In this document: positions 1 to 64,000 of the stretch, in pieces
Numbering within the stretch: the stretch's first letter is position 1
Layout of the letters: the number at the start of each line of letters is the position of its first letter
DNA from: Maricaulis parjimensis
Lineage (GTDB): Bacteria > Pseudomonadota > Alphaproteobacteria > Caulobacterales > Maricaulaceae
NCBI RefSeq assembly: GCF_016817355.1
Contig: NZ_JADOTT010000004.1
Location: forward strand, 62,001-126,000
Length of the DNA stretch: 64,000 bases
Direction of reading: 5' to 3'
Program-made: the position numbers and the translations under genes
The notes under the pieces: model-generated
What the model was told of the DNA's origin: nothing
Seen by the model: the letters and a program-made list of their open reading frames with translations, nothing else
Database searches by the model: none

Positions 1-1253
1 TTCAGCGCCAACCGCGCCGCATCGATCGCCTTGATGGCCCCAATGGCATTGCGTTCGATACAGGGGATCTGGACCAGGCCGCCGACCGGGTCGCAGGTCA
101 GGCCCAGATTGTGCTCCATGCCGATCTCGGCGGCGTCCTCGATCTGGTGATTATTGGCGCCCATGGCAGCTGCGAGCGCCGCGGCGGCCATGGAACAGGC
201 GACGCCAACTTCACCCTGGCAGCCCGCTTCAGCACCGGAGATGGAGGCGTTCTTCTTGTAGAGCGAACCGATCGCCGCCGCCGTCAGGAAGAAACGCTGC
301 AGGGCTTCCTCATCATCGGGATCGCGATGGTATTTGTCGAAATAGCGGGCCACCGCCGGAATGATACCTGCGGCACCATTGGTGGGCGCAGTGACCACAC
401 GTCCGCCGGCCGCGTTTTCTTCATTCACCGCCATCGCCCACAGATTGATCCAGTCCATCGGGGCGAGGGGATCCTTGGCCGGGTCGACCGGGTTTTCCTT
501 CAAGTCACGGTAAAGCTTCGGGGCACGGCGTTTCACATTCAGCCCGCCGGGCAGAATACCGTCCTGGGTGAGGCCGCGATCAATACAGTCCTCCATGGCC
601 CGCCACAGGCCGTCGACACCGGCCCGGATCGTGTCCTCGGGCAGGAAGGTGCGTTCATTGGCCAGCATGATGCGATGGATTGAGAGACCTTCGCGCTCGC
701 CGATGGCCAGGAGCTCGGCGGCGGAATTGAAGGGGAAGGGCTCGCCCTCTTTCACATCGGCCGCGGAATTCTTGCCAGCCTCGGTCTCATCGATCACGAA
801 ACCCCCGCCGATCGAATACCAGACTTCTTCCCGGATCACTTCCTCGCCATCCCCATAGGCTTTGAATTTCAGTGCATTGGAGTGGAAGGGCAGGCGGATA
901 TCGCCCCGGAAGTCGAGATCCCGGCGTTCCTCGAAAGCGATCTCATCGCCATTGGTGAGCTTCAGCGTGTTCTCTGTGCGGATGCGCTCAAGCCGTTGCG
1001 GGATCGTGTCCGGATTGATGCGGGCCGGGTCATGGCCTTCCAGTCCCAGCAGGACGGCCGTGTCGGTACCATGGCCCAGCCCCGTCAGAGCGAGGGAGCC
1101 ATAGAGCTCGGTCTCGAGCCGGCGGATCTTGGCACTGCCCGCATCGGCAATTGCGCGCTCCACGAAGACCTTGGCGGCCTTCATCGGTCCCACCGTGTGG
1201 GAGCTGGACGGACCGACGCCGATCTTGAACAGGTCGAAGACACCGAAATGCAT
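1..1253 (-). CDS. sdaA: L-serine ammonia-lyase (iron-sulfur L-serine dehydratase), 3' end cut by window
   Basis: Deaminates L-serine to pyruvate and ammonia in the cytoplasm, using an oxygen-sensitive [4Fe-4S] cluster. The reverse strand opens at ATG 1253 with [19 protein letters not shown], the hallmark N-terminus of the single-chain bacterial enzyme. The reading frame stays open to base 1, giving about 417 residues of an expected 450-460. Near the C-terminus I read [21 protein letters not shown] and IPCIERN, the conserved cysteine-containing segments expected to hold the cluster. It lies 113 bp downstream of kynU on the same strand and could be read from the kynAU transcript. The last few dozen residues and the stop lie outside the window. 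Identification is secure. Confidence 0.95.
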
Positions 1254-1366
1254 AAGAGTTTCCCGTGTTTTTCCGCGCTGAACCTAGACGGGTCGGCGCG
1301 CAAAGAGAATGCCGCTCCGTTTGGTACAGAGCCGGTTTCGCCAGTGCATCAATACCGCAAAAAGGA

Positions 1367-2602
1367 TCAGGTCACCGCAGCGCGCACGCTGTAACGCGCC
1401 TCGCGCCATGCTCCGCTTTCCATGATGTCCTGGAGGATTTCCGCGGCCCGCCAGACATCCTCGTAACTGGTATAGAGCGGGGTGAAGCCGAAGCGCAGAA
1501 TGTCCGGGTCCCGGAAATCGCCGATCACGCCGTGATCGATGAGCGCCTGCATGATCGGATAGCCGTTTTCATGATGGAAGGAGACCTGACTGCCCCGGAT
1601 GGCCGGGTCGCGCGGACTGGCCAGCTCAAACCCGTGCCCATCAAGCCGGGCCTCCACCTGTTCGATGAAGAGTTCGGTCAGGGCCACCGATTTCATCCGG
1701 ACGGAAGTCATGTCAGCCTCTACCGCGATCTCCAGCCCGCACTCCAGGGCGGACATGCCCAGAATGGAAGGGGAGGAGCATTTGAACCGGTCGATCCCGG
1801 GCGCCGGTTCATACTGGTCGGAGAAGTCGAACGGATGGGCATGACCCAACCAGCCGGACAGGACCGGCATCACTTTTTCCTGGTGACGCTCCGCCACGAA
1901 AATGAACGCCGGAGCACCGGGTCCGCCATTGAGATATTTATACCCGCAACCCACGGCCATATCCGCATTGCAGGCATTGAGGTCGATGGGCAGGGCGCCG
2001 GCGGAATGGCACAAATCCCAGATCACGAGGATACCCTTTTCCTGGGCCGCCTTGGTGATGGCCTGCATGTCGTGCAGATAACCCGTCTTGTAGTGCGCTT
2101 GGGTGATCAGCAATGCCGCAACGTCATCATTGAAGTGCGTTTCCAGTTCGCCTGTGGGCACTATTTGATGCCGGATTGATCCCGAACTGTTCGCACTGAG
2201 ACCCTGCATCATATAAACATTGGTCGGGAAATTGCCGCTCTCCGAAAGGATCACAGACCGGTCCGGATTGAGTTGAAGTGCTGCACTCAACGCCTTGAAA
2301 ATATTGATGGAGGTGGAATCGGCCACCACCACTTCTTCGGGCTTCGCTCCAATTAGCCCGGCAATCATTCCGCCCAGACGCCGCGGCAATCCGATCCAGT
2401 CATGCCTGTTCCAGGACGTGATAAGGTGCTGACCCCATTGGGTTTCCACCACGTCCTTCATTTTTGCGGGGGCGGATTTGGGCATCACGCCCAGGGAATT
2501 TCCGTCCAGATAGATCATGCCCGCAGGCAGTTCGAACCGGTCGCGGAATGCGGCGAGGGGGTCTTCCGCATCAAGCCGTTGAATCTCTTCAAGGTTTCTC
2601 AT
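1367..2602 (-). CDS. kynU: Kynureninase
   Basis: PLP enzyme cleaving kynurenine to anthranilate and L-alanine (and 3-hydroxykynurenine to 3-hydroxyanthranilate) in tryptophan catabolism. It has 411 residues, normal for the family. Signatures seen: IYLDGNSLG near residue 30, IWDLCHSAGA near 195 with the PLP-binding Asp196, and GCGYKYLNGGPGAPAF with the probable Schiff-base lysine K222. It lies 16 bp downstream of kynA, so the two are almost certainly one transcript. No kynurenine formamidase (kynB), the step between the two enzymes, is present in the window. Confidence 0.96.
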   Translation of the reverse strand: MRNLEEIQRLDAEDPLAAFRDRFELPAGMIYLDGNSLGVMPKSAPAKMKDVVETQWGQHLITSWNRHDWIGLPRRLGGMIAGLIGAKPEEVVVADSTSINIFKALSAALQLNPDRSVILSESGNFPTNVYMMQGLSANSSGSIRHQIVPTGELETHFNDDVAALLITQAHYKTGYLHDMQAITKAAQEKGILVIWDLCHSAGALPIDLNACNADMAVGCGYKYLNGGPGAPAFIFVAERHQEKVMPVLSGWLGHAHPFDFSDQYEPAPGIDRFKCSSPSILGMSALECGLEIAVEADMTSVRMKSVALTELFIEQVEARLDGHGFELASPRDPAIRGSQVSFHHENGYPIMQALIDHGVIGDFRDPDILRFGFTPLYTSYEDVWRAAEILQDIMESGAWREARYSVRAAVT

Positions 2603-2618
2603 GTTGGGGCCTGTCGGG

Positions 2619-3467
2619 TCAGAGCGTGGTACGCACGGTCCAGATTTCCGGGAAGAAGCGCAGATCCAGCGCTTTCACGAGATACGACACACCGGATGTC
2701 CCACCGGTCCCGCGTCGGAAACCGATAATGCGTTCAACGGTTTTCATGTGGTTGAACCGCCATTGCTGGAATTTGTGTTCCAGATCGACCAGCTTCTCAC
2801 CCAACTCATAGGCTTCCCAATGGGTTTCGCTGTCGTGATAGATATCCCGCCAGATATCCTCGATGGCCTGAGAGGGTTTGTAGGGTTGGGTCCAGTCCCG
2901 CTCCACCGCTTCATCGGGGATGGGATAGCCCTTGCGGGCCAGCAGGCGCAGGGTTTCATCCCACAGGCTGGGCAGTTCCAGGGCCCGCGTCACCATCTTG
3001 TGCGCCGGGGGATTATCCGCATGCACACGGGAGAGGGCGGCATTCTTGTTCCCCAGCCGGTATTCCAGCGTACGATACTGGAAGGATTGGAAACCGGAGC
3101 TTTGACCCAGCGCATCACGGAAGGCCAGATAATCGGCAGGCGTCATCGTCGCCAACACATCCCAGGCCTGGATCAGCTGTTCCTGGGTGCGGGAGACCCG
3201 GGCGAACATTTTCAGGGCCGGCCCGATCTCGTCATCCTGCAAATGGGCGATCCCGCCTTCAACTTCATGGATGAGAAGCTTCATCCACAACTCACCCACT
3301 TGGTGGATGATGATGAAGAGCATCTCGTCATGCTCTTCGGTCAGGCATTTCTGGGCACTCAACAGCCGGTCCAGCCCCAGATATCCGCCATAGGACATCG
3401 CGTCCTTGAAATCCCAGTGGATGTCCTCACCGGAGACATCAACACTGGATTTGAACTGATCGCTCAT
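2619..3467 (-). CDS. kynA: Tryptophan 2,3-dioxygenase
   Basis: Heme dioxygenase that opens the indole ring of L-tryptophan to N-formylkynurenine, the first step of the kynurenine route. The 282-residue length matches the bacterial family. Motifs seen: YGGYLGLDRLL, FIIIHQVGELWMKL, YRTLEYRLGNKN, FNHMKTV with the likely axial heme histidine, and GFRRGTGGTSG near the C-terminus that closes over the substrate. I chose ATG 3467 because GGGAG lies 6 bases upstream; an in-frame GTG two codons earlier (3473) is the alternative. It is the first gene of kynA-kynU, with about 150 bp of non-coding sequence to the divergent HupE-like gene. Confidence 0.96.
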   Translation of the reverse strand: MSDQFKSSVDVSGEDIHWDFKDAMSYGGYLGLDRLLSAQKCLTEEHDEMLFIIIHQVGELWMKLLIHEVEGGIAHLQDDEIGPALKMFARVSRTQEQLIQAWDVLATMTPADYLAFRDALGQSSGFQSFQYRTLEYRLGNKNAALSRVHADNPPAHKMVTRALELPSLWDETLRLLARKGYPIPDEAVERDWTQPYKPSQAIEDIWRDIYHDSETHWEAYELGEKLVDLEHKFQQWRFNHMKTVERIIGFRRGTGGTSGVSYLVKALDLRFFPEIWTVRTTL

Positions 3468-3617
3468 GATCACTCCCTGATCGGCCAGGTCGGCCCCGGC
3501 TCTTTGAGATTCGCTCTGTTATCCCCGGTGTAACCCGGCTGCGTGAGAACCGCGAGCCGTGCTTGAAGGCGGACCGGTCTGCCCCTAGCGTCCCCCGGCC
3601 TGATACGGGGAAAATCC

Positions 3618-4199
3618 ATGCTGGTTGCGCAGGAACAAACACTGCTCGATGTCATCACGCTGTATCTGCAGCTGGGCTACACGCACATCCTGCCCAAAGG
3701 GCTGGATCACATCCTCTTCGTCCTGGCGCTTTTCTTTGCCTCGACTCGGCTTAAGCCCCTGATCTGGCAGGTTTCTGCCTTCACCTTGGCCCACACGCTG
3801 ACGCTGGCATTGGCCACGCTGGGCTTGGTCAGCCTACCGGCCTCGATCGTGGAACCGATCATTGCGCTCTCCATCGCCTTCGTCGCGATAGAGAATCTGG
3901 TTTTCAAGGATATGACGCGCTGGCGTCCCGCCCTCGTCTTCGGTTTCGGCCTGTTTCACGGGCTGGGCTTTGCCGGTGTCCTGTCCGAACTGGGCCTGCC
4001 CCAAGGAGACCTTGTCCCCGCCTTGCTCAGCTTCAATGTCGGGGTGGAACTGGGCCAGCTGACCATCATTCTGGCGTGCTGGCTGGTCCTGCACCGTTTC
4101 CGGGATGCAAGCTGGTATCCCTGGCTCGTCCGGGCCGTGTCGCTGGCCATTGCCGGTATCGCTTTGTGGTGGACCTTCGAACGGGTCTTTCTGGGCTAG
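3618..4199 (+). CDS. HupE/UreJ-family membrane protein
   Basis: A 193-residue, almost wholly hydrophobic protein with about six membrane spans. Three histidine motifs typical of the HupE/UreJ-2 group are visible: KGLDHILFVLALF (H31), FTLAHTLTLALA (H59) and FGLFHGLGFAG (H114). Classical HupE and UreJ are nickel permeases of hydrogenase and urease operons. This shorter branch is widespread in genomes without such neighbours, and no hydrogenase or urease gene is nearby, so the transported ion cannot be assigned. A GGGGA element precedes the ATG. Its stop codon overlaps the convergent gene by 4 bases. Confidence 0.8.
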   Translation: MLVAQEQTLLDVITLYLQLGYTHILPKGLDHILFVLALFFASTRLKPLIWQVSAFTLAHTLTLALATLGLVSLPASIVEPIIALSIAFVAIENLVFKDMTRWRPALVFGFGLFHGLGFAGVLSELGLPQGDLVPALLSFNVGVELGQLTIILACWLVLHRFRDASWYPWLVRAVSLAIAGIALWWTFERVFLG

Positions 4200-4657
4200 A
4201 CCGTCTCCGCAGCCGGTTTCATGGCCAACCGGAACGCAATCGCCGACCCAAGCCAGAGCAGGCTGAACACGATCGTTGCGGCAAGAATGTCATAGGGCCA
4301 GCTGACGCCTTCACGGCCCAACCCCATGATCAGGGCAAACAGGCCGATCAGGAATTGTCCGGCTGCCAGTGCAGCGAAGTTGAGCGCCATGCCCCCGGGC
4401 TTCAGCCGCACGGCAAAACTGGCCAGAAAACCCAGTGCCAGCAAGGCGCTATAAGCCAGATTGGCGTCATTTTCGGAAGCACCGATGATCCCGACGGCAC
4501 CGCTCACCCAAAACAGGATCACGGCCGTGGCGATGCTGAGGGCGCAGCCCATCCGGTAGGCAAGGCACCATCGCTTGGAGAACAGGAAAACCACACCACC
4601 TACGAGCAGGGCCAGCAACGTGGCGGCCATCAGATAATCGGCGAGGCTCCAATCCAT
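4196..4657 (-). CDS. Small four-span membrane protein, function unknown
   Basis: A 153-residue protein with about four hydrophobic segments (near residues 8-25, 33-58, 67-105 and 120-145), an aspartate near the N-terminus and a short polar tail. I do not recognise a family. The reading frame is clean, codon use resembles neighbouring genes, and the 4-base convergent overlap with the HupE-like gene is what two real neighbours would show. It lies upstream of nothing on its own strand that suggests a function. Confidence 0.6.
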   Translation of the reverse strand: MDWSLADYLMAATLLALLVGGVVFLFSKRWCLAYRMGCALSIATAVILFWVSGAVGIIGASENDANLAYSALLALGFLASFAVRLKPGGMALNFAALAAGQFLIGLFALIMGLGREGVSWPYDILAATIVFSLLWLGSAIAFRLAMKPAAETV

Positions 4658-4681
4658 TCAGCGCTCCGGGCCGGATAGCAA

Positions 4682-4710
4682 AACGGCCCTGCCAGAGTGA
4701 CAGGGCCGTT
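4682..4710 (-). terminator. Rho-independent terminator after the M2 peptidase gene
   Basis: Perfect 10-bp inverted repeat AACGGCCCTG / CAGGGCCGTT with a 9-base loop, about 17 bases after the stop of the minus-strand peptidase gene. Read on the minus strand, the stem runs into a short T-tract (CCGTTTTGC). Confidence 0.8.
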
Positions 4711-4727
4711 CGGCTTTCAGTTCAGCT

Positions 4728-6590
4728 CTACCAACCGCAATTGCGATCAGCGTTTTCCGCTTCCAGATGATCCATAAGCGGTTGGAAGTAGGCGATGATC
4801 GCCGACCCGTCCATTTCGCGGGTACCGGTGAAGGCTTCCAGCGCATCCGGCCAGGGTTGCGAAGCGCCCATCTCCATCATCGCGTTGAAACGGGCACCGA
4901 CTTCCTCGTTTCCATAGATCGAGCAGCGGTGCAGCGGACCTTCCCAGCCCGCCATTTCACAGGCGGCCTGGTGGAACTGGAACTGCAGGATATGGCTCAG
5001 GAAATAGCGCAGATAGGGCACATTATTGGCAATGTGATACTTGGAGCCCGGGTCAAACGCGTCGGCCGGACGATCAACCGGCGGCACAATGCCCTGATAG
5101 CTCTCACGAAGCTCCCACCAGGCGGCATTATAGTCTTCCGGCTGGATCTCTCCGCGCAGCACACGCCAGCGCCACTGGTCCATCATCACGGCGAAGGGCA
5201 GGAAGGCGATCTTGTCGAGCGCCGTGTCCATCAGCAGGGACAGGTCAGCATCCGCACCCGGCATGTCGGCTTCATCCAGAAGACCGATCTGGACCAGGTA
5301 TTCCGGTGTCACAGAGAGCGCGATGAAGTCGCCAATGGCTTCGTGGAAGCCGTCATTGGCACCGCCCTGCAGCAGGAATTCCTGATCATTATAGGCCCGC
5401 TGGTAGAAATTGTGGCCCAGCTCGTGGTGGACGGTGACGAAGTCCGTACCATTGACTAGGGTACACATCTTGATCCGCAGATCTTCCTCGCTGTCGAGGT
5501 TCCAGGCCGAAGCGTGGCAGGCGACCTGACGGTCGCGCGGCTGGGTGATCAGCGAGCGTTCCCAGAACGTGTCCGGCAGGTCTTCCAGACCCAGCGAAGT
5601 GAAGAAGGTCTCGGCCGTCTCCACCATCTGCAGCGGCGTGTAGTCCGCTTCGACGAGGAGGTCATCCAGGCTGTAGGCCGCTTCACCGCTGCCCACACCG
5701 GCGACATCGGCCAGTGAGCCCCAACCCTGGGCCCACATATTGCCGAGAAGGTCGGCACGGATGGCACCATCCGGTCCCTGCACCTCATCGCCATACAGCT
5801 CGTTCAGATTGGAACGGACATGACAGTGAAGCTGTTCATAGAAGGGCGCCACCTGACCCCAGAGGCGCTCGACTTCCGCTTCCATTTCATCTGCCGGCAT
5901 GTCGTAGTTCGACAGCCACATCTGGGCGAGGTTGTCGAAACCGAGATCACGGGCACCCTGGTTGGCAATTTCCACCATTTCGGCATAGTCGGTCGCCATT
6001 TGCTGCGGGTCGTAGGCTTCGCGCCAGCCATTCCACACATAGGACAGGAATTCGGGATCACGGCTGGTCCGCATGATGTTTTCCAGCTCGTTGTGATCGA
6101 CCATCTCGCCGTCGATTTCCATCAGACCGGCTGAGTAGGACGACCCCATGCGCGTGGTCAGCTCGGCCAGACGCGCCGCGGCTGCCGGATCATTCGGGGT
6201 CGGCAGGGTGATGCCATTGCGCAGGGCATTGATCTGGCGGGACTGGCTCTCGGTCAGATCAAGATCGGCATACTGGCCAGCCTCGGTCGCCATGCGCACG
6301 GCCATTTCCGTGCCCTGGGCGCCCATGCGCTGCAGCAGCCAGTTCGTGTCATAGGTGATGAAATTGTTCTGCACCCAGGCCGTCCGCGCACCGAATTCGC
6401 TGAATTCGCGCAGTTCGGCGACCGACTCGGTCAGAAAGGCTTCGGCATCGGCGACTGTAACAGCCTGATCCGTTTCAACATGCGGCACAGCGCTTTCGCC
6501 GGCCGGAGCCGCGGCGTCATTGGTGAAATAATAGACACCCGCACCAGCAAGAATGGCACCGATCGCGACGCCGCCCAAAAGTGATTTCAT
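4728..6590 (-). CDS. M2-family peptidyl-dipeptidase (ACE-like zinc metallopeptidase)
   Basis: Bacterial relative of angiotensin-converting enzyme. It removes C-terminal dipeptides from peptides, probably in the periplasm for peptide nutrition. The 620-residue protein begins with a short N-region, a hydrophobic stretch (LLGGVAIGAILAGAGVYYF) and an Ala/Pro-rich linker, so it is exported or membrane-anchored. The zinc site is clear: HELGH near residue 389 (VTVHHELGHNFYQ), with the third ligand glutamate in GFHEAIGDFIALS about 25 residues later. Length fits the single-domain bacterial family. A hairpin terminator follows the gene, and GGGGAGAGAG precedes the ATG. It appears to be a single-gene unit. 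Confidence 0.93.
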   Translation of the reverse strand: MKSLLGGVAIGAILAGAGVYYFTNDAAAPAGESAVPHVETDQAVTVADAEAFLTESVAELREFSEFGARTAWVQNNFITYDTNWLLQRMGAQGTEMAVRMATEAGQYADLDLTESQSRQINALRNGITLPTPNDPAAAARLAELTTRMGSSYSAGLMEIDGEMVDHNELENIMRTSRDPEFLSYVWNGWREAYDPQQMATDYAEMVEIANQGARDLGFDNLAQMWLSNYDMPADEMEAEVERLWGQVAPFYEQLHCHVRSNLNELYGDEVQGPDGAIRADLLGNMWAQGWGSLADVAGVGSGEAAYSLDDLLVEADYTPLQMVETAETFFTSLGLEDLPDTFWERSLITQPRDRQVACHASAWNLDSEEDLRIKMCTLVNGTDFVTVHHELGHNFYQRAYNDQEFLLQGGANDGFHEAIGDFIALSVTPEYLVQIGLLDEADMPGADADLSLLMDTALDKIAFLPFAVMMDQWRWRVLRGEIQPEDYNAAWWELRESYQGIVPPVDRPADAFDPGSKYHIANNVPYLRYFLSHILQFQFHQAACEMAGWEGPLHRCSIYGNEEVGARFNAMMEMGASQPWPDALEAFTGTREMDGSAIIAYFQPLMDHLEAENADRNCGW

Positions 6591-6604
6591 AACTCTCTCC
6601 CCAT

Positions 6605-6619
6605 GCCCGGCAACCGGGC
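6605..6619 (-). repeat. Short GC-rich hairpin in the leader of the M2 peptidase gene
   Basis: GCCCGG-CAA-CCGGGC is a perfect 6-bp stem immediately upstream of the Shine-Dalgarno region of the peptidase gene. It may shape the leader mRNA or be chance in GC-rich sequence; there is no T-tract, so it is not a typical terminator of the upstream yaiI gene. Confidence 0.3.
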
Positions 6620-6662
6620 GATTGGCTTACCCGGCGCCATCCTCACAGGAAGTGGGAAGAGG

Positions 6663-7127
6663 TCAAGCTTTGCGCACTGAGGCGGCCTGACGCATCACAC
6701 GTTCAAGCCCATCCAGAAAGCTGGAACGATCCTTGGGCGCGAAAGGCTTTGCACCGCCCTTCGGTCCGTCCAGTGGGGAGGCGGATCTCAAATCCGTCAT
6801 CAGATCCCGCATGGCAAGCGCCGAGCCGATATTGTCCGCCGTCCAGAGCTGGCCGCGATGATCGATCGCCAAGCCGCCAGCTTTGAGACAACGGTCGGCC
6901 AGCGGAATATCACCGGTCACGCAAACATCGCCGGGCCCGATGCGTTCCGCGATCCAGTCGTCAGCGGCATCTGCACCCTGTTCCACGATGACCAGTTTGG
7001 CCCATTGCGAATTGGGACGGCGCAGCCCGCCATCGCACACGAAGATGATCTCGGTGCGGTGGCGCTCACCCACGCGGATCGCCTCATCCTTCACCGGACA
7101 GGCATCGGCATCGATGTAGAGGGTCAA
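6663..7127 (-). CDS. YaiI/YqxD-family (DUF188, UPF0178) protein
   Basis: A 154-residue protein opening with [14 protein letters not shown], the signature of the DUF188/UPF0178 family. The family has a PIN-like nuclease fold, but its biological role is unsettled. Other family features are [17 protein letters not shown] and [13 protein letters not shown]. The start is a TTG at 7127 that overlaps the TGA of the upstream carboxypeptidase gene (TTGA). No ATG could give the conserved N-terminus, so the TTG is well supported and translation is probably coupled. Confidence 0.9.
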
Positions 7128-8257
7128 CGCAGCTGGTCCACAAGGGCCAGCATGGCGTCAAGATTGGCGGCGCCCAGCTTGCGGCAGCGCTCCGGCGACC
7201 AGCCCTGTTCCTCGTCCGGCAGGTCGGCATTGTCCTTGAAGGGCATTTCCAGCGTCATGGCGAGACAGCGGAACTCATTGGCCAGATAATTGGTGCAGAT
7301 CGACAGGTCTGCCGTGCCAGGCGCATCAACATCATAGCCATGCGCGGTCTGGAAATCCGGGCTGGCGACGCTCAAGGCGGCTTTGTAGCCATCCAGCAGG
7401 GTCTGGCCCTTGGCGTCGAAATTCGGTGCGCCTTCACCACCAGCGATGAAATTGTAGGGCAGGGCTTCGTCGCCATGGACGTCCAAGGCTAGGTCGATCC
7501 CCGTTTCCCGCATCCGGTTGAGCACATGGAACACTTCCGGTGAGTTTTCCGGTGTCGCTTTGTTCCATTCGCGGTTGAGATTGACGCCCTTGGCATTGGT
7601 CCGCAAATGCCCACGCTTGGAACCATCCGGGTTCATGTTCGGGACGATGTTGAATACGGCCTTGTCCCGCAGAACACGCGCCACCGGGTCCTGGTCATCG
7701 AGCAAGCGGGCCAGGAAGCCTTCCATCCACCATTCCGCCATCGTCTCGCCGGGATGCTGACGGGCCGTGACCCAGATCGTGCGCTTTCCGTCTCCGGGCT
7801 CGCCCACGGACAGCAGGTCCATGGATTGTCCATCCAGCGTGTTGCCCAGCACGTTCAGGCGCACATCGGCATGACCTTGCGCCCAGGCGATCAGGTCGAG
7901 ATGGCGCTCCATGGAATAGGGGGCAAAATAAGCAAACCAGATCGTATCCGCCTGCGGCGTGTGGTGCAGGCTGAGGACACCATTCTCATAGGTCGTATCG
8001 ACGCGGAACCAGGTCTCCCGGTCATAGGAGGCACAGGCGCGATAACCCGGCCAACCTTCCAGATAGGCCGCACCGCCGGCGTTCTCGATGGCCATGGTCA
8101 GGGGTGTGCCATGAGCGCCGGTCACCCGAAAATGGAACCATTGATAGAAATCCGACCCGTTATCCTTGCGGATTTCCAGGCGGATCCGATCCGGCTGGGC
8201 CGCATCCAGAACGTCAATATTGCCGCTGTCGAAGGCGTCAGTGATGTGCAGGCTCAT
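7124..8257 (-). CDS. M14-family zinc carboxypeptidase, cytosolic (CCP/AGBL-like) type
   Basis: A 377-residue zinc carboxypeptidase of the subgroup related to eukaryotic cytosolic carboxypeptidases. An N-terminal beta domain of about 130 residues ([21 protein letters not shown]) precedes the catalytic domain. Zinc ligands are H168 and E171 in [12 protein letters not shown], with a later histidine in [11 protein letters not shown]; the substrate-binding NLNREW motif is also present. No signal peptide, so cytoplasmic. I use ATG 8257 (MSLHITDAF) because the 37 residues before it look non-coding and this start has a GGAG element; an upstream start at 8368 is possible. The bacterial substrate is unknown. 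Translationally coupled to yaiI. Confidence 0.9.
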
Positions 8258-8370
8258 CTCGAGGGGCTCCAAGCTCGCGAAAGGGTGACTGGCTCGTGAC
8301 GCTGATAGACCATATTGGCCAAGGCGAACATGGGGCGTCCTGCAGGACGCTGTAACGAGGGAGCTCACTC

Positions 8371-8853
8371 ATGCGTGTCTGGATCAACCGGATTGTCCAA
8401 ATCGGCCTGCCGCTCTTTATCTGTGCGATTTTCCTGGATTCCCTGCGCTACAAATTCACCGATGCGCCGGAGACTCAGGTGATTTTCGGCCTGTTGGACA
8501 GCTGGGCCGCCAGCTGGGGCGCTGCCGGCCTGTTCGGTCAAACCGGTCTGTTCAGCCAGTATGTCATCGGATCCGCAGAGCTCGTCGCATCAGCACTATT
8601 CCTGGCCGGCTTCATCCCGTCTTTGCGCCGCCTGCAGGTTTTGGCGAGTGCTCTGGGTCTGGCGATCATGACGGGTGCAGTGAATTTCCACCTCTTCACG
8701 CCCCTGGGTATCGACCCGAATGAGGATGGCGGCGGCCTGTTCGTGGCCGCCTGCCTGGTCTGGCTGTCATGCCTGACCCTTCTGATCCTCAAGCGTCAGG
8801 ACGCAATCGCCCTGGCCTGTGCTCTCTTGCGCAGTGTGCGTACCAGCCGGTAG
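8371..8853 (+). CDS. DoxX-like membrane protein
   Basis: A 160-residue protein with four membrane spans and a DoxX-like layout: an N-terminal RFxYKFTDAP-like segment after span 1 (SLRYKFTDAPET), a glycine-rich loop, and FHLFTPLGID before span 4. DoxX-like proteins are small quinone-linked or transport-associated membrane proteins without one defined role. A GAGGGAG element precedes the ATG. It diverges from the M14 gene across 113 bp, and its last 58 bases overlap the convergent msrQ coding region, an unusually long overlap that both reading frames support. Confidence 0.72.
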   Translation: MRVWINRIVQIGLPLFICAIFLDSLRYKFTDAPETQVIFGLLDSWAASWGAAGLFGQTGLFSQYVIGSAELVASALFLAGFIPSLRRLQVLASALGLAIMTGAVNFHLFTPLGIDPNEDGGGLFVAACLVWLSCLTLLILKRQDAIALACALLRSVRTSR

Positions 8854-9470
8854 CCCAGCAAGAGGGCCAGTATCCCGCCATGGACCCAGGGCATGATCTG
8901 ATTGCCCTTGGCCATGAAGCCGTGGTGCAGGACGGCAATGATCGCCAGCGGATAGACCAGCCAGTGGAGCTGTTGCCAGCGCGTGGGTGTCATCAGCCGG
9001 ATGAAGGCATTGAATGAGGTCACGGCCAGCGGAATGAGCAACAGGAAGGCGATCATGCCCAACGTGATGTAGATCCGCTCCGCGACATCCTCCCACAGCC
9101 CGGCCAGCGCGCCGGTCACGCTCATTCCCGCTGCGATGAACAGGTCCAGTCCCAGATAGGCCAGAACGTGGAGCAGGGCGTACCAGAACGCCGCCACGCC
9201 AATCCGGCGGCGGACTTTCACGATGGGAAGCCATCGTGTGATGTCCCGGAACGGCGTTACAGCCAGAGTGATCAACAGGATACGGATCGCCGTATCGCCC
9301 AGGAAACGGTGGGTCGTCTCGATCGGGTTAAAACCAAGATCATTGGGCATGCCGGTCAGCAGAAGGGTCCACTGCCAGATCAGCCAAAGGCCCGGAAGTG
9401 CGAGAAGCCAGAAGGTGAGGGGTTTCAGCCAGTGTTGCCCGAACACCCGCAGGAATGCGTTGCGCGCCAT
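8796..9470 (-). CDS. msrQ: Protein-methionine-sulfoxide reductase heme-binding subunit MsrQ
   Basis: Six-span b-type heme membrane protein (YedZ) that passes electrons from the quinone pool or flavin to MsrP for repair of oxidised methionine in the periplasm. Recognisable elements: RRRIGVAAFWYALLHVLAYL with a heme histidine, LHWLVYPLAIIAVLHHGFMAKG with further histidines, and basic ends. At 224 residues it is the normal size. I chose ATG 9470, just past the msrP stop; a TTG at 9476 overlapping that stop (TTGA) is the alternative. Its 3' end overlaps the convergent DoxX-like gene by 58 bases. Confidence 0.92.
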   Translation of the reverse strand: MARNAFLRVFGQHWLKPLTFWLLALPGLWLIWQWTLLLTGMPNDLGFNPIETTHRFLGDTAIRILLITLAVTPFRDITRWLPIVKVRRRIGVAAFWYALLHVLAYLGLDLFIAAGMSVTGALAGLWEDVAERIYITLGMIAFLLLIPLAVTSFNAFIRLMTPTRWQQLHWLVYPLAIIAVLHHGFMAKGNQIMPWVHGGILALLLGYRLVRTLRKRAQARAIAS

Positions 9471-9472
9471 AA

Positions 9473-10483
9473 TCAATGGTTCTCGATCAGATCCATGCCG
9501 GCATAGAGGTGCGCCACCTGCTCGCCATAGCCGTTGAACATTTCGGTTTCCCGCCGTGAGAACAAGGCCCCGCCGATGACGCGTTCGCTCGACTGGCTCC
9601 AGCGCGGATGAGCCCGGTTGGGGTTCACATTGGAATAGAAGCCGTACTCATTCGGCGCGGCGATATTCCAGGAGGTCGGCGGCTGTTCGGAGACAAAGCG
9701 AATCTTGGTGATCGACTTGATCGACTTGTAGCCATACTTCCACGGCACGACGAGCCGGATGGGCGCGCCATTCTGGTTCGGGAGCAGGTCGCCATAGAGG
9801 CCGACCGCCAGGAAGGCCAACTCGTTCATGGCCTCATCCATCCGCAGTCCCTCGACATAGGGCCAGTCGAGCACGGGGAAGCGCGTACCGCGCATTTCCG
9901 GACGGTTGAGATAGGTCTCGAACGCGACATACCGGGCATCCGATGTGGGTTCGAAGCGGCGCAAAACGTCGGCGAGCGGAATACCGATCCAGGGGACGAC
10001 CATGGACCAGGCTTCCACACAGCGCAGGCGGTAAACGCGCTCCTCCAGCGCATTGAAGTCGACCAGGTCTTCCAGATCGAACCGGCCGATATTGGCTGCG
10101 TGCCCTTCCACCTCAATGGACCAAGGGTCCACTGTCATATGGTGGGCATAGCGTGCCGGATCGTCCTTGCCGACACCGAACTCGTAGAAATTGTTATAGC
10201 CCGTGACCGCGTCGAGCGGGGTGAGGGGATCAGATACGGAATAGGCCGTTTCCCGGTATCGCAGGCCGGTCATCGGATCGGCGGACTGCAGACCGGAAGC
10301 GGCACTTTCCGATGCGGCTTCAGCGGTGTTTTCCGCTTGGCTTTCCGAACTGCCGCATCCGAGCAATCCAGTTAGCGCCATGGCGCCGCCGGCCTGCATG
10401 ATGCGGCGGCGATCCAGAAACAGGTTCTTGGGGGTGATTTCCGAGTCGAGACCCTGCCAGGGCTTGGATCGTTTGATGAACAT
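9473..10483 (-). CDS. msrP: Protein-methionine-sulfoxide reductase catalytic subunit MsrP
   Basis: Periplasmic molybdopterin enzyme (YedY) that reduces methionine sulfoxide in oxidised envelope proteins, with MsrQ as its membrane partner. The 336-residue protein carries a twin-arginine leader, LDRRRIMQAGGAMALTG (residues 23-39). A cysteine in LLGCGSS follows, so a lipidated Tat substrate is conceivable but not shown. The molybdenum-ligand cysteine is C155 in YRLRCVEAWSMVVPW. Also seen are DPMTGLRYRETAYSVSDPLTPL and the C-terminal WKYGYKSIKSITKI motif. It heads msrPQ. A small inverted repeat lies 70 bp upstream. Confidence 0.95.
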   Translation of the reverse strand: MFIKRSKPWQGLDSEITPKNLFLDRRRIMQAGGAMALTGLLGCGSSESQAENTAEAASESAASGLQSADPMTGLRYRETAYSVSDPLTPLDAVTGYNNFYEFGVGKDDPARYAHHMTVDPWSIEVEGHAANIGRFDLEDLVDFNALEERVYRLRCVEAWSMVVPWIGIPLADVLRRFEPTSDARYVAFETYLNRPEMRGTRFPVLDWPYVEGLRMDEAMNELAFLAVGLYGDLLPNQNGAPIRLVVPWKYGYKSIKSITKIRFVSEQPPTSWNIAAPNEYGFYSNVNPNRAHPRWSQSSERVIGGALFSRRETEMFNGYGEQVAHLYAGMDLIENH

Positions 10484-10551
10484 TGCGCAGACCTTCCATC
10501 GCTTGACCCCCTTTATTGTAGGGTGTTTTCGCCAAGTGTCTGTAGGGGCGA

Positions 10552-10567
10552 CGGGATTGTGATCCCG
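10552..10567. promoter_or_regulatory. Inverted repeat upstream of msrP
   Basis: CGGGAT-TGTG-ATCCCG, perfect 6-bp arms with a 4-base spacer, 69 bp upstream of the msrP start. It could be an operator for msrPQ (the pair is induced by oxidants in other bacteria) or a hairpin. No regulator can be named from the sequence. Confidence 0.35.
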
Positions 10568-10630
10568 CGTTAGCGCAGCGCGATCCGGCGTCAGATCAGG
10601 GGTAATTATATTTTATGAAGCAACCTGATG

Positions 10631-10645
10631 GTAAATTGGCGTTAA
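10631..10645 (+). promoter_or_regulatory. Candidate CtrA-binding box upstream of chemotaxis receptor gene
   Basis: GTAA-N7-TTAA, one mismatch from the CtrA consensus TTAA-N7-TTAA, and the right half continues as TTAACCAT, a favoured CtrA half-site octamer in Caulobacterales. It lies 84 bp upstream of the receptor ATG. CtrA controls motility and chemotaxis genes in this group, so the site and the gene fit each other. Binding is inferred. Confidence 0.5.
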
Positions 10646-10728
10646 CCATATACGAAATACCTTTAGGTTGCACTGGCGAATGGAAACACCTAGCAAGCCG
10701 ACTTTGCTGAGATATTCTGGAGACTTGC

Positions 10729-12204
10729 ATGCGAGACCTCTTCAATCGAAGCAATCCACGCCTTGAGGCCATAGATCGGGCTTATGCCGTCATCGAGTTT
10801 GACACCAGCGGACGGATCCTGAGCGCCAACAAGAACTTCCTGGAGACAATGGGATATGAAGCCGATGAAGTGATCGGCCAGCACCACCGCATATTCCTGT
10901 CCGAGCGCTATGCGTCGAGCCCGGAATACAAGACCTTTTGGGATACGCTTCGCCGGGGTGAGTTCCATGCCGCGGAATTCAGACGCTTCGCAAAGGGTGG
11001 CCGCGAGGTCTGGATTGAGGCCACCTATTCGCCAATCTTCAAATCCAATGGCCAGGTCGACCGGGTCATGAAACTGGCCACGGATATCACCGAAAAGCGA
11101 CTGCGCCGTTTCGACTATCAAAGCCAGATCAATGCCATCAATGCCTCGCAATGCGTGATCGAGTTCGATCTCCAGGGAAACATCCTAAAGGCGAATGAGA
11201 ATTTCCAGGATTTCATGGGCTATGATGCCGCCCAGCTGGTGGGAACGCACCACTCGCAATTCTGTGATCCGGACTATGCCCGGTCGGATGAATACAAGAC
11301 GTTCTGGAAAACCCTGGCCTCCGGAGAATTCCAGGCCGGTGAATTCCAGCGCTTCACACGCAGCGGCAAGGAAGTCTGGCTGCAGGCCAGTTACAATCCG
11401 GTCTTCGACCTGAATGGCAAACCCATCAAGGTTGTGAAAGTCGCGACTGATATCACGGCCATCGCAATGCGCCGCAAGGCGCGCGAGAGTGCCCAGACTG
11501 AAATCTATTCCGGTCTGCAGAATGTTTCCGCTGCCGTCACCCAGTCCAACAGTCAGGCCTCGGCCGCTGTTGCCGATGCGAATGGCACAGCCACCAATGT
11601 CCAGTCCGTCGCGGCCGGCGCGGAAGAACTGGCCGCATCCTTCGCCGAGATCTCTCGCAGTGCCAGCGAAGCCCTGACCATTGCCCGCGAAGCCGTTTCG
11701 GAATCAGAGCGCACCTCGCAGATCATGACGGGATTGTCGGATGCGACCCTGTCGATCGGCCAGATCGTGGAGCTGATCAACACGATTGCCGACCAGACCA
11801 ATCTCCTCGCTCTCAACGCCACGATCGAGGCCTCCCGGGCCGGAGAGGCGGGCAAGGGGTTTGCTGTCGTGGCCAATGAAGTGAAAGGGCTTGCGAGCCA
11901 GACATCCAAGGCCATCGAGGACATCTCCAAACAGGTGCAAGCTGTTCAGGGCACGTCCAACGAGGCCGTTGAGGCGATCAGCCAGATTGCCGGCGTGATC
12001 GGCCGGATCGACTCGATTGCGGCCTCGATCGCGTCCGCTGTGGAAGAGCAAACCGCCGTGACCAAGGACATCAGTCACAACATGCAGGATGCGGCGGAGA
12101 ATGTGTCCAAGATCACCCTTGCGATCGAAGATATTGCCCAGGCGACACGGACCGCGGAAGACTCAACCCGCCAGGTAACGGAAGCGGCCAACGCGATCCG
12201 CTAA
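10729..12204 (+). CDS. Soluble methyl-accepting chemotaxis protein with two PAS domains
   Basis: A 491-residue receptor with no membrane segment. Two tandem PAS domains cover about residues 15-125 and 138-245. They are clearly duplicated: [17 protein letters not shown] and [17 protein letters not shown], each followed by [16 protein letters not shown] and [16 protein letters not shown]. The C-terminal half is the signalling coiled coil, with the conserved tip around [20 protein letters not shown] and [18 protein letters not shown]. The layout resembles BdlA and Aer-2-like cytoplasmic sensors, which report redox or small ligands. A heme or flavin cofactor cannot be told from sequence. GGAG lies 6 bases before the ATG, and a CtrA-like box lies upstream. 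No che genes adjoin it. Confidence 0.93.
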
Positions 12205-12205
12205 G

Positions 12206-12226
12206 CGCCCGTTTCGGGACCGGGCG
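12206..12226 (+). terminator. Possible hairpin just after the chemotaxis receptor stop
   Basis: CGCCCG-N9-CGGGCG begins two bases after the TAA. It lacks a T-tract on either strand, so it is only a weak candidate terminator. Confidence 0.3.
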
Positions 12227-12300
12227 TAAAACAGGTCAATCCGCTTGACGGCGCGCGCGGAATGCTTCTCTGGTGAGGGCGTAGCGACACGGATTTTCGC

Positions 12301-13845
12301 ATGCCTCGCCAAGCCTCACGTCCCACTCTCAATGTCCGCAAAGCCGAACTGTCTGACATTCCCGGAATTGTCGCTCTGAGCGGCAAGGTCTACCCGGAGA
12401 TGGGTGCCTATTCGGACAGTATGATCCAGGGCCAGATCATCAATTTTCCGGATGGCCAGGTCGTCGTCGAATATGAGGACGAGATCGTCGGCTATGCCGC
12501 CTCCTTCCTCATCGATGAAGAGGCGGCCCTGAGCCCGCACAGTTGGAGCGAGATCACCGGCAGCGGTTATGCCTCACGCCACAATCCGCGAGGTGAATGG
12601 CTGTATGGCATGGAAATCTGTGTCGATCCGGATCGCCGCCGCCTGCGGATCGGTCAGCGGCTCTATGATGCCCGCAAGGAATTGGCGGAACGCCATGAGC
12701 TCAAGGGCATCGTTTTCGGCGGCCGCATGCCCAATTGGCGACGCAAGCGAAAGCAATACCCCGAGCCTCAGGACTATCTGAACGCCGTGATGGCCCAGGA
12801 AGTCAGTGACCCCGTCATCCGGTTCCAGACGCGGATGGGATTTGAGCCGATCGGCGTGCTGGAAGGCTATCTGCCCTATGACCAGGCGTCCGGCGGGTTC
12901 GCCACGCATATGGTCTGGCGGAACCCCTATGCCGTCGAGCGCAATCGGGATGATCACCCGACCAAGGGGGCGAAGGAGGTTGTGCGTGTGGCGACGGTCC
13001 AGTTCCAGCAGCGGCGCGTCTCCAGCTTCGAAGAATTCATGTCCAATATCGAGTATTTCGTGGACGTGACGTCTGACTATCGCTCGGACTTTGTAGTGTT
13101 CCCGGAGCTTTTCACCCTGGCCTTGTTGTCGCTGGAAGAGACCCCGCTGACGCCGGCCCGCTCCATCGAGCGCCTGACCGAATACACACCGCTCTTCACC
13201 GAAGCGATGCGCCAGTTGGCGATCAGCTACAACATCAACATTATCGGCGGATCCCACCCGACACGCACCGAGGATGGCGAGATCCAGAATGTCGGCTATG
13301 TCTTCCTGCGTGACGGGTCCGTTCACGCGCAGGAAAAAATCCACCCGACACCCTCGGAACGGCATTGGTGGAACATCAAGGGCGGCGACGAGATCATCAC
13401 CATCCCGACCGATTGCGGCGCGATTGGTGTGCTGATCTGTTATGACAGTGAATTCCCCGAGCTGGCCCGCAAACTCGTGGATGCCGGAGCCAAGCTCCTC
13501 TTCGTCCCGTTCTGCACCGATAACCGCCAAGGCTATATGCGGGTACGCTATTGCTCCCAGGCCCGGGCCATCGAAAACCAGTGCTATGTCGTCATGGCCG
13601 GGAATGTGGGAAATCTGCCAGGCGTGGAAAACATGGACATCCAGTATGCCCAGTCCTGCATCCTGACGCCCTGCGACTTCCCGTTTGCGCGTGACGGGAT
13701 TGCCGAGGAATGCACGGAGAATGTCGAAACCGTGTCCATCGCCGATCTGGACCTGACCGATCTGGACTGGGCCCGGCTGGAGGGCACGGTGCGCAATCTT
13801 CGCGATCGGCGCTTTGATCTCTATTCAGTGAAATGGGCAAAATAG
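12301..13845 (+). CDS. Bifunctional GNAT acetyltransferase / nitrilase-superfamily amidohydrolase
   Basis: A 514-residue fusion. Residues 1-215 are a GNAT-type N-acyltransferase (VRKAELSDIPGIVALS at the start, EICVDPDRRRLRIGQRLYDAR as the acetyl-CoA loop). Residues 225-514 are a carbon-nitrogen hydrolase with the full Glu-Lys-Cys triad: E269 in VVFPELFTL, K346 in QEKIHPTPSE, C380 in GVLICYDSEFPEL. The first gene of a three-gene operon: the next ORF overlaps its end by 13 bases and an ATP-grasp ligase follows. Together they predict making, acylating and hydrolysing an amide-linked small molecule or peptide. The substrate is unknown. Confidence 0.92.
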   Translation: MPRQASRPTLNVRKAELSDIPGIVALSGKVYPEMGAYSDSMIQGQIINFPDGQVVVEYEDEIVGYAASFLIDEEAALSPHSWSEITGSGYASRHNPRGEWLYGMEICVDPDRRRLRIGQRLYDARKELAERHELKGIVFGGRMPNWRRKRKQYPEPQDYLNAVMAQEVSDPVIRFQTRMGFEPIGVLEGYLPYDQASGGFATHMVWRNPYAVERNRDDHPTKGAKEVVRVATVQFQQRRVSSFEEFMSNIEYFVDVTSDYRSDFVVFPELFTLALLSLEETPLTPARSIERLTEYTPLFTEAMRQLAISYNINIIGGSHPTRTEDGEIQNVGYVFLRDGSVHAQEKIHPTPSERHWWNIKGGDEIITIPTDCGAIGVLICYDSEFPELARKLVDAGAKLLFVPFCTDNRQGYMRVRYCSQARAIENQCYVVMAGNVGNLPGVENMDIQYAQSCILTPCDFPFARDGIAEECTENVETVSIADLDLTDLDWARLEGTVRNLRDRRFDLYSVKWAK

Positions 13846-14333
13846 CTTCTGATCTGAGGGTTCGCCCGGCAAAACGGTCTGACCTGGATGCGATCGACGC
13901 GATCGAGACCGCTTGTTTTGATCAGGATCGGTTCCCGCGCCGCAATCTGCGGCGCATGCTGAGCGTGGGGCGGACCTGTTTCTGGTTGGCGAGCGTTGAC
14001 GATCAGGACGCTGGCTATGCGGCGGTTTGCTTCCGGCGCGGCACCGGCATTGCGCGCCTCTACTCGCTTGCCGTGCTCCCTGGCCAGGCAGGCCAGGGCG
14101 TCGGTCAAGCCCTTTTAGACGTGGTCAGCCGCACCGCCATTCAGAAAAACTGCCGCGCGCTTCGACTGGAAGTCCGGCAATCCAACATACGGGCGATCAA
14201 GCTTTATGAGCGCCTCGGATTTCGCTTGATTTCCGCACGGCCATCCTATTACGAGGACGGCGAAACAGCCTTGCGCTACGAGCGTATCCTCGTCCGCCCG
14301 GCTGACCGGGTACAGGAGACCGACCCATTGTGA
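13833..14333 (+). CDS. GNAT-family N-acetyltransferase (RimI-like)
   Basis: A 166-residue single-domain acetyltransferase. It opens with VRPAKRSDLDAIDAIETACF and carries the acetyl-CoA signature LYSLAVLPGQAGQGVGQALLD near residue 70-90, then LRLEVRQSNIRAIKLYERLGF, a RimI-type C-terminal motif. It overlaps the upstream fusion gene by 13 bases and the downstream ligase start by 4, so it belongs to that operon. It more likely acts on the operon's metabolite than on ribosomal protein S18, but that is inference from position. Confidence 0.88.
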   Translation: MGKIASDLRVRPAKRSDLDAIDAIETACFDQDRFPRRNLRRMLSVGRTCFWLASVDDQDAGYAAVCFRRGTGIARLYSLAVLPGQAGQGVGQALLDVVSRTAIQKNCRALRLEVRQSNIRAIKLYERLGFRLISARPSYYEDGETALRYERILVRPADRVQETDPL

Positions 14334-15820
14334 GCGACTGGCTCATTCTCGTCGAAAACACGGCCGATCTGGGCCAGCACGAAACACCCCACAAAGTCCT
14401 GCGCGTGCGGGATTATCTGGCCAATCCGCGCCTGTTCACCGGGCGCCGTCCCAACATCCTCAACCTGGCCCGGTCCTATGCCTACCAGTCCGAGGGCTAT
14501 TACGCCTCGCTTCTGGCAGAGGCTCGTGGACACCGTATCATTCCCAGCGCCCAGACCATGGTCGAACTGTCGCGCAAGACGCTCTACGCCCAGGCTCTGC
14601 CGGAGCTGGACGCGATACTGACCCGCGATGGCATGGGTCATGTTGAGCCGGGCGAGCATTTCCTTGTGGCGTTTGGCCAAGCGGATCGCAGCGGTCTGAA
14701 GAAATTTGCCCGGCTGGTATTCGATTGGTTCCGGGTCCCGGTGCTGGAAATCCGTGTCGACAAAGCCGGTTTGCAGATCGGCCGCATCCGGCCGCTGGCA
14801 CCGAATGCCCTGAAAGGCGACGCCCGGACCTTTTTCATCAACTGCCTGGAGACGCATACCAAACGCGCCTGGGTCGCCGCCAAGACTAAAACGCCCGCCC
14901 GCTGGTCGCTCGCCGTGCTGACCGATCCGTCAGAAGCCCTGCCACCGTCCAGTCCGGTCAGTCTGAAACGCCTGGCGCAGGTCGCAGCCCGCATGGGTGT
15001 GGAAGTCGCGCCGCTTGGTCCCGGGGATCTGGCGAGTGTGGCTGAATATGATGCGCTCTTCATCCGGGCCACGACGGCAATCGACAATTATACCTACCGC
15101 TTCGCGCGACGGGCCGAGCAAGAAGGCATGCCGGTGATCGATGATACGGCCTCGATGATCCGCTGCACCAACAAGGTCTTTCTCAAGGAGTTGCTGGAGC
15201 AGGGCGGTGTCCCCATGCCCCGGTCAGAGGTTCTCGACGAGTCGCAAAGCCTGGACGGTTTGATGGACCGTTTGGGAACCCCCGTTGTTCTGAAGGCACC
15301 GGATGGTTCCTTCTCTCGCTCGGTCCACAAAGTGTCCGATCAAGCCGAGCTACGGGAGCGCGCAGCCGCTCTCTTCGAGGACACGGCCCTGATCATTGCC
15401 CAGGAATACATGCCGACAGCCTATGACTGGCGTGTCGGTGTGCTGGATGGCGAGCCGCTCTTTGCCTGCCAGTACAAGATGGCACGCGGCCATTGGCAGA
15501 TCATCAAGCATGGAACGGACGGCTCGGTGAAGGAGGGCGGATCCGCCACGCTGGCGGTGGAGGATGCACCGGCGGACGTTATCGAGATCGCCGTGCGAGC
15601 CGCCAAACTGATCGGGGGCGGCCTTTACGGCATCGACCTCAAACAGAATGAACGCGGCGTCTTCGTCATCGAAATCAATGACAATCCCAATCTGGACATG
15701 GATGTGGAAGGCGCTGTCTTGAAGGACCGCTTGTGGAAAGCCCTGATCGAGAGTTTCGAACGGCGTCTGGGCGGGCGTATCGGTGGAACAGGCGCACCTG
15801 CCTCCCTGCGCGCCAGCTGA
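14330..15820 (+). CDS. RimK-family ATP-grasp amidoligase with RLAN N-terminal domain
   Basis: A 496-residue predicted amide-bond ligase. Residues 1-150 match the RimK-like ATP-grasp N-terminal (RLAN) layout (MSDWLILVENTADLG, LNLARSYAYQSEGYYASLLAEARGH split by a short gap). Residues about 285-480 form the ATP-grasp fold: VVLKAPDGSFSRSVHKV as the ATP-lysine strand, IIAQEYMPTAYDWRVGVLDG, and VFVIEINDNPNLD with the metal-binding E-x-N. The start is GTG 14330, whose GTGA overlaps the stop of the GNAT gene and is preceded by AGGAGA. ATP-grasp enzymes of this branch join an acid to an amine or amino acid. Substrates here are unknown. Confidence 0.9.
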   Translation: MSDWLILVENTADLGQHETPHKVLRVRDYLANPRLFTGRRPNILNLARSYAYQSEGYYASLLAEARGHRIIPSAQTMVELSRKTLYAQALPELDAILTRDGMGHVEPGEHFLVAFGQADRSGLKKFARLVFDWFRVPVLEIRVDKAGLQIGRIRPLAPNALKGDARTFFINCLETHTKRAWVAAKTKTPARWSLAVLTDPSEALPPSSPVSLKRLAQVAARMGVEVAPLGPGDLASVAEYDALFIRATTAIDNYTYRFARRAEQEGMPVIDDTASMIRCTNKVFLKELLEQGGVPMPRSEVLDESQSLDGLMDRLGTPVVLKAPDGSFSRSVHKVSDQAELRERAAALFEDTALIIAQEYMPTAYDWRVGVLDGEPLFACQYKMARGHWQIIKHGTDGSVKEGGSATLAVEDAPADVIEIAVRAAKLIGGGLYGIDLKQNERGVFVIEINDNPNLDMDVEGAVLKDRLWKALIESFERRLGGRIGGTGAPASLRAS

Positions 15821-15842
15821 GCTGGACGCTCCGGTCGAGTGA

Positions 15843-15930
15843 TGGCGGAGGGGGAGGGATTCGAACCCCCGGAACCTCGCGGTTCAACGGTTTTCAAGAC
15901 CGCCGCAATCGACCACTCTGCCACCCCTCC
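15843..15930 (-). tRNA. tRNA-Ser(UGA)
   Basis: Minus-strand cloverleaf of 88 nt with the CCA end encoded. The acceptor stem GGAGGGG pairs with CCCCTCC. The anticodon arm CGGT-CTTGAAA-ACCG gives anticodon TGA. The long variable arm (GAACCGCGAGGTTC region) and GGTTCGAATCC T-arm are typical of serine tRNA. It sits between the ATP-grasp gene and the TonB-receptor terminator. Confidence 0.97.
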
Positions 15931-15996
15931 GGTCAGCATCAGATAAGGCGTAAACCGGGAACCGCGCAAGCAGCCCACTGCTCACGAGTGATAGCA

Positions 15997-16026
15997 AAAG
16001 GCCGGACCCAACAGGGCCCGGCCTTT
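15997..16026 (-). terminator. Rho-independent terminator of the TonB-dependent receptor gene
   Basis: On the minus strand, AAAGGCCGGGCCC pairs with GGGTCCGGCCTTT (one G-T pair) across a 4-base TGTT loop, followed by further T. It lies 25 bases past the receptor stop codon. Confidence 0.85.
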
Positions 16027-16050
16027 CTTGTTTCGGGAGTATCGTCCTGC

Positions 16051-19000
16051 CTAGAAGCGGCCGGCGATGGAGCCCGTCGTGACATTGATGCCGAAGAAGA
16101 AGGTCCGGCCAACCGCGCCAACCGGGTAGGAGATGGAACCATAGATCGGCTCTTCCTCGAACACATTGTTGACGCCGCCATAGAACATCACGCGGTCATT
16201 GACCTGATAGGAGCCCGAGATGTCGTGACGCCACAGGTCACCCGTCCAGGCATTGGTGAAGTTGTCCGCGGTCTCGATCTCGATACGCGGCGTGAAGGCC
16301 AGGAATTCACCCCAGTAGGAGGCCTGCCAGTTCAGGGTCAGGCGATCCGTCATCCAGCGGGCATTGAGGACATAGCTGTCCGCCGGCTGGCCACCTTCAT
16401 AAAGCAGGTCATTCACAATGCTCGGATCGGTCGGGTCTTCATAACGCTCGAGACGTTCCACATGGTTGCCGAGGGCGGAGAGCTCCATGGAACCCCAGCC
16501 ATCCATGGCTTCCAGCAGATCGCCGAAATCGAAGGTATAGGAGATCTGGTAGTCATAGCCTTCGGTTTCGATACCCGCGAAGTTCAGCTGACCCGTGGTG
16601 AAGTTCGACAGCCCCAGGAAGGTCGGTGAACCGGACGTCCGGTCACGCTCGAACTGGCCGCAGAACTGGTTCGGGAAGCTGGTGCTGTCATAGCAGGCTT
16701 CCAGGATTTCCTGCAGGCCCACCGCGGCGATGCCATCAGCAATCTCGATCGTGTAATAGTCTGCCGTGATCGACAGGCCCGGGATGAAGCTCGGCTCGAA
16801 AACGAAGCCCAGCGTAACCGTATCAGCCGTTTCCACATCCAGGTCCGGATTACCGCCGGTGAAACCACCGACGCGGGCGGTCAGCGGATCGGTCCAGCCG
16901 ACCGGAATACCATCGGCCGCACAATTGGCGACGCGATTGGCAGATCCATTATTGATATTGCCGGCATCACACGGGTCGAGCGGGCGGGCCGTCGTCGAGG
17001 TGAGGGGCGAGAACAGCTCGTTCACATTCGGAGCCCGCACCGTCTGGGAGACCGTGCCACGGAAACGCAGATCGCTGTACGGCGCCCAGGTACCGCGCAG
17101 ATTCCAGCTCTCCGCACCGCCAAGGGTGGAGTAGTCGGAATAACGATACGCACCTTCAACGGTCAGTTCTTCGAAAAAGGGTACCCCGATCAGGAGCGGT
17201 GCCGAGAATTCGGCAAACAGATCCGTCACGTCGAAACCGCCGACGACCGGATTAACCGGCGCGTTGACCGGGAAGATCAGCGAGCTGGTCGAAGCGGCGC
17301 CGTTCGGGCTTTCCAGCGGGTCCGGATTGAACTCACTGTCTTCCTCACGGTACTCGGCACCAAAGGCCAGTCCGATCGGGCCATAGGGCAGCTCGAAGAA
17401 GTCGGATGTGTCACCATAGATGACGCCGGACAGCACGGTCTGCTCCAGGGTGCGCGAGCGCGAGGTCGTCGTAGTGACCCAGTCGATCGCTTCCTGCGTC
17501 GGAGCGCCGATGCCGAAGAGATTCATCGGCACACAATTGCCCATGCCCGGCGTGAAAGTGTTGTAACCGGACCAGTAACCTGCACTGGACAGGAAGGAGC
17601 CGATCGGCGGCGTCGACGGGTCGATTTCCGAGCGGCAGACAATGTCGCCGGAGACCGGGTCCACGACCGCGTCGGCCGCGGCATAAACCCGGTCAATCAG
17701 GAGTTGGCCTTCCTGCGTGGAGTCGATGTCCGTGCGGCCATAGTTCAGGTAGACGTCATAGCCAAATGCGCTGTCGCCGAGTTCACCTTCGAACCCGGTA
17801 ACGAAACGCAGGGTCTGACGTTCTGTGATGCTGAGCGCCCGGCCCAGATCGGTCATGTCACGACCGACCAGTATGTTGACGTCCTCCAGATTGGTATAAC
17901 CCGGATTGTCATTGACGAAGGTCGTGATCGCATTTCGCAGATTGCTCGGGATGTAAGGGTTGTCCCATTCGATCACCCAGGAGTCGAAGAAACCGCCAAC
18001 GGCCTGGGAATTGTTCGTCGTGGTCTCGGAAGCCGACAGTTTGGCTTCCAGATACCAGCGATGGTTCGGCGTCACATCGAAGCGCGTGGTGAAGTTGATC
18101 GTGAAGCGCTCATCATTCGGCGTGATACTGCGAAGATCGCGGCCCGAGCCGGTACCGTCGCCGCCAAAGGCGTTCTGCGTCCCGGCGATGAGACCGTCCT
18201 GGAAGACTTCAGCCGGACCACCCGGAGAGCGGGCAACGTGACAGCCGGCATAGCCGCCGAAGCGTTGGAGCTGGGTGCCGTTGATCGTCTCCAGACAGTC
18301 ATCAATGCCATTATTGTTAAAGTCGAAGATCGTGCCGTCTGCGCCGAAGTTCAAACCGGAATTCGGGTCATTCGGATAGTCGGCCAGGAAGGTCCAGCCG
18401 AACCAGTCAACACCGATCAGAGATCCATAGCTGGACAGGTTGAAGCGCGGGTATTCCAAGATCGCCCGTGCCGGAACGCCATTGATCCGATCACACAGGG
18501 CCGTCTCAGCAGAGACGGGCAGGGAGCCCACACCGCAATGATCGCTGATGCTGTCGCCCAGAAGGATCTGGTCGATGCCATACTGGTCGATATCAGCCTG
18601 CTGGATGAAGAGCACCGGGTTAGGCCAGTCAGACGCTGCCCGGTCCCCGGCGGAATGCTCACGGTCTCCGGCATAAATGCCTTCGGAGCGCTCGGCCGCA
18701 AAACTCAAGGTGAAATTACCACGGCCTTCAGCAAAGTTTTCGCCCCAGGTCGTCTGCAAGGTGAAATTCTGGGCATCACCATCATCGGAAATACCGAATT
18801 GGGCCCGCGATTCCGTGCCTTCGAAATCATCCTTGAGGATGAAGTTGACCACACCGGTCACAGCATCGGCACCATATACGGCCGAGGCCCCACCGGAGAG
18901 CACTTCGACGCGCTCAACCAGTGCGGAAGGAATGGTGTTCACGTCAACGGCGGCGGTACCGGCCTGGCCGGAGACGTGACGACGGCCATCCACCAGGACC

Positions 19001-19341
19001 AGTGTCCGGTTGGTGCCGAGATTACGAAGGTTCAGGGTGGCCGCACCCTGCACACCGACGCCGGCATTGGCGTTGTCAGCGGTGGTGTTGGAGCCCAGAA
19101 GGGCCGGTAGGTCGTTCACGACGTCGGCAATGGAAATGTCGCCGGACAGGACCACGTCCTCACCGGACACGGATTGAACCGGGGCCGGGGAGACCAGATT
19201 AGGGTCGCGGGCAATCCGCGAACCTGTCACGACAATCGTGTCTTCGGTTTCATCTTCCTGAGCGAAAGCCGGTGCGCCGAGACTGGCCGCGCCGACGAGA
19301 ATCGCCAGTGCACTGGTACTAGCAGACAGGATGGTTTTCAT
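16051..19341 (-). CDS. TonB-dependent outer-membrane receptor
   Basis: A 1096-residue receptor for energised uptake across the outer membrane. Signal peptide at residues 1-27 (AIL..GAPAFAQ). TonB-box-like DTIVVTGSRI near 34. The plug domain (about 45-165) contains LNLRNLGTNRTLVLVDGRR, VERVEVLSGGASAVYGADAV and VNFIL. A long beta-barrel follows, ending SIAGRF with a terminal aromatic, as required for barrel insertion. The plug style and length are those of the Caulobacter/Xanthomonas-type receptors of broad substrate range. No transport or catabolic genes adjoin it, so the ligand cannot be named. Single-gene unit with a strong terminator. Confidence 0.95.
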   Translation of the reverse strand: MKTILSASTSALAILVGAASLGAPAFAQEDETEDTIVVTGSRIARDPNLVSPAPVQSVSGEDVVLSGDISIADVVNDLPALLGSNTTADNANAGVGVQGAATLNLRNLGTNRTLVLVDGRRHVSGQAGTAAVDVNTIPSALVERVEVLSGGASAVYGADAVTGVVNFILKDDFEGTESRAQFGISDDGDAQNFTLQTTWGENFAEGRGNFTLSFAAERSEGIYAGDREHSAGDRAASDWPNPVLFIQQADIDQYGIDQILLGDSISDHCGVGSLPVSAETALCDRINGVPARAILEYPRFNLSSYGSLIGVDWFGWTFLADYPNDPNSGLNFGADGTIFDFNNNGIDDCLETINGTQLQRFGGYAGCHVARSPGGPAEVFQDGLIAGTQNAFGGDGTGSGRDLRSITPNDERFTINFTTRFDVTPNHRWYLEAKLSASETTTNNSQAVGGFFDSWVIEWDNPYIPSNLRNAITTFVNDNPGYTNLEDVNILVGRDMTDLGRALSITERQTLRFVTGFEGELGDSAFGYDVYLNYGRTDIDSTQEGQLLIDRVYAAADAVVDPVSGDIVCRSEIDPSTPPIGSFLSSAGYWSGYNTFTPGMGNCVPMNLFGIGAPTQEAIDWVTTTTSRSRTLEQTVLSGVIYGDTSDFFELPYGPIGLAFGAEYREEDSEFNPDPLESPNGAASTSSLIFPVNAPVNPVVGGFDVTDLFAEFSAPLLIGVPFFEELTVEGAYRYSDYSTLGGAESWNLRGTWAPYSDLRFRGTVSQTVRAPNVNELFSPLTSTTARPLDPCDAGNINNGSANRVANCAADGIPVGWTDPLTARVGGFTGGNPDLDVETADTVTLGFVFEPSFIPGLSITADYYTIEIADGIAAVGLQEILEACYDSTSFPNQFCGQFERDRTSGSPTFLGLSNFTTGQLNFAGIETEGYDYQISYTFDFGDLLEAMDGWGSMELSALGNHVERLERYEDPTDPSIVNDLLYEGGQPADSYVLNARWMTDRLTLNWQASYWGEFLAFTPRIEIETADNFTNAWTGDLWRHDISGSYQVNDRVMFYGGVNNVFEEEPIYGSISYPVGAVGRTFFFGINVTTGSIAGRF

Positions 19342-19631
19342 AGTGACCCCTCCAAGGTTTGCTCCGTCAGGTCCGAAAGAACCTTTCAGGAATATTTCAC
19401 ACGCTTAATGATCCCGAAAATCACATTCGGATGTTCGGCGTTGATTGGAGACATTTTTGCGACGAACAACTGATCTGGCTCTTGGCTTGCGCAATCCTGC
19501 GGCAGACATGCACGGGCATGCGGCAGAACGCGGAGGGCGCCCAGGGTTTCGAGGCCGAAAATCTGGTTACGACCCTTTCACCAATCCGCGCTATTCTCGA
19601 CTCCGGCTTGGTCTTTTGATGCGGTTTTGAC
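19342..19631. other. Divergent intergenic region between receptor and rlpA
   Basis: About 290 bp containing the promoters of both divergent genes. The receptor side (19385-19480) is AT-rich. I find no convincing ORF, hairpin or named binding site. Confidence 0.5.
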
Positions 19632-20564
19632 GTGCCCGGACTTCGATCTTTATTCGTTCTGCCACTGGCAATCTTCGCTGTGTCCTGCGCCTCTGCGCCG
19701 CAACGCAGCTTTTCTGAACCCGCGACCCAATCCTATTCCAGTTCCAGTTACTGGGCGCCGGCGAGCGAGGCAGCTTCAGACCCGGCCCGCCATGTCGATG
19801 CTTCGGCTCTTCTGGCCCGGTCCAGCGGCCACCAGAAAGTCGGAAATCCGTATTCCGTGGCGGGCCGCACCTATTATCCCGCTCGCAATGACCGCTATGA
19901 CGAAATCGGGATTGCATCTTGGTACGGGCCAAATTTCCATGGTCGCCCAACGGCCAATGGCGAACACTTCGACCAGAATCTCATGACGGCTGCGCACACC
20001 ACGCTGCCGATCCCGTCGATCGCTGAAGTCACAAATCTTGAAAACGGACGCAGCATCATCGTTCGTATCAATGATCGTGGCCCCTTCGTGGATGACCGGA
20101 TCATCGATCTGAGCCGGGCTGCGGCGACCGAGCTGGATTATATCGGCCGGGGACTGGCCCAAGTTCGCGTGCGTTATCTGGGGCCGGCCCTGGAGCAGGG
20201 CGCTCCACCACCCCGCACCTGGTATGCCGCCAATGAGGCAGCTCCCAGTCCCGCTCCGGAACCGGCGACGCAATATGCCCAGGCCGTATCGGAACCGGTG
20301 CCGCAGACGCCCGCCTGGATTCCCGAGGCAGGTGAGCGCTTCACCCTGCAGATCGGCGCGTTCAGCGACCCCGACAATGCCCAACGCTTTGCCAGCCGGA
20401 TTGAGTCGGCCGGCCAGGTCTGGGTCCAGCCCGGACAGTCCGGGAATGCGGCGATCTATCGTGTCTATTTTGGACGCTGGAGCGATGAGGGCTCTGCCCA
20501 TGCTGCGCGTTCCACACTGGCGGATTGGGGCGTTTATGACGCCCGAATTGTCGACCTTCACTGA
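19632..20564 (+). CDS. rlpA: RlpA-type septal lytic transglycosylase, lipoprotein with SPOR domain
   Basis: Lytic transglycosylase that cuts glycan strands at the division septum. The 310-residue precursor starts at GTG 19632. A hydrophobic leader ends in FAVSC, a plausible lipobox, then a low-complexity linker. The double-psi beta-barrel is at about 95-185 (GIASWYGPNFHGRPTANGE, NDRGPFVDDRIIDLSRAAA). A Pro/Ala-rich linker leads to a C-terminal SPOR domain (about 235-310, FTLQIGAFSDPDNAQRFASR) that binds denuded glycan. Upstream of dacA, so a cell-wall pair. Confidence 0.93.
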   Translation: MPGLRSLFVLPLAIFAVSCASAPQRSFSEPATQSYSSSSYWAPASEAASDPARHVDASALLARSSGHQKVGNPYSVAGRTYYPARNDRYDEIGIASWYGPNFHGRPTANGEHFDQNLMTAAHTTLPIPSIAEVTNLENGRSIIVRINDRGPFVDDRIIDLSRAAATELDYIGRGLAQVRVRYLGPALEQGAPPPRTWYAANEAAPSPAPEPATQYAQAVSEPVPQTPAWIPEAGERFTLQIGAFSDPDNAQRFASRIESAGQVWVQPGQSGNAAIYRVYFGRWSDEGSAHAARSTLADWGVYDARIVDLH

Positions 20565-20663
20565 GTTCAAGACACGCCGCGCGCTGGACGCCATGCTCTT
20601 GCCGCGCTTCTATGCTGGACTTATCGAACCTGACCCACTCGATTCCGGCGGAGGAGCCCAGAC

Positions 20664-21809
20664 GTGCGCAAGATTTTCGGGACAATTGCCCTCATTTTCC
20701 TGACCGCGGCCGCTCCGGCCCTGGCACAGCCCGGTTTCCAGACCGAAGCCAGTCATGCCGTGATCATGGACTATGAAACAGGCGAGGTCCTGTTCAACCA
20801 CAATGGCGATGAAGCCATGCCGCCGGCCTCCATGTCGAAAATGATGACGGTGCTGATGGTGCTCGAAGCGCTCGAAGCGGGCTCCCTGTCCCTCGATGAC
20901 GAGCTGCCGGTCTCGGTGCATGCCTGGCGCACAGGCGGCGCCGCTTCCGGTTCCTCCACCATGTTCCTCGAGGTCAACAGCCGGGCACGCGTGGAAGACC
21001 TGCTTCATGGTGTGATCATCCAGTCCGGCAATGATGCGTGCATTGTGCTGGCCGAGGCGATCGGTGGCAGTGAGAGCGCCTTTGCCGACATGATGACGGA
21101 CCGGGCCCATGAGCTGGGCCTGACCAGTGCAAGCTTTGCCAATGCGACCGGCTGGCCGGACCCGGGCCAGATGATCAGCGCACGGGATCTGGCCGAGCTG
21201 GCGCGCATCCTGATCCGCGACCATCCCGACTATTACGGTCTCTGGTCCGAACGGGAATTCACCTATAACGGCATCCGCCAGTACAACCGGAACCCGCTTC
21301 TGGGCGTGTTCTCCGGTGCCGATGGGTTGAAGACCGGCCATACCGAAGACAGTGGCTATGGCCTGGTCGGTTCGGCCGAACGTGATGGCGAACGCCGCAT
21401 CATCGTGTTCAATGGCATGCCGTCGAATGCCGATCGTGCGACCGAAGCCGAGCGAATGATGCGCGCAGCGCTGAGTGATTACGGTGTCTATCATCTCTTC
21501 TCGGATGGCGATGCGGTCGACCATCGCGCCGAAGTTTTCATGGGCGAGGCTGACAGTATCGGCCTGCAGGTGCAGGGTGATGTCACGGCCGGTCTGCACC
21601 GCCGTTCGCGCCGCGATCTTCGCGTCACCGTGAATTATGACGGCCCGCTGGTCGCACCGATAGCGGCCGGTGATGTCGTGGGTACGCTGCGCGTTGAGGC
21701 ACCGGATTATGAAACCCACGAATATCCGCTCGTGGCGACCGAAGATGTGGCGCGCAAAGGCCTGATGGGGCGTATCGGTGCCGCTCTGGCGCACATGATC
21801 CGGGGCTGA
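20664..21809 (+). CDS. dacA: D-alanyl-D-alanine carboxypeptidase (PBP5/6-type)
   Basis: Serine DD-carboxypeptidase that trims the terminal D-Ala from peptidoglycan stem peptides. Precursor of 381 residues with signal peptide (1-22). All three penicillin-binding motifs are present: S56-M-S-K59, S121-G-N and K223-T-G. The C-terminal beta domain follows, and the last residues (MGRIGAALAHMIRG) could form the amphipathic membrane anchor. The start is GTG 20664 with GGAGGAG nearby. It lies 7 bp before tmk, so it begins the run to the MBL gene. Confidence 0.94.
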   Translation: MRKIFGTIALIFLTAAAPALAQPGFQTEASHAVIMDYETGEVLFNHNGDEAMPPASMSKMMTVLMVLEALEAGSLSLDDELPVSVHAWRTGGAASGSSTMFLEVNSRARVEDLLHGVIIQSGNDACIVLAEAIGGSESAFADMMTDRAHELGLTSASFANATGWPDPGQMISARDLAELARILIRDHPDYYGLWSEREFTYNGIRQYNRNPLLGVFSGADGLKTGHTEDSGYGLVGSAERDGERRIIVFNGMPSNADRATEAERMMRAALSDYGVYHLFSDGDAVDHRAEVFMGEADSIGLQVQGDVTAGLHRRSRRDLRVTVNYDGPLVAPIAAGDVVGTLRVEAPDYETHEYPLVATEDVARKGLMGRIGAALAHMIRG

Positions 21810-21816
21810 TGCCATC

Positions 21817-22449
21817 ATGCGCGGACGATTTTTGACCCTGGAAGGCGGCGAGGGTGCCGGCAAGACGACCCTGATCCAGGCTCTCAAGCGCTGGCTCGAC
21901 AGTCAGGGCATTGAGGTCGTGGTGACACGGGAACCCGGCGGAACGCCGGGTGCGGAAGTCTTGCGCGACATTCTTCTCAATGGCGCAACGGACCGCTGGT
22001 CCCCCGTGACCGAAGCCTTGCTCATGTATGCGGCTCGAGTGGACCATGTCGAGCGCCTGATCGAACCGGCACTGGCCCGTGGCTGCTGGGTGATCTCCGA
22101 CCGTTTCGCCGACTCCACGCGCGCCTATCAGGGCGTTGCCGGCGGTGTCCCGGCCGAGCGGATATCCCAGATCCATACCGCCGCTCTGGGAGATTTCCAG
22201 CCGGATCTCACGCTTATTCTCGATCTTGATCCCAAAATCGGTCTGGCGCGCACCGTCGCGCGGGGCGAAGACGCGACCCGGTTTGAACGCTTTGATACCC
22301 AGTTCCACGACAAGCTTCGCCAGGCCTTTCTTGATATTGCCGCCGAAGAGCCGAACCGGTGCGAGGTTCTCAACGCCCTTGATACGCAGGATGTCGTCGC
22401 CAGCAAGGCGATCGCCGCGATCGAAACACGCCTGGGCCAGACGGTATGA
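21817..22449 (+). CDS. tmk: Thymidylate kinase
   Basis: Phosphorylates dTMP to dTDP. It has 210 residues, the normal size, with P-loop EGGEGAGKTT (residues 9-18), VTREPGGTPGAE, the DR-type motif VISDRFADSTRAYQG, and LID-region RGEDATRFE. It is followed by holB with a 4-base ATGA overlap, as in many alphaproteobacteria. Confidence 0.97.
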   Translation: MRGRFLTLEGGEGAGKTTLIQALKRWLDSQGIEVVVTREPGGTPGAEVLRDILLNGATDRWSPVTEALLMYAARVDHVERLIEPALARGCWVISDRFADSTRAYQGVAGGVPAERISQIHTAALGDFQPDLTLILDLDPKIGLARTVARGEDATRFERFDTQFHDKLRQAFLDIAAEEPNRCEVLNALDTQDVVASKAIAAIETRLGQTV

Positions 22450-23489
22450 GCCAGGATCCGGACATTGGTTCGGACGTTCAACCCGGCTGTCTCGCGCCGC
22501 GTGATCGCTATGACCTGTTCGGCCATGAAACGGCTGAGACCAGTTTTGCCCGGGCTTGGGAAAGCGGCCGCCTCCATCATGCCTGGATGATCACCGGCCC
22601 CAAGGGCGTGGGCAAGGCAACGCTGGCCTGGCGGGCTGCCCGGCGCATTCTCGGGGCCGCTCCGGACGCAGCCTTTGGCCCCCTGGGGGCCAGCCCGCAG
22701 GATCCCGTCTGCAAATTGCTGGAAGCCCAGTCCAATCCTGATCTTCTTCTGCTACGGCCACCCTGGGACGACAAGCGCAAGCGCTGGCGAGCCGAAATCA
22801 CCGTGGAAGAGGCGCGCAAAGCCCCGCATTTCTTTGAAAAAAGCTCCGGCGCCAAAGGGGGCTGGCGTGTCTGCATTGTCGATAGCGCTGACGACATGAA
22901 CACGAATGCGGCCAATGCGATCCTCAAGACACTGGAGGAACCGCCTCAACGCGGCGTTCTCTTCCTCGTAACCCATACGCCCGGACGGCTTCCCGCCACG
23001 ATCCGGTCACGCTGCCGGCGCCTGGATTTGCGGGCGCCCACCCCGGAACAGACGACGCAATGGCTCACCCGCGAGCACGCGATTGCCGGGCCGGATGCCG
23101 AAGCTGCGGCGAGACTGGCCCATGGCGCACCGGGGCGGGCACTCGCCCTGTCCGTATCGGGCGGCGTGGCGCTGGCGCGGGATGTCCAGTCTGCCCTCGC
23201 ACGCGGCGCCACACTGGCCGAGCCGGAAATGCGCACGCTGGCTGACCGGATAAGCGGGAAGGGCGGCGAGGCTCTGCGCGGCCTGTTCTATGAAGCTCTG
23301 GCACAGGGCCTCCGCGACCAGGCCCGGCAACGGGCTGCCGCCGGTGAGGACGTCACGGGCTGGCTGAAAGCCTGGCGGGATCTCGCTGCGCTTGTTCGTG
23401 ATGCCGACGCGCTCTATCTGGATCCCAAACAGACCGCATTGACGGCGCTGGGCTTGGCCCGGAACGCCGCCCGCAAGGAAACCGTCTGA
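22446..23489 (+). CDS. holB: DNA polymerase III subunit delta'
   Basis: Clamp-loader subunit of the replicative polymerase. It has 347 residues with AAA+ elements: MITGPKGVGKATLAWR (P-loop, about 45-60), CIVDSADDMNTNAANAILKTLEEPP and FLVTHTPGRLPATIRSRCRRLDLR. The second of these contains the delta-prime type sensor region. It overlaps tmk by 4 bases and is followed 4 bases later by tatD. The metG gene that often sits between holB and tatD in related genomes is not here. Confidence 0.93.
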   Translation: MSQDPDIGSDVQPGCLAPRDRYDLFGHETAETSFARAWESGRLHHAWMITGPKGVGKATLAWRAARRILGAAPDAAFGPLGASPQDPVCKLLEAQSNPDLLLLRPPWDDKRKRWRAEITVEEARKAPHFFEKSSGAKGGWRVCIVDSADDMNTNAANAILKTLEEPPQRGVLFLVTHTPGRLPATIRSRCRRLDLRAPTPEQTTQWLTREHAIAGPDAEAAARLAHGAPGRALALSVSGGVALARDVQSALARGATLAEPEMRTLADRISGKGGEALRGLFYEALAQGLRDQARQRAAAGEDVTGWLKAWRDLAALVRDADALYLDPKQTALTALGLARNAARKETV

Positions 23490-23493
23490 GCGC

Positions 23494-24279
23494 ATGTTTA
23501 TCGACAGCCACGTCAATCTGCATGGCGAGCAATTCGCCGAGGACCTCGAAGATGTGATCCAGCGAGCCCGCGATGCCGGCGTGCAGCGGATGATCACAAT
23601 CTGCTGTCAACTATCCGACTTTGAAGCCGTTTCTGCCATCGCAGACGCGCATGAGGACATATACTGCACAATCGGTGCCCATCCTCATCACGCCAAGGAC
23701 CGCCCGGATATACCCGTCGAGGAACTGGTTAAAATCGCCCAGCATCCCAAGGTCGTCGGCATAGGTGAAACCGGGCTGGATTTTCACTACGGCTATTCGC
23801 CGCGCGATGAACAATACCGCAGTTTGAGGACCCATATCGAGGCGGCCCGCCGAACCGATCTGCCACTGATCCTGCACACGCGCGATGCCGATAATGAAAT
23901 GGCCGATCTGCTGGAAGAGGAAATGGGGAAGGGGGCCTTCCGGCCCTTGCTGCATTGCTATACGGGCGGTGCAGATCTGGCTCGCCGCGGTGCCAAACTG
24001 GGTGCCTTCTTCGCAGCCTCCGGCATTATCACCTTCAAGAAGGCGGAAGATGTCCGAGCCGTATTTCGTGACTGCGTGCCGGACGACAAGGTCATCGTGG
24101 AAACCGATTGCCCGTATCTCGCCCCGGTGCCGCATCGCGGCAGGCGTTGCGAACCGGCCTTCCTGCCGGATGTGGCCCAAGGACTGGCATCGGTCAAAGG
24201 CTGGGACATCGAGACCTGCGCACACCGCACAACCGAGAATTTCTTTGCCCTGTTTGACCGGGTGTCCCGCCCGCAATGA
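23494..24279 (+). CDS. TatD-family hydrolase
   Basis: A 261-residue metal-dependent TIM-barrel hydrolase. TatD proteins act as DNases or related hydrolases. Recognised by IGAHPHHAK, VGIGETGLDFHY, LPLILHTRDAD, HCYTGG and VETDCPYLAPVPHRG. The N-terminal metal motif reads DSHVNLH, so the second histidine of the usual HxH is asparagine, while the later His, Glu and Asp ligands are intact. Lies 4 bases after holB and overlaps the MBL gene by 4. Confidence 0.92.
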   Translation: MFIDSHVNLHGEQFAEDLEDVIQRARDAGVQRMITICCQLSDFEAVSAIADAHEDIYCTIGAHPHHAKDRPDIPVEELVKIAQHPKVVGIGETGLDFHYGYSPRDEQYRSLRTHIEAARRTDLPLILHTRDADNEMADLLEEEMGKGAFRPLLHCYTGGADLARRGAKLGAFFAASGIITFKKAEDVRAVFRDCVPDDKVIVETDCPYLAPVPHRGRRCEPAFLPDVAQGLASVKGWDIETCAHRTTENFFALFDRVSRPQ

Positions 24280-25127
24280 GCCGCGCAACACGGATAACCT
24301 TGCTGGGCACGGGATCGTCTGGCGGTGTGCCTCGTGCCAATGGGGATTGGGGCGATTGTGACCCGGCGAATCCGAAAAACCGGCGCCGGCGGTGTTCGGT
24401 TCTGGTGGAAGGCGCCGCGAGCCTCGCTGATCTTGAAGCGGGTTCCGCTGTCACACGTCTTGTCATCGACACATCACCCGATTTCCGTGAACAGATGTTG
24501 TCCGCTTGCGTGCCGCGCCTGGACGGCGTCCTGTTCACGCACGATCACGCCGACCAGACCCATGGCATTGATGACCTCAGGGCTTTTGCCTACCTGCAGC
24601 GGGAACGGATTCCGGTCTGGCTGGACGAAGCCACGGATTCAACGCTGTCCCGCCGGTTCGGCTACACGTTCGAAACCCCGCCCGGTTCCGGCTATCCACC
24701 CATCCTGGACAAGCGGGCCATGCCGGCGAGTGGCGAAGCCCTGACCGTCACCGGTCCTGGCGGGCCTGTGGAGATCATTCCGATTACGCAGCGCCATGGC
24801 CGGATTCACTCATTGGGATTCCGGATCGGCGCCTTGGCCTATTCGCCGGACATCAATGAGCTGCCTGACAGCTCGCGGCCTTTGCTGGACGGCGTTCAAT
24901 GCTGGATCGTCGACGCGCTGCGCGAAGAACCGCATCCCACGCATTTCTGTCTGTCCGAGACCTTGGATGAAATCGATCGTGCCGGCGTATCGCTGGGCGT
25001 TCTGACCAATATGCACATCACGCTGGATCATGCGCGTTTGTCCGCTCAGCTGCCCGCTCATGTACATGCCGGCTATGATGGATTGCAGATTACATGTGTC
25101 GCTAGAGAACTCCGTCTGGAGCCCTGA
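24276..25127 (+). CDS. MBL-fold metallohydrolase (PhnP-like)
   Basis: A 283-residue metallo-beta-lactamase-fold hydrolase, of the type routinely found after tatD. GTGSSGGVPRANGDW opens the protein. The metal motif is FTHDHADQTHGIDDLR (HxHxDH). Further ligands are in ITQRHGRIHSLGF and NMHITLDHAR. This branch resembles PhnP cyclic phosphodiesterases, but no phosphonate genes are nearby, so the substrate is open. Last gene of the dacA-tmk-holB-tatD run. Confidence 0.9.
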   Translation: MSRATRITLLGTGSSGGVPRANGDWGDCDPANPKNRRRRCSVLVEGAASLADLEAGSAVTRLVIDTSPDFREQMLSACVPRLDGVLFTHDHADQTHGIDDLRAFAYLQRERIPVWLDEATDSTLSRRFGYTFETPPGSGYPPILDKRAMPASGEALTVTGPGGPVEIIPITQRHGRIHSLGFRIGALAYSPDINELPDSSRPLLDGVQCWIVDALREEPHPTHFCLSETLDEIDRAGVSLGVLTNMHITLDHARLSAQLPAHVHAGYDGLQITCVARELRLEP

Positions 25128-25158
25128 TACGCTCACATCACATTTCTCATAATATTCA

Positions 25159-26052
25159 TTATGCGCGATATGCTGGGAAGTAGCTCGATCTGGATTTTCC
25201 GGAAGCGCCGACCAAATTGAGCGCATCATATTCAGCTCTGTCCCCGACCGCGCCACAAAGGAATGCCTCCCTGGTCGTGTTCGCGAACCCTTTTTTGAAC
25301 CCTTCCAAACCCTCGGCATTTCCTCCATCCGGAACGCCGCCAAAATTGAGGAACCGGTAGCCGGCAAAATGTGACAATGCGAACGCATTGACGGCATAGG
25401 CAGCGCCCGCTTTGTAACCCGTAGCCGACGAAGCAGCGAGATGGCTGTACGCCCGGTCACCAGCGCAAGACCATATATGCGCGGACACGAGCGTTTCATC
25501 CACGAAGGCCCCAAGTGTCCGAAAACCCACTATGTTCGCCAGGCTCTCAAAATAAGCCTGATCAAAGGCATGCGCTTCTGTCAGTGACTGCCGCTGGATG
25601 AGGTTATCATAGAGCCCGCACCAAGCCTCCAAATGGTCCTGGAGATCGATCTCACGGACGCTGCAAAGCTTCAGGGCGCGTTTTGTGTTTCGCTGGTGGA
25701 TGCCGGGAAAAACAGGATCCCCGCGTTCGCGATCATAGACATGGTGGATTTTGTAGGCCCTTTTGAGGTCAAACCCTTTCGCTTCCGGAGGAAGCACTTC
25801 AAACGGGTCCTGAACCCAGGACAGAGTGACAAGTCCATTATCTTTCAACTCGTCCCTGAGCCCCTGAACACAAACAGGCGCCCTCACCCTGGCTAAGGGG
25901 TAAGGTCCAATCGCGTCAAATGCTTGCCCGACCGGAGTTGGGCGTACAATGACCGCCGTATTGATGGATTGAAGTTGAACGACACGGAGACCACGAGCCG
26001 CCACGTGCGCATAGTCCGGCTTGAAGTAAGGATTCTCATCCAGATTTGCCAT
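25159..26052 (-). CDS. GNAT/FemAB-like acyltransferase (BioF2-like)
   Basis: A 297-residue protein whose core (about residues 105-270) has the double-GNAT/FemAB appearance: VFPGIHQRNTKRALK, then GAFVDETLVSAHIWSCAGDRAYSHLAAS and GYRFLNFGGVPDG with KKGFANT near the end. Such proteins transfer an acyl or aminoacyl group to amino sugars or peptidoglycan. Downstream of a methyltransferase and a DegT aminotransferase, the likeliest job is N-acylation of an amino sugar. That is inference from context. The start overlaps the methyltransferase stop by one base. Confidence 0.72.
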   Translation of the reverse strand: MANLDENPYFKPDYAHVAARGLRVVQLQSINTAVIVRPTPVGQAFDAIGPYPLARVRAPVCVQGLRDELKDNGLVTLSWVQDPFEVLPPEAKGFDLKRAYKIHHVYDRERGDPVFPGIHQRNTKRALKLCSVREIDLQDHLEAWCGLYDNLIQRQSLTEAHAFDQAYFESLANIVGFRTLGAFVDETLVSAHIWSCAGDRAYSHLAASSATGYKAGAAYAVNAFALSHFAGYRFLNFGGVPDGGNAEGLEGFKKGFANTTREAFLCGAVGDRAEYDALNLVGASGKSRSSYFPAYRA

Positions 26053-26768
26053 CAGCCCGAATGTTCGCTCTCAGGGCGTTTCAGAACAGCGTGAAACCTG
26101 TAGCAAGACGCGTGAAGACCGGCTGGCACATCTTCAAACATGCAGTCCAGTCCAACCTCCCGTGCACATCGACGCAAGGTATCGCGCTTCCACCATTCTC
26201 CGATTGGATCGGTGCCATCAGCAATTCGGCGATCTCGTTCCGCACGGCGTTCAGGCGTATTGTAGAAGCGGTCAGCTAAGTCAAAATCGGGAATAAAACC
26301 AATTAAATAAACCGATTTCGGCTTGGTCAGACCTATCAATTTCTGCAAGAGCACGCGCAAGTCATCTTCTTGGAAATGCTGCAGCGCTGCATACATGATG
26401 ACCTTGCTGAAACGGGTGTCGGAAGCCAGAGGCAGTGAATCGATGCATCGGGCGTCGGCCGTGTAATAGCTCAAATTCGGAGCCGCATGGTCCGACCGGG
26501 CAATGTCGATGAGCTCCGCTGACATGTCGACACCGACCGCACCCTTGGCCAGTTTCGCGAGTCGTTGCGTGAACAGCCCATTGCCGCAGCAAAGGTCCAG
26601 AACCCAGTCATCCGGTCCTATATCCAGGATCTGGACGATCTGACTGAAAAGATTCTCGAACTGTTCCTGCGTTATGGGCTGGCCCTGTTCGGTATGGCCG
26701 ACTTGGGACAGGTAATCCTCACCCGGGCTCTTCAAGATGCGGTCGCGATACTGTTTGTTCCAGTCCAT
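26052..26768 (-). CDS. Class I SAM-dependent methyltransferase
   Basis: A 238-residue methyltransferase. Motif I is VLDLCCGNGLFTQRLAKLAK (residues about 56-75); GVDMSAELIDIAR is the acidic motif and YTADARCIDSLP the next strand. An inserted loop (QHFQEDDLRVLLQKLIGL) follows. Substrate unknown; its place between an aminotransferase and an acyltransferase suggests methylation of a sugar. Nine bases after the DegT gene. Confidence 0.85.
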   Translation of the reverse strand: MDWNKQYRDRILKSPGEDYLSQVGHTEQGQPITQEQFENLFSQIVQILDIGPDDWVLDLCCGNGLFTQRLAKLAKGAVGVDMSAELIDIARSDHAAPNLSYYTADARCIDSLPLASDTRFSKVIMYAALQHFQEDDLRVLLQKLIGLTKPKSVYLIGFIPDFDLADRFYNTPERRAERDRRIADGTDPIGEWWKRDTLRRCAREVGLDCMFEDVPAGLHASCYRFHAVLKRPESEHSG

Positions 26769-26777
26769 GCCAGGAAG

Positions 26778-28016
26778 TCATCCCAAACCAGGGTTATCCG
26801 ACAAGGGCGGCCGATCGCCCTTGTCTGCGTGTTTCAAATGGATTCGCTCCAACAAAGAACAAACTGCCTCAACATCTTCAACCGTCAAGCTGGCACCCCC
26901 GGGCAGGACCATGATCCGCTCGCTGACAAAGTCGGTGACGGGAAGGCTGATCATATCACCCACTATTGCCTTGTAGGGCGCAAGCCTGTGGGAGCCTGGG
27001 TAAAAGTATCGACGAACCAATACGTTTTCGGAGTGCAGGACTGACACGAGTTTATCTCGTGTAACACCAAACTTCGCTTCATCGACAAGGACAGGAACAT
27101 AATAATTATTGGTTTCCGCTTTGCTCCGCGGCCTTGCGAGGGTCAGCCCTTCGATAGAACGCAACCCGCGCTCATACGCTTCATAGACATCGCGCGTGCC
27201 CATCATAATCGACTCAATGGACTCCAAATTAGCCAAGCCCATCGCCGCATGGACTTCGGACATTTTCGCATTGGTCCCGATACAATCGACTTGATCATAT
27301 TCAGTGAAGCCAAAATTTCTGAGCTGCCTCAAGCGCTCCGCCAATTCACTGCATTCGGTTGTCACAGCTCCACCCTCGAATGTATGGAAAAGCTTGGTCG
27401 CGTGGAAACTGAACACTTCGGCACGACCGAAACGACCAATCATTCGCTCTCCATGACGCGTTCCGAACGCGTGGGCCGCATCGAAGATGAGGGGGATGCC
27501 AGCCTCGTCACACAGAGCTTGCAATGACTCGATTTTGGCAGGACGCCCCCAAATATGCGTGGCAATGACCGCAGAGGTCTCGTCGGACAGAAGTTCCTGG
27601 CAATGTTCGACCGAAAGATCATGCCCATCTGGATAAATGTCACAGAATACCGGTTCCATTCGCCTCAGGGCCAACAGGTGCGCAGTCGAAACAAATGTGA
27701 AGGCCGGCAGGACCACCTTCCCTCCAAGCCCCAACGCATCAATCAGCAACCCCATCGCGGCAGTGCCGTTGCTTGCAAGAACGCAGTGCCCTACCCCCAG
27801 ATACTTTGCGAGTTCGTGCTCAAGCTCCTGCACCATCGGTCCGTCATTGGTGAACCAGCGCGCATCCCAGATTTCATCAAAACGCGACAAGAAGCCCTGC
27901 TTGTTCACCGCCACAGGGCGGTTTACATAGAGAGGCTCATTGATCGTCGACGCGACATGCGCCTTCCCTGACCCATCCTTTTTTGATTTTCTCATGGCAT
28001 TACAGCTCTTCTGCAA
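26778..28016 (-). CDS. DegT/DnrJ/EryC1/StrS-family sugar aminotransferase
   Basis: PLP enzyme that aminates a nucleotide-linked keto-sugar, or a relative of such enzymes. It has 412 residues with ASNGTAAMGLLIDALGL, VVLPAFTFVST, IFDAAHAFGTRHGE (PLP aspartate) and FSFHATKLFHTFEGGAVTT, where K208 is the probable Schiff-base lysine. The first 20 residues are Lys/Ser-rich, and an internal Met at residue 8 is a possible start. Leads the minus-strand cassette; the divergent gene starts 72 bp away with a palindrome between. Confidence 0.92.
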   Translation of the reverse strand: MQKSCNAMRKSKKDGSGKAHVASTINEPLYVNRPVAVNKQGFLSRFDEIWDARWFTNDGPMVQELEHELAKYLGVGHCVLASNGTAAMGLLIDALGLGGKVVLPAFTFVSTAHLLALRRMEPVFCDIYPDGHDLSVEHCQELLSDETSAVIATHIWGRPAKIESLQALCDEAGIPLIFDAAHAFGTRHGERMIGRFGRAEVFSFHATKLFHTFEGGAVTTECSELAERLRQLRNFGFTEYDQVDCIGTNAKMSEVHAAMGLANLESIESIMMGTRDVYEAYERGLRSIEGLTLARPRSKAETNNYYVPVLVDEAKFGVTRDKLVSVLHSENVLVRRYFYPGSHRLAPYKAIVGDMISLPVTDFVSERIMVLPGGASLTVEDVEAVCSLLERIHLKHADKGDRPPLSDNPGLG

Positions 28017-28040
28017 TCTGCATTGACCCTAGACGAGCCC

Positions 28041-28056
28041 TTTGTTCACGAACAAA
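28041..28056. promoter_or_regulatory. Palindromic operator candidate between degT-like gene and glycosyltransferase-like gene
   Basis: TTTGTTC-AC-GAACAAA: perfect 7-bp arms with a 2-base spacer, lying 25 bp before the degT-like start and 33 bp before the ATG at 28089. Its place in a short divergent promoter suggests a site for a dimeric repressor controlling both directions. No regulator gene is adjacent. Confidence 0.5.
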
Positions 28057-28088
28057 ACCAGCCAATTATCCTCCTTGAAGAGTCCCGA

Positions 28089-29018
28089 ATGAAGCTCGAA
28101 TTTCTGATCTGCGGCAGTCTCAACGATTCTTTTCTGTCACAGATCGCGTTCTTCCGAAAATGCCTGGATTTTCTGGGTGGCGACTATCAGCAGGCACGCT
28201 TGGTCGCATCACTTGGGGACCATCAAACAAACGAGCTTCCGAGTGAGTGGGCCCCCTATTTCGACCGCATTGAGGTTTGCTTCGCCCATGAACCGGGCGC
28301 ACCAAACCCCTACCATGAAGCGCAGCATGAACGACGGTTTGAACTCATCGATGACAGCGCCGATGTGAGCGTGCTGGTTGATGCCGACGTTGCCATTCTC
28401 GCACCGATGGACGAGCTTATTGGCCAGGTCATGACCACGCAGGCTGTCGCGGGTGTCATCGCTCACTACCATTTTCCCTGGGATGCTGGCAGTGGCGATG
28501 CGGTGAAGGACTGGAGCTACTTTTATCGTCGCTTGCTTGGACGATCGTTCACGCCTGAATACAGCTACACGCTGAAACGACCTCAGACGGGGGCTGAGGC
28601 CCCCTTCTACATCAATTATGGCGTGTTTGCGGGATCGCCAAAGCAATTGCGAGCATTCGACACCCGGGAACGCAGCCTTCGCCCGCTCGTTCGGGCGGAA
28701 GTGGGGGATGTCTGGTGTTATCAAGTGGGGCTTGCATTGACGTGCTCATCCTTGGATCTGCCGACCCTGGCTTTGCCCATGCGCTATAACTTCCCCAACG
28801 ACCCGCTGGCGGATCAGCTCTACCCTGACGATCTCGAACAGATTGTCTTCATGCACTATCTGAGAACGAAACTGTTTTCGCGGAGTGAGATTTTTGCAAG
28901 CGCTGAGGCTTTCGACGCATTTCTCAGCATGCAACTCGAAGGTTCAAATGAACGCTTCCAAGCGCACGTCCGCGCCGTGACCAATGGCAAATATCCCTTC
29001 CCACGAGTCTCGAATTAG
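28089..29018 (+). CDS. Glycosyltransferase-like protein (GT-A fold, DxD)
   Basis: A 309-residue protein opening with LEFLICGSLNDSFLSQIAFFRKCLDFLG and a Rossmann-like start; VSVLVDADVAIL carries the D98-x-D100 motif used for metal and nucleotide-sugar binding. A conserved-looking aromatic region (WSYFYRRLLGR) follows. No membrane span. I take ATG 28089 because the frame upstream to 28023 runs through the palindromic operator candidate. The only reason to prefer 28023 would be length. Divergent from the sugar cassette; function as a transferase is inferred. Confidence 0.62.
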   Translation: MKLEFLICGSLNDSFLSQIAFFRKCLDFLGGDYQQARLVASLGDHQTNELPSEWAPYFDRIEVCFAHEPGAPNPYHEAQHERRFELIDDSADVSVLVDADVAILAPMDELIGQVMTTQAVAGVIAHYHFPWDAGSGDAVKDWSYFYRRLLGRSFTPEYSYTLKRPQTGAEAPFYINYGVFAGSPKQLRAFDTRERSLRPLVRAEVGDVWCYQVGLALTCSSLDLPTLALPMRYNFPNDPLADQLYPDDLEQIVFMHYLRTKLFSRSEIFASAEAFDAFLSMQLEGSNERFQAHVRAVTNGKYPFPRVSN

Positions 29019-29084
29019 CGCTTGGCTGTTGCATGGGATCAGCGTGGCTAAGGCAACGACCCGTGGAAAGGGATAGAATGCTTT

Positions 29085-30263
29085 CTATTGGCTGTCAGCC
29101 GCACTCGCCAGGATCGCAGCTTCAAGCTCGTTCACGCGCGCATTCAGCTGAGCGATATAAATGTGGGCGTGCTCAAGCTCATTAAGCATGCCACCCATTT
29201 TCTGCGACACATTGAACGGTCCGTCTTCCGCCGTGGGGCCAACTCCCGGAAGATAGCCATTATTCCACATCGCAGCTTCATGATCGCTGATCGAGGCCAG
29301 TTCATAATCATCGGCGAAGACCCGGTCACAACCGATCGAGCAGGACCCGGCAGTAGTGAGTTCCCCACGGATGGTCAGGTCACCATCGCCTGTAAGGAGG
29401 AATTCTGGTCCTGCAGTGTCGTCAGTATCGATGATGAAGCGCTGCGGAGCGGTATCCTCGTGGACCAAATACCAGTTCCGCGTTGTCGCGGAGTTTGTCA
29501 TGGTGATCCAAGATCCACCATTGTTAGTTAGGTTGAGCATCTCTCGATAGCCGGCGCTACCCACCTCCTCAACCTTGAGGCTTGTGGCACCATCCGTTCC
29601 ACGGACGTGAAGAGCTGCCCCCGGATTGTCAGTGCCAACACCAACATTGTTATTGGCCGCGATGAACAGTGCATCCGTATCCGCACCCGGCTTGATCCGG
29701 AAGGGAAGCTGAGACCCGTTGGTCACGTCGCGAATAAAGAAGTTGGCCTCATTGGCGACGAGGTCGAACGTCTGGGCCGTGAAGCCGGCCGAGCCATCCT
29801 GTTCAAGGCGCAGGGTCGGACTGTCACCGTCGCGAACATGCAACTCCACTACCGGATTGTCGGCCCCGATACCGACATCACCAGCAGAATCAATCCGCAG
29901 CGAGTTGGACGGAGCACCGGCATCGACACGGAAAACCTGGCGGCCAGCTGTGGAGTCTTCGATAGCGAAGTAGTTGCCGCCACCATTGGACGTATCATTG
30001 ACCAAAATTCGCCAGTCATTGTTCGGGAAGCTGGCAGAGTTGCTGGTGTCGTCGAAATGGATGCGAAGGTTGTTTTCCTTCAGGCGCAGGGTATCGAAAC
30101 CGAAACTCTCGCCATTGACGCAGTCAAAGCCGACGCAAAGGCTCTGCTGGATAATCACATCGTCGACGAAGACCTGATCGGCATTCACGCTTGTCGCTGA
30201 TGCCGCCATGGCCGTCGCCGCGAGAACGCCTGTCAGCGCGGTCCGAGTCAGAAATTTCTTCAT
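29085..30263 (-). CDS. Secreted protein with phage tail-fibre-like repeats and C-terminal coiled coil
   Basis: A 392-residue protein with a signal peptide (1-28). The middle holds two tail-fibre-like units: SAGDVGIGADNPVVELHVRDG and, some 85 residues later, NNNVGVGTDNPGAALHVRG. This style is common in trimeric phage fibres and secreted bacterial proteins. The end (DDYELASISDHEAAMWNN to NELEAAILASAADSQ) resembles a shortened S74-type intramolecular chaperone with a coiled coil; I see no self-cleavage motif and cannot claim one. No phage genes nearby. It follows the next gene by 23 bp, at the end of the long minus-strand run behind the T2SS. Confidence 0.7.
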   Translation of the reverse strand: MKKFLTRTALTGVLAATAMAASATSVNADQVFVDDVIIQQSLCVGFDCVNGESFGFDTLRLKENNLRIHFDDTSNSASFPNNDWRILVNDTSNGGGNYFAIEDSTAGRQVFRVDAGAPSNSLRIDSAGDVGIGADNPVVELHVRDGDSPTLRLEQDGSAGFTAQTFDLVANEANFFIRDVTNGSQLPFRIKPGADTDALFIAANNNVGVGTDNPGAALHVRGTDGATSLKVEEVGSAGYREMLNLTNNGGSWITMTNSATTRNWYLVHEDTAPQRFIIDTDDTAGPEFLLTGDGDLTIRGELTTAGSCSIGCDRVFADDYELASISDHEAAMWNNGYLPGVGPTAEDGPFNVSQKMGGMLNELEHAHIYIAQLNARVNELEAAILASAADSQ

Positions 30264-30286
30264 GTTGAGCCCCTCCTGGTGCCGAA

Positions 30287-30757
30287 CTAGCCTTCTTGTT
30301 CGGACTGGTCGAATTCGATGATGCGTCCGTCCACAACCCGGAACGAACCTGTGTAACTGTAACCGAGATAGGCCGTGCCCGAATTGGGCTCCCGACCGTT
30401 GTATGCAGCTTCACGTGGCGAAGCACTTTGTCGGCGCTCCGGCGTCGCCGCCGTCATCTCAAACTGGTAAAGGCCATCCGGCACCTGACCATGATCCGCA
30501 AGCCGGAAGCTTGGCGGAACACGGGCCGATGTCACCTGACCATAATACCCGTCCGGCCCGGCCACGCTGAGCGTGAAATTGAAAAGAGCCGGATCTGCAT
30601 CGAAGCGCAGGCGTGAACCTACAACCTGTTCCTGGATCCGGTACTGCCGAACAGACCGGTCTGACTGGGCGTCAGCTGTCGGGGTCAAGCCGCACATGAC
30701 CATGCCAATAGCCAAACTGGTGGCAAGGCCAGACAATCTCGTGGCGAAGGGCTTCAT
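30287..30757 (-). CDS. Small secreted protein, function unknown
   Basis: A 156-residue protein with a signal peptide ending near TPTADAQS (about 31). The mature part is beta-rich: RIQEQVVGSRLRFDADPALFNF, TLSVAGPDGYYGQV, YQFEMTAATPERR and YTGSFRVVDGRIIEF. The C-terminus is acidic. I do not recognise a family. Together with the tail-fibre-like gene 23 bp downstream it may be a pair of surface or secreted components. Confidence 0.55.
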   Translation of the reverse strand: MKPFATRLSGLATSLAIGMVMCGLTPTADAQSDRSVRQYRIQEQVVGSRLRFDADPALFNFTLSVAGPDGYYGQVTSARVPPSFRLADHGQVPDGLYQFEMTAATPERRQSASPREAAYNGREPNSGTAYLGYSYTGSFRVVDGRIIEFDQSEQEG

Positions 30758-30886
30758 ACCGAATCCTGTTGCAATTCGACGCTACAATAGACACGGCGCG
30801 CAGAAATTGCACACAAATTTTGAGGAATTCGCCTCAGAAACATCGCGTCGTCTTGTATAAACCTAAAGCTGAACACGCTCGGCGCC

Positions 30887-32146
30887 CTATTCGAATTCCT
30901 CTAGATAAGCCTGAACACGCGATTGCGCATGCTCAACCCTTGCGGGAGGCAGTTGAAGCGCCAATTCATCACGCAAGAGAGGAGCCAGGCCCGCCCCCCC
31001 ATAGGCGGCAAGGCTGAACCAGACATAAGCTTCTGCATAATCCTGCGGCACGCCGAAGCCGTTTGCATGGATGAGTCCGAGAAGAAGACGGGCGCTGCCG
31101 AGACCTTGAGCAGACAGTGCTTCCAGCCGAGACAGTCCCGCATAGATATCCTGACGGACCCCATACCCATTCAATTCCCGCCATGCCATGCGATATCCCG
31201 CAACAGGGTCACCATTGGCCGCAGCCAAAACCTCATTGGCCTGTGGGGGGCGTGTCCAATCATCCGGCATGATCCGCTGGTCGAACGGCATCCCCAGTTC
31301 CTGCAGCCGGGATTGAAGCGACAATCCGCCAACCCGGCGCCCCTCCGCCAATAATTCGCGGGCCCGGGCTTCATCCACAGCAACGCCAAACCCGTTCTCA
31401 TACATGACGGACAGATTGTTCAACCCGGCTTGAAGCCCTTGATCCGCCGCAGCCTGAAACAGGGCAAAAGCGCGATCATAATCCCGTTCAACATCCTCTC
31501 CCCGCACGTACATGAGACCGAGATTGTTCTGCGCCCGCGCATCGCCCGCATCAGCGGCGCGCTCGAACAATTCCAGCGCAGTTTCCGGGTTTCGGGGCAC
31601 ACCACTGCCTTCCAAATGAAGGACACCAAGACTGGTAACAGCCGGGATGTAGTCCTGATCTGCAGCACGCTGGTACCACTCAACGGCCAGTTCTGGTCGC
31701 CCGGCTTCGCCCAAACCGGTTTCCAAGGCAACAGCGTAGTCTGCCTGATAACGCGCCTCGCCGGATTGCGCCGCCTGTCGGAAGAGGTCCAGAGCGAGCG
31801 CCCGGTCCTGCTCCACACCTAGACCCTCTGCGTAGGCACGCGCGAGCGCATTCATCGCCATTGGATCACCGGCCATCGCAGCAGCACGGTTGAGCTGCGC
31901 TGCTTGAGCAAAATCCTGAGGCACCCCCCAGCCCCGCTCGTACAAGCGTGCCAGCAAGGCCTGAGCAGCTGGATTATTGTTCTGTGCCGGCTCGGCCAGA
32001 ACATCCCGGGCCTGCACGTACTGGGCCTGCGCAATGAGGGATTCGGCGCGTTCCACTGCCTGGGTATTCCGCGTCTGCGCATCGCTCTGCGGTGCCCAAA
32101 CCACCAGGCTCAGCGCAGCCAGCATGGCAACAAGACACCTAGCCAT
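30887..32146 (-). CDS. Exported Sel1-repeat protein (second of pair)
   Basis: A 419-residue protein with a signal peptide (MARCLVAMLAALSLVVW, cleavage near SDAQT). About seven Sel1-like repeats follow, for example ALLARLYERGWGVPQDFAQAAQ, LGVLHLEGSGVPRNPETALEL and LGLIHANGFGVPQDYAEAY, with a shared C-cap. Sel1 repeats are alpha-solenoids for protein-protein contacts. I take ATG 32146 because GAGGAG lies 10 bases upstream; 32179 gives a longer overlap with the upstream Sel1 gene, whose stop is at 32139. Probably periplasmic. Confidence 0.85.
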   Translation of the reverse strand: MARCLVAMLAALSLVVWAPQSDAQTRNTQAVERAESLIAQAQYVQARDVLAEPAQNNNPAAQALLARLYERGWGVPQDFAQAAQLNRAAAMAGDPMAMNALARAYAEGLGVEQDRALALDLFRQAAQSGEARYQADYAVALETGLGEAGRPELAVEWYQRAADQDYIPAVTSLGVLHLEGSGVPRNPETALELFERAADAGDARAQNNLGLMYVRGEDVERDYDRAFALFQAAADQGLQAGLNNLSVMYENGFGVAVDEARARELLAEGRRVGGLSLQSRLQELGMPFDQRIMPDDWTRPPQANEVLAAANGDPVAGYRMAWRELNGYGVRQDIYAGLSRLEALSAQGLGSARLLLGLIHANGFGVPQDYAEAYVWFSLAAYGGAGLAPLLRDELALQLPPARVEHAQSRVQAYLEEFE

Positions 32147-33362
32147 CGCGGGCATGCTCCTCGCGCCATTGCGTGGCACGCGCCTGGGCTTCAGCCAACT
32201 GCTCCGGAGTCAGGAATTGCGCGATCAGATTGCGCTCATTCGTGGCCCCTTCCAGGCCTGCCGCCGCGGCAAGATTGGCCCAGATGTGCGCCTGGACATA
32301 ATCCTGCTCAACCCCTTCTCCAGCCGCGTAACGAACAGCCATTTCCAGCTGGGCGCGGGCAATTCCGGCCTCAGCTGCCCGGGCGTAATAATCCAGGGCG
32401 CGGGCCTGGTTTTGCGGCACGACTTCACCCTCATCATACAATGCGGCGAGTGCGCTGAGCGCATCAGAATTGCCTTCGTCAGCCTGATTTTCCAGCCAGT
32501 CAAGCGCATCAGAATTGCCGTGTGTGGCACTTGCCGCCACCCAGACAACGGCCTCTCCAGGCTCACGTGCTGACATGCTTCCAGCCACCACCAGATTGCC
32601 CAACAAGGCATCCGCCCCATTGGCACCGGCATCATAGGCATTGAGATACCAGCGGATGGCTTCGGCGAGATCGACATCCGTCCCCTGTCCATTCTGATAC
32701 ATCATGCCCAGGACCGGCTGCGCGCGGACAAGGCCGGCTTCAGCGGCCATACGGTACCATTGGAAGGCCCGCTCGTAGTCACGCGGCACGCCGACACCTT
32801 GCATATAGGCATAACCCAGATTGGTCTGGGCGCGCAGATCCCCCGCCTCACCTGCCTGCTCCAGGAGCGAGATGCCCCGGCGCGTGTCCCGCGTAACGGC
32901 CGTGCCGGTGAGATAGTAGGACCCCAGAACGGCCTGAGCATCGACACTGCCGCGCTGGGCGGCCCGGTCAAACCATTCCACCCCGTCTTCCAGCGTGTCG
33001 GCCTCTGACGCCTTTTCAAGATAGATCTCGATTAGCGGCTCGATCGCATCCTCATAGCCGTTGCCGGCGGACGCCTCCAGCCAACCCATGGCCAGTTCCC
33101 GGTCGACCCCGACGCCGAACCCCTGACGGTACATCATGCCCAGGCGGAATTGGGCCAACGGATTGCCGGCTTCCGCCGGTGCTTCCAGGATGCCGGCGAC
33201 CTCAGCATATTCCCCGCGAGCATAGGCGGCCTCGGCCTCCTGCATCTGCGCGGCGATCGCTTCGGCATCCGGAGCGCCCGATGAACGCACGACCAAGTAT
33301 CCGGCAATAATCAGAAGCAGAAGGCCTGCACCAGCCATCGCTCCAAGGAGCTCTCGTCTCAA
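32139..33362 (-). CDS. Membrane-anchored Sel1-repeat protein (first of pair)
   Basis: A 407-residue protein with an uncleaved-looking N-terminal span (GAMAGAGLLLLIIAGYLVV) that places the rest in the periplasm. Six to seven Sel1 repeats follow (FRLGMMYRQGFGVGVDRELAM, LGYAYMQGVGVPRDYERAFQ, LGMMYQNGQGTDVDLAEAI and others), ending in DYVQAHIWANLAAAAG, like its neighbour. The start is TTG 33362, with a near-perfect AGGAGG seven bases upstream; the next ATG (33338) is weaker. It lies 36 bp after the permease fusion gene. Confidence 0.85.
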   Translation of the reverse strand: MRRELLGAMAGAGLLLLIIAGYLVVRSSGAPDAEAIAAQMQEAEAAYARGEYAEVAGILEAPAEAGNPLAQFRLGMMYRQGFGVGVDRELAMGWLEASAGNGYEDAIEPLIEIYLEKASEADTLEDGVEWFDRAAQRGSVDAQAVLGSYYLTGTAVTRDTRRGISLLEQAGEAGDLRAQTNLGYAYMQGVGVPRDYERAFQWYRMAAEAGLVRAQPVLGMMYQNGQGTDVDLAEAIRWYLNAYDAGANGADALLGNLVVAGSMSAREPGEAVVWVAASATHGNSDALDWLENQADEGNSDALSALAALYDEGEVVPQNQARALDYYARAAEAGIARAQLEMAVRYAAGEGVEQDYVQAHIWANLAAAAGLEGATNERNLIAQFLTPEQLAEAQARATQWREEHARDG

Positions 33363-33398
33363 CGTCGTCCCTCCTGGGTCAATTCCTCGCCGGACCGC

Positions 33399-36300
33399 TT
33401 AGCGGCTCCGGCGGATAATGTGATAGTTCGCACCCGCTGTGAGGTTATCACTGATTTGGGTCGTGCTGCCGTCAGCCCAGATGATCGTCAGACTGTCCGC
33501 CTGGTCCGCATCTCCCAGCCCGAAATGCGCAATGGGCGCATCAAATGACATGAACCCCCCGCCGATCTGCAGCTCGCGCACCTGGCGCGTTTCGCCCTGG
33601 CGCAGCTCGAGTCTCGCCCCGATACCGTCCCGATTACCCACATGGTCCTCGAGCGAGACGGACAGTGCATTCTGGCCGGTCTGGTTGTTGATGAAGGCGA
33701 TCGGCGGGCCGTTCACCGGCACGGTGAACACATCCAGATCACCATCCTGGTCGATATCGACCAGATTGGCGGCGGCCGTAATCAGATAATCATCCAGCCC
33801 CCAAGCGGCCGTCTCTTCTTCGAACTGTCCACCGCCTTGATTGCGCAGGAAAATGTTCGACGGCGTGACCTCATTGGGAACCCAGGTTCCGTTGACGATA
33901 TAGAGGTCTTGCCAACCATCATTGTCGAAATCGCCGGTGGAGACATCCCAGCTCCACCCCCCGACTTCCAGCCCGCGATCACCGGCTGTCTCTGCGTACC
34001 GGCCATCACCCACCGGTTCCAGCAGGACATTCCGGGCTAGGATTTGCGGAATGGCCGCGTCCTGTTCTTCCGGCGTCATCGGCCGCGATGGCATGAAATG
34101 GATATCGCAATAGGCCCGCGCCCGCTCCTGACCCACCGGGATGAGTTCACACAGGGCCGGATTCTGGTTCTGGATGGCGATATCTTTCACCAGCATGCCT
34201 TGGCATTCAGACCGGTAAGGCTCGTTCAGCGTGGCACACCGGCTGGCATAGGACGGATCCAGGCTGTTGCCCGGCCGGTACCAGCGCTTGATATCCATGT
34301 TCAGCTGACAGGTTTCCCGGGCCGTTTCATCCTGGATTCCATCGCAATACCGCTCAATCGGTTGCATGTGGAGCCGATTGGAAATTCCCGAAGCGCGGCC
34401 TGCAATCTGGGCCGCATAGATGGAATAGCGTCCGGAATTATCCAGATCCGCTGTGGTCAGCGACATCGTGGTCGTTGTGGTTTCCGGGATCAGACCGGAC
34501 TGACGGGTGATTGCCTCGAAACCGCCCTCGCCATTCCCGAGATAGAAATAATCGGGCACTTCGAAATCATTGGCGACGAGGAGGTCGAGGGCACCGTCCT
34601 GATTCATGTCGCTGAACAGGATCGACAGCGTCTCCCCCGGAATGCCGGGCAGATCGAGAAAGGCATCGCCGGTCAGCCCCTCTTCCGTATTGAACACGAT
34701 ACGGTTGCGGCTCTCCTCACCGGGAACACGCCGATACCAGCCCGCTGCCCAGTTTCCGAGTGCAAGATCGAGATCTCCATCACGGTCCACATCGCCGAAA
34801 CTAGCCGACAGGGCGAGGATCGCATCATCCCGGTTCGTGACCTGACGCAAGCCGTCCGGATTGAACCGTCCATTCTCATTGGGGAGGATATACAGGCCCC
34901 GCCGGTAGGTTGTCAGGAAGAGGTCACGCCAGCCATCATTGTCGATATCGACCAGCACGGCATTGAAGACCGGAAGATGGGCGACCTGGCCCAGATCCAG
35001 CACGACCGGCTCGAAACGGCCGCTCCCATCATTCGCATAGATGTAGAGCCCATTATGCGTTGAGGCATAGACCAGATCAGTATCGCCATCGCCATCGATA
35101 TCGCCGGATGACAGGCTGCGACCTTCCCAGAAGGGGGGCCACATGTCGGCGAAGGAAAATTCGATGGGATGATCAATTCCCAGCTCAGCGGCCTCGATCC
35201 GGGTGAACCCGTCAGCTCCTAGCCCGGTCGACGTCTGGAAAGGTGTCCGCTGGACCGTCAGGCTTGCCCCCGACGTTTCCGATTGACCGCTGGCCACCGG
35301 CACGTCCGCATCAACTGTTTGGGCCAAATCTGTCAGATCCGTTTGAATGTCGGTCTGGGCAAAATCCTCCGTCAGGATCCGCAGGGCCCGTTCGGTCTGG
35401 TAGCGGTGCCAGCCGTCCGCACCGAGACCGGCCAGAAAACCCAGAACCATGATGGTTCCGCCAAGGATGAACCCGGCCCGCCAGCCGATCGAGGTCGAAA
35501 CGACGAAGAAGGAGTAGATCGAAAAACTGCCCAGGCAGAAGACCAGGGTCATGATCATGCCATGGCTGGCACCCCCGTTCAGGAGCGCGCCGGACAGCAC
35601 GACGTCAAACCCGATCGGCACAGGAAAAAAGGTCCCGACAATAGCCGCAATGGCTGCCTGGAGCGGACCGAAATCCCACGACGCGATCGCCCCGGCCGGC
35701 AGGAAACTCGCCGCCAATGCCCCCAGGAATCCGGCCAGAAGCATGAGGGGCAGAGTCGTGCGGACGATGAACCAGAGATTCCGGGCAAAATCCCGCAGGA
35801 ATTCAATAAAGGACCGAGGAAGACTTCCGTCATCCACGCTGTCTTCCGCATCGGCGGCCAGCATGGGCGGGATGGGTGACGGGCCCGTTTTCTTGACGGA
35901 GTGAAGGAGTTTCTCTTCCGGGATGAAGCGGCAGATGATCGGCACAGCGACCAGGATGACGCCGAGGCTGAGCGCGACCTTTGTGACCGCGATGTAGAAA
36001 GGCAGCAGCGAGAAAGCCATCGTCAGCACGACCACATTGAGGGTCGGGGATGCGACCATGGCCGACAAGGTTGTCTCCGCCCGGGATCCGCCCTGGTAAA
36101 GCCCCTTCGCGATTGGTGCGGCGCAATTCACGCACACCCCCAAAGGCGCCCCGAGAAACATGCCGTAAAGCGAATTGGCAAAGGGTCCGGCGAAATGCCG
36201 GCGCCGCAGATATCCGAGCAGGGTCAGGAAGGCGGAGCCGAACAGGACACCGAACGTCATCCCCTTCTTGTTGGTGTCGATCCAGTTCACCGTAGACACC

Positions 36301-36518
36301 GACACGCGTTCAACAGGCCCCATATCCGGGCTGAGCGGGATAAGCGCCTCGAAACTGAGCGGGTCCTCGAGCTGGATGGCCCCACCCATCATCGCTTTCT
36401 CATCGAGCGACGGGTAACGCGATTGGGTCCAGAAAAAGATGGCGAGCACCGCCACCAGAATGGCCGCAAACAGCAGACGCGCGGATGTTCCGCGTTTAAT
36501 GAGATTACCTGCCTGCAC
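33399..36518 (-). CDS. ArsP-like permease fused to FG-GAP/VCBS repeats and ASPIC_UnbV domain
   Basis: A 1039-residue fusion. Residues 1-370 are a multi-span permease: an N-terminal span at about 13-30, then spans around 88-105, 116-175, 180-198 and several to 370. A cysteine pair C129-V-N-C132 sits in GVCVNCAAPIAKGLYQGG, in the place of the CSC-type motif of ArsP/DUF318 permeases. After a linker, residues 460-1039 hold at least six calcium-binding Dx[DN]xDG repeats (GDIDGDGDTDL, VDIDNDGWRDL, GDVDRDGDLDL, GDFDNDGWQDL, VDIDQDGDLDV). A cysteine-rich insert and a C-terminal ASPIC_UnbV-like unit (GGGFMSFDAPIAHFGLGDADQ) complete it. Start GTG 36518, with GGGAG seven bases upstream. 39 bp after gspK. 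Role unknown; the ectodomain is probably periplasmic. Confidence 0.85.
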   Translation of the reverse strand: MQAGNLIKRGTSARLLFAAILVAVLAIFFWTQSRYPSLDEKAMMGGAIQLEDPLSFEALIPLSPDMGPVERVSVSTVNWIDTNKKGMTFGVLFGSAFLTLLGYLRRRHFAGPFANSLYGMFLGAPLGVCVNCAAPIAKGLYQGGSRAETTLSAMVASPTLNVVVLTMAFSLLPFYIAVTKVALSLGVILVAVPIICRFIPEEKLLHSVKKTGPSPIPPMLAADAEDSVDDGSLPRSFIEFLRDFARNLWFIVRTTLPLMLLAGFLGALAASFLPAGAIASWDFGPLQAAIAAIVGTFFPVPIGFDVVLSGALLNGGASHGMIMTLVFCLGSFSIYSFFVVSTSIGWRAGFILGGTIMVLGFLAGLGADGWHRYQTERALRILTEDFAQTDIQTDLTDLAQTVDADVPVASGQSETSGASLTVQRTPFQTSTGLGADGFTRIEAAELGIDHPIEFSFADMWPPFWEGRSLSSGDIDGDGDTDLVYASTHNGLYIYANDGSGRFEPVVLDLGQVAHLPVFNAVLVDIDNDGWRDLFLTTYRRGLYILPNENGRFNPDGLRQVTNRDDAILALSASFGDVDRDGDLDLALGNWAAGWYRRVPGEESRNRIVFNTEEGLTGDAFLDLPGIPGETLSILFSDMNQDGALDLLVANDFEVPDYFYLGNGEGGFEAITRQSGLIPETTTTTMSLTTADLDNSGRYSIYAAQIAGRASGISNRLHMQPIERYCDGIQDETARETCQLNMDIKRWYRPGNSLDPSYASRCATLNEPYRSECQGMLVKDIAIQNQNPALCELIPVGQERARAYCDIHFMPSRPMTPEEQDAAIPQILARNVLLEPVGDGRYAETAGDRGLEVGGWSWDVSTGDFDNDGWQDLYIVNGTWVPNEVTPSNIFLRNQGGGQFEEETAAWGLDDYLITAAANLVDIDQDGDLDVFTVPVNGPPIAFINNQTGQNALSVSLEDHVGNRDGIGARLELRQGETRQVRELQIGGGFMSFDAPIAHFGLGDADQADSLTIIWADGSTTQISDNLTAGANYHIIRRSR

Positions 36519-36557
36519 GTTCCAACTCCCCCAACCCGGCGTCCCCAGCCGTGACCT

Positions 36558-37376
36558 TTAATGCCATGCGTCCGGTTGCGTATCCAGAGCAGACATGGCC
36601 TCTTCTCCACAGCTTCCGGACAAAGGCCGGTCAACGCCGAAACTGACCCACTCAAAAGGCCGGTCCTGCCCCCTGGCAAAGAGCGCAAGCCCGGTCATGC
36701 TTTCAACGCGCCCGCCCCTTCCCGTCACTCGGGCCCGAAAAACGGTTCGCATACCGTCCATGGTCAGGGCTTCAGCCCCTTGCAGGTCATCCAGTTCCGG
36801 CATGCGAGTCGCTCCAAGCGCGGTCACATAAGGCCGCACACACGCCAGTCTTTGCGGATTGACACCAGCCACGCGTCCCAATTCCTCGACACTGACAAAA
36901 GGACGGTTCTGAGGGGCGTGATCGCCGTCACTGCCTTCGAAGCCGAGCGCGCGAGGCAGCGTGTCCGGGTCCCGCCAATCGAGAATATGGTCCGCCAATC
37001 GCCGGGCGGCCGTCTCCGACTCGCCCAGACGGATCCACAACGCCATCCAGTCCTCATCATTGGCCAGATTGATATCCAGCAGGGTTTGGGAGGGCGAAAG
37101 ATCCACAAGAACCGTCTGCCCCGCCACGCTGATCGTGCGGGGAAACTCGGCGAGCGCTGTGCGACCGATCAAGGCCGTATCAAACGCCGCAATATCCAGC
37201 GCAGAGCGGAGGATTTCACGCGTCTGTGCCGCCTCCCGTTCAAACCGCGCAACCCGAATCTGCGACTGCACCAGCACGGTCACAGCCAAAAGGATCACGG
37301 AGAGCAAGAGGCTCAGCCAGAGGACAATCAAAAGGGCGGACCCCCGGCTTCGGGATATCCGGGCCGGGCCGATCAT
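36558..37376 (-). CDS. gspK: Type II secretion minor pseudopilin GspK
   Basis: Largest minor pseudopilin, thought to cap the pseudopilus tip. It has 272 residues. The prepilin-like leader SRGSALLIVLWLSLLLS lacks the usual glutamate at mature position 5, which is normal for GspK. The alpha-helix and the GspK-type body follow: LLDINLANDEDWMALW, DHILDWRDPDTLPR and RVAGVNPQRLACVRPYV. Its ATG follows the gspD stop with no gap (TAGATG). Last gsp gene of the operon. Confidence 0.9.
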   Translation of the reverse strand: MIGPARISRSRGSALLIVLWLSLLLSVILLAVTVLVQSQIRVARFEREAAQTREILRSALDIAAFDTALIGRTALAEFPRTISVAGQTVLVDLSPSQTLLDINLANDEDWMALWIRLGESETAARRLADHILDWRDPDTLPRALGFEGSDGDHAPQNRPFVSVEELGRVAGVNPQRLACVRPYVTALGATRMPELDDLQGAEALTMDGMRTVFRARVTGRGGRVESMTGLALFARGQDRPFEWVSFGVDRPLSGSCGEEAMSALDTQPDAWH

Positions 37377-39437
37377 CTAGTCGAACAGATCCTGTTGCCG
37401 CGCTTCGAGCGCTTCCAGCTCGCGCCGCAAATGCTGGAGCGCGGCAGCCGCGTCATCATCATTGTTGATAATCCGCGGCGTCAGAAAGATAACAAGTTCA
37501 CTACGTTCACTGGACATCTGGCGATTGCGGAAGGCATTGCCCAGTCCCGGAACCCGGCTGATCAGCGGGATGGCGGCTTCATTGTCGGAGCGCGTCTCCC
37601 GGATCAGGCCACCCAGCGCAATCGTGTTGGCACTACGCACGGCGACCGTGCTCGTGAATTCCAGTTTCTGGATGGTCGGTGAGTCGATCCCCGATGTCGT
37701 GGTCGGTCTAACCGTGGACACTTCCTGGTTTACATCCAGGACGACCAACCCGCTGGCATTGATCCGCGGCGTGACCTCCAGGATCACGCCCGTCTCGCGC
37801 AATTCGATCGAGGAAACGAGCGGGGCATTGTTCTCGGCAACAGAGGTGGCCGTCTGCGTCACGATCGGCACTTCGTCGCCGACCTGGAGGTGCGCGGTCT
37901 GATTGTTCTGGACCATGATCGACGGAGCCGACAACACGGTCACGTCCGTGATCGAATTGAGTGCGCTCAGCGTGGCCTGGAAATTGGTCCCCGTGAACGC
38001 ATAGTTGAAGCCCGGATAGACCGGTGTGTTCGTGCCGGATTCATTGTCGATGAAACTGGTGACGGAATCCCCTTCCCCGCTCTGGGATTCAAAGAACCAG
38101 CGCACACCGAAATCCAGCCCATCCACCAGCCGGACTTCCGCGATGGTCGCCTCGATCAGAACCTGGGGCGGCATGACATCCATCCGCTCTACCAGTTCAA
38201 TGATTTCGCGATATTCCTGGTCCGTCGCGCGGATGATCAGGGCATTGTTCAACAGATCCGGAATGATGGCGAGACGCCCTTCTTCCTCGGAATCCCCCGC
38301 TCCTGGCGCCTGGTCGTCACCGGCAAATCTCGGTTCAGCGCCATTCTGCGAACCTGCTGCGCTGCCGGCGAAGGCGGCTGAAATCTGGGAAGCCAGCGTC
38401 GCAGCCGGTGCATTGCGCGCCACGTAATAGCGCAGCCGGCGCGTATCACCGCCCGAAGGACGGTCAAAGCGTTCGATGAAATCCTGAACCTGATTGAAAT
38501 GGCCACGGTCACGTGTGGTCACGAAGAGAAGGTTGAGACGCGGCAAGGCAATGGTCCGCGCTGCATTGCGAGACACGCCCAGACCTTCCAGCACCGCATC
38601 CACTTCCGTCTTCGCCGTTTGCGCATTCACATAGCGAAGCTCAAACATGCCGAAGACGCGATTGGTGAGGAAAGGCCGGTCAAAGGTTCGAATGGCACTT
38701 TCCGCAGACTGGACCTCACTGCCCGGTCCCGCCAGCACGATGACACCGGCCTCATCCAACGGAATGGCCTCCAACTGGTCCGTCAGAAAGGGATCGATCA
38801 GCAAGAGGATGGATGACGGATCGGTATTGACGACCGGAACGATCCGGCCGCCATAACCCAGCTGGCCGGACTGGGTCGGCAGATTGGGCTGCGCCGTATC
38901 CGCGCGCGTCAAAAGATAACCGGTTTCCCGTTCGATCAGGGCCAGACCGGATTCAGCGAGCACGGCTTCCAGCGCCGACAGAGCGACCGGAACGGCGGCG
39001 GGCTCCTGAGAGGTCAGGGTGATCCGGCCGCCCACCCCGTCCGACACCATGACGGTCTCGCCAAGCGCCTCTTCCACAATCGTGCGGACAGCTTCGACCA
39101 CCGGTGCGTCCACGAAATTCAGACGCAGCGTCCGGTTGGGATCGGCGCTCCGGCCGGCTGTCGCAGCCAGACGTGGTCCGTTCGACTGCTCGAAATAGAC
39201 CAGACGATCCGCGCCACCCTCATCAACCTGCGCCTGACTGTTTGCGGTTTCCGAAGTGTCGGCAGTCTGGCTCTGAGCACTGGAACTGGTCGCCGCTGCC
39301 CCGGCTCGATCGGCCTCGGCTTGCGGATAGCGATCCGCGTGAATCCGGCTGGCATCCGGCACCAGGGTTTCACAACCCGAAAGGGCAAGGCTGGCGGCCA
39401 TCACTGAGACCGAAAGCATGAAACTGCGAAACACCAT
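37377..39437 (-). CDS. gspD: Type II secretion outer-membrane secretin GspD, predicted lipoprotein
   Basis: Forms the outer-membrane gate. A 686-residue protein beginning at ATG 39437 (GGGGAA nine bases before). The signal sequence ends LALSGC, so C22 is a probable lipidated cysteine with Glu at +2. N0 (residues near 95-170, LRLNFVDAPVVEAVRTI), N1-N3 domains with FELRYVNAQTAKTEVDAVL, and the secretin core near 500-650 (VGDEVPIVTQTAT, SSIELRETGVILEVTPRIN, PLISRVPGLGNAFR) are visible. The ORF extends to TTG 39482, overlapping gspC, but that start is less likely. Lipidated secretins are known in some systems that need no separate pilotin. Confidence 0.93.
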   Translation of the reverse strand: MVFRSFMLSVSVMAASLALSGCETLVPDASRIHADRYPQAEADRAGAAATSSSAQSQTADTSETANSQAQVDEGGADRLVYFEQSNGPRLAATAGRSADPNRTLRLNFVDAPVVEAVRTIVEEALGETVMVSDGVGGRITLTSQEPAAVPVALSALEAVLAESGLALIERETGYLLTRADTAQPNLPTQSGQLGYGGRIVPVVNTDPSSILLLIDPFLTDQLEAIPLDEAGVIVLAGPGSEVQSAESAIRTFDRPFLTNRVFGMFELRYVNAQTAKTEVDAVLEGLGVSRNAARTIALPRLNLLFVTTRDRGHFNQVQDFIERFDRPSGGDTRRLRYYVARNAPAATLASQISAAFAGSAAGSQNGAEPRFAGDDQAPGAGDSEEEGRLAIIPDLLNNALIIRATDQEYREIIELVERMDVMPPQVLIEATIAEVRLVDGLDFGVRWFFESQSGEGDSVTSFIDNESGTNTPVYPGFNYAFTGTNFQATLSALNSITDVTVLSAPSIMVQNNQTAHLQVGDEVPIVTQTATSVAENNAPLVSSIELRETGVILEVTPRINASGLVVLDVNQEVSTVRPTTTSGIDSPTIQKLEFTSTVAVRSANTIALGGLIRETRSDNEAAIPLISRVPGLGNAFRNRQMSSERSELVIFLTPRIINNDDDAAAALQHLRRELEALEARQQDLFD

Positions 39438-39465
39438 CACCGGATTCCCCGTATCCGCAACCTGG

Positions 39466-39882
39466 TCAGCGATTGAGCTCAAAGCTGCGCTGATCCCCGT
39501 CTAGGGCGAATACTACCCTGTCTGCAAGGATTTGCACCAATTCATACCCGTTCAGCCAGTCGCCGACTTCCAGCGTATGGCTTTCGCCGTTCCCGGCCAT
39601 CAGCGCCCATTGCGCATCGCCGGTTTCAACCAGACCGATCAATTCAAACCCGGCGAGCGGGTCCCGGTCCTGTGTGACCGTACGAACCGGCCGTTCCGCC
39701 CTGGCAATGCGTCCGGACAGGGCCGGAATCCAGTCACCGGCAACAGGCCCGGTGACAGGCTGCCCCTGCAAGACTGGCTGGTCAGCAAGGTCAGCACGAG
39801 ATGCCGGCCAAACACCGGCAATGACAATCGCCAGCGAACCGGCCGCCAGAATGCCTGTCAGAAGGTCAGCGGTCCTGGGCAT
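39466..39882 (-). CDS. gspC: Type II secretion inner-membrane protein GspC, short
   Basis: GspC links the inner-membrane platform to the secretin. This copy is only 138 residues: an N-terminal span (LLTGILAAGSLAIVIAGVW), a Pro/Asp linker and one HR domain (FELIGLVETGDAQWALMAGNGESHTLEVGDWLNGYELVQ split by a few residues). It stops there, with no PDZ or coiled-coil domain. ATG 39882 is chosen because GGAGG lies six bases upstream. It overlaps the gspM end. Assignment rests on the HR domain and position before gspD. Confidence 0.8.
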   Translation of the reverse strand: MPRTADLLTGILAAGSLAIVIAGVWPASRADLADQPVLQGQPVTGPVAGDWIPALSGRIARAERPVRTVTQDRDPLAGFELIGLVETGDAQWALMAGNGESHTLEVGDWLNGYELVQILADRVVFALDGDQRSFELNR

Positions 39883-40438
39883 CATCCACCTCCGCGCTGA
39901 CAAGGCGAAACTCCAAATCGATTTGGACCTGCCCGGGTTCCGGGTGGGCATTGAGGTCAAACCGGACGGTATCCAAGCCTGCCAGATCCGGACGGGATAA
40001 CAGGGTCAGGATCAGATCCGAATTCCCCTGCATCCGCAACAGGAAGCGGTCTTCCCGCCAGCCATCACCCAATTCATCCTCGATGACCGGACCAGCCGAC
40101 ATCACTTGAATTCCGGCTTCATCCAGAGCGCGGACCAGGGTCTCCATTTGTCCAGCGAAGCGGCTGCGGGCTGCGACCGGGTTCCTTGCGGCCTGAAGGT
40201 CGAAATCCGTGGCCGCGGAAATCCCGGCGCGCGATTGCAGCTCGTCCCAATTTTCCTGGATGCGCGCCTCCAGTATCCCGGCCTCCGCGGACTGGCGAGC
40301 CAGACTATCATACTGGACCAGCATGTTCACAAAGAGCCCGGCAAGCGGAACGACCAGGCCAAGTGCAACACCGAGAACCAGACTCCAGGCAATCAGGGGC
40401 CGCGCAGCGTGCGGCAGTGTGGCGAGAGGCAATCTCAT
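39866..40438 (-). CDS. gspM: Type II secretion inner-membrane protein GspM
   Basis: Partner of GspL in the inner-membrane platform. It has 190 residues: one N-terminal span (LIAWSLVLGVALGLVVPLAGLFV), a coiled-coil stretch with YDSLARQSAEAGILEARIQENW, and a small ferredoxin-like domain (FLLRMQGNSDLILTLLSRPD). Sequence similarity in this family is weak, so the call leans on topology and on the ATGA overlap with gspL and the overlap with gspC. Confidence 0.78.
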   Translation of the reverse strand: MRLPLATLPHAARPLIAWSLVLGVALGLVVPLAGLFVNMLVQYDSLARQSAEAGILEARIQENWDELQSRAGISAATDFDLQAARNPVAARSRFAGQMETLVRALDEAGIQVMSAGPVIEDELGDGWREDRFLLRMQGNSDLILTLLSRPDLAGLDTVRFDLNAHPEPGQVQIDLEFRLVSAEVDDAQDR

Positions 40439-41382
40439 GGTTCGCCCTCGCCGGTCTGAAGTGTCTGTGTGGTCGCTTGTAGCGCTTCGCCTTCACCCCG
40501 TGAGAGCAGCAGTTCCAACGAGCCGGCATGCCCCAGACGCGCGCGTTCAAGCCTCTGCTCCTCCGCCAGCGCATCAGGCAGTGTGGCCAAAGCCGACATG
40601 ACATCGCCCAGATAAACCGGCTCACCGGCCAGTTCGCGCGCCGACTCAATCCGGTCCAGCAACTCGCTTTCACCTCTCAGGACCCGAATGCGTTCAAGCT
40701 GGCCACCGCGATCGGCCAGGGCTGCATCGGCGGAGCGCTCGAAACGGTCTGACCAGACCAGAAGCGCAGCCAGGGCAAGCAGATAAACCAATCCGAATTT
40801 CAAGAGACCGGATGCGGGCCGGTGACCACCCTTGCTAAAGACATACCGGCTCTCGCCGCGCGGTCCGAGCTCACCGGCAAGTTCCCAGCACACCCCAGGC
40901 TGGAACCCATCGACCAACGCGGATAGCTGCGCTTGCCGCGCAATCCTGAGCGAAACGGGGACACGCGCCTCAGCGTCCAGTTCATCAACCTCGAACGCGT
41001 AAACACCCTGCCCGTCCGCCAACGGCATGAACCGGTCCTGCCGCAAGTCCAAAGCCTCACGCCCCCGTCGCGCCGCCATCGCCGACAAGGTAAGGTCCGT
41101 GCGGAACTGAAAGGCCTCAGCAAGCACCAAGACCTGACGGGGCAGAGCGGCAACCGTCCTGTTGTCGGCAGGCCGGATCCGGCTTTGCCCCATCCAGGAT
41201 ATCTCACGAATGCCGATTGCGTTGCGCGTGCCATCCTCGCCCACGGACCAAAGACCGGCATCGAGCCGCCAACCGAGGCCTTGCAGCCCCTCTGGCAATC
41301 CCGAGCGAACGACATCCAGCGCCCAACGCCAGATATCGGCACTTGCCTCTGCCAGCCTGGTTACCTGCGACTGCACACTCAA
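40435..41382 (-). CDS. gspL: Type II secretion inner-membrane protein GspL
   Basis: Bridges the GspE ATPase to the inner membrane. About 315 residues: an N-terminal cytoplasmic domain to about 215 that is shorter than the usual 240-270, one span (LLKFGLVYLLALAALLVWS), and a periplasmic helical/ferredoxin-like part. The likely start is TTG 41382, overlapping the gspJ stop (TTGA); TTG 41400 and GTG 41376 are also possible. Similarity is weak in this family; position between gspJ and gspM supports it. Confidence 0.75.
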   Translation of the reverse strand: MSVQSQVTRLAEASADIWRWALDVVRSGLPEGLQGLGWRLDAGLWSVGEDGTRNAIGIREISWMGQSRIRPADNRTVAALPRQVLVLAEAFQFRTDLTLSAMAARRGREALDLRQDRFMPLADGQGVYAFEVDELDAEARVPVSLRIARQAQLSALVDGFQPGVCWELAGELGPRGESRYVFSKGGHRPASGLLKFGLVYLLALAALLVWSDRFERSADAALADRGGQLERIRVLRGESELLDRIESARELAGEPVYLGDVMSALATLPDALAEEQRLERARLGHAGSLELLLSRGEGEALQATTQTLQTGEGEP

Positions 41383-41993
41383 AAATCCGCCCCCAAACAA
41401 ATCCCCTGCCCGGAATCATATTCGCAATCAACCGGCGCCTGTCCCCCGACGAGGGCTTCGATCCTGCGTAACTGCCCGTCCTGCCTTGTCATGTCCAGTA
41501 CGACCAGTCTCGGCATCCATTCCCGGTCCCACTCATCCATCCAGACCGGCGCAAGCCCGTCGGCAGGGTCGCCGAAATAATGAAGGCGCAAGTCCTGGTT
41601 CGGCAGGGTGAAACGGGTCCGGAAGGCCGTGCCATCAGGATAGGGAGACACCGAAATTTCAACCCCGTCGGACTGGAGTGCAAGAACGGCCATATACAGT
41701 CCGTCATGCCCACGCGGACGGGTCAGGAAGCTGAGTTGGACACTGTCGCCCGCGAGCAGCTGGCCGTGCATGTCAGCGCTAGCCGTCTGGGCCTGCGCCA
41801 GCAACTCCCGCATACTCTCTTCCAGCGCAGCGTGCGTGTTTCGTACATCGACCCGTTCGGTCACACGCGTTTCTGCCTGGCTGGCAATACGGATAACCGG
41901 CAGCATAAGCGCGGCGATGGCCGCCAGGATTGCGCCTGCCATGAGAACTTCAAGCAGGGTGAATCCAGCCTCGTGATCAGACGCCCGCCTCAT
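41379..41993 (-). CDS. gspJ: Type II secretion minor pseudopilin GspJ
   Basis: Minor pseudopilin of the tip complex. It has 204 residues with a clear prepilin leader: EAG followed by FTLLEVLMAGAILAAIAALML, Glu at mature position 5. The body carries the GspJ-type beta-sheet (LSFLTRPRG, RLHYFGDPADG, RLVVLDMTRQDGQL). It overlaps gspI by ATGA and gspL by TTGA. Confidence 0.92.
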   Translation of the reverse strand: MRRASDHEAGFTLLEVLMAGAILAAIAALMLPVIRIASQAETRVTERVDVRNTHAALEESMRELLAQAQTASADMHGQLLAGDSVQLSFLTRPRGHDGLYMAVLALQSDGVEISVSPYPDGTAFRTRFTLPNQDLRLHYFGDPADGLAPVWMDEWDREWMPRLVVLDMTRQDGQLRRIEALVGGQAPVDCEYDSGQGICLGADF

Positions 41994-42394
41994 GGCTGCC
42001 CGCCCTCTTCCTGACCGATCGGCCCGGCCTCCAAAAAAACCAGGAACAGGGTGAAATCGGCGGAACCGGCATGCGGGCGCAGCAAGCGCGCTTGGCTGAG
42101 GGTTGCCCCCGTCAGCGGATCGACCGGCCGGTCATGGGGGGAAATGTCGATCTGCCAATCAGGATAGGCTTCGGCGATCTGAGCCGGGTCGATCCCTGCA
42201 CGAAGCCGCGCGGTAATATTGCGGGCCTCCAAAACGTCCTGACGGGCCATATCCGCGCGGTTGCTTCCACGCGCACTCAGTCCAAGCCCGCCCATGCCTG
42301 CCATGATGACCGCTGAGGCGATCGCTCCGGCCACAAGGACTTCGGTTAGGGCATAGCCGGACTGGCGGACTTGCCTTTCAGTCATTCCGGTCAT
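41990..42394 (-). CDS. gspI: Type II secretion minor pseudopilin GspI
   Basis: Minor pseudopilin, 134 residues, with leader QSG followed by YALTEVLVAGAIASAVIMAG, Glu5 present. The C-terminal part is short, as usual for GspI. ATG 42394 is preferred because GAGG lies six bases upstream; a later ATG at 42385 and the ORF start at 42421 are alternatives. It overlaps the gspH end. Confidence 0.87.
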   Translation of the reverse strand: MTGMTERQVRQSGYALTEVLVAGAIASAVIMAGMGGLGLSARGSNRADMARQDVLEARNITARLRAGIDPAQIAEAYPDWQIDISPHDRPVDPLTGATLSQARLLRPHAGSADFTLFLVFLEAGPIGQEEGGQP

Positions 42395-42878
42395 GCCGCA
42401 CCTCACCACTGATCGGGTCAAGCTGGATGGTCTGCCTCTGATCGCCCTGCGTCAGGACCAGGCGGAACAGGAAGAGCGGGATCCCCTGTTGGGGAATGGC
42501 GACGCTGGAAACCCGCTGCCACCCCTGCCCCTCGTCAAAGGCCAAGCTGGCTTCCACATCGGCAGGCCAGGCCATGAGCGCCTGTGCGTCGCCGTCCGTC
42601 CAGATCCGGTAACCTGTTTCCGTCACCTCGAGTTGGACATCAACGCCTTGCTGGACAGCATCACGGCGGGCACGCCGCAAATCCTGGGTCAGCCCAGCGG
42701 CCGTCCGCTCCAGGACATTCCCCTGAACGGCGCGGATGACAGCCAGCCCGGTAAAGCTTGCCAGAACCGCCATGATCGCCAGAACGATAAGGAGTTCGAA
42801 CAGCGTGAATCCCGAATTCCGGTCGTGGCCGCCAAGCGCCGGGCGACTAGCTGCGGGTGAGATCGCGATCTTCGCCAT
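42378..42878 (-). CDS. gspH: Type II secretion minor pseudopilin GspH
   Basis: Minor pseudopilin, 166 residues. Prepilin leader NSG followed by FTLFELLIVLAIMAVLASF, Glu5 present. GspH-type body with RRARRDAVQQGVDV and TETGYRIWTDG. ATG 42878 (GGGGGG just before it) overlaps the gspG end by 32 bases; the reading frame extends further to 42938, but the extra residues look untranslated. Confidence 0.9.
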   Translation of the reverse strand: MAKIAISPAASRPALGGHDRNSGFTLFELLIVLAIMAVLASFTGLAVIRAVQGNVLERTAAGLTQDLRRARRDAVQQGVDVQLEVTETGYRIWTDGDAQALMAWPADVEASLAFDEGQGWQRVSSVAIPQQGIPLFLFRLVLTQGDQRQTIQLDPISGEVRHDRND

Positions 42879-43275
42879 CACCCCCCACTTCCCCGTCCCT
42901 GCCGAGGGTCGACAGGATATAGCGTTCCGTCTGCGCATTCAGGGCATAGCCATAGGGACGCCCCCACGGATCGGTCAGCCCCGACACATTACTGAAATAG
43001 GGCCCTTGCCAGGCGGGATTATCCTCGGGAGCCTCGACCAGGGCGACGAGCCCCTCCTCGGCATCAGGGTATTGCCCCATGTCCAGATAATAGAGTTCCA
43101 GCGATGTTGCGATGGAGGCCATCTGGGCCTCTGCCACATCAACCTTGGAGCGTCCCACATAACCGATCACACGCGGCGCGACGATCGTTGCCAGCAAGGC
43201 AATGATGACCATCACCACAAGGATTTCAAACAGCGTGATACCGGCGTCCGAACTGCGTTGATTGACCTGTTTCAT
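42847..43275 (-). CDS. gspG: Type II secretion major pseudopilin GspG
   Basis: Main subunit of the pseudopilus, 142 residues. Leader DAG followed by ITLFEILVVMVIIALLATIVAP, Glu5 present; Ile rather than Phe at mature +1 is less common. The C-terminal calcium-loop region is clear: LDMGQYPDAEEGLVAL, DPWGRPYGYALN and STLGRDGEVGGDGEDRDL. ATG 43275 follows the gspF stop (TGATATG); the frame also has ATG 43293. GspG is the best conserved of the pseudopilins, and this one is unmistakable. Confidence 0.95.
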   Translation of the reverse strand: MKQVNQRSSDAGITLFEILVVMVIIALLATIVAPRVIGYVGRSKVDVAEAQMASIATSLELYYLDMGQYPDAEEGLVALVEAPEDNPAWQGPYFSNVSGLTDPWGRPYGYALNAQTERYILSTLGRDGEVGGDGEDRDLTRS

Positions 43276-43276
43276 A

Positions 43277-44485
43277 TCAGAAAACCGCTTCATTGAGACT
43301 GAGGACGCCGATGATGACCGAGGCGATCACGCCACCGATGCACAAGGCCAGTATGATGATCATGGCCGGACCGATCAATTCGACATAGGCCTTCAACCGT
43401 GCACGGACTTCGCGGTCATACAGGGCCGCCGCGCGCATCAGCATGGTATCGAGATGGCCGGTCTTTTCGCCCATTGAGATCAGTCGCAGGGCATCGTCCG
43501 GAAGAGCGCGAACCGCCTCAAGCGAGCTGGAATACACATCGCCTGCCCTCACCCGGTCGGCCGCACGGGCGTGGCGGGACCGCAGGCCGGCAGACTCAAT
43601 AGCCTCGCGTGCAATGGGCTCGGCCTTTGCCAGCGGTCGCCCGGCCGACAACAACAGGCCGAGCGCCTGACAATACCTTACGGAGTCCAGGCGCAATCGT
43701 ATCCAACCCCACGCGGGCAAGCGCGCCAGCAATTGGTCCACCTGGCCGGGAAACAGGCGGGCGGCCGCCTGGACCAGAACAGCAAGGCCCACGATACCGA
43801 CCGGGATCCAGACGCCCCAGCCCCGGATGAAGGCCCCCGCGGCGATCACGAAACCGGTCAGCCCCGGTGGTTCCGCACCGGCATCGGCAAACACCGTCTC
43901 GAAAGTTGGCAGGATGAAGTGGGCGAGAAACAGCAAAGTCCCCATGAAGACGACCAGAAGGATGGCCGGATAGACCAGCTGGCCGATGATCTCGCCCCGA
44001 AGATCAAGATCACGCTCCAATTGTTCAGCAAGATCCGTGAAATTTCGGGCCAGAAGTCCCGATTCCTCACCCGCCTCGGCGAGCGCGTAGACGGATCGCG
44101 GCAGGCCCGCCGGATCTTCCTTGACGGCTGTGCTGAGACTGTCCCCGCGGCGCACCCGGGCCTCCAGCCGGGCAATCACGGCTTTCAGGGCGGGCCGCTT
44201 TTCACGCTCACCCAAACTGGCCAATACATCCTTGAGCGGGAGCTCGGCCGACGCCAGATCGGCAATGCCACGTACGAGATCGACGGTTTCGCGTAAAGAC
44301 AGGGACCGGCGTTGCGCGCGAAAGCTGAATACACCCGTGGCGTTTGCGGGCTGCACCTTTACCGGGATGGCACCCAGGGTCCGGATCTGCTGCACCGCCT
44401 CCTGGCGGCTCGCTGCGGTGGCTTCGCCCCGGATGATCCGGCCGTCCGCCTGTTCTGCTGTATACCGCCAGACCTGCATCGTCAT
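43277..44485 (-). CDS. gspF: Type II secretion inner-membrane platform protein GspF
   Basis: Polytopic platform protein of the T2SF family, 402 residues. Two repeated cytoplasmic helical domains flank the membrane spans, e.g. VRGIADLASAELPLKDVLASL and CQALGLLLSAGRPLAKA, with PRSVYALAEAGEESGLLARN and LRLISMGEKTGHLDTML as the matching loop motifs. Start ATG 44485 overlaps the gspE stop as ATGA. Confidence 0.94.
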   Translation of the reverse strand: MTMQVWRYTAEQADGRIIRGEATAASRQEAVQQIRTLGAIPVKVQPANATGVFSFRAQRRSLSLRETVDLVRGIADLASAELPLKDVLASLGEREKRPALKAVIARLEARVRRGDSLSTAVKEDPAGLPRSVYALAEAGEESGLLARNFTDLAEQLERDLDLRGEIIGQLVYPAILLVVFMGTLLFLAHFILPTFETVFADAGAEPPGLTGFVIAAGAFIRGWGVWIPVGIVGLAVLVQAAARLFPGQVDQLLARLPAWGWIRLRLDSVRYCQALGLLLSAGRPLAKAEPIAREAIESAGLRSRHARAADRVRAGDVYSSSLEAVRALPDDALRLISMGEKTGHLDTMLMRAAALYDREVRARLKAYVELIGPAMIIILALCIGGVIASVIIGVLSLNEAVF

Positions 44486-46080
44486 GCACCGGTCCATCCC
44501 ACTGTCCGCCGCACTTCCGCTTCCGACGTTTCGCCCTGCGCAACGCGATCGCGTCCCTCATCCAGCATGGGGCGATAGCCCTGCCGTTTCAGCGTTTCGC
44601 GAAGACGCGCCTCATCGAGTCCGGTTTGTATGTCCTGTCTGACGCGCTCATCAACAGCGAACCCTTCGGCCAGGGCCAGCCGCCCGCGATAGCCGTCATG
44701 CCCGCACGCCGCACATCCCTCGCCCCGGCAATCCGGACACAGTCGCCGGACAAGCCGTTGGGCAAAGACCGCCGACAAGGTCGAAGCGACCAGATAGTCC
44801 TCGATCCCCATATCCATGAGGCGCACGATCGCCGACGGGGCGTCATTGGTATGGATCGTGGACAGGACGAGATGGCCCGTCATGGCTGCCTGGACGGCGG
44901 TCCGGGCGGTTTCCGCATCACGGATTTCACCCACCATGACGACATCCGGATCATGACGGAGGAAGGATCGCAGAGCGCTGGCAAAGGTCACGCCGATGGC
45001 GGCATTGGTCTGGGACTGGGCAATCCCGGACAGCCGGTATTCAATCGGATCTTCAATGGTCAGGATCTTGCGGTGGCCATCCGCGAGCTCACGCAGGAAG
45101 GCATAGAGTGTCGTGGTCTTGCCACTGCCCGTCGGCCCCGTGACGAGCACCAGGCCATGCGGCTTGGCGATGGCCTGGCGTGCCACGCTCAGCACTTGGC
45201 CTGAAAACCCCAGATGTTCCAGATCCCGAAGACTGGCCTCGGGGTCCAGCAGGCGAACGACAAGGCTTTCCCCGTGCTGGGACGGAATGACCGACACACG
45301 CAGATCCACGCTTCGCCCCGCAACAGGAATGGATATCCGGCCATCCTGCGGCCGGCGTCTCTCAGCGATATCAAGGTCGGCCAACACTTTGACCCGGGAA
45401 ACAAAGGCGAGCGCCTGGGGCAAGGCGAGCTTTTCACGCGGCCGCAAGACGCCATCAATCCGCAAGCGGACCTCCGCATCGCGACTCCCCGGCTCGATAT
45501 GGATATCAGAGGCCCCGGCCTCCACCGCGCTGGCGATGGTGGAATTCACCAGCCGGATAATCGGTTCGGCACTGGCGATGTCCCGCAACCGGTCCGTATC
45601 CGCCGACACATCCGGCACGTCGATCGCGGTCACGGAACCCGAACTCTTCTGGTTTTCCAGAGCCTGTTCGAGCAACTGATTGAAACGGCTGGCCGTGACC
45701 ACGACCGGGTCCACCGCCGCCTGCAGCGCAAATCCCAGCCCCGCCAGCCCGGCGGCGTTTTCAGGATCCACCATGGCAATCCGGATGGATGTGTCAGTTC
45801 GTGAAACGGGTATGACACGCTCCCGACGGACAAAATCCGGGTTCAGGCAATCCGGCAGCGTGACGAACTCATCGTCCAATTCCCCTTGCCAGACCGAAAT
45901 GCCGTGCTTGCCGGCAAAACATTCTGCCAGGATCGACTCCGTGACCAGCCCCAGTTGGGTCAGGATGTGGTCGAGCGGTTCATGTGTCCGGCGCAGGACT
46001 TCCGCCGCATGCCCCGCATCCGCCGGTGACAGGACACCGTCGTTTTGCAGATCGTGAAGTCGGGCCAGGTCATGGGACAT
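44482..46080 (-). CDS. gspE: Type II secretion ATPase GspE
   Basis: Cytoplasmic hexameric ATPase driving pseudopilus assembly, 532 residues. N-terminal domains to about 150; ATPase core with Walker A GPTGSGKT (315-322), Asp box IEDPIEYRL, Walker B PDVVMVGEIRDAE (378-390) and His box GHLVLSTIHTNDA. The zinc-binding CxxC-x4-CxxC is at C448, C451, C456 and C459. These features separate it from PilB-like proteins. It opens the gsp operon; no gspA, gspB, gspN or prepilin peptidase gene is in the window. Confidence 0.95.
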   Translation of the reverse strand: MSHDLARLHDLQNDGVLSPADAGHAAEVLRRTHEPLDHILTQLGLVTESILAECFAGKHGISVWQGELDDEFVTLPDCLNPDFVRRERVIPVSRTDTSIRIAMVDPENAAGLAGLGFALQAAVDPVVVTASRFNQLLEQALENQKSSGSVTAIDVPDVSADTDRLRDIASAEPIIRLVNSTIASAVEAGASDIHIEPGSRDAEVRLRIDGVLRPREKLALPQALAFVSRVKVLADLDIAERRRPQDGRISIPVAGRSVDLRVSVIPSQHGESLVVRLLDPEASLRDLEHLGFSGQVLSVARQAIAKPHGLVLVTGPTGSGKTTTLYAFLRELADGHRKILTIEDPIEYRLSGIAQSQTNAAIGVTFASALRSFLRHDPDVVMVGEIRDAETARTAVQAAMTGHLVLSTIHTNDAPSAIVRLMDMGIEDYLVASTLSAVFAQRLVRRLCPDCRGEGCAACGHDGYRGRLALAEGFAVDERVRQDIQTGLDEARLRETLKRQGYRPMLDEGRDRVAQGETSEAEVRRTVGWTGA

Positions 46081-46132
46081 GAGAGCAATCTAACCGAGTT
46101 CGCAAAATGTGCACGCCCGGCCTGACGAGCGA

Positions 46133-46163
46133 CCCTGTCCGTACGCAGTTGGCACGGACAGGG
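46133..46163 (-). terminator. Hairpin after the giant surface-protein gene
   Basis: CCCTGTCCGT / ACGGACAGGG, perfect 10-bp stem with an 11-base loop, 13 bases past the stop of the 3197-residue protein. No T-tract follows on the minus strand, so it may attenuate or protect the mRNA rather than fully stop transcription into gspE. Confidence 0.55.
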
Positions 46164-46176
46164 CCGGTTCGCCGGT

Positions 46177-49100
46177 CTATTGCAGGCTGAGCGGCAAACG
46201 GACCCGGATCATGGCGCTGTTCGCCTCGAACTCGCCCTCACCCAGGCCGAGAATTGAAATCTCGCCGGAGATCAGACCGCCATTACCCAGCTGGGCATTG
46301 ACGCCGAGACGCGCATCGCCCCGCATGAAGCCGAGCGATTGCAGCTGGCCACTCAGATTGAACACGTCCGCATCGTCATAATCATAGACAACGTTGAGGT
46401 GGACATAGGGTTCCACATAGGACCCATCGGCACCATTGAAGCGGTAGGCGATCTCCGGACCGACATTCAGGCGACCGATCGTCAGGTCCTGACTGGGAAT
46501 GTAGATGCCCAGAGTGTCGGTATAGGCGTCCTGGGTTTCAGAGAAATAGGCCAGGCCAATCTCGGGCGAAAGCCGCCAATTGCCCCGTGTCAGATCGCCG
46601 GTGAGATGGGATTCAAACAGGAAGCGCGTGGTTTCAAACGCATCCGTGTAAAGCCCGATCGGGTTTACCGTATTGTCCGATTGCCCCCAGGCAGCCCGCA
46701 CATCCAGATAGGCCATCTCGTTGAGACGGGCGACCATGTAGGGGCCAACCATCCAGCCATCCCCCTCAACCCGGCTGCGCCATTCTCCGGTCGTCGTGGC
46801 GGCATGGTCGAACTGGACCAGTACACCAACCAGGATGTTCTCCGACGCCATGGCATCGACACCCAGATAGTAGAGACCGAAATCGGTATCAGAATTCAGG
46901 CCGGCCCGGTTGTCATTGATGCTGGAGAAGCTCGCCTGCATCCAGACATCAACACTGGTCAGACCCGACTGCCCGGCCAGTGAGAATTGCTGATGTCCCG
47001 GGGCCTGCGGATTGTTGGCCTCCGTGGCCTGGCGGATCGCGCTCAGGCTGGTGGAAAGATCCGCGGTGAACCGGCCATCACGGAAATCGGCGGCGAAGCG
47101 GGTCGGTGTTGCACCAGCCCGGTCACCCCGCATCCGTGTCGACACATCCGGACCATTCGTCAGGATCAGGTCGGCCCGAGCCGCCATGAAGCTGCGAATG
47201 GCCGACAGGGTGATGCCACGGATGAAGTCCTCATTCCGGCGGTTGGCGAAGGTGCAGACGATTTCTTCCTCGGCATCGAGGTCGATCGTCACCATGCCAT
47301 TGTCCAGATCCACAACCGATCCGCCATCCGTGTCACCGGAACAGCTGATCGAGGCCAGATCCCAGCCTTCCGACGCCAGCTGGGTCAGCTCATAGCTGCC
47401 CCGCTCGATTGTCAGGGTGGACGAGGAGGCCGTGCCACCGGACGTGCTCAGGCTCAATCCGTTCAGACCGTCCAAAGTCGAGGCATAGTTGAACTGCCCT
47501 TCCCCGGCCTCCATCGGCGCCGTGGTTGCGACAATGGTCAGATTACCCTCGCGCGGCTCCAAGGTGACTGTGACCGGGATGGCCAGCGTGGTCAGGGTTT
47601 CCGCGCCCGCATAATCCTTGTTGGACGAACCGCTGGCGGTTTCCGTGATCGTGATCGTAGCCGTGTAGGTCCCCGGATCGAGATCCAGCACCGCATCGGT
47701 GAATTCGATCGTGAACTCCAGGGAGCCCTCGGCCGGAATGGCACCGGATGTCGGGTCGATGGTCAGCCAGTCGACATCCGTCGAGGCGGTGAAGAAGAAG
47801 GCCTCGCCGCCGACATTATCGAGGCTGAAGCTCACTGTTTCGGTGGTCGGATCATCGGTTTCAACCGGCAATTCGATCGTCACTTCCGGAATCGTCGTCT
47901 CGTCAATGTCCGGATCGGCCAGGGTCTGGAAGTCACAGCTCACCGCGTCCGACGGCGTCAGTGTCACGGACACGCTGCCGGCCGCGACATCAACCGTCGT
48001 CGTACCGCCGGTACAGACGATGTCCTGCAGGGTGAAACCGTCCGTGGCCGACACGGCAAAGGCGTAAGTGCCTTCAACCAGGTCATCAAAGAATTCAGAT
48101 CCCGTCTGGCTGGACGTGTCCACCGTGAACGCACCCAGATCACCGGTGAAGGCAAAACTGCCGTCGATCGCACCGTCAATCGTTTCCACGACCTCGATCG
48201 AGCCACGACGCATCTCAATGGAGAAGACATCGGCAAAGGTCGCATCCGGCGAAGTATTACCGGCTGCATCCATGGCGCCGCTGACCGTGACATCAACGTC
48301 GGCGACACTGGCCCCCTCATCGCTGATCGAGAATGTGGCGGTATAGACCGTGTCGCCGTCAGAGAAGACACCGGACACAAAACTCAGCGTGTCCGAAATA
48401 CCCGGATCAAACGCGAACTCGGGCGCTTCGTCCGGATCCATGGCTTCGGAGAAACCGACGGTGATGGTGAGGTTCCCGCCAACATCTTCAAGGCGGAGAT
48501 CCGTATCGGACATCACGAGACTATCGGCTGTCGGCAGACTGATATCAGCCTCGACGGAGAATTGATCCGCCGCCGTATTGCCATTGCCAGCATCGTCAGA
48601 GGCCGCATCCGCCGCAACATCCACCGTAACACTGCCATCGGCGGACGGCGTGATCGTAGCGGTATAGCTGTCACCGGATCCGGCAAGGTCTGAGGCCGCA
48701 CCATTACCGACGCTGATATCGGCCAGGGCAAAGCCCGTGACCTCTTCAGAGAAGGTGAAGCTGGCCGTGAAAGCGCCCGTCTGAATGTCGGAGGGACCAG
48801 AAATGACGAGCGCCGGCGTGGTGATATCCGCATCAACCGAGAACTGGCTGGCGGCGGTATTGCCATTACCGGCGTCGTCCGTTGCCGCATCGGCCGCCAC
48901 ATCCAGCGTCACGCTGCCATCACCAGACGGCGTAATCGTGGCGGTATAGGTGTCACCGGAACCCGCAAAGGCAGAGGCCGCACCATTGTTGACGCTGATA
49001 TCAGCCAGGGCAAAACCCGTGACGTCTTCAGAGAAGGTGAAGGTCGCCGTGAAAGCAGCGATTTGGGCTGCCGAAGGTCCGGTAATTGTCAAACTGGGTG

Positions 49101-52100
49101 CTGTGACATCGGCCTCGACGGAGAACTGGGTCGCGGCGGTATTGCCATTACCGGCATCATCCGAAGCCGAATCTGCAGCGACATCGACCGTGACAGTCCC
49201 ATCGGCCGTCGGCGTGATCGTGGCCGTATAGGCATCGCCGGTACCGGACAGCCCCGACGCCACGCCATTGCCGACAGAGATGTCCGCCAGGGCAAACCCG
49301 GTGACATCTTCGGAGAAGGTGAAGGTGGCGGTGAAGGCACCCGTTTGCGTACCGGAGGGGCCGTTGATCGCCACGCCCGGCGCGGTGATGTCGGCCTCAA
49401 CCGTGTACTGGGATGCGGCCGCATTGCCATTGCCTGCCGTGTCAACGACGACATTCGACGGCACATCGATTGTTACAGCGCCATCAGCCGCCGGCGTAAC
49501 CGTGGCGGTATAAGTGTCACCTGAGCCCGACAGGGATGACACACTGGCATTGCCCACGCTGATATCTGCCAGGGCAAAACCCGTGACGGCTTCGGAGAAG
49601 GTGAAGGTGGCCGTGAAAGCCCCTGTCTGCGCAGCGCTGGGACCAGAAATCGTCAGGCTCGGAGCCGTGAGGTCAGCATTGACCGAGAACTGACTAGCGG
49701 CAGATGTTCCATTGCCGGCGTCATCAGTCGCCACATCTGCCGCGACATTAACGGTGACCGATCCATCTGCCGCAGGTGTAATCGTTGCTGTGTAGGTATC
49801 GCCAGAGCCAGCAAAGGCAGAAGCCGCACCATTTCCAACCGTGATATCCGCTAGGGCGAAACCTGTGACAACTTCAGAGAACGTGAAGGTCGCCGTAAAG
49901 GCGCCGGCTTGCGTTGTCGACGGCCCCGTGACCGTGACACTCGGCGAGGTGATGTCGGCCTCAACGGAGAATTGGGTGGCGACCGTGTTGCCATTGCCCG
50001 CATCATCCGACGCACTGTCGGCGGCGAGATCGACCGTGACCGCGCCATCCGCCGCTGGCGTGATGGTGGCGGTGTAAGTATCGCCAGAGCCCGCCAGCCC
50101 GGAAGCTGTTGCATTGCCGGTACTGATATCGGCGAGCGCGAAGCCCGTCACATCTTCAGAGAAGGTGAAGGTCGCTGTGAAAGCCCCGGTCTGAGTGGCA
50201 GACGGGCCGGTGATCGTCACCGTCGGAGCCGTGATGTCCGCTTCCAGCGTGAACTGGCTGGCAGCCTGGTTTCCATTACCCGCATCATCCGTCGCGGCAT
50301 CGGCGGCCACATCCACCGTCACTGTCCCGTCAGCCGACGGAGTGATCGTGGCGGTGTAACTGTCTCCAGAGCCAGCGAAGCCGGATGCGACACCATTCCC
50401 CACGGAAATGTCGGCCAAGTCAAACCCGGTCACATCTTCCGAGAAGGTGAAAGTCGCCGTGAAGGCACCGGTCTGTGCCGCAGACGGTCCAGTGATGGCC
50501 AGGGTCGGCAGAGTGATATCCGCATCGACCGAGAACTGGGTGGCAGCGGTATTGCCATTGCCGGCATCATCCGTCGCGACATCCGCCGCAACATCCACCG
50601 TCACGGACCCGTCCGCTGCAGGCGTGATATCCGCCGTATACGTGTCCCCCGACCCCGCAAAGGACGAAGCCGAGCCATTGCCCACACTGATGTCCGCGAG
50701 GGCGAAACCGGTCACATCTTCCGAGAAGGTGAAGGTGACGGAGAACACACCGGTCTGGCTGGCACTCGGGCCGCTGATCGACACACTCGGCGGATCCAGG
50801 TCGGCTTCCACGCTGAACTGGGTTGCCGCCGTATTGCCATTGCCGGCTTCGTCATTGGCACCATCGGCACCGATATCGACGGTCACCGTGCCCGAGGCAC
50901 TCGGTGTGATGGTCGCCGTATAGTCACCGCCGGACCCTGAGAGCCCGGACGCCGATCCATTGCCCACCGAGATATCCGCCAGGGCAAAGCCCGTCACATC
51001 CTCGGAGAAGCTTATGGTCACGACGAAAGCACCGGTTTGTGCCCCGGACGGACCGAAAATGCCCACCGTCGGTGCCGTCAGGTCAGCCTCCACAGAGAAC
51101 TGGGTCGCGGCCGTATTGCCATTGCCGGCAGCATCCGCCGTGACATCCGCCAGGACGTCCACTGCGACACTGCCATCACTGGCCGGCGTGACCGTCACGC
51201 TATAGGTGTCGCCGGAACCGGAGAAGGCGGACAGGCTGGCATTGGTGACCGAGACGTCAGCCACGGTGAAACCGGTCACATCCTCGCTGAAGGTGAAGGT
51301 GACCGAGAAGGCCCCATTCTGCACACTCGAAGGCCCCGAAATCGTGACGCCCGGCGCCGTGACATCCGCGTCCACAGAGAATTGCGTGGCCGCCGTATTG
51401 CCATTGCCGGCATCATCCGTCGCCGCATCTGCCGCCACGTCAATGGTCACAGTCCCGTCAGCTGCAGGCGTGATGGTGGCCGTATAGGTATCGCCGGAAC
51501 CCGCCAGGGCAGAGGCCGAACCATTACCGACACTGATATCGGCCAAGGCAAAGCCCGTGACACTTTCAGAGAACGTGAAAGTCGCCGTGAACGCCCCGGT
51601 CTGCGTCAAAGACGGGCCGGTGATGGCCAATGTTGGTGCCGTGATATCGGCCTCGACCGAGAATTGCGTCGCCGCCGTACTGCCATTGCCCGCGTCATCA
51701 GTGGCCGCATCTGCCGCCACATCCACCGTGACGGACCCGTCCGCAGCGGGTGTGATGGTGGCGGTATAGCTGTCGCCCGAACCCGCGAAGGCGGACGCCG
51801 AACCATTGCCCACTGAAATGTCCGCCAGAGCGAAACCCGTCACGTCTTCAGAGAATGTGAAAGTGGCCGTGAACGCACCGGTCTGAGTGGCGGACGGGCC
51901 TGAAATGGTGACCGTCGGAGCCGTCTGGTCCAGCGTGGCCGTATCCGTCTCTGGTCCGGCGGAATTGCTGGAAGCATCCTCCAGAGTGACCGAGAGGGTC
52001 AGCGTGCCATCGCCCAGGCCGGACACATCGATACCACTGATCTGTTCGCCGGCACTGGCGACGGTGCCAGACCCTGTGACGGCAGAACCCCCACCGGAAC

Positions 52101-55100
52101 TGGAAATCGAGAAGTCATAGCTCGCGCCGACTTCCGCACCCGTGAAGGTGAAACTGGTCGAACCCGCTTCGGCGGCATTGATCGTGCTGTCATCGAACGC
52201 CACGGAGAAAGCGGCCGGCGGCGTGATATCCAGCCCCTCACCTTCCACATCGAAGGTGAACGGCGCTTCGTCCAGATCATCATTGGCAATCGAGACCGTC
52301 GCGGTACGACTGCCCGTCCCGCTCGGATCAAAGGTGATCTCGAACGTCGTGCTGCCACCGGACGCGGCCACCGTGGTGGCTGGCTGCGAGGTCACCGTGA
52401 AGTCAGCCGCATTTGTACCGCTGACGCTGACGGCATCGCTGCCCAGGGTCAGCAGGCCGTCACCGCTATTGGCGATGGTGAAGGTCTGGGCTTCCGATCC
52501 GGAATCCTCGTTATAGCTGCCGAACAGCGTCCCATCGGTCGCGACCGGCGTGCTGTCACCATCGCTGATATCATTGCCTTCGCCGGATACCGCGATTTCC
52601 GGGGTGGTTGCGAAACCGGTGACCGCAAACTCATAGCGCTGCTCGTCCGGGTCATCAGTACCAAAGGCGATCGTGGTTGCGGAAACCGTGCCGGTCGAAC
52701 TCGGCGTGTAGGACACGACAAAGCTGGACGTGGAACCTGCCGTGATTGTGGTACTGGGCTGGCTGGTGATGGTGAAATCCGAAGACCCGAACACATCCAC
52801 CGTCGTGCTGCCGACGCTTTGACCGGAAACCTCGATCGGCGCGGGCGACAGGGTCATGGTCGTGGTGCCGGTATTCTCGATAACAAAGGTCTGAGTAACC
52901 GTGTCGCCGACTTGCACCGTTCCGAAATCGGTTCCGTCCGCGGCTGCAGGCGCACTGTCGCCGTCCACGATATCAATGCCATTGCCGGTGAGATTGGCCT
53001 CGATACCCCCCGTCCCTTCTGCCTGGATGGCGAACTCGAACGGATTCTCGTCCGCATCGTCACTGGCGATACTCACCGTGGCATTCCGCGCACCCACAAC
53101 AGTTGGCGTGTAGGTGATCACGAAAGTCGTCGTCGCGGACGCTGCCAGGCTTGTCGCCGGCTGTGTCGTCACCTCGAACTGGCTCTCTGTCTGAATCAGG
53201 CTGACCGCGTCGGTGCCCAGGGTCAGAGTGTCGTCACCAGTATTAGTGATGGTGAAGGTCCGGGTCTGGGTAGAACCCAGATCCACCGAGCCAAAGTCCG
53301 TGTGATCCGTCGTCGTGGCCGTAACATCATTGTCCGAAATATTGACCGAATTGCCCGATACGGCGATCTCCGGCCCGGTCGAACCGATACCGCGGATCGC
53401 GAATGTGAACGGGTCTTCGTCCGCATCATCGGACGCGATGGACACGGTCGCATCATCGGTCGCGGATGTTGTGGGGTCATAAGAAATCTGCAGGTCGAAA
53501 GTGCCGCCCGGCGCAAGCGTAGTGGGCTGGCTGACCACGGAGAATTCCGACGCATCCGTGCCGCTCAGCGTCACCGGAGTGCCACCGGTGAAGGTCAGCG
53601 TCCCGGAGCCCGAATTGGTGATGACGAATGTCTTCACCAGCGTGCTGCCGGATGTGCCGACGGTGCCGAAATGCGTACCATCATTCAGGTCCGCCGTTGT
53701 CGCACCCGAGGTGATGTCTGTTCCGGCCCCTGTCACGTCGATTTCAGGTTCCGCTGCGACGGCCGTCAACGAGATCACGTTGGAAGCCGTGTTGATATTC
53801 ATGTCGGCGTCTTCTACGGTACCCGCCGGCAGCTGGATGGTCAGCGCACCCGTGGCTGAAGCCGTGGCATCGAATGTGTAGGCATTCTCCCCCGTGACCG
53901 CCGCAAGATTGCTCAACACAGCATTGAGGACATCAAAATCCGCGAGCTCGAACCCTGTGACAGCTTCCGAAAAACGGATGGTCACCGAGAAAGCCTCGCC
54001 CACGCCCGGCGAGGTCGTGTCGGTCGACAGGGTTACACCCGGAACGAGATTGTTCACGGAGAAACTGTCACTGGCACCGCTTTCGGTGAAGGCTGCAGCG
54101 CCACCGCCATCATCGGAGAAACCTGTCAGATCGCTGGTGGTATTCGTGTAGAAACCGGCTGACGCGCCTTCGGGCACGGTCAGGGTGACCGAGAAGGTAC
54201 AGCTCTCCCCATCGGCCAGATTGCCACCCGTAAAGGTCAGCGAACTGGTGCCGGTCAGGCTGGAGCCTACGCCACACGGTGCCGTCGGCAAATCTCCGGT
54301 CACGGCCAGACCGCTGAGCACGGCATCCAGATCATCCGTGAAGGCCGCCGAGCTGAGATCCGTGCCCTCTTCCGGCACAATATGGAATTCCAGGTCGATC
54401 TCATCGCCCGGATTCACCTGGTCGGCGGAGAAGGTCTTTGTGAAAACAAGCGGCGAGCCGGCGCCTTCAGCGCCGGAAACCTGCAGCGAGGCACTGGTGG
54501 CCGGGCCGCTGATCCCATTGCCATCCAGCGAGTAGGACCAAGAACTCAGACCCAGCACATAAGTTCCACTACTGGTTCCGCCGGGGATGGTCGTATCCAC
54601 ATCAAAGGTACAGCTGGAATTTGCCGCCAGGTTCATGCCGGAAAGGGCCAAATAGCCATCCGCATTGGACAGGCTGGCACCGGAACCGGTACCGCAAGGT
54701 TCGGCTGGCGTAGAGGCCAGGCTCATAGTCAGGCCGGAGACGAAATCGCTGGCGAAAAAGTTAAAACTGCCGCCGGTCAGGGCCGCCGTCGCGTTGTCAT
54801 TTTCAACGGTGAAGCGGACAACGAATGATCCACCCGGATCCACGGGATTGGTCAGAACCTGCATCGACAGTGTGGCCAGGGTGAGAATTTCCACCGTGGC
54901 CGACGCCGTATCCGTGTTCGAGTTTCCAACCTGATCGTCGGCCACCCCTGTGGGGATATCAATGATCAGCGTCCCGGGACCATCCGGGGTGATGGTGACG
55001 ACATACCGCCGCGCATCGGTGCCACCCGCCTCACCGACAACCGGGTCAAAGCTTGTCACACTACCATTCGTGACGCTGATATCACCCGATACGAAGTTCT

Positions 55101-55770
55101 GGACGACTTCGCCCCAATCAATGCTGATATTGAAAGGCTCATCGGGAAGATCACTCCCCGGTGTGGAAATGACCGGCGTCGGGCCCACCGTATCGGCCAC
55201 CACCGTGAAACTGGCATCATTCAGCGCCTGCGTGAAACCGGTTTCGGCCATGGCGCCATCAACCGCCGTGGCCGAGGCATCCGATACATCGACTGTGTAG
55301 GTTCCCGCCGCAATATCGTCAGGCAGGGTGAAGGTGATGAGTGAGTAACACCCGAACACTTCGTTATTGATATTGAAGGGCTCCAGACCGGAGACACTCA
55401 CGGTCGGGCCAGGCTGCTGCGTGAAACTCGCCGTGCTGTTCAGGCAAAAACTGCTGAATTGAACGGACTCGATCGCGATATCGGAATCGGCCGTCGAGAA
55501 ATCGATCGAATAGCTGATGTCCTTGAAGGAGTAGGTCCCGTCCGAGTCCCAGATGTTCACGAGAAGCTGGAGTTCGTCCCCGGCCAGCAATTCACCGCCA
55601 TCCGTATCCGAGATGACTGAAGTGGTCGAGAAGGCTTGTCCCAGGGCAGCGCCGGAGGCACCGGCCACAACGGCAGCGCCCATAACAAATGCCGGGAGGA
55701 CTGTTTTTGCCAAACGGGCCAGAGCCGTTTCAGCGGCGCCCATGAGCGACGAGATCTTCGAGACGTTCAT
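46177..55770 (-). CDS. Giant repeat-rich surface protein with autotransporter-like beta-barrel
   Basis: A 3197-residue protein, start ATG 55770 with GGGGGG upstream. Residues 1-45 are a signal peptide ending ALGQA. An N-terminal region to about 670 looks like DUF11-type and Ig-like beta domains. Four choice-of-anchor D-type repeats lie near 670-1180 (VTISSDDAD-like and FTITNTGDDTL). Residues 1283-2410 hold twelve Ig-like repeats of 94 residues each (FTATFTFSEDVTGFALADIS, DDAGNGNTAATQFSVEAD). Two or three further Ig-like domains follow. The last 260 residues read as an outer-membrane barrel ending in PLSLQ, with alternating strands such as WMVGPYMVARLNEMAYLDV and SYVEPYVHLNVVYDYDD. This implies a type V-style surface protein or a barrel-anchored adhesin; a passenger role in adhesion is inferred. 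Confidence 0.88.
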   Translation of the reverse strand: MNVSKISSLMGAAETALARLAKTVLPAFVMGAAVVAGASGAALGQAFSTTSVISDTDGGELLAGDELQLLVNIWDSDGTYSFKDISYSIDFSTADSDIAIESVQFSSFCLNSTASFTQQPGPTVSVSGLEPFNINNEVFGCYSLITFTLPDDIAAGTYTVDVSDASATAVDGAMAETGFTQALNDASFTVVADTVGPTPVISTPGSDLPDEPFNISIDWGEVVQNFVSGDISVTNGSVTSFDPVVGEAGGTDARRYVVTITPDGPGTLIIDIPTGVADDQVGNSNTDTASATVEILTLATLSMQVLTNPVDPGGSFVVRFTVENDNATAALTGGSFNFFASDFVSGLTMSLASTPAEPCGTGSGASLSNADGYLALSGMNLAANSSCTFDVDTTIPGGTSSGTYVLGLSSWSYSLDGNGISGPATSASLQVSGAEGAGSPLVFTKTFSADQVNPGDEIDLEFHIVPEEGTDLSSAAFTDDLDAVLSGLAVTGDLPTAPCGVGSSLTGTSSLTFTGGNLADGESCTFSVTLTVPEGASAGFYTNTTSDLTGFSDDGGGAAAFTESGASDSFSVNNLVPGVTLSTDTTSPGVGEAFSVTIRFSEAVTGFELADFDVLNAVLSNLAAVTGENAYTFDATASATGALTIQLPAGTVEDADMNINTASNVISLTAVAAEPEIDVTGAGTDITSGATTADLNDGTHFGTVGTSGSTLVKTFVITNSGSGTLTFTGGTPVTLSGTDASEFSVVSQPTTLAPGGTFDLQISYDPTTSATDDATVSIASDDADEDPFTFAIRGIGSTGPEIAVSGNSVNISDNDVTATTTDHTDFGSVDLGSTQTRTFTITNTGDDTLTLGTDAVSLIQTESQFEVTTQPATSLAASATTTFVITYTPTVVGARNATVSIASDDADENPFEFAIQAEGTGGIEANLTGNGIDIVDGDSAPAAADGTDFGTVQVGDTVTQTFVIENTGTTTMTLSPAPIEVSGQSVGSTTVDVFGSSDFTITSQPSTTITAGSTSSFVVSYTPSSTGTVSATTIAFGTDDPDEQRYEFAVTGFATTPEIAVSGEGNDISDGDSTPVATDGTLFGSYNEDSGSEAQTFTIANSGDGLLTLGSDAVSVSGTNAADFTVTSQPATTVAASGGSTTFEITFDPSGTGSRTATVSIANDDLDEAPFTFDVEGEGLDITPPAAFSVAFDDSTINAAEAGSTSFTFTGAEVGASYDFSISSSGGGSAVTGSGTVASAGEQISGIDVSGLGDGTLTLSVTLEDASSNSAGPETDTATLDQTAPTVTISGPSATQTGAFTATFTFSEDVTGFALADISVGNGSASAFAGSGDSYTATITPAADGSVTVDVAADAATDDAGNGSTAATQFSVEADITAPTLAITGPSLTQTGAFTATFTFSESVTGFALADISVGNGSASALAGSGDTYTATITPAADGTVTIDVAADAATDDAGNGNTAATQFSVDADVTAPGVTISGPSSVQNGAFSVTFTFSEDVTGFTVADVSVTNASLSAFSGSGDTYSVTVTPASDGSVAVDVLADVTADAAGNGNTAATQFSVEADLTAPTVGIFGPSGAQTGAFVVTISFSEDVTGFALADISVGNGSASGLSGSGGDYTATITPSASGTVTVDIGADGANDEAGNGNTAATQFSVEADLDPPSVSISGPSASQTGVFSVTFTFSEDVTGFALADISVGNGSASSFAGSGDTYTADITPAADGSVTVDVAADVATDDAGNGNTAATQFSVDADITLPTLAITGPSAAQTGAFTATFTFSEDVTGFDLADISVGNGVASGFAGSGDSYTATITPSADGTVTVDVAADAATDDAGNGNQAASQFTLEADITAPTVTITGPSATQTGAFTATFTFSEDVTGFALADISTGNATASGLAGSGDTYTATITPAADGAVTVDLAADSASDDAGNGNTVATQFSVEADITSPSVTVTGPSTTQAGAFTATFTFSEVVTGFALADITVGNGAASAFAGSGDTYTATITPAADGSVTVNVAADVATDDAGNGTSAASQFSVNADLTAPSLTISGPSAAQTGAFTATFTFSEAVTGFALADISVGNASVSSLSGSGDTYTATVTPAADGAVTIDVPSNVVVDTAGNGNAAASQYTVEADITAPGVAINGPSGTQTGAFTATFTFSEDVTGFALADISVGNGVASGLSGTGDAYTATITPTADGTVTVDVAADSASDDAGNGNTAATQFSVEADVTAPSLTITGPSAAQIAAFTATFTFSEDVTGFALADISVNNGAASAFAGSGDTYTATITPSGDGSVTLDVAADAATDDAGNGNTAASQFSVDADITTPALVISGPSDIQTGAFTASFTFSEEVTGFALADISVGNGAASDLAGSGDSYTATITPSADGSVTVDVAADAASDDAGNGNTAADQFSVEADISLPTADSLVMSDTDLRLEDVGGNLTITVGFSEAMDPDEAPEFAFDPGISDTLSFVSGVFSDGDTVYTATFSISDEGASVADVDVTVSGAMDAAGNTSPDATFADVFSIEMRRGSIEVVETIDGAIDGSFAFTGDLGAFTVDTSSQTGSEFFDDLVEGTYAFAVSATDGFTLQDIVCTGGTTTVDVAAGSVSVTLTPSDAVSCDFQTLADPDIDETTIPEVTIELPVETDDPTTETVSFSLDNVGGEAFFFTASTDVDWLTIDPTSGAIPAEGSLEFTIEFTDAVLDLDPGTYTATITITETASGSSNKDYAGAETLTTLAIPVTVTLEPREGNLTIVATTAPMEAGEGQFNYASTLDGLNGLSLSTSGGTASSSTLTIERGSYELTQLASEGWDLASISCSGDTDGGSVVDLDNGMVTIDLDAEEEIVCTFANRRNEDFIRGITLSAIRSFMAARADLILTNGPDVSTRMRGDRAGATPTRFAADFRDGRFTADLSTSLSAIRQATEANNPQAPGHQQFSLAGQSGLTSVDVWMQASFSSINDNRAGLNSDTDFGLYYLGVDAMASENILVGVLVQFDHAATTTGEWRSRVEGDGWMVGPYMVARLNEMAYLDVRAAWGQSDNTVNPIGLYTDAFETTRFLFESHLTGDLTRGNWRLSPEIGLAYFSETQDAYTDTLGIYIPSQDLTIGRLNVGPEIAYRFNGADGSYVEPYVHLNVVYDYDDADVFNLSGQLQSLGFMRGDARLGVNAQLGNGGLISGEISILGLGEGEFEANSAMIRVRLPLSLQ
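48541..51924 (-). repeat. Twelve tandem 282-bp repeats encoding Ig-like domains
   Basis: Exactly 12 units of 282 bp (94 codons, 3384 bp in all), in frame inside the giant surface-protein gene. Units share long runs around the codons for TFSEDVTGFALADISVGNG and DDAGNGNTAATQFSVEAD. They differ at scattered positions: units 3, 4 and 9 are the most diverged. Tandem identity of this kind can expand or contract by recombination and can be mis-assembled. Confidence 0.9.
52215..53760 (-). repeat. Four choice-of-anchor D-type repeats in the giant protein
   Basis: Four tandem units of 120-135 codons inside the giant gene, each beginning with an EIAVSG-like strand and holding FVITNSGSGTLTF, FTITNTGDDTLTL, FVIENTGTTTMTL or FTIANSGDGLLTL. 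Each closes with SIASDDADEDPFTFAI or a variant. Boundaries are approximate. These are more diverged than the 282-bp repeats. Confidence 0.75.
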
Positions 55771-56185
55771 ATTTCCCCCCAAGCACCCTGCCGGATGCCG
55801 CACCATCAATGTAATGCCCGGTTTGCCCAATGCCGGATACGAATCGGATTCGCGTGTGAATCCGGTTTCAAAACAGACACTACATGGAATTGCATTTTGG
55901 CAGAAGCATCGATTTACGCCTCATTAGGATTTTTCGCCACTTGCTGCAGCGCAGCAAACAACGCAATTGTCGGACAATAATTCGAAACGCAATAGACGCG
56001 ACAAACACTCAGGCTCGCGGAAGAGGACACTTTTCTATTGTTTTCTCATTGCTTAAGCCAATCTCCTGATAACCTCAAAGACACTGCTTGAGGTATCAAA
56101 GGGGGTTAGCAAGCCTCACGCTTTCCTGCTTGAAGTATGGCGTGCTGGGCAAATCAGGGCATAAGCCGGGATATCACAGATCCGG
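55771..56185. other. AT-rich divergent intergenic region between giant gene and mazG
   Basis: A 415-bp non-coding stretch holding the promoters of two divergent genes. I see a palindrome (55941-55957), a strongly AT-rich block at 55960-56080 and a near-repeat pair CTGCTTGAGGTAT (56084-56096) and CTGCTTGAAGTAT (56126-56138), 42 bp apart. No ORF or RNA gene is convincing. Confidence 0.55.
55941..55957. promoter_or_regulatory. Palindromic operator candidate upstream of the giant gene
   Basis: TTGCTGC-AGC-GCAGCAA, perfect 7-bp arms with a 3-base spacer, about 170 bp upstream of the giant-protein ATG and 230 bp upstream of mazG. It may be a regulator site or a hairpin in the leader; no regulator can be named. 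Confidence 0.4.
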
Positions 56186-57007
56186 ATGACCGCTATGACC
56201 CAGACCGCCCTCACCCCGATCCAGCAACTTCGCGCCATCATGGCCAAGCTGCGCAATCCGGATGGCGGATGCCCCTGGGACCTCGAACAGGACTTCTCCA
56301 CGATTGCGCCCTACACGATCGAAGAGGCCTATGAAGTGGCCGATGCCATCGAACGGGGCCATTTCGCCGAGCTCAAGGACGAGCTGGGCGACTTGCTGCT
56401 GCAGGTGGTTTTCCATGCCCAAATGGCATCGGAACAGGACTTGTTCGATTTCGACGATGTCTGTCAGGCCATCAATGACAAGATGATCCGCCGCCATCCG
56501 CATGTTTTTGGGGACGCAACGACACGCGACAGCCAAACCCAGACCGAGGAGTGGGAAGCCATCAAGGCGACCGAACGCAAAGCCTCCGACAAGGGCGATG
56601 GTGTTTTGGACGATCTGCCCGTGGCCCTGCCGGCCCTCAAACGCGCCCAGAAACTTCAGAAACGCGCCGCGCGGGTCGGCTTCGACTGGCCGGGCGCAGA
56701 ACAGGTCTTTGCCAAGATTGACGAAGAGTTGGGCGAAGTCCGCGAGGCCATGGGCCGGCAGCACGCCGATGACATCGCCGAAGAAATTGGCGATTTGATG
56801 TTTGTTTGCACGAACTTGGGGCGCAAACTGAAAGTAGACGTTGAAACGGCTACGCGCAGTGCCAACGCCAAGTTCGAACGCCGTTTCCGGCATATCGAGC
56901 GCCGGCTCAAGGATCAGGGCCGATCTCCCGACGAGGCCAGCCTGGAAGAAATGGAAGTGCTCTGGGACGAGGCCAAGCGGGCCGACAAGGCCGCGAAGTC
57001 GGCCTAG
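56186..57007 (+). CDS. mazG: Nucleoside triphosphate pyrophosphohydrolase MazG
   Basis: Hydrolyses NTPs to NMP and pyrophosphate, housekeeping of aberrant nucleotides. It has 273 residues. Two tandem MazG domains: CPWDLEQDFSTIAPYTIEEAYEVADAI with DELGDLLLQVVFHAQMA, then a second with KIDEELGEVREAM and EEIGDLMFVCTNLGRKLK. A charged C-terminal extension follows. Its stop overlaps the convergent hflX by 4 bases. Confidence 0.95.
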   Translation: MTAMTQTALTPIQQLRAIMAKLRNPDGGCPWDLEQDFSTIAPYTIEEAYEVADAIERGHFAELKDELGDLLLQVVFHAQMASEQDLFDFDDVCQAINDKMIRRHPHVFGDATTRDSQTQTEEWEAIKATERKASDKGDGVLDDLPVALPALKRAQKLQKRAARVGFDWPGAEQVFAKIDEELGEVREAMGRQHADDIAEEIGDLMFVCTNLGRKLKVDVETATRSANAKFERRFRHIERRLKDQGRSPDEASLEEMEVLWDEAKRADKAAKSA

Positions 57008-58356
57008 TAGTCATCCTCGGGCGGGGGTTCGGCGATCCCTTGCGGAACCGCAACCTCGGGAAACTGCGCCCGGAACCGGCCTGCCTGAGCTGGCGGCAGG
57101 CGGACCTCAACGGTTGAAGCGCCCGTTTCCGGATTGATCTGGGTATCCAGAATATCGCCATTCTCGTGCAGCCAGGCCAGTGCACGGGCCTGGGCCGGCG
57201 CAATTTCGATGACCAGCTTCTCGTCATCGCGAGCCAAGGCGCGCTCGACAGCCTCCATGAGCACGTCAACGCCAGCACCCGTTACCGCCGAGATCGGCAG
57301 TTTGACGGCCCGTTCCGCCTTCAGATTGGCGACATGGGTCGAATAGGCCAGATCCTCGGCGGCATCCTCGTCCAGGCAATCCGCCTTGTTCCAGGCCTCG
57401 ATCATCGCCTGTTCATGGCGCGGCCCCGCATCGATAGCATCGAGCACCGACTCCACGTCCTGGATACGGCCGTCCCGGTCAGGATCCGAAGCGTCGATGA
57501 CATGGATCAGGAGGTCAGCTTCACGCACCTCCTCCAGTGTCGCCCGGAAAGCCGCGATCAGCTCCGTCGGCAGGTCGGTGATGAAGCCCACCGTGTCGGA
57601 CAGGAGCAAGGTCGTCCCATTGTCCATCTCCAGGGCCCGTACGGTCGGATCCAGCGTGGCGAAGGGCATGTCCTGGGCGAACACCCCCGCGCCCGTCAGG
57701 CGGTTGAACAGGGTGGATTTGCCGGCATTGGTGTAGCCGACCAGGGCCACGGTCGGGAATGGCACATCCTGGCGCTGAGCTCGGTGCAGGCTGCGGGTCC
57801 GGCGCACTTCCTCCAGCTGACGGCGCAGCTTGGCCATTTTCTCGTTGAGCAGACGCCGGTCGGTCTCGATCTGGGTTTCCCCCGGGCCAGCCAGGAAGCC
57901 GCGACCACCGCGCTGGCGCTCCAGGTGGGTCCAGGTCCGCACCAGGCGCGAGCGCTCATAGGCCAGCCGGGCCAGTTCCACCTGCAGCACACCTTCCTTG
58001 GTGCGCGCGCGTTGACCGAAGATTTCCAGGATCAACCCGGTCCGGTCGACGACTTTCACATTCCAGGCTTTTTCCAGATTGCGCTGCTGGATCGGGGACA
58101 GGGCTGTGTCGATGACGGCGACATTCACCTCGCCGGCCTCGATCCGCTCCTTCAGCTCGGCCAGCTTGCCACGGCCGAAATACTTGCCGGCATCGACCTT
58201 CCTGAGAGTCACAACAAAAGCCTCGACCACTTCAAGGTCGAGGGCCTCGGCCAGACCGGCCGCCTCTTCTAGCCGTGCATCGGCACGGCCCAGACCGTCA
58301 CGGTCCGTCGGATGAATGACAAGGGCGCGGGAAACCGGCGCCTCGCGCTCGATCAA
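57004..58356 (-). CDS. hflX: GTPase HflX
   Basis: Ribosome-associated GTPase that splits stalled ribosomes under stress. It has 450 residues: an N-terminal HflX domain with [14 protein letters not shown] and [20 protein letters not shown], then the G domain ([16 protein letters not shown] near residue 205, [19 protein letters not shown]). Sits directly after hfq with a 4-base overlap, the standard pairing. Confidence 0.96.
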
Positions 58357-58628
58357 TCGGTGGCGCTCTCAGCTACCGTGTCGTCTTCGTCAGCCTTGTC
58401 GCCTTCGAACAACTGGACCGGCGCGGCCGGCATGATCGTCGAGATGGCGTGCTTGTAGACCAGCTGGGACAGACCGTCCCGGCGAAGCAAAACACAGAAG
58501 TTATCGAACCAGGTCACAACGCCCTGAAGTTTCACCCCATTGACCAGGAAGATGGTCAGGGGCGTTTTCGTCTTACGCACAGAGTTCAGGAAGGCGTCCT
58601 GCAGATTTTGTTTTTTATCGTGCGACAT
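58353..58628 (-). CDS. hfq: RNA-binding protein Hfq
   Basis: Sm-like hexameric chaperone that helps small RNAs pair with mRNAs. It has 91 residues starting [19 protein letters not shown] at ATG 58628 (the frame is open to 58715, but the upstream residues do not fit Hfq). Sm1 motif [20 protein letters not shown] and Sm2 [12 protein letters not shown] are exact. The C-terminal tail is acidic. Located 105 bp after dat. Confidence 0.97.
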
Positions 58629-58733
58629 GTTGGCTCCAAAAGCGCCGTTGCAAATGCGATTCGCCTGATAGGGTATACAGGCCCTGCTCCACCCTGCAAC
58701 CATCTCATCTTGCAAGCAGAGTTCGAATTCCCG

Positions 58734-59582
58734 TCAGTTCGGCCCCAGATAGGCCTGCCGCAACTGAGTTGCGAGAGATCCCGGCGCGCCATTGCCAACA
58801 GGTTTGTCATCGATCCGCACGACCGGTGTCACGAATGTCGTCGCGGAGGTTATAAAGGCTTCCCGCGCCGCGTGTGCCTCCGCCAGGGTGAAGCCGCGCT
58901 CCTCCACACCCAAGCCCGCTTCACGCGCAATGCGCAGGATGGTGGCCCTTGTAATACCATGCAAAATGGCATTGTCGGCCGGGCGCGTGACCAGCACACC
59001 GTCTGCGGTCACGATCCAGGCATTGCTCGAGGCGCCTTCGGTAACCTTGCCGGCCTCATCAACCTGCCAGGCCTCGAAAGCGCCCGCCTCCCGCGCGGCT
59101 TGTTTCGCCAGCACATTGGGGAGCAGATTCACGGTCTTGATATCGCACCGCGCCCATCTCTGATCAGGCAAGCTGAGGACACCAATCCCCTGATCCGCCC
59201 GGGCATCCGCTGCCGTGAAGTCCACGCGTTTGGCTGTCATCACCAGTGTCGGCAGCGTTCCGGCCGGCGGAAAGGCATGATCACGCCGCGCCGCGCCGCG
59301 GGAAATCTGCAAATAGACCAGGCCGTCCCGCACGCGATTGCGGCGGAGGAGTTCCCGAATGACCAGTTTGAGCGCCGGGATGGTGACAGGCATGGCGATC
59401 CGCAACTCTCCCAGCGACCGCTGCAGGCGTCCGAAATGCCCGTCCGCATCCAGGAGCTCCCCCTTGCGCACACTCCAGACTTCATAGATGGCATCACCGA
59501 ACAGAAAGCCCCGGTCATCAATCGAGATATGCGCGTCGCGATGCGGCAGGAAACGGCCATTGACGTAGGAATATCGGGACAC
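58734..59582 (-). CDS. dat: D-amino-acid aminotransferase
   Basis: Fold-IV PLP enzyme interconverting D-amino acids and 2-oxo acids, typically supplying D-glutamate or D-alanine. It has 282 residues: YSYVNGRFLPHRDAHISIDDRG at the start, LQISRGAARRDHAFP, then RCDIKTVNLLPNVLAK with K149 as the PLP lysine, and VTEGASSNAWIV. The start is GTG 59582; the longer frame upstream runs into trkH. Sits between trkH and hfq, as in related alphaproteobacteria. Confidence 0.9.
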   Translation of the reverse strand: MSRYSYVNGRFLPHRDAHISIDDRGFLFGDAIYEVWSVRKGELLDADGHFGRLQRSLGELRIAMPVTIPALKLVIRELLRRNRVRDGLVYLQISRGAARRDHAFPPAGTLPTLVMTAKRVDFTAADARADQGIGVLSLPDQRWARCDIKTVNLLPNVLAKQAAREAGAFEAWQVDEAGKVTEGASSNAWIVTADGVLVTRPADNAILHGITRATILRIAREAGLGVEERGFTLAEAHAAREAFITSATTFVTPVVRIDDKPVGNGAPGSLATQLRQAYLGPN

Positions 59583-59592
59583 AGCGAAGTTC

Positions 59593-60996
59593 TCAGTTGC
59601 GGATGAAAAGCGCCCAGATCGCCGCGACTGCAGCGAGGACTTCAAGACGCCCCAGCACCATGGCGGAAATAAGGATGGGCTTGGCATTATCGGTGATATC
59701 GCGCCAGCCATCGCCCGCCTGCACTTCGTTCAGAAGCGGACCGATATTGGCGAGGGCCGATGCATTGGCGAGGAAGGCGGTGACGAAATCCATGTCCGTC
59801 AGGCTAAGCAGAAGCGTGCCCAGGCCCAGACAGGCCAGAAAGCCCAGCACATAGGCCCAGATGCCGATCAGGGCGGAATCCCGCGCCTGACGCCCCCGGA
59901 ACGTCACTGGCGCCACGCTCGACGGGTCGGCCAGCAAGGCCAGTTCAGACCCCATCCGCCGCCACAGCAGCAGGATGCGCGACACCTTGATCCCGCCGGA
60001 TGTCGAGGCCGCCGCGCCACCGATCAGCGCCACGAAGACCGCCGCGATCGGCACAGGTGACAGGGTACCAGCCACCGAGTAGCCCGATGTTGTCACCATG
60101 AAGAGCGCGTCCAGAACATGCGTGTGCGCCTGCTCCGGAGCCGCGACCACATAGAGCACCGCGAGCCCCACTGTCAGGATCGAGATCCCCAGAAGGTCCG
60201 GATCCTTCATCACGCGCCAGTCCCGCAGGACGTCCCAGAACAAAGCGATATTGAGACTGCCTGCCAGGCTTCCAATGGCGACCAGAAGCGTTGCCAGGGC
60301 CCCGAAAGCGGGCAGCAAACCGCCATCTGCGGGAGTATAGCCACTGGTCGATATGGCGCCCATCGCCAGAACCGTCGAATCGAACAATCCCGTCCCCGAC
60401 AGGATCAGGCCCAGCCAGATGAGTGACGTGATGACCGTGTAGATCAGCCCGACGCGCTGCGCGGCCTGCGGCAGGTGGGAAAACACATTATCCGGACGGA
60501 TGGTCAGCAGCGGCGAGCGCCGGATGGCCGGCACGTCCTTGTCCAAGGCAGCCAGGATGGCGATAGCCAGGACCAGCGTCCCGTATCCGCCAAACCAGGC
60601 CATGATCGCCCGCCAGAACACCAGGGAGCGCGGCAATTGATCAGCCGGTAAAAGGGTCGCCCCGGTTGTCGTAACGGCAGAATAGGCTTCGAACAGAGAG
60701 TCGATCGGATCGAAATAGCCAGAAATCCAGAAGGGCAAAGCCGCTACGGCCGGTGTCGTCACCCAGGCCAGCAGGGCCAATCCCAGCGCGTCCAGCGCGC
60801 TGGCGCGGAAGCGGATACCGCGTGTGGCCGACAGGATCAGCAGGCCGGGCACCAGAGCCAGTCCTGCCGAGATCAGGAAAAACGGTGCCAGATGCGGTTC
60901 ACTGACCGCAAAGGCCGCCAGTGCGGCCAGCAGCGAGATCATCGCCACAAGCACCCAGAGCGCACCGAGGGGCCGGAGGAGTGCGGCCAGCGACAT
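59593..60996 (-). CDS. trkH: Trk-type potassium transporter membrane subunit
   Basis: Potassium channel-like transporter working with TrkA, 467 residues and about ten spans. The four selectivity-filter loops are visible: TTTGATLLP, STSGYTPAD, TTSGYSVAG and ALANIGPLL, plus GGAAASTSGGIKVSR near the C-terminal half. Separated from trkA by 3 bases. Confidence 0.95.
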   Translation of the reverse strand: MSLAALLRPLGALWVLVAMISLLAALAAFAVSEPHLAPFFLISAGLALVPGLLILSATRGIRFRASALDALGLALLAWVTTPAVAALPFWISGYFDPIDSLFEAYSAVTTTGATLLPADQLPRSLVFWRAIMAWFGGYGTLVLAIAILAALDKDVPAIRRSPLLTIRPDNVFSHLPQAAQRVGLIYTVITSLIWLGLILSGTGLFDSTVLAMGAISTSGYTPADGGLLPAFGALATLLVAIGSLAGSLNIALFWDVLRDWRVMKDPDLLGISILTVGLAVLYVVAAPEQAHTHVLDALFMVTTSGYSVAGTLSPVPIAAVFVALIGGAAASTSGGIKVSRILLLWRRMGSELALLADPSSVAPVTFRGRQARDSALIGIWAYVLGFLACLGLGTLLLSLTDMDFVTAFLANASALANIGPLLNEVQAGDGWRDITDNAKPILISAMVLGRLEVLAAVAAIWALFIRN

Positions 60997-60999
60997 GGT

Positions 61000-62373
61000 C
61001 TAGAAATACTCGAGGCTGACGCGGAAGAGATGCTCGACCTTGGGGATCAGCGCGGTGTTGCAGAACAGCAGAACCCGGTCGTTTTCCCGGATCCGGCCCT
61101 CATCGCAGGGCAGGATCACCTTGTCACCGCGAACGACGGCACCCAGGGCGACCCCGTCAGGCAATTCCAGTTCTTCCAGCGTCTTTCCGACCAGCGGCGA
61201 GGTGGACAGGGCCACACCTTCCAGCGCCTCCGCCTCACCACCGCCCAGGCTTTGCAGACCGGTGATCCGGCCGCGGCGGATATGCTGCAGGATGGTGGAC
61301 ACGGTGGTCGCCCGCGGATCAATCAGGACATCAATGCCCAAGGGCTCGCGCATGCCCTCAAAGGTGCGATCATTGATCAGGCTCAACGCCCGCTCGCCGC
61401 CTTCACGCTTGGCCATGACGGCCGACAGCATATTCACCTTGTCATCATTGGTGACACAGATGACCAGCTCGGCCTGCTCGACACCGGCCTCGCGCAACAT
61501 CCGCGCATCCAGCCCGTCGCCGTGAAGGACGACCGTCTTCTTGAGCCGTTCGGCCGCAGCTTCAGCCCGTGCCTTGTCCGCCTCGACCAGGCGGACCTTC
61601 ACGCCGCCGGCGCGTTCGAGCGCCCGGGCGACATAGACACCGATATTGCCGGCTCCGACCACGACCACGCGGCGGATCTGGTCGGCATTCCGGCCGAAAA
61701 TATCCAGCACACGTTTGACCTGGGCGCTTTCGGTGACGACATAGACATCATCGCCCGCCAGCAGCGGGTCATGCATTTTGGGAATGAAGAGCGTGCGCTC
61801 GCGCTGAACACCCACCACGGCAACCCGCAGGTCTGGAAAGAGCTCCATGACCTGTTCCGTCGTGGACCCCGCCACCGGCGAACTGTCTTCCAGGCGCAGG
61901 CCCAGCAATTGGACCCGTCCGCCCGAGAACACCGCCGTGGAAAAGGCACCCGGTGTCTCGACCCGCTGAAGAATGGCCCGGCCCACTTCAAGCTCCGGTG
62001 AGATCACCACATCCACGGGCATATTGCCGGTCGAGAAGAGATCGCCCCAGGCCGGATCGAGATAGTTCTGGGCTCGCACCCGGGCAATCCGGGTCGGGGT
62101 CGAAAACAGGGAATGGGCGACCTGGCAGGCCACCATATTGGTTTCGTCCGAATAGGTGACGGCGACCAGAAGGTCCGCTTCCCGCGCGCCCGCTTTTTCC
62201 AGCACATCGGGATGCGAGGCGTGGCCGACCACACCGCGGACATCCAGATCGGTGACGACATTGTCGATCAGCTCGGTCGACCAGTCGACGACGGTGACCG
62301 CATTGCCTTCCCGGGCGAGGGCCCGGGCGATACCGACACCAACCTGGCCGGCGCCGCAGACTATGGCTTTCAT
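61000..62373 (-). CDS. trkA: Trk system potassium uptake regulatory subunit
   Basis: Cytoplasmic NAD(H)-binding regulator of TrkH, 457 residues. Two tandem Rossmann units (VCGAGQVGVGIARALAREG and VVGAGNIGVYVARALERAG), each followed by an RCK_C-type domain (LLGLRLEDSSPVAG, GKTLEELELPDGV). Starts 21 bp after ntrX, ends 3 bases before trkH. Confidence 0.96.
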   Translation of the reverse strand: MKAIVCGAGQVGVGIARALAREGNAVTVVDWSTELIDNVVTDLDVRGVVGHASHPDVLEKAGAREADLLVAVTYSDETNMVACQVAHSLFSTPTRIARVRAQNYLDPAWGDLFSTGNMPVDVVISPELEVGRAILQRVETPGAFSTAVFSGGRVQLLGLRLEDSSPVAGSTTEQVMELFPDLRVAVVGVQRERTLFIPKMHDPLLAGDDVYVVTESAQVKRVLDIFGRNADQIRRVVVVGAGNIGVYVARALERAGGVKVRLVEADKARAEAAAERLKKTVVLHGDGLDARMLREAGVEQAELVICVTNDDKVNMLSAVMAKREGGERALSLINDRTFEGMREPLGIDVLIDPRATTVSTILQHIRRGRITGLQSLGGGEAEALEGVALSTSPLVGKTLEELELPDGVALGAVVRGDKVILPCDEGRIRENDRVLLFCNTALIPKVEHLFRVSLEYF

Positions 62374-62394
62374 TCGATTTCCGTCCGTTCCGCG

Positions 62395-63783
62395 CTAGGC
62401 CGCGCCTTCCCGACCCGTATTGCCGACACCAAGCGATTTCAGCTTGCGATGCAAGGCCGAGCGCTCCATGCCGATAAAGGCTGCCGTTCGCGAGATATTG
62501 CCACCAAACCGGTCGATCTGCGCTTTGAGGTATTCGCGTTCGAAATTCTCCCGGGCTTCGCGCAAAGACAAGGCAATCATTTTCTCTGCGTCAAACCCGG
62601 CTTCCTGATTTTCCCGCGTCACGACTTCCGACGGCAGGCTTTCCAGCGTGATCGGCTCAGCCGCACCACCCGTGGCCAGGATCAGCAAGCGCTCAATATT
62701 ATTGCGCAATTGGCGCACATTCCCGGGCCAGCTATGCGCCTGCAGGGCCGCCATCACATCCTCGCCGAACTCCCGCTTGGCGAATCCGGCCGATGTGGTC
62801 AGACGATCCACGAAATGGTGGACGAGCGAGGGTATGTCCTCGCGACGCTCGGCCAGAGCCGGAACCGTAACCGGCACAACGGCCAGGCGATGGTACAAAT
62901 CCTCGCGGAAAGTGCCTTCCTGGATGCGCGTATTGAGATCCTGCGCTGTGGAGGAAATCACCCGCACATTGACCTGCACATCCTTGGCTCCACCAATCCG
63001 GCGGAAGCGCTGCTCCACCAGAAGCCGCAGAAGCTTGGATTGGGTTTCTCGCGGCATGTCGGCAATCTCGTCCAGATAGAGCGTCCCGCCATGGGCGCGC
63101 TCCAGCAGACCGACATGCTTGACCGAACCGTCATCATTTTCGCGGCCGAACAGCTCCAGCTCGACACCTTCCGGTGACATGCCGGGAGCGCTCACCGCGA
63201 CAAAATCAGCCGCAGCACGCGGCGAAGCTTCATGGATCAGGCGCGCCACGGTCTCCTTGCCCGCGCCCGATGGGCCCCGGATCAAAACCCGGCTATTGGT
63301 CGGCGCAACGCGCTCGATCAATTGGCGAACCTGGACGATGCCCGTGCTCTCACCGATCAGCGAACTCTGCACCTCTGTACGCGCCCGCAATTGCGCGTTT
63401 TCGCTGCGCAGCCGGCTGGTCTCCAATGCCCGCTTCACCGTCAGCAGAAGCTTGTCGCTCTTGAACGGTTTTTCCAGGAAGTCATAGGCCCCCTTGCGGA
63501 TGGCTGCGACCGCCGTCTCGATGGTTCCGTGACCGGAGATCACGATGACCGGGAGGTCCGGATCGAGCGCCCGGAACTCATCCAGCAGCTCAATCCCGTC
63601 CAGTCGCGAGCCCTGCAGCCAGACATCGAGAATGATCAGGGACGGCTTGCGCGCCCGGATGGCCTCCAGGGCGGCATCGGCATCCCCGGCTTCGCGCGGT
63701 TCATACCCGTCATCCTCGAGCAGCCCCCCGATGAGTTCCCGGATATCGGCCTCGTCATCAACGATGAGAATATCCCTAGCCAT
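62395..63783 (-). CDS. ntrX: Nitrogen regulation response regulator NtrX
   Basis: NtrC-family response regulator paired with NtrY, linked to nitrogen and redox control. It has 462 residues. Receiver domain 1-120 with phospho-acceptor D53 (LIILDVWLQ). AAA+ domain: Walker A GPSGAGKE (170-177) and Walker B TLYLDEI (234-240). The GAFTGA loop expected near 213-226 is absent (LFGRENDDGSVKHVG). A Fis-type helix-turn-helix ends the protein (SRTAAFIGMERSALHRKLKS). Starts 3 bases after the ntrY stop. Confidence 0.95.
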   Translation of the reverse strand: MARDILIVDDEADIRELIGGLLEDDGYEPREAGDADAALEAIRARKPSLIILDVWLQGSRLDGIELLDEFRALDPDLPVIVISGHGTIETAVAAIRKGAYDFLEKPFKSDKLLLTVKRALETSRLRSENAQLRARTEVQSSLIGESTGIVQVRQLIERVAPTNSRVLIRGPSGAGKETVARLIHEASPRAAADFVAVSAPGMSPEGVELELFGRENDDGSVKHVGLLERAHGGTLYLDEIADMPRETQSKLLRLLVEQRFRRIGGAKDVQVNVRVISSTAQDLNTRIQEGTFREDLYHRLAVVPVTVPALAERREDIPSLVHHFVDRLTTSAGFAKREFGEDVMAALQAHSWPGNVRQLRNNIERLLILATGGAAEPITLESLPSEVVTRENQEAGFDAEKMIALSLREARENFEREYLKAQIDRFGGNISRTAAFIGMERSALHRKLKSLGVGNTGREGAA

Positions 63784-63786
63784 GCA

Positions 63787-64000
63787 TCATGCCTCCTGCG
63801 CAGACGCAAACTGGTCCGTGGCCGTGTCGGTCAGTGGAAAGACAAGGCGCACAATGGCCCCCTCGCCCTCTTCCGGCACATCCAGTTCCAGTCGTCCCTT
63901 ATGGTCTTCCATGACGCGCTTGACGATGGCCAGGCCGAGGCCCGTCCCCTTCTCGCGCGTTGTCATATAAGGCTCAGTGAGCCGTTCACGGTTGGGAACC
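63787..64000 (-). CDS. ntrY: Sensor histidine kinase NtrY, C-terminal fragment
   Basis: Only the last 70 codons are in the window, ending TGA 63787. They carry the ATP-binding domain: [22 protein letters not shown] is the G2 box and its continuation, then VRLVFPL. This identifies a histidine kinase, and its place before ntrX makes it NtrY. The sensor and membrane parts lie outside the window. Confidence 0.92.

Follow-up and report, generated by a model that had tools for sequence, protein, structure and literature searches.

A conserved permease–propeller fusion often encoded beside T2SS genes in marine bacteria

We describe a 1,039-aa protein in which an ArsP_1-family permease is joined to a large FG-GAP/ASPIC head, encoded in a 64,000-nucleotide stretch of Maricaulis parjimensis DNA (contig NZ_JADOTT010000004.1, positions 62,001 to 126,000; hereafter the window). 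Because the fusion is conserved in many marine bacteria and its gene often lies beside genes of the type II secretion system (T2SS), it appears to be a so far unstudied component of that system. A literature search, mostly of sources other than subscription papers, found no study of a permease–propeller fusion, and the protein is currently labelled 'FG-GAP-like repeat-containing protein'. The gene starts with GTG at 36518 and its stop ends at 33399, on the minus strand, at the coordinates given by the first-pass annotation. Its parts are as follows.

33399–36518, minus strand: permease–propeller fusion, 1,039 aa; single open reading frame, conserved at full length
35367–36518, minus strand: permease part, residues 1–384; TM helices read as 1+4+4 (AlphaFold2 model and segment charges)
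36123–36134, minus strand: CVNC motif, residues 129–132, at the helix break 127–129 (alignment and AlphaFold2 model)
35262–35366, minus strand: variable linker, residues 385–419 (relatives compared); a hydrophobic stretch plus A[HQEYN]A motif is found in many relatives, not in the window protein
33402–35261, minus strand: propeller plus ASPIC part, residues 420–1039, CRTAC1-like, with six Dx[DN]x[DNG]G loops (Pfam, Foldseek, alignment)
34104–34346, minus strand: helical insertion with six conserved Cys (725, 737, 761, 772, 790, 804) (alignment and model)

From N to C terminus, Pfam identified an ArsP_1 permease (PF03773, residues 114–365, E 3.2e-14, 53.2 bits against a curated cut-off of 32.3), FG-GAP repeats (FG-GAP_3 in five stretches, E 2.5e-36, 124.5 bits) and a UnbV_ASPIC tail (residues 965–1028, E 2.3e-17, 63.1 bits), the last two also above cut-off, which bears out the domain composition first proposed. 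An artefact, either a frameshift or a chimeric assembly join at the border, was rejected: ten other genomes of the window's family carry the fusion at 62–85% identity, nine of them whole and in one frame and one (G005) across two contig ends, and near full-length relatives are present in GTDB. Nor is the fusion peculiar to this one genome: a GTDB scan found 260 stretches that encode relatives and 77 of the best 80 match nearly end to end. Its occurrence is patchy, with 14 carriers among the 238 genomes of one Roseobacter family, and the class and phylum surveys recovered the fusion in 3/385 and 3/398 genomes, respectively, the window's own included in both.

The possibility that the halves are separate genes in every relative, raised in the first-pass annotation, does not hold; separate halves exist beside fusions. 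In the class of a MAG titled Gammaproteobacteria, a search of 369 genomes, that of the MAG among them, gave matches at E 1e-30 in 13. Six of these are fusions, although the frame of one (G813) is open only from beyond the first TM region; the rest are a pair of adjacent genes, a lone propeller whose start resembles a signal peptide (L136), a lone permease, an alternative fusion and three partial matches. The view that separate genes came first was not supported: the split form L100 groups with fused forms in both half-by-half trees (SH-aLRT 88 for the permease and 89 for the propeller; quick trees without bootstrap, several rows having long branches), and the split form therefore looks derived.

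Four TM helices of the permease are broken in the AlphaFold2 model at motifs conserved in the alignments: GVC (127–129), SPTLN, PVPIGF and GSFS. The CVNC at residues 129–132, already noted as a replacement for the CSC-type motif, was confirmed; C129, N131 and C132 are kept in 31/31 aligned members (CxNC), and the second residue is A in some others (CANC). CxNC, SP-x-[LMF]-N and other permease motifs are kept from alpha- to gammaproteobacterial members. PMC4435449 reports C(S/T)C in all 49 surveyed ArsP proteins; because this hallmark of ArsP organoarsenical exporters is absent from the fusion permease, the earlier functional label 'ArsP-like' is unsupported. Sequence search found no solved structure relative of the permease.

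We infer a topology of nine TM helices with the N terminus inside and the C terminus outside. In aligned members, loops 103–112 (3.03 KR versus 0.06 DE) and 342–348 (1.23 KR versus 0 DE) are basic and loops 33–85, 198–247 and 370–416 are net acidic; the segment 368–386 after the last TM helix also has positive charges (1.81 KR, 2.48 DE), which counts against this reading. Together with a natural split form in which the propeller gene opens with a signal-peptide-like sequence, the charge pattern places the FG-GAP/ASPIC head most likely in the periplasm. The periplasmic location of the 'sensor or binding head' in the first-pass annotation is thus supported, but we found no evidence for a sensor.

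The propeller half matches the structure of cartilage acidic protein 1 (CRTAC1; 9etn), a propeller fold with an ASPIC domain, by sequence profile (E 5.5e-23) and, with the predicted model, by Foldseek (E 2e-20, probability 1.00); integrin-like propellers also match. The AlphaFold2 model has helices at residues 731–807 within this half, and of the six Cys of the insertion four occur in 31/31 members and two in 30/31.

The surroundings of the fusion, which were absent from the first-pass annotation, include a run of T2SS genes upstream, a pair of Sel1-repeat proteins and two further proteins that we call S157 and B396.

44482–46080, minus strand: GspE (T2SSE E 2e-125)
43277–44497, minus strand: GspF (T2SSF E 1e-42)
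42847–43293, minus strand: GspG (T2SSG E 1e-29)
42378–42938, minus strand: GspH-like pseudopilin (N_methyl E 9e-8; position)
41990–42421, minus strand: GspI-like pseudopilin (position and prepilin-like start by eye; no Pfam match)
41379–41993, minus strand: GspJ-like pseudopilin (N_methyl E 9e-4, below cut-off; position)
40435–41400, minus strand: GspL candidate (position and conserved cluster c17 only; no Pfam match)
39866–40438, minus strand: GspM candidate (position only; no T2SS family match)
39466–39960, minus strand: GspC candidate (T2SSC E 0.02, below cut-off; position)
37377–39482, minus strand: GspD secretin (Secretin E 2e-44; co-occurrence)
36558–37376, minus strand: GspK (T2SSK_1st E 4e-12)
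32139–33362, minus strand: Sel1-repeat protein, N-terminal TM by eye (Sel1 E 1e-48)
30887–32179, minus strand: Sel1-repeat protein, signal-peptide-like start by eye (Sel1 E 3e-52)
30287–30757, minus strand: S157, small secreted protein (signal-peptide-like start by eye) with an FnIII-like beta sandwich (AlphaFold2 pLDDT 80.6)
29085–30263, minus strand: B396, secreted tail-fibre-like protein (signal-peptide-like start by eye; PHROG tail fiber E 3e-11)

S157 has no family match, and a fold search gave none under E 0.001, the best being a weak FnIII match at E 0.01. In an alignment of 20, the N-terminal part of B396 is conserved and the C-terminal part variable. A promoter scan gave a count not above shuffles.

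Of 41 related genomes, one and the same set of 11 carries the fusion, a close GspD (61–100% identity) and B396; the other 30 have none of the three, with a best GspD-like match at E 1e-83 and ≤39% identity. The chance of drawing the same 11 is 1/C(41,11) = 3e-10, a figure that ignores relatedness. Among the best 80 of the 260 GTDB relatives, T2SS-type genes lie within 10 kb in 47 (four of these with prepilin peptidase only), at least one Sel1, S157 or B396 gene lies in the flank in 70, and eight have neither; these neighbour counts are lower bounds because the ORF caller sometimes picks a longer antisense frame, as it did for five of the fusion loci, and contig ends cut flanks. Sixteen clusters were counted as T2SS-type. 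Eight were checked with Pfam in members of the Roseobacter type: five passed the cut-off of a T2SS or peptidase A24 family, and three had a pilin motif or a sub-threshold match. The other eight were named through the window's members or position. The flanks of the remaining 33 loci have no T2SS-type gene; 25 genomes from among these, several of them MAGs, were searched with a Roseobacter GspD: 12 have GspD elsewhere (56–68% identity), eight have none at E 1e-40 and five have only a distant one.

Eight plasmid records carry the fusion; seven carry B396 too, and for the eighth B396 is on another plasmid of the same species. One plasmid copy of the fusion is annotated in three pieces. On a 54-kb Tateyamaria plasmid, T2SS genes, TPR and SEL1 genes, a small gene, a tail-fibre gene and the fusion lie in a row. 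Gammaproteobacterial fusions have other settings, for example an NRPS cluster; lasso-peptide-like, NRPS and peptidase-exporter neighbours are single cases each, and Diaphorobacter has B396 with neither fusion nor T2SS beside its gene. A sulfotransferase partner was considered and not used: matches to nine seeds, a generous count as some of these are TPR proteins, occurred in 20 of 91 loci in mixed families and strands, the window not among them.

The fusion very probably belongs to a T2SS gene module. Our best overall explanation, to which we give about even chances, is that in Maricaulales and Rhodobacterales it would be an accessory part of one particular T2SS module that would also include the two Sel1 proteins, the small beta-sandwich S157 and the fibre-like secreted B396. 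It would be an inner-membrane protein whose permease spans the membrane with nine helices and whose CRTAC1-like propeller, bearing six calcium-type loops, lies in the periplasm. The permease may move a small ligand across the inner membrane, a soft metal ion being the best guess; the propeller would receive the ligand or couple it to exported proteins, which the T2SS would then carry through the outer membrane. We think this hand-over of a ligand less likely than not. Counting against the overall explanation are the fusion-bearing genomes in which the search gave no GspD or a distant one, the eight loci with neither kind of neighbour, the different settings of the gammaproteobacterial fusions, B396 by itself in Diaphorobacter and the patchy occurrence of the fusion.

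Linkage to T2SS also fits a protein whose permease half serves only as a membrane anchor and whose propeller does the work, as a periplasmic scaffold or chaperone of B396 and other T2SS substrates. The lone propeller L136 and the match to integrin-like propellers, which bind proteins, fit this too. However, CxNC, SP-x-[LMF]-N and other motifs are kept from alpha- to gammaproteobacteria, which a simple anchor would not require, and the permease is also found alone; we regard the anchor as doubtful. It seems unlikely that the fusion transports a metal (copper), with the periplasmic head as its binding part, and is unrelated in function to the adjoining T2SS. Its sharing of the same 11/41 genomes with one GspD clade and B396, and the absence of metal genes among the identified neighbours of the window fusion, argue against it. 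What points that way is an NCBIfam match to the SO_0444 Cu/Zn exporter, weak and far below cut-off, and one standalone CANC permease, which sits between an MbnP (E 5e-38) and a CCP_MauG (MbnH-like) gene, a single case that hints at copper.

The linker raises the further idea of a polyprotein, in which signal peptidase I would cut on the periplasmic side and free the propeller. The hydrophobic plus A[HQEYN]A motif occurs in 51/84 linkers versus 2/84 in another variable loop, and the split form has its signal-peptide-like start at the same place. The pattern was written after 39 sequences and most other linkers had been inspected; the only blind test is a set of seven fetched after it was fixed and unlike the earlier ones, with the motif in five (shuffled mean 0.79; five reached in 2/2,000 shuffles). 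For this set 17 of 23 loci were read, ten of which were dropped as similar to inspected ones or one another, and six were missing because the filter required 'VNCA' and they have CANC. A second set, not blind, has the motif in 23/37 (shuffled mean 4.4, maximum 11). However, the shuffles do not preserve relatedness, and the motif is absent from the window protein, 9/12 Maricaulaceae linkers and 6/6 gamma linkers. Generic small-x-A sites show no excess (69/72 versus 69.0 in shuffles), a site matrix trained on B396 puts linkers weakly above shuffles (2.76 versus 2.04, sd 0.32), a hydrophobic-core rule finds 22/72 versus 14.8 (sd 3.1), and the hydrophobic stretch is short and ~30 residues past the last TM helix. 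We consider such cleavage improbable. Bolder still, and in our view a long shot, is a marine alphaproteobacterial T2SS variant with its own transporter, in which the propeller loads a ligand, perhaps copper, into fibre-like proteins before export and, in the Roseobacter branch, signal peptidase frees it to travel with or through the T2SS.

The T2SS is known for exporting proteins by means of standard components and, to our knowledge, the permease–propeller, the Sel1 pair, S157 and B396 are not among these. If the fusion is indeed a T2SS accessory, this picture would be broadened by a conserved, sometimes plasmid-borne marine module in which a transporter with a calcium-loop head is added. The module would also offer an entry point to a family that annotation reduces to its repeat label, and the CxNC branch of ArsP_1 permeases gains a testable setting.

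Among known systems, T2SS gene clusters are matched by the order gspE-F-G-H-I-J-L-M-C-D-K on one strand directly upstream of the fusion, several of these genes being named by position only. The permease resembles the ArsP_1/DUF318 permeases (PF03773; TCDB 2.A.119) in its above-cut-off Pfam match and in two 4-TM repeats with an extra first TM helix, the 1+4+4 pattern described for a family member in PMC7176098; it differs in lacking C(S/T)C, in its C-terminal propeller of ~620 residues and in having no arsenic gene recognised beside it. Residues 117–371 bear a weak likeness to SaoE (NF040736; E 5e-7, 29.3 bits against a cut-off of 325) and to SO_0444 Cu/Zn efflux (NF033936; E 2e-4, 20.8 bits, far below the curated equivalog cut-off of 300), models of 352 and 351 positions that are therefore without a propeller. 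The MbnP/MbnH gene pair flanks a standalone permease with the related CANC motif in one genome, whereas no MbnP or MbnH-like gene is among the identified neighbours of the window's fusion. CRTAC1, which combines FG-GAP and ASPIC, is like the propeller half in sequence profile and fold; it is a secreted animal protein without a permease, and the propeller of the fusion differs from it by the added six-Cys helical insertion.

The gene at the centre of this locus joins an ArsP_1 permease to a head made of an FG-GAP propeller and a UnbV_ASPIC tail.

33399-36518, minus strand: fusion gene, single reading frame, 1039 aa
46177-55830, minus strand: gene immediately upstream of gspE, 3217 aa, product rich in Big_12 Ig-like domains

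Three Pfam families scored above cut-off: ArsP_1 (residues 114-365), FG-GAP_3 repeats (top repeat 473-534) and UnbV_ASPIC (965-1028). The first-pass annotation had proposed such a permease–propeller fusion, and this is borne out by the single frame in the window and by nine further genomes of the family that encode it in frame (62-85% identity to the window protein among family members); in a tenth, contig ends interrupt the gene. The fusion is real, conserved and uncharacterised.

In the window, the fusion is the last gene of a same-strand run of type II secretion system (T2SS) genes. GspE, F, G, D and K were identified upstream by Pfam, and pseudopilin-like H, I and J and candidates for L, M and C were placed by position, with family matches weak or absent. 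On the 3' side follow two Sel1-repeat genes, a gene for a small secreted beta-sandwich protein (S157) and one for a tail-fibre-like secreted protein (B396). By their coordinates, no two neighbouring genes between gspK and B396 are more than about 130 bases apart, which makes a common transcript plausible. The B396 family (29085-30263, minus strand, in the window) has a conserved N-terminal part and a C-terminal part that varies among relatives, an adhesin-like pattern. Cluster kin of the 3217-aa Ig-like protein adjoin the fusion in several Roseobacter loci.

By raw counts that ignore kinship, the fusion was present in 11 of 41 related genomes, yet its presence is patchy inside the genus (10/19). 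Exactly those 11 carried a close GspD (61-100% identity); in the other 30, GspD-like matches were absent or did not exceed 39% identity. B396 was found in the same 11, once on a separate contig (G022). A scan of the species genomes in GTDB, based on two short patterns, yielded 260 relative-encoding stretches, of which the best 80 were retained. T2SS-type clusters flanked the fusion relative in 47/80 loci (prepilin peptidase alone in four of the 47), one or more of the Sel1, S157 and B396 genes did so in 70/80, and eight had neither. Pfam checks of eight T2SS-type clusters, made on Roseobacter-type members, put A24, G, J, K and M over their cut-offs and L under its own, and detected the pilin motif in H and I. 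Among 25 genomes without a T2SS-type gene at the fusion locus, a close GspD (56-68%) was encoded elsewhere in 12, a distant one in five and none at E 1e-40 in eight. In two groups of alphaproteobacteria, the fusion is very probably part of a T2SS gene module.

The 54-kb Tateyamaria omphalii plasmid pDOK1-4-5 carries most T2SS genes, the fusion and a sulfotransferase; its T2SS, TPR and SEL1 genes line up with a small hypothetical gene, a tail-fibre gene and the fusion, and the one examined of its three annotated tail fiber proteins has a Collar domain. At L139 (2792-14123), a distant fusion lies near PqqD, asparagine synthase, Transglut_core3 and ABC genes, a lasso-peptide-like set, with two similar secreted proteins beside it (one examined, Collar domain). 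At L133 (854-17266), an NRPS gene cluster that also holds a sulfotransferase encloses the fusion.

Near end-to-end matches (start at or before 29, end at or after 1029) made up 77 of the best 80 of 260 stretches. Most record titles were of Roseobacter or Maricaulis type, and some were of MAGs under other labels. Distribution was patchy (14/238 genomes of a Roseobacter family, 3/385 of the class and 3/398 of the phylum). In the class of a MAG titled Gammaproteobacteria, 13/369 genomes matched: six encode the fusion, one has the halves as adjacent genes, two have a single half (a lone propeller in one, a lone permease in the other), one joins a permease to a propeller that lacks the six-cysteine helical insertion, and three gave partial matches. 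One of the 77, L100, spans a stop, directly past which the propeller gene begins with a signal-peptide-like sequence. L100 groups with fused forms in quick trees, so this split looks like a later event than the fusion. L137 (7593-10364, minus strand), a CANC permease with an FG-GAP/ASPIC head lacking the six-cysteine insertion, is perhaps an independent fusion. A Parasedimentitalea plasmid copy (L175, 343-3364) is annotated as three pieces and so is perhaps broken. A single MAG contig carries two similar loci separated by about 95 kb, with GspD at equal offset in each, either a duplication or an assembly artefact.

The linker between permease and propeller contains a hydrophobic residue followed by A[HQEYN]A in 51/84 sequences, compared with 2/84 for another variable loop. 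By group, it occurred in 48/66 Roseobacter-type and other rows, 3/12 Maricaulaceae and 0/6 gamma; it is missing from the window linker. Once the pattern had been fixed, a blind test showed the motif in 5/7 new linkers (shuffled mean 0.79; five reached in 2/2000 shuffles), and in an earlier non-blind test 23/37 did, compared with 4.4 in shuffles. Plain small-x-A sites were not enriched in linkers, and the signals from a site matrix and from a hydrophobic-core rule were only weak. Linkers of the Roseobacter branch thus hold a conserved short motif. It resembles a signal peptidase I site in sequence; that it is cleaved is a guess.

An AlphaFold2 model of the fusion (31 aligned members; pLDDT 82.7, pTM 0.75) has broken helices at 112-126/130-142, 147-159/162-171, 285-297/304-314 and 319-331/334-343, all four breaks coinciding with strongly conserved motifs. 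Loops 103-112 and 342-348 are positively charged and loops 33-85, 198-247 and 370-416 net negative, which fits an N-in/C-out topology. We infer a periplasmic head, which the signal-peptide-like start of the L100 propeller gene supports. The six cysteines of the insertion are conserved among aligned members, fitting disulfides that may form outside the cytoplasm. CANC was found in all six loci excluded by the VNCA filter, and distant kin of the permease have CVNC, CTNC or CANC. One lone CANC permease has an MbnP gene (E 5e-38) on one side and a CCP_MauG gene on the other, a single case that hints at copper. For the fusion itself we infer transporter activity, a ligand and coupling to exported proteins.

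The head matches CRTAC1. The permease reads in the model as one plus two times four transmembrane segments, first helix included, like the pattern reported for an ArsP family member (PMC7176098). The permease profile also retrieved nine standalone ArsP_1 proteins, in which the motif is C(S/T)CC, and a survey found C(S/T)C in 49/49 ArsP from arsenic operons (PMC4435449), whereas the fusion permease has CxNC in 31/31 aligned members, in agreement with the earlier proposal that the CSC-type motif is replaced.
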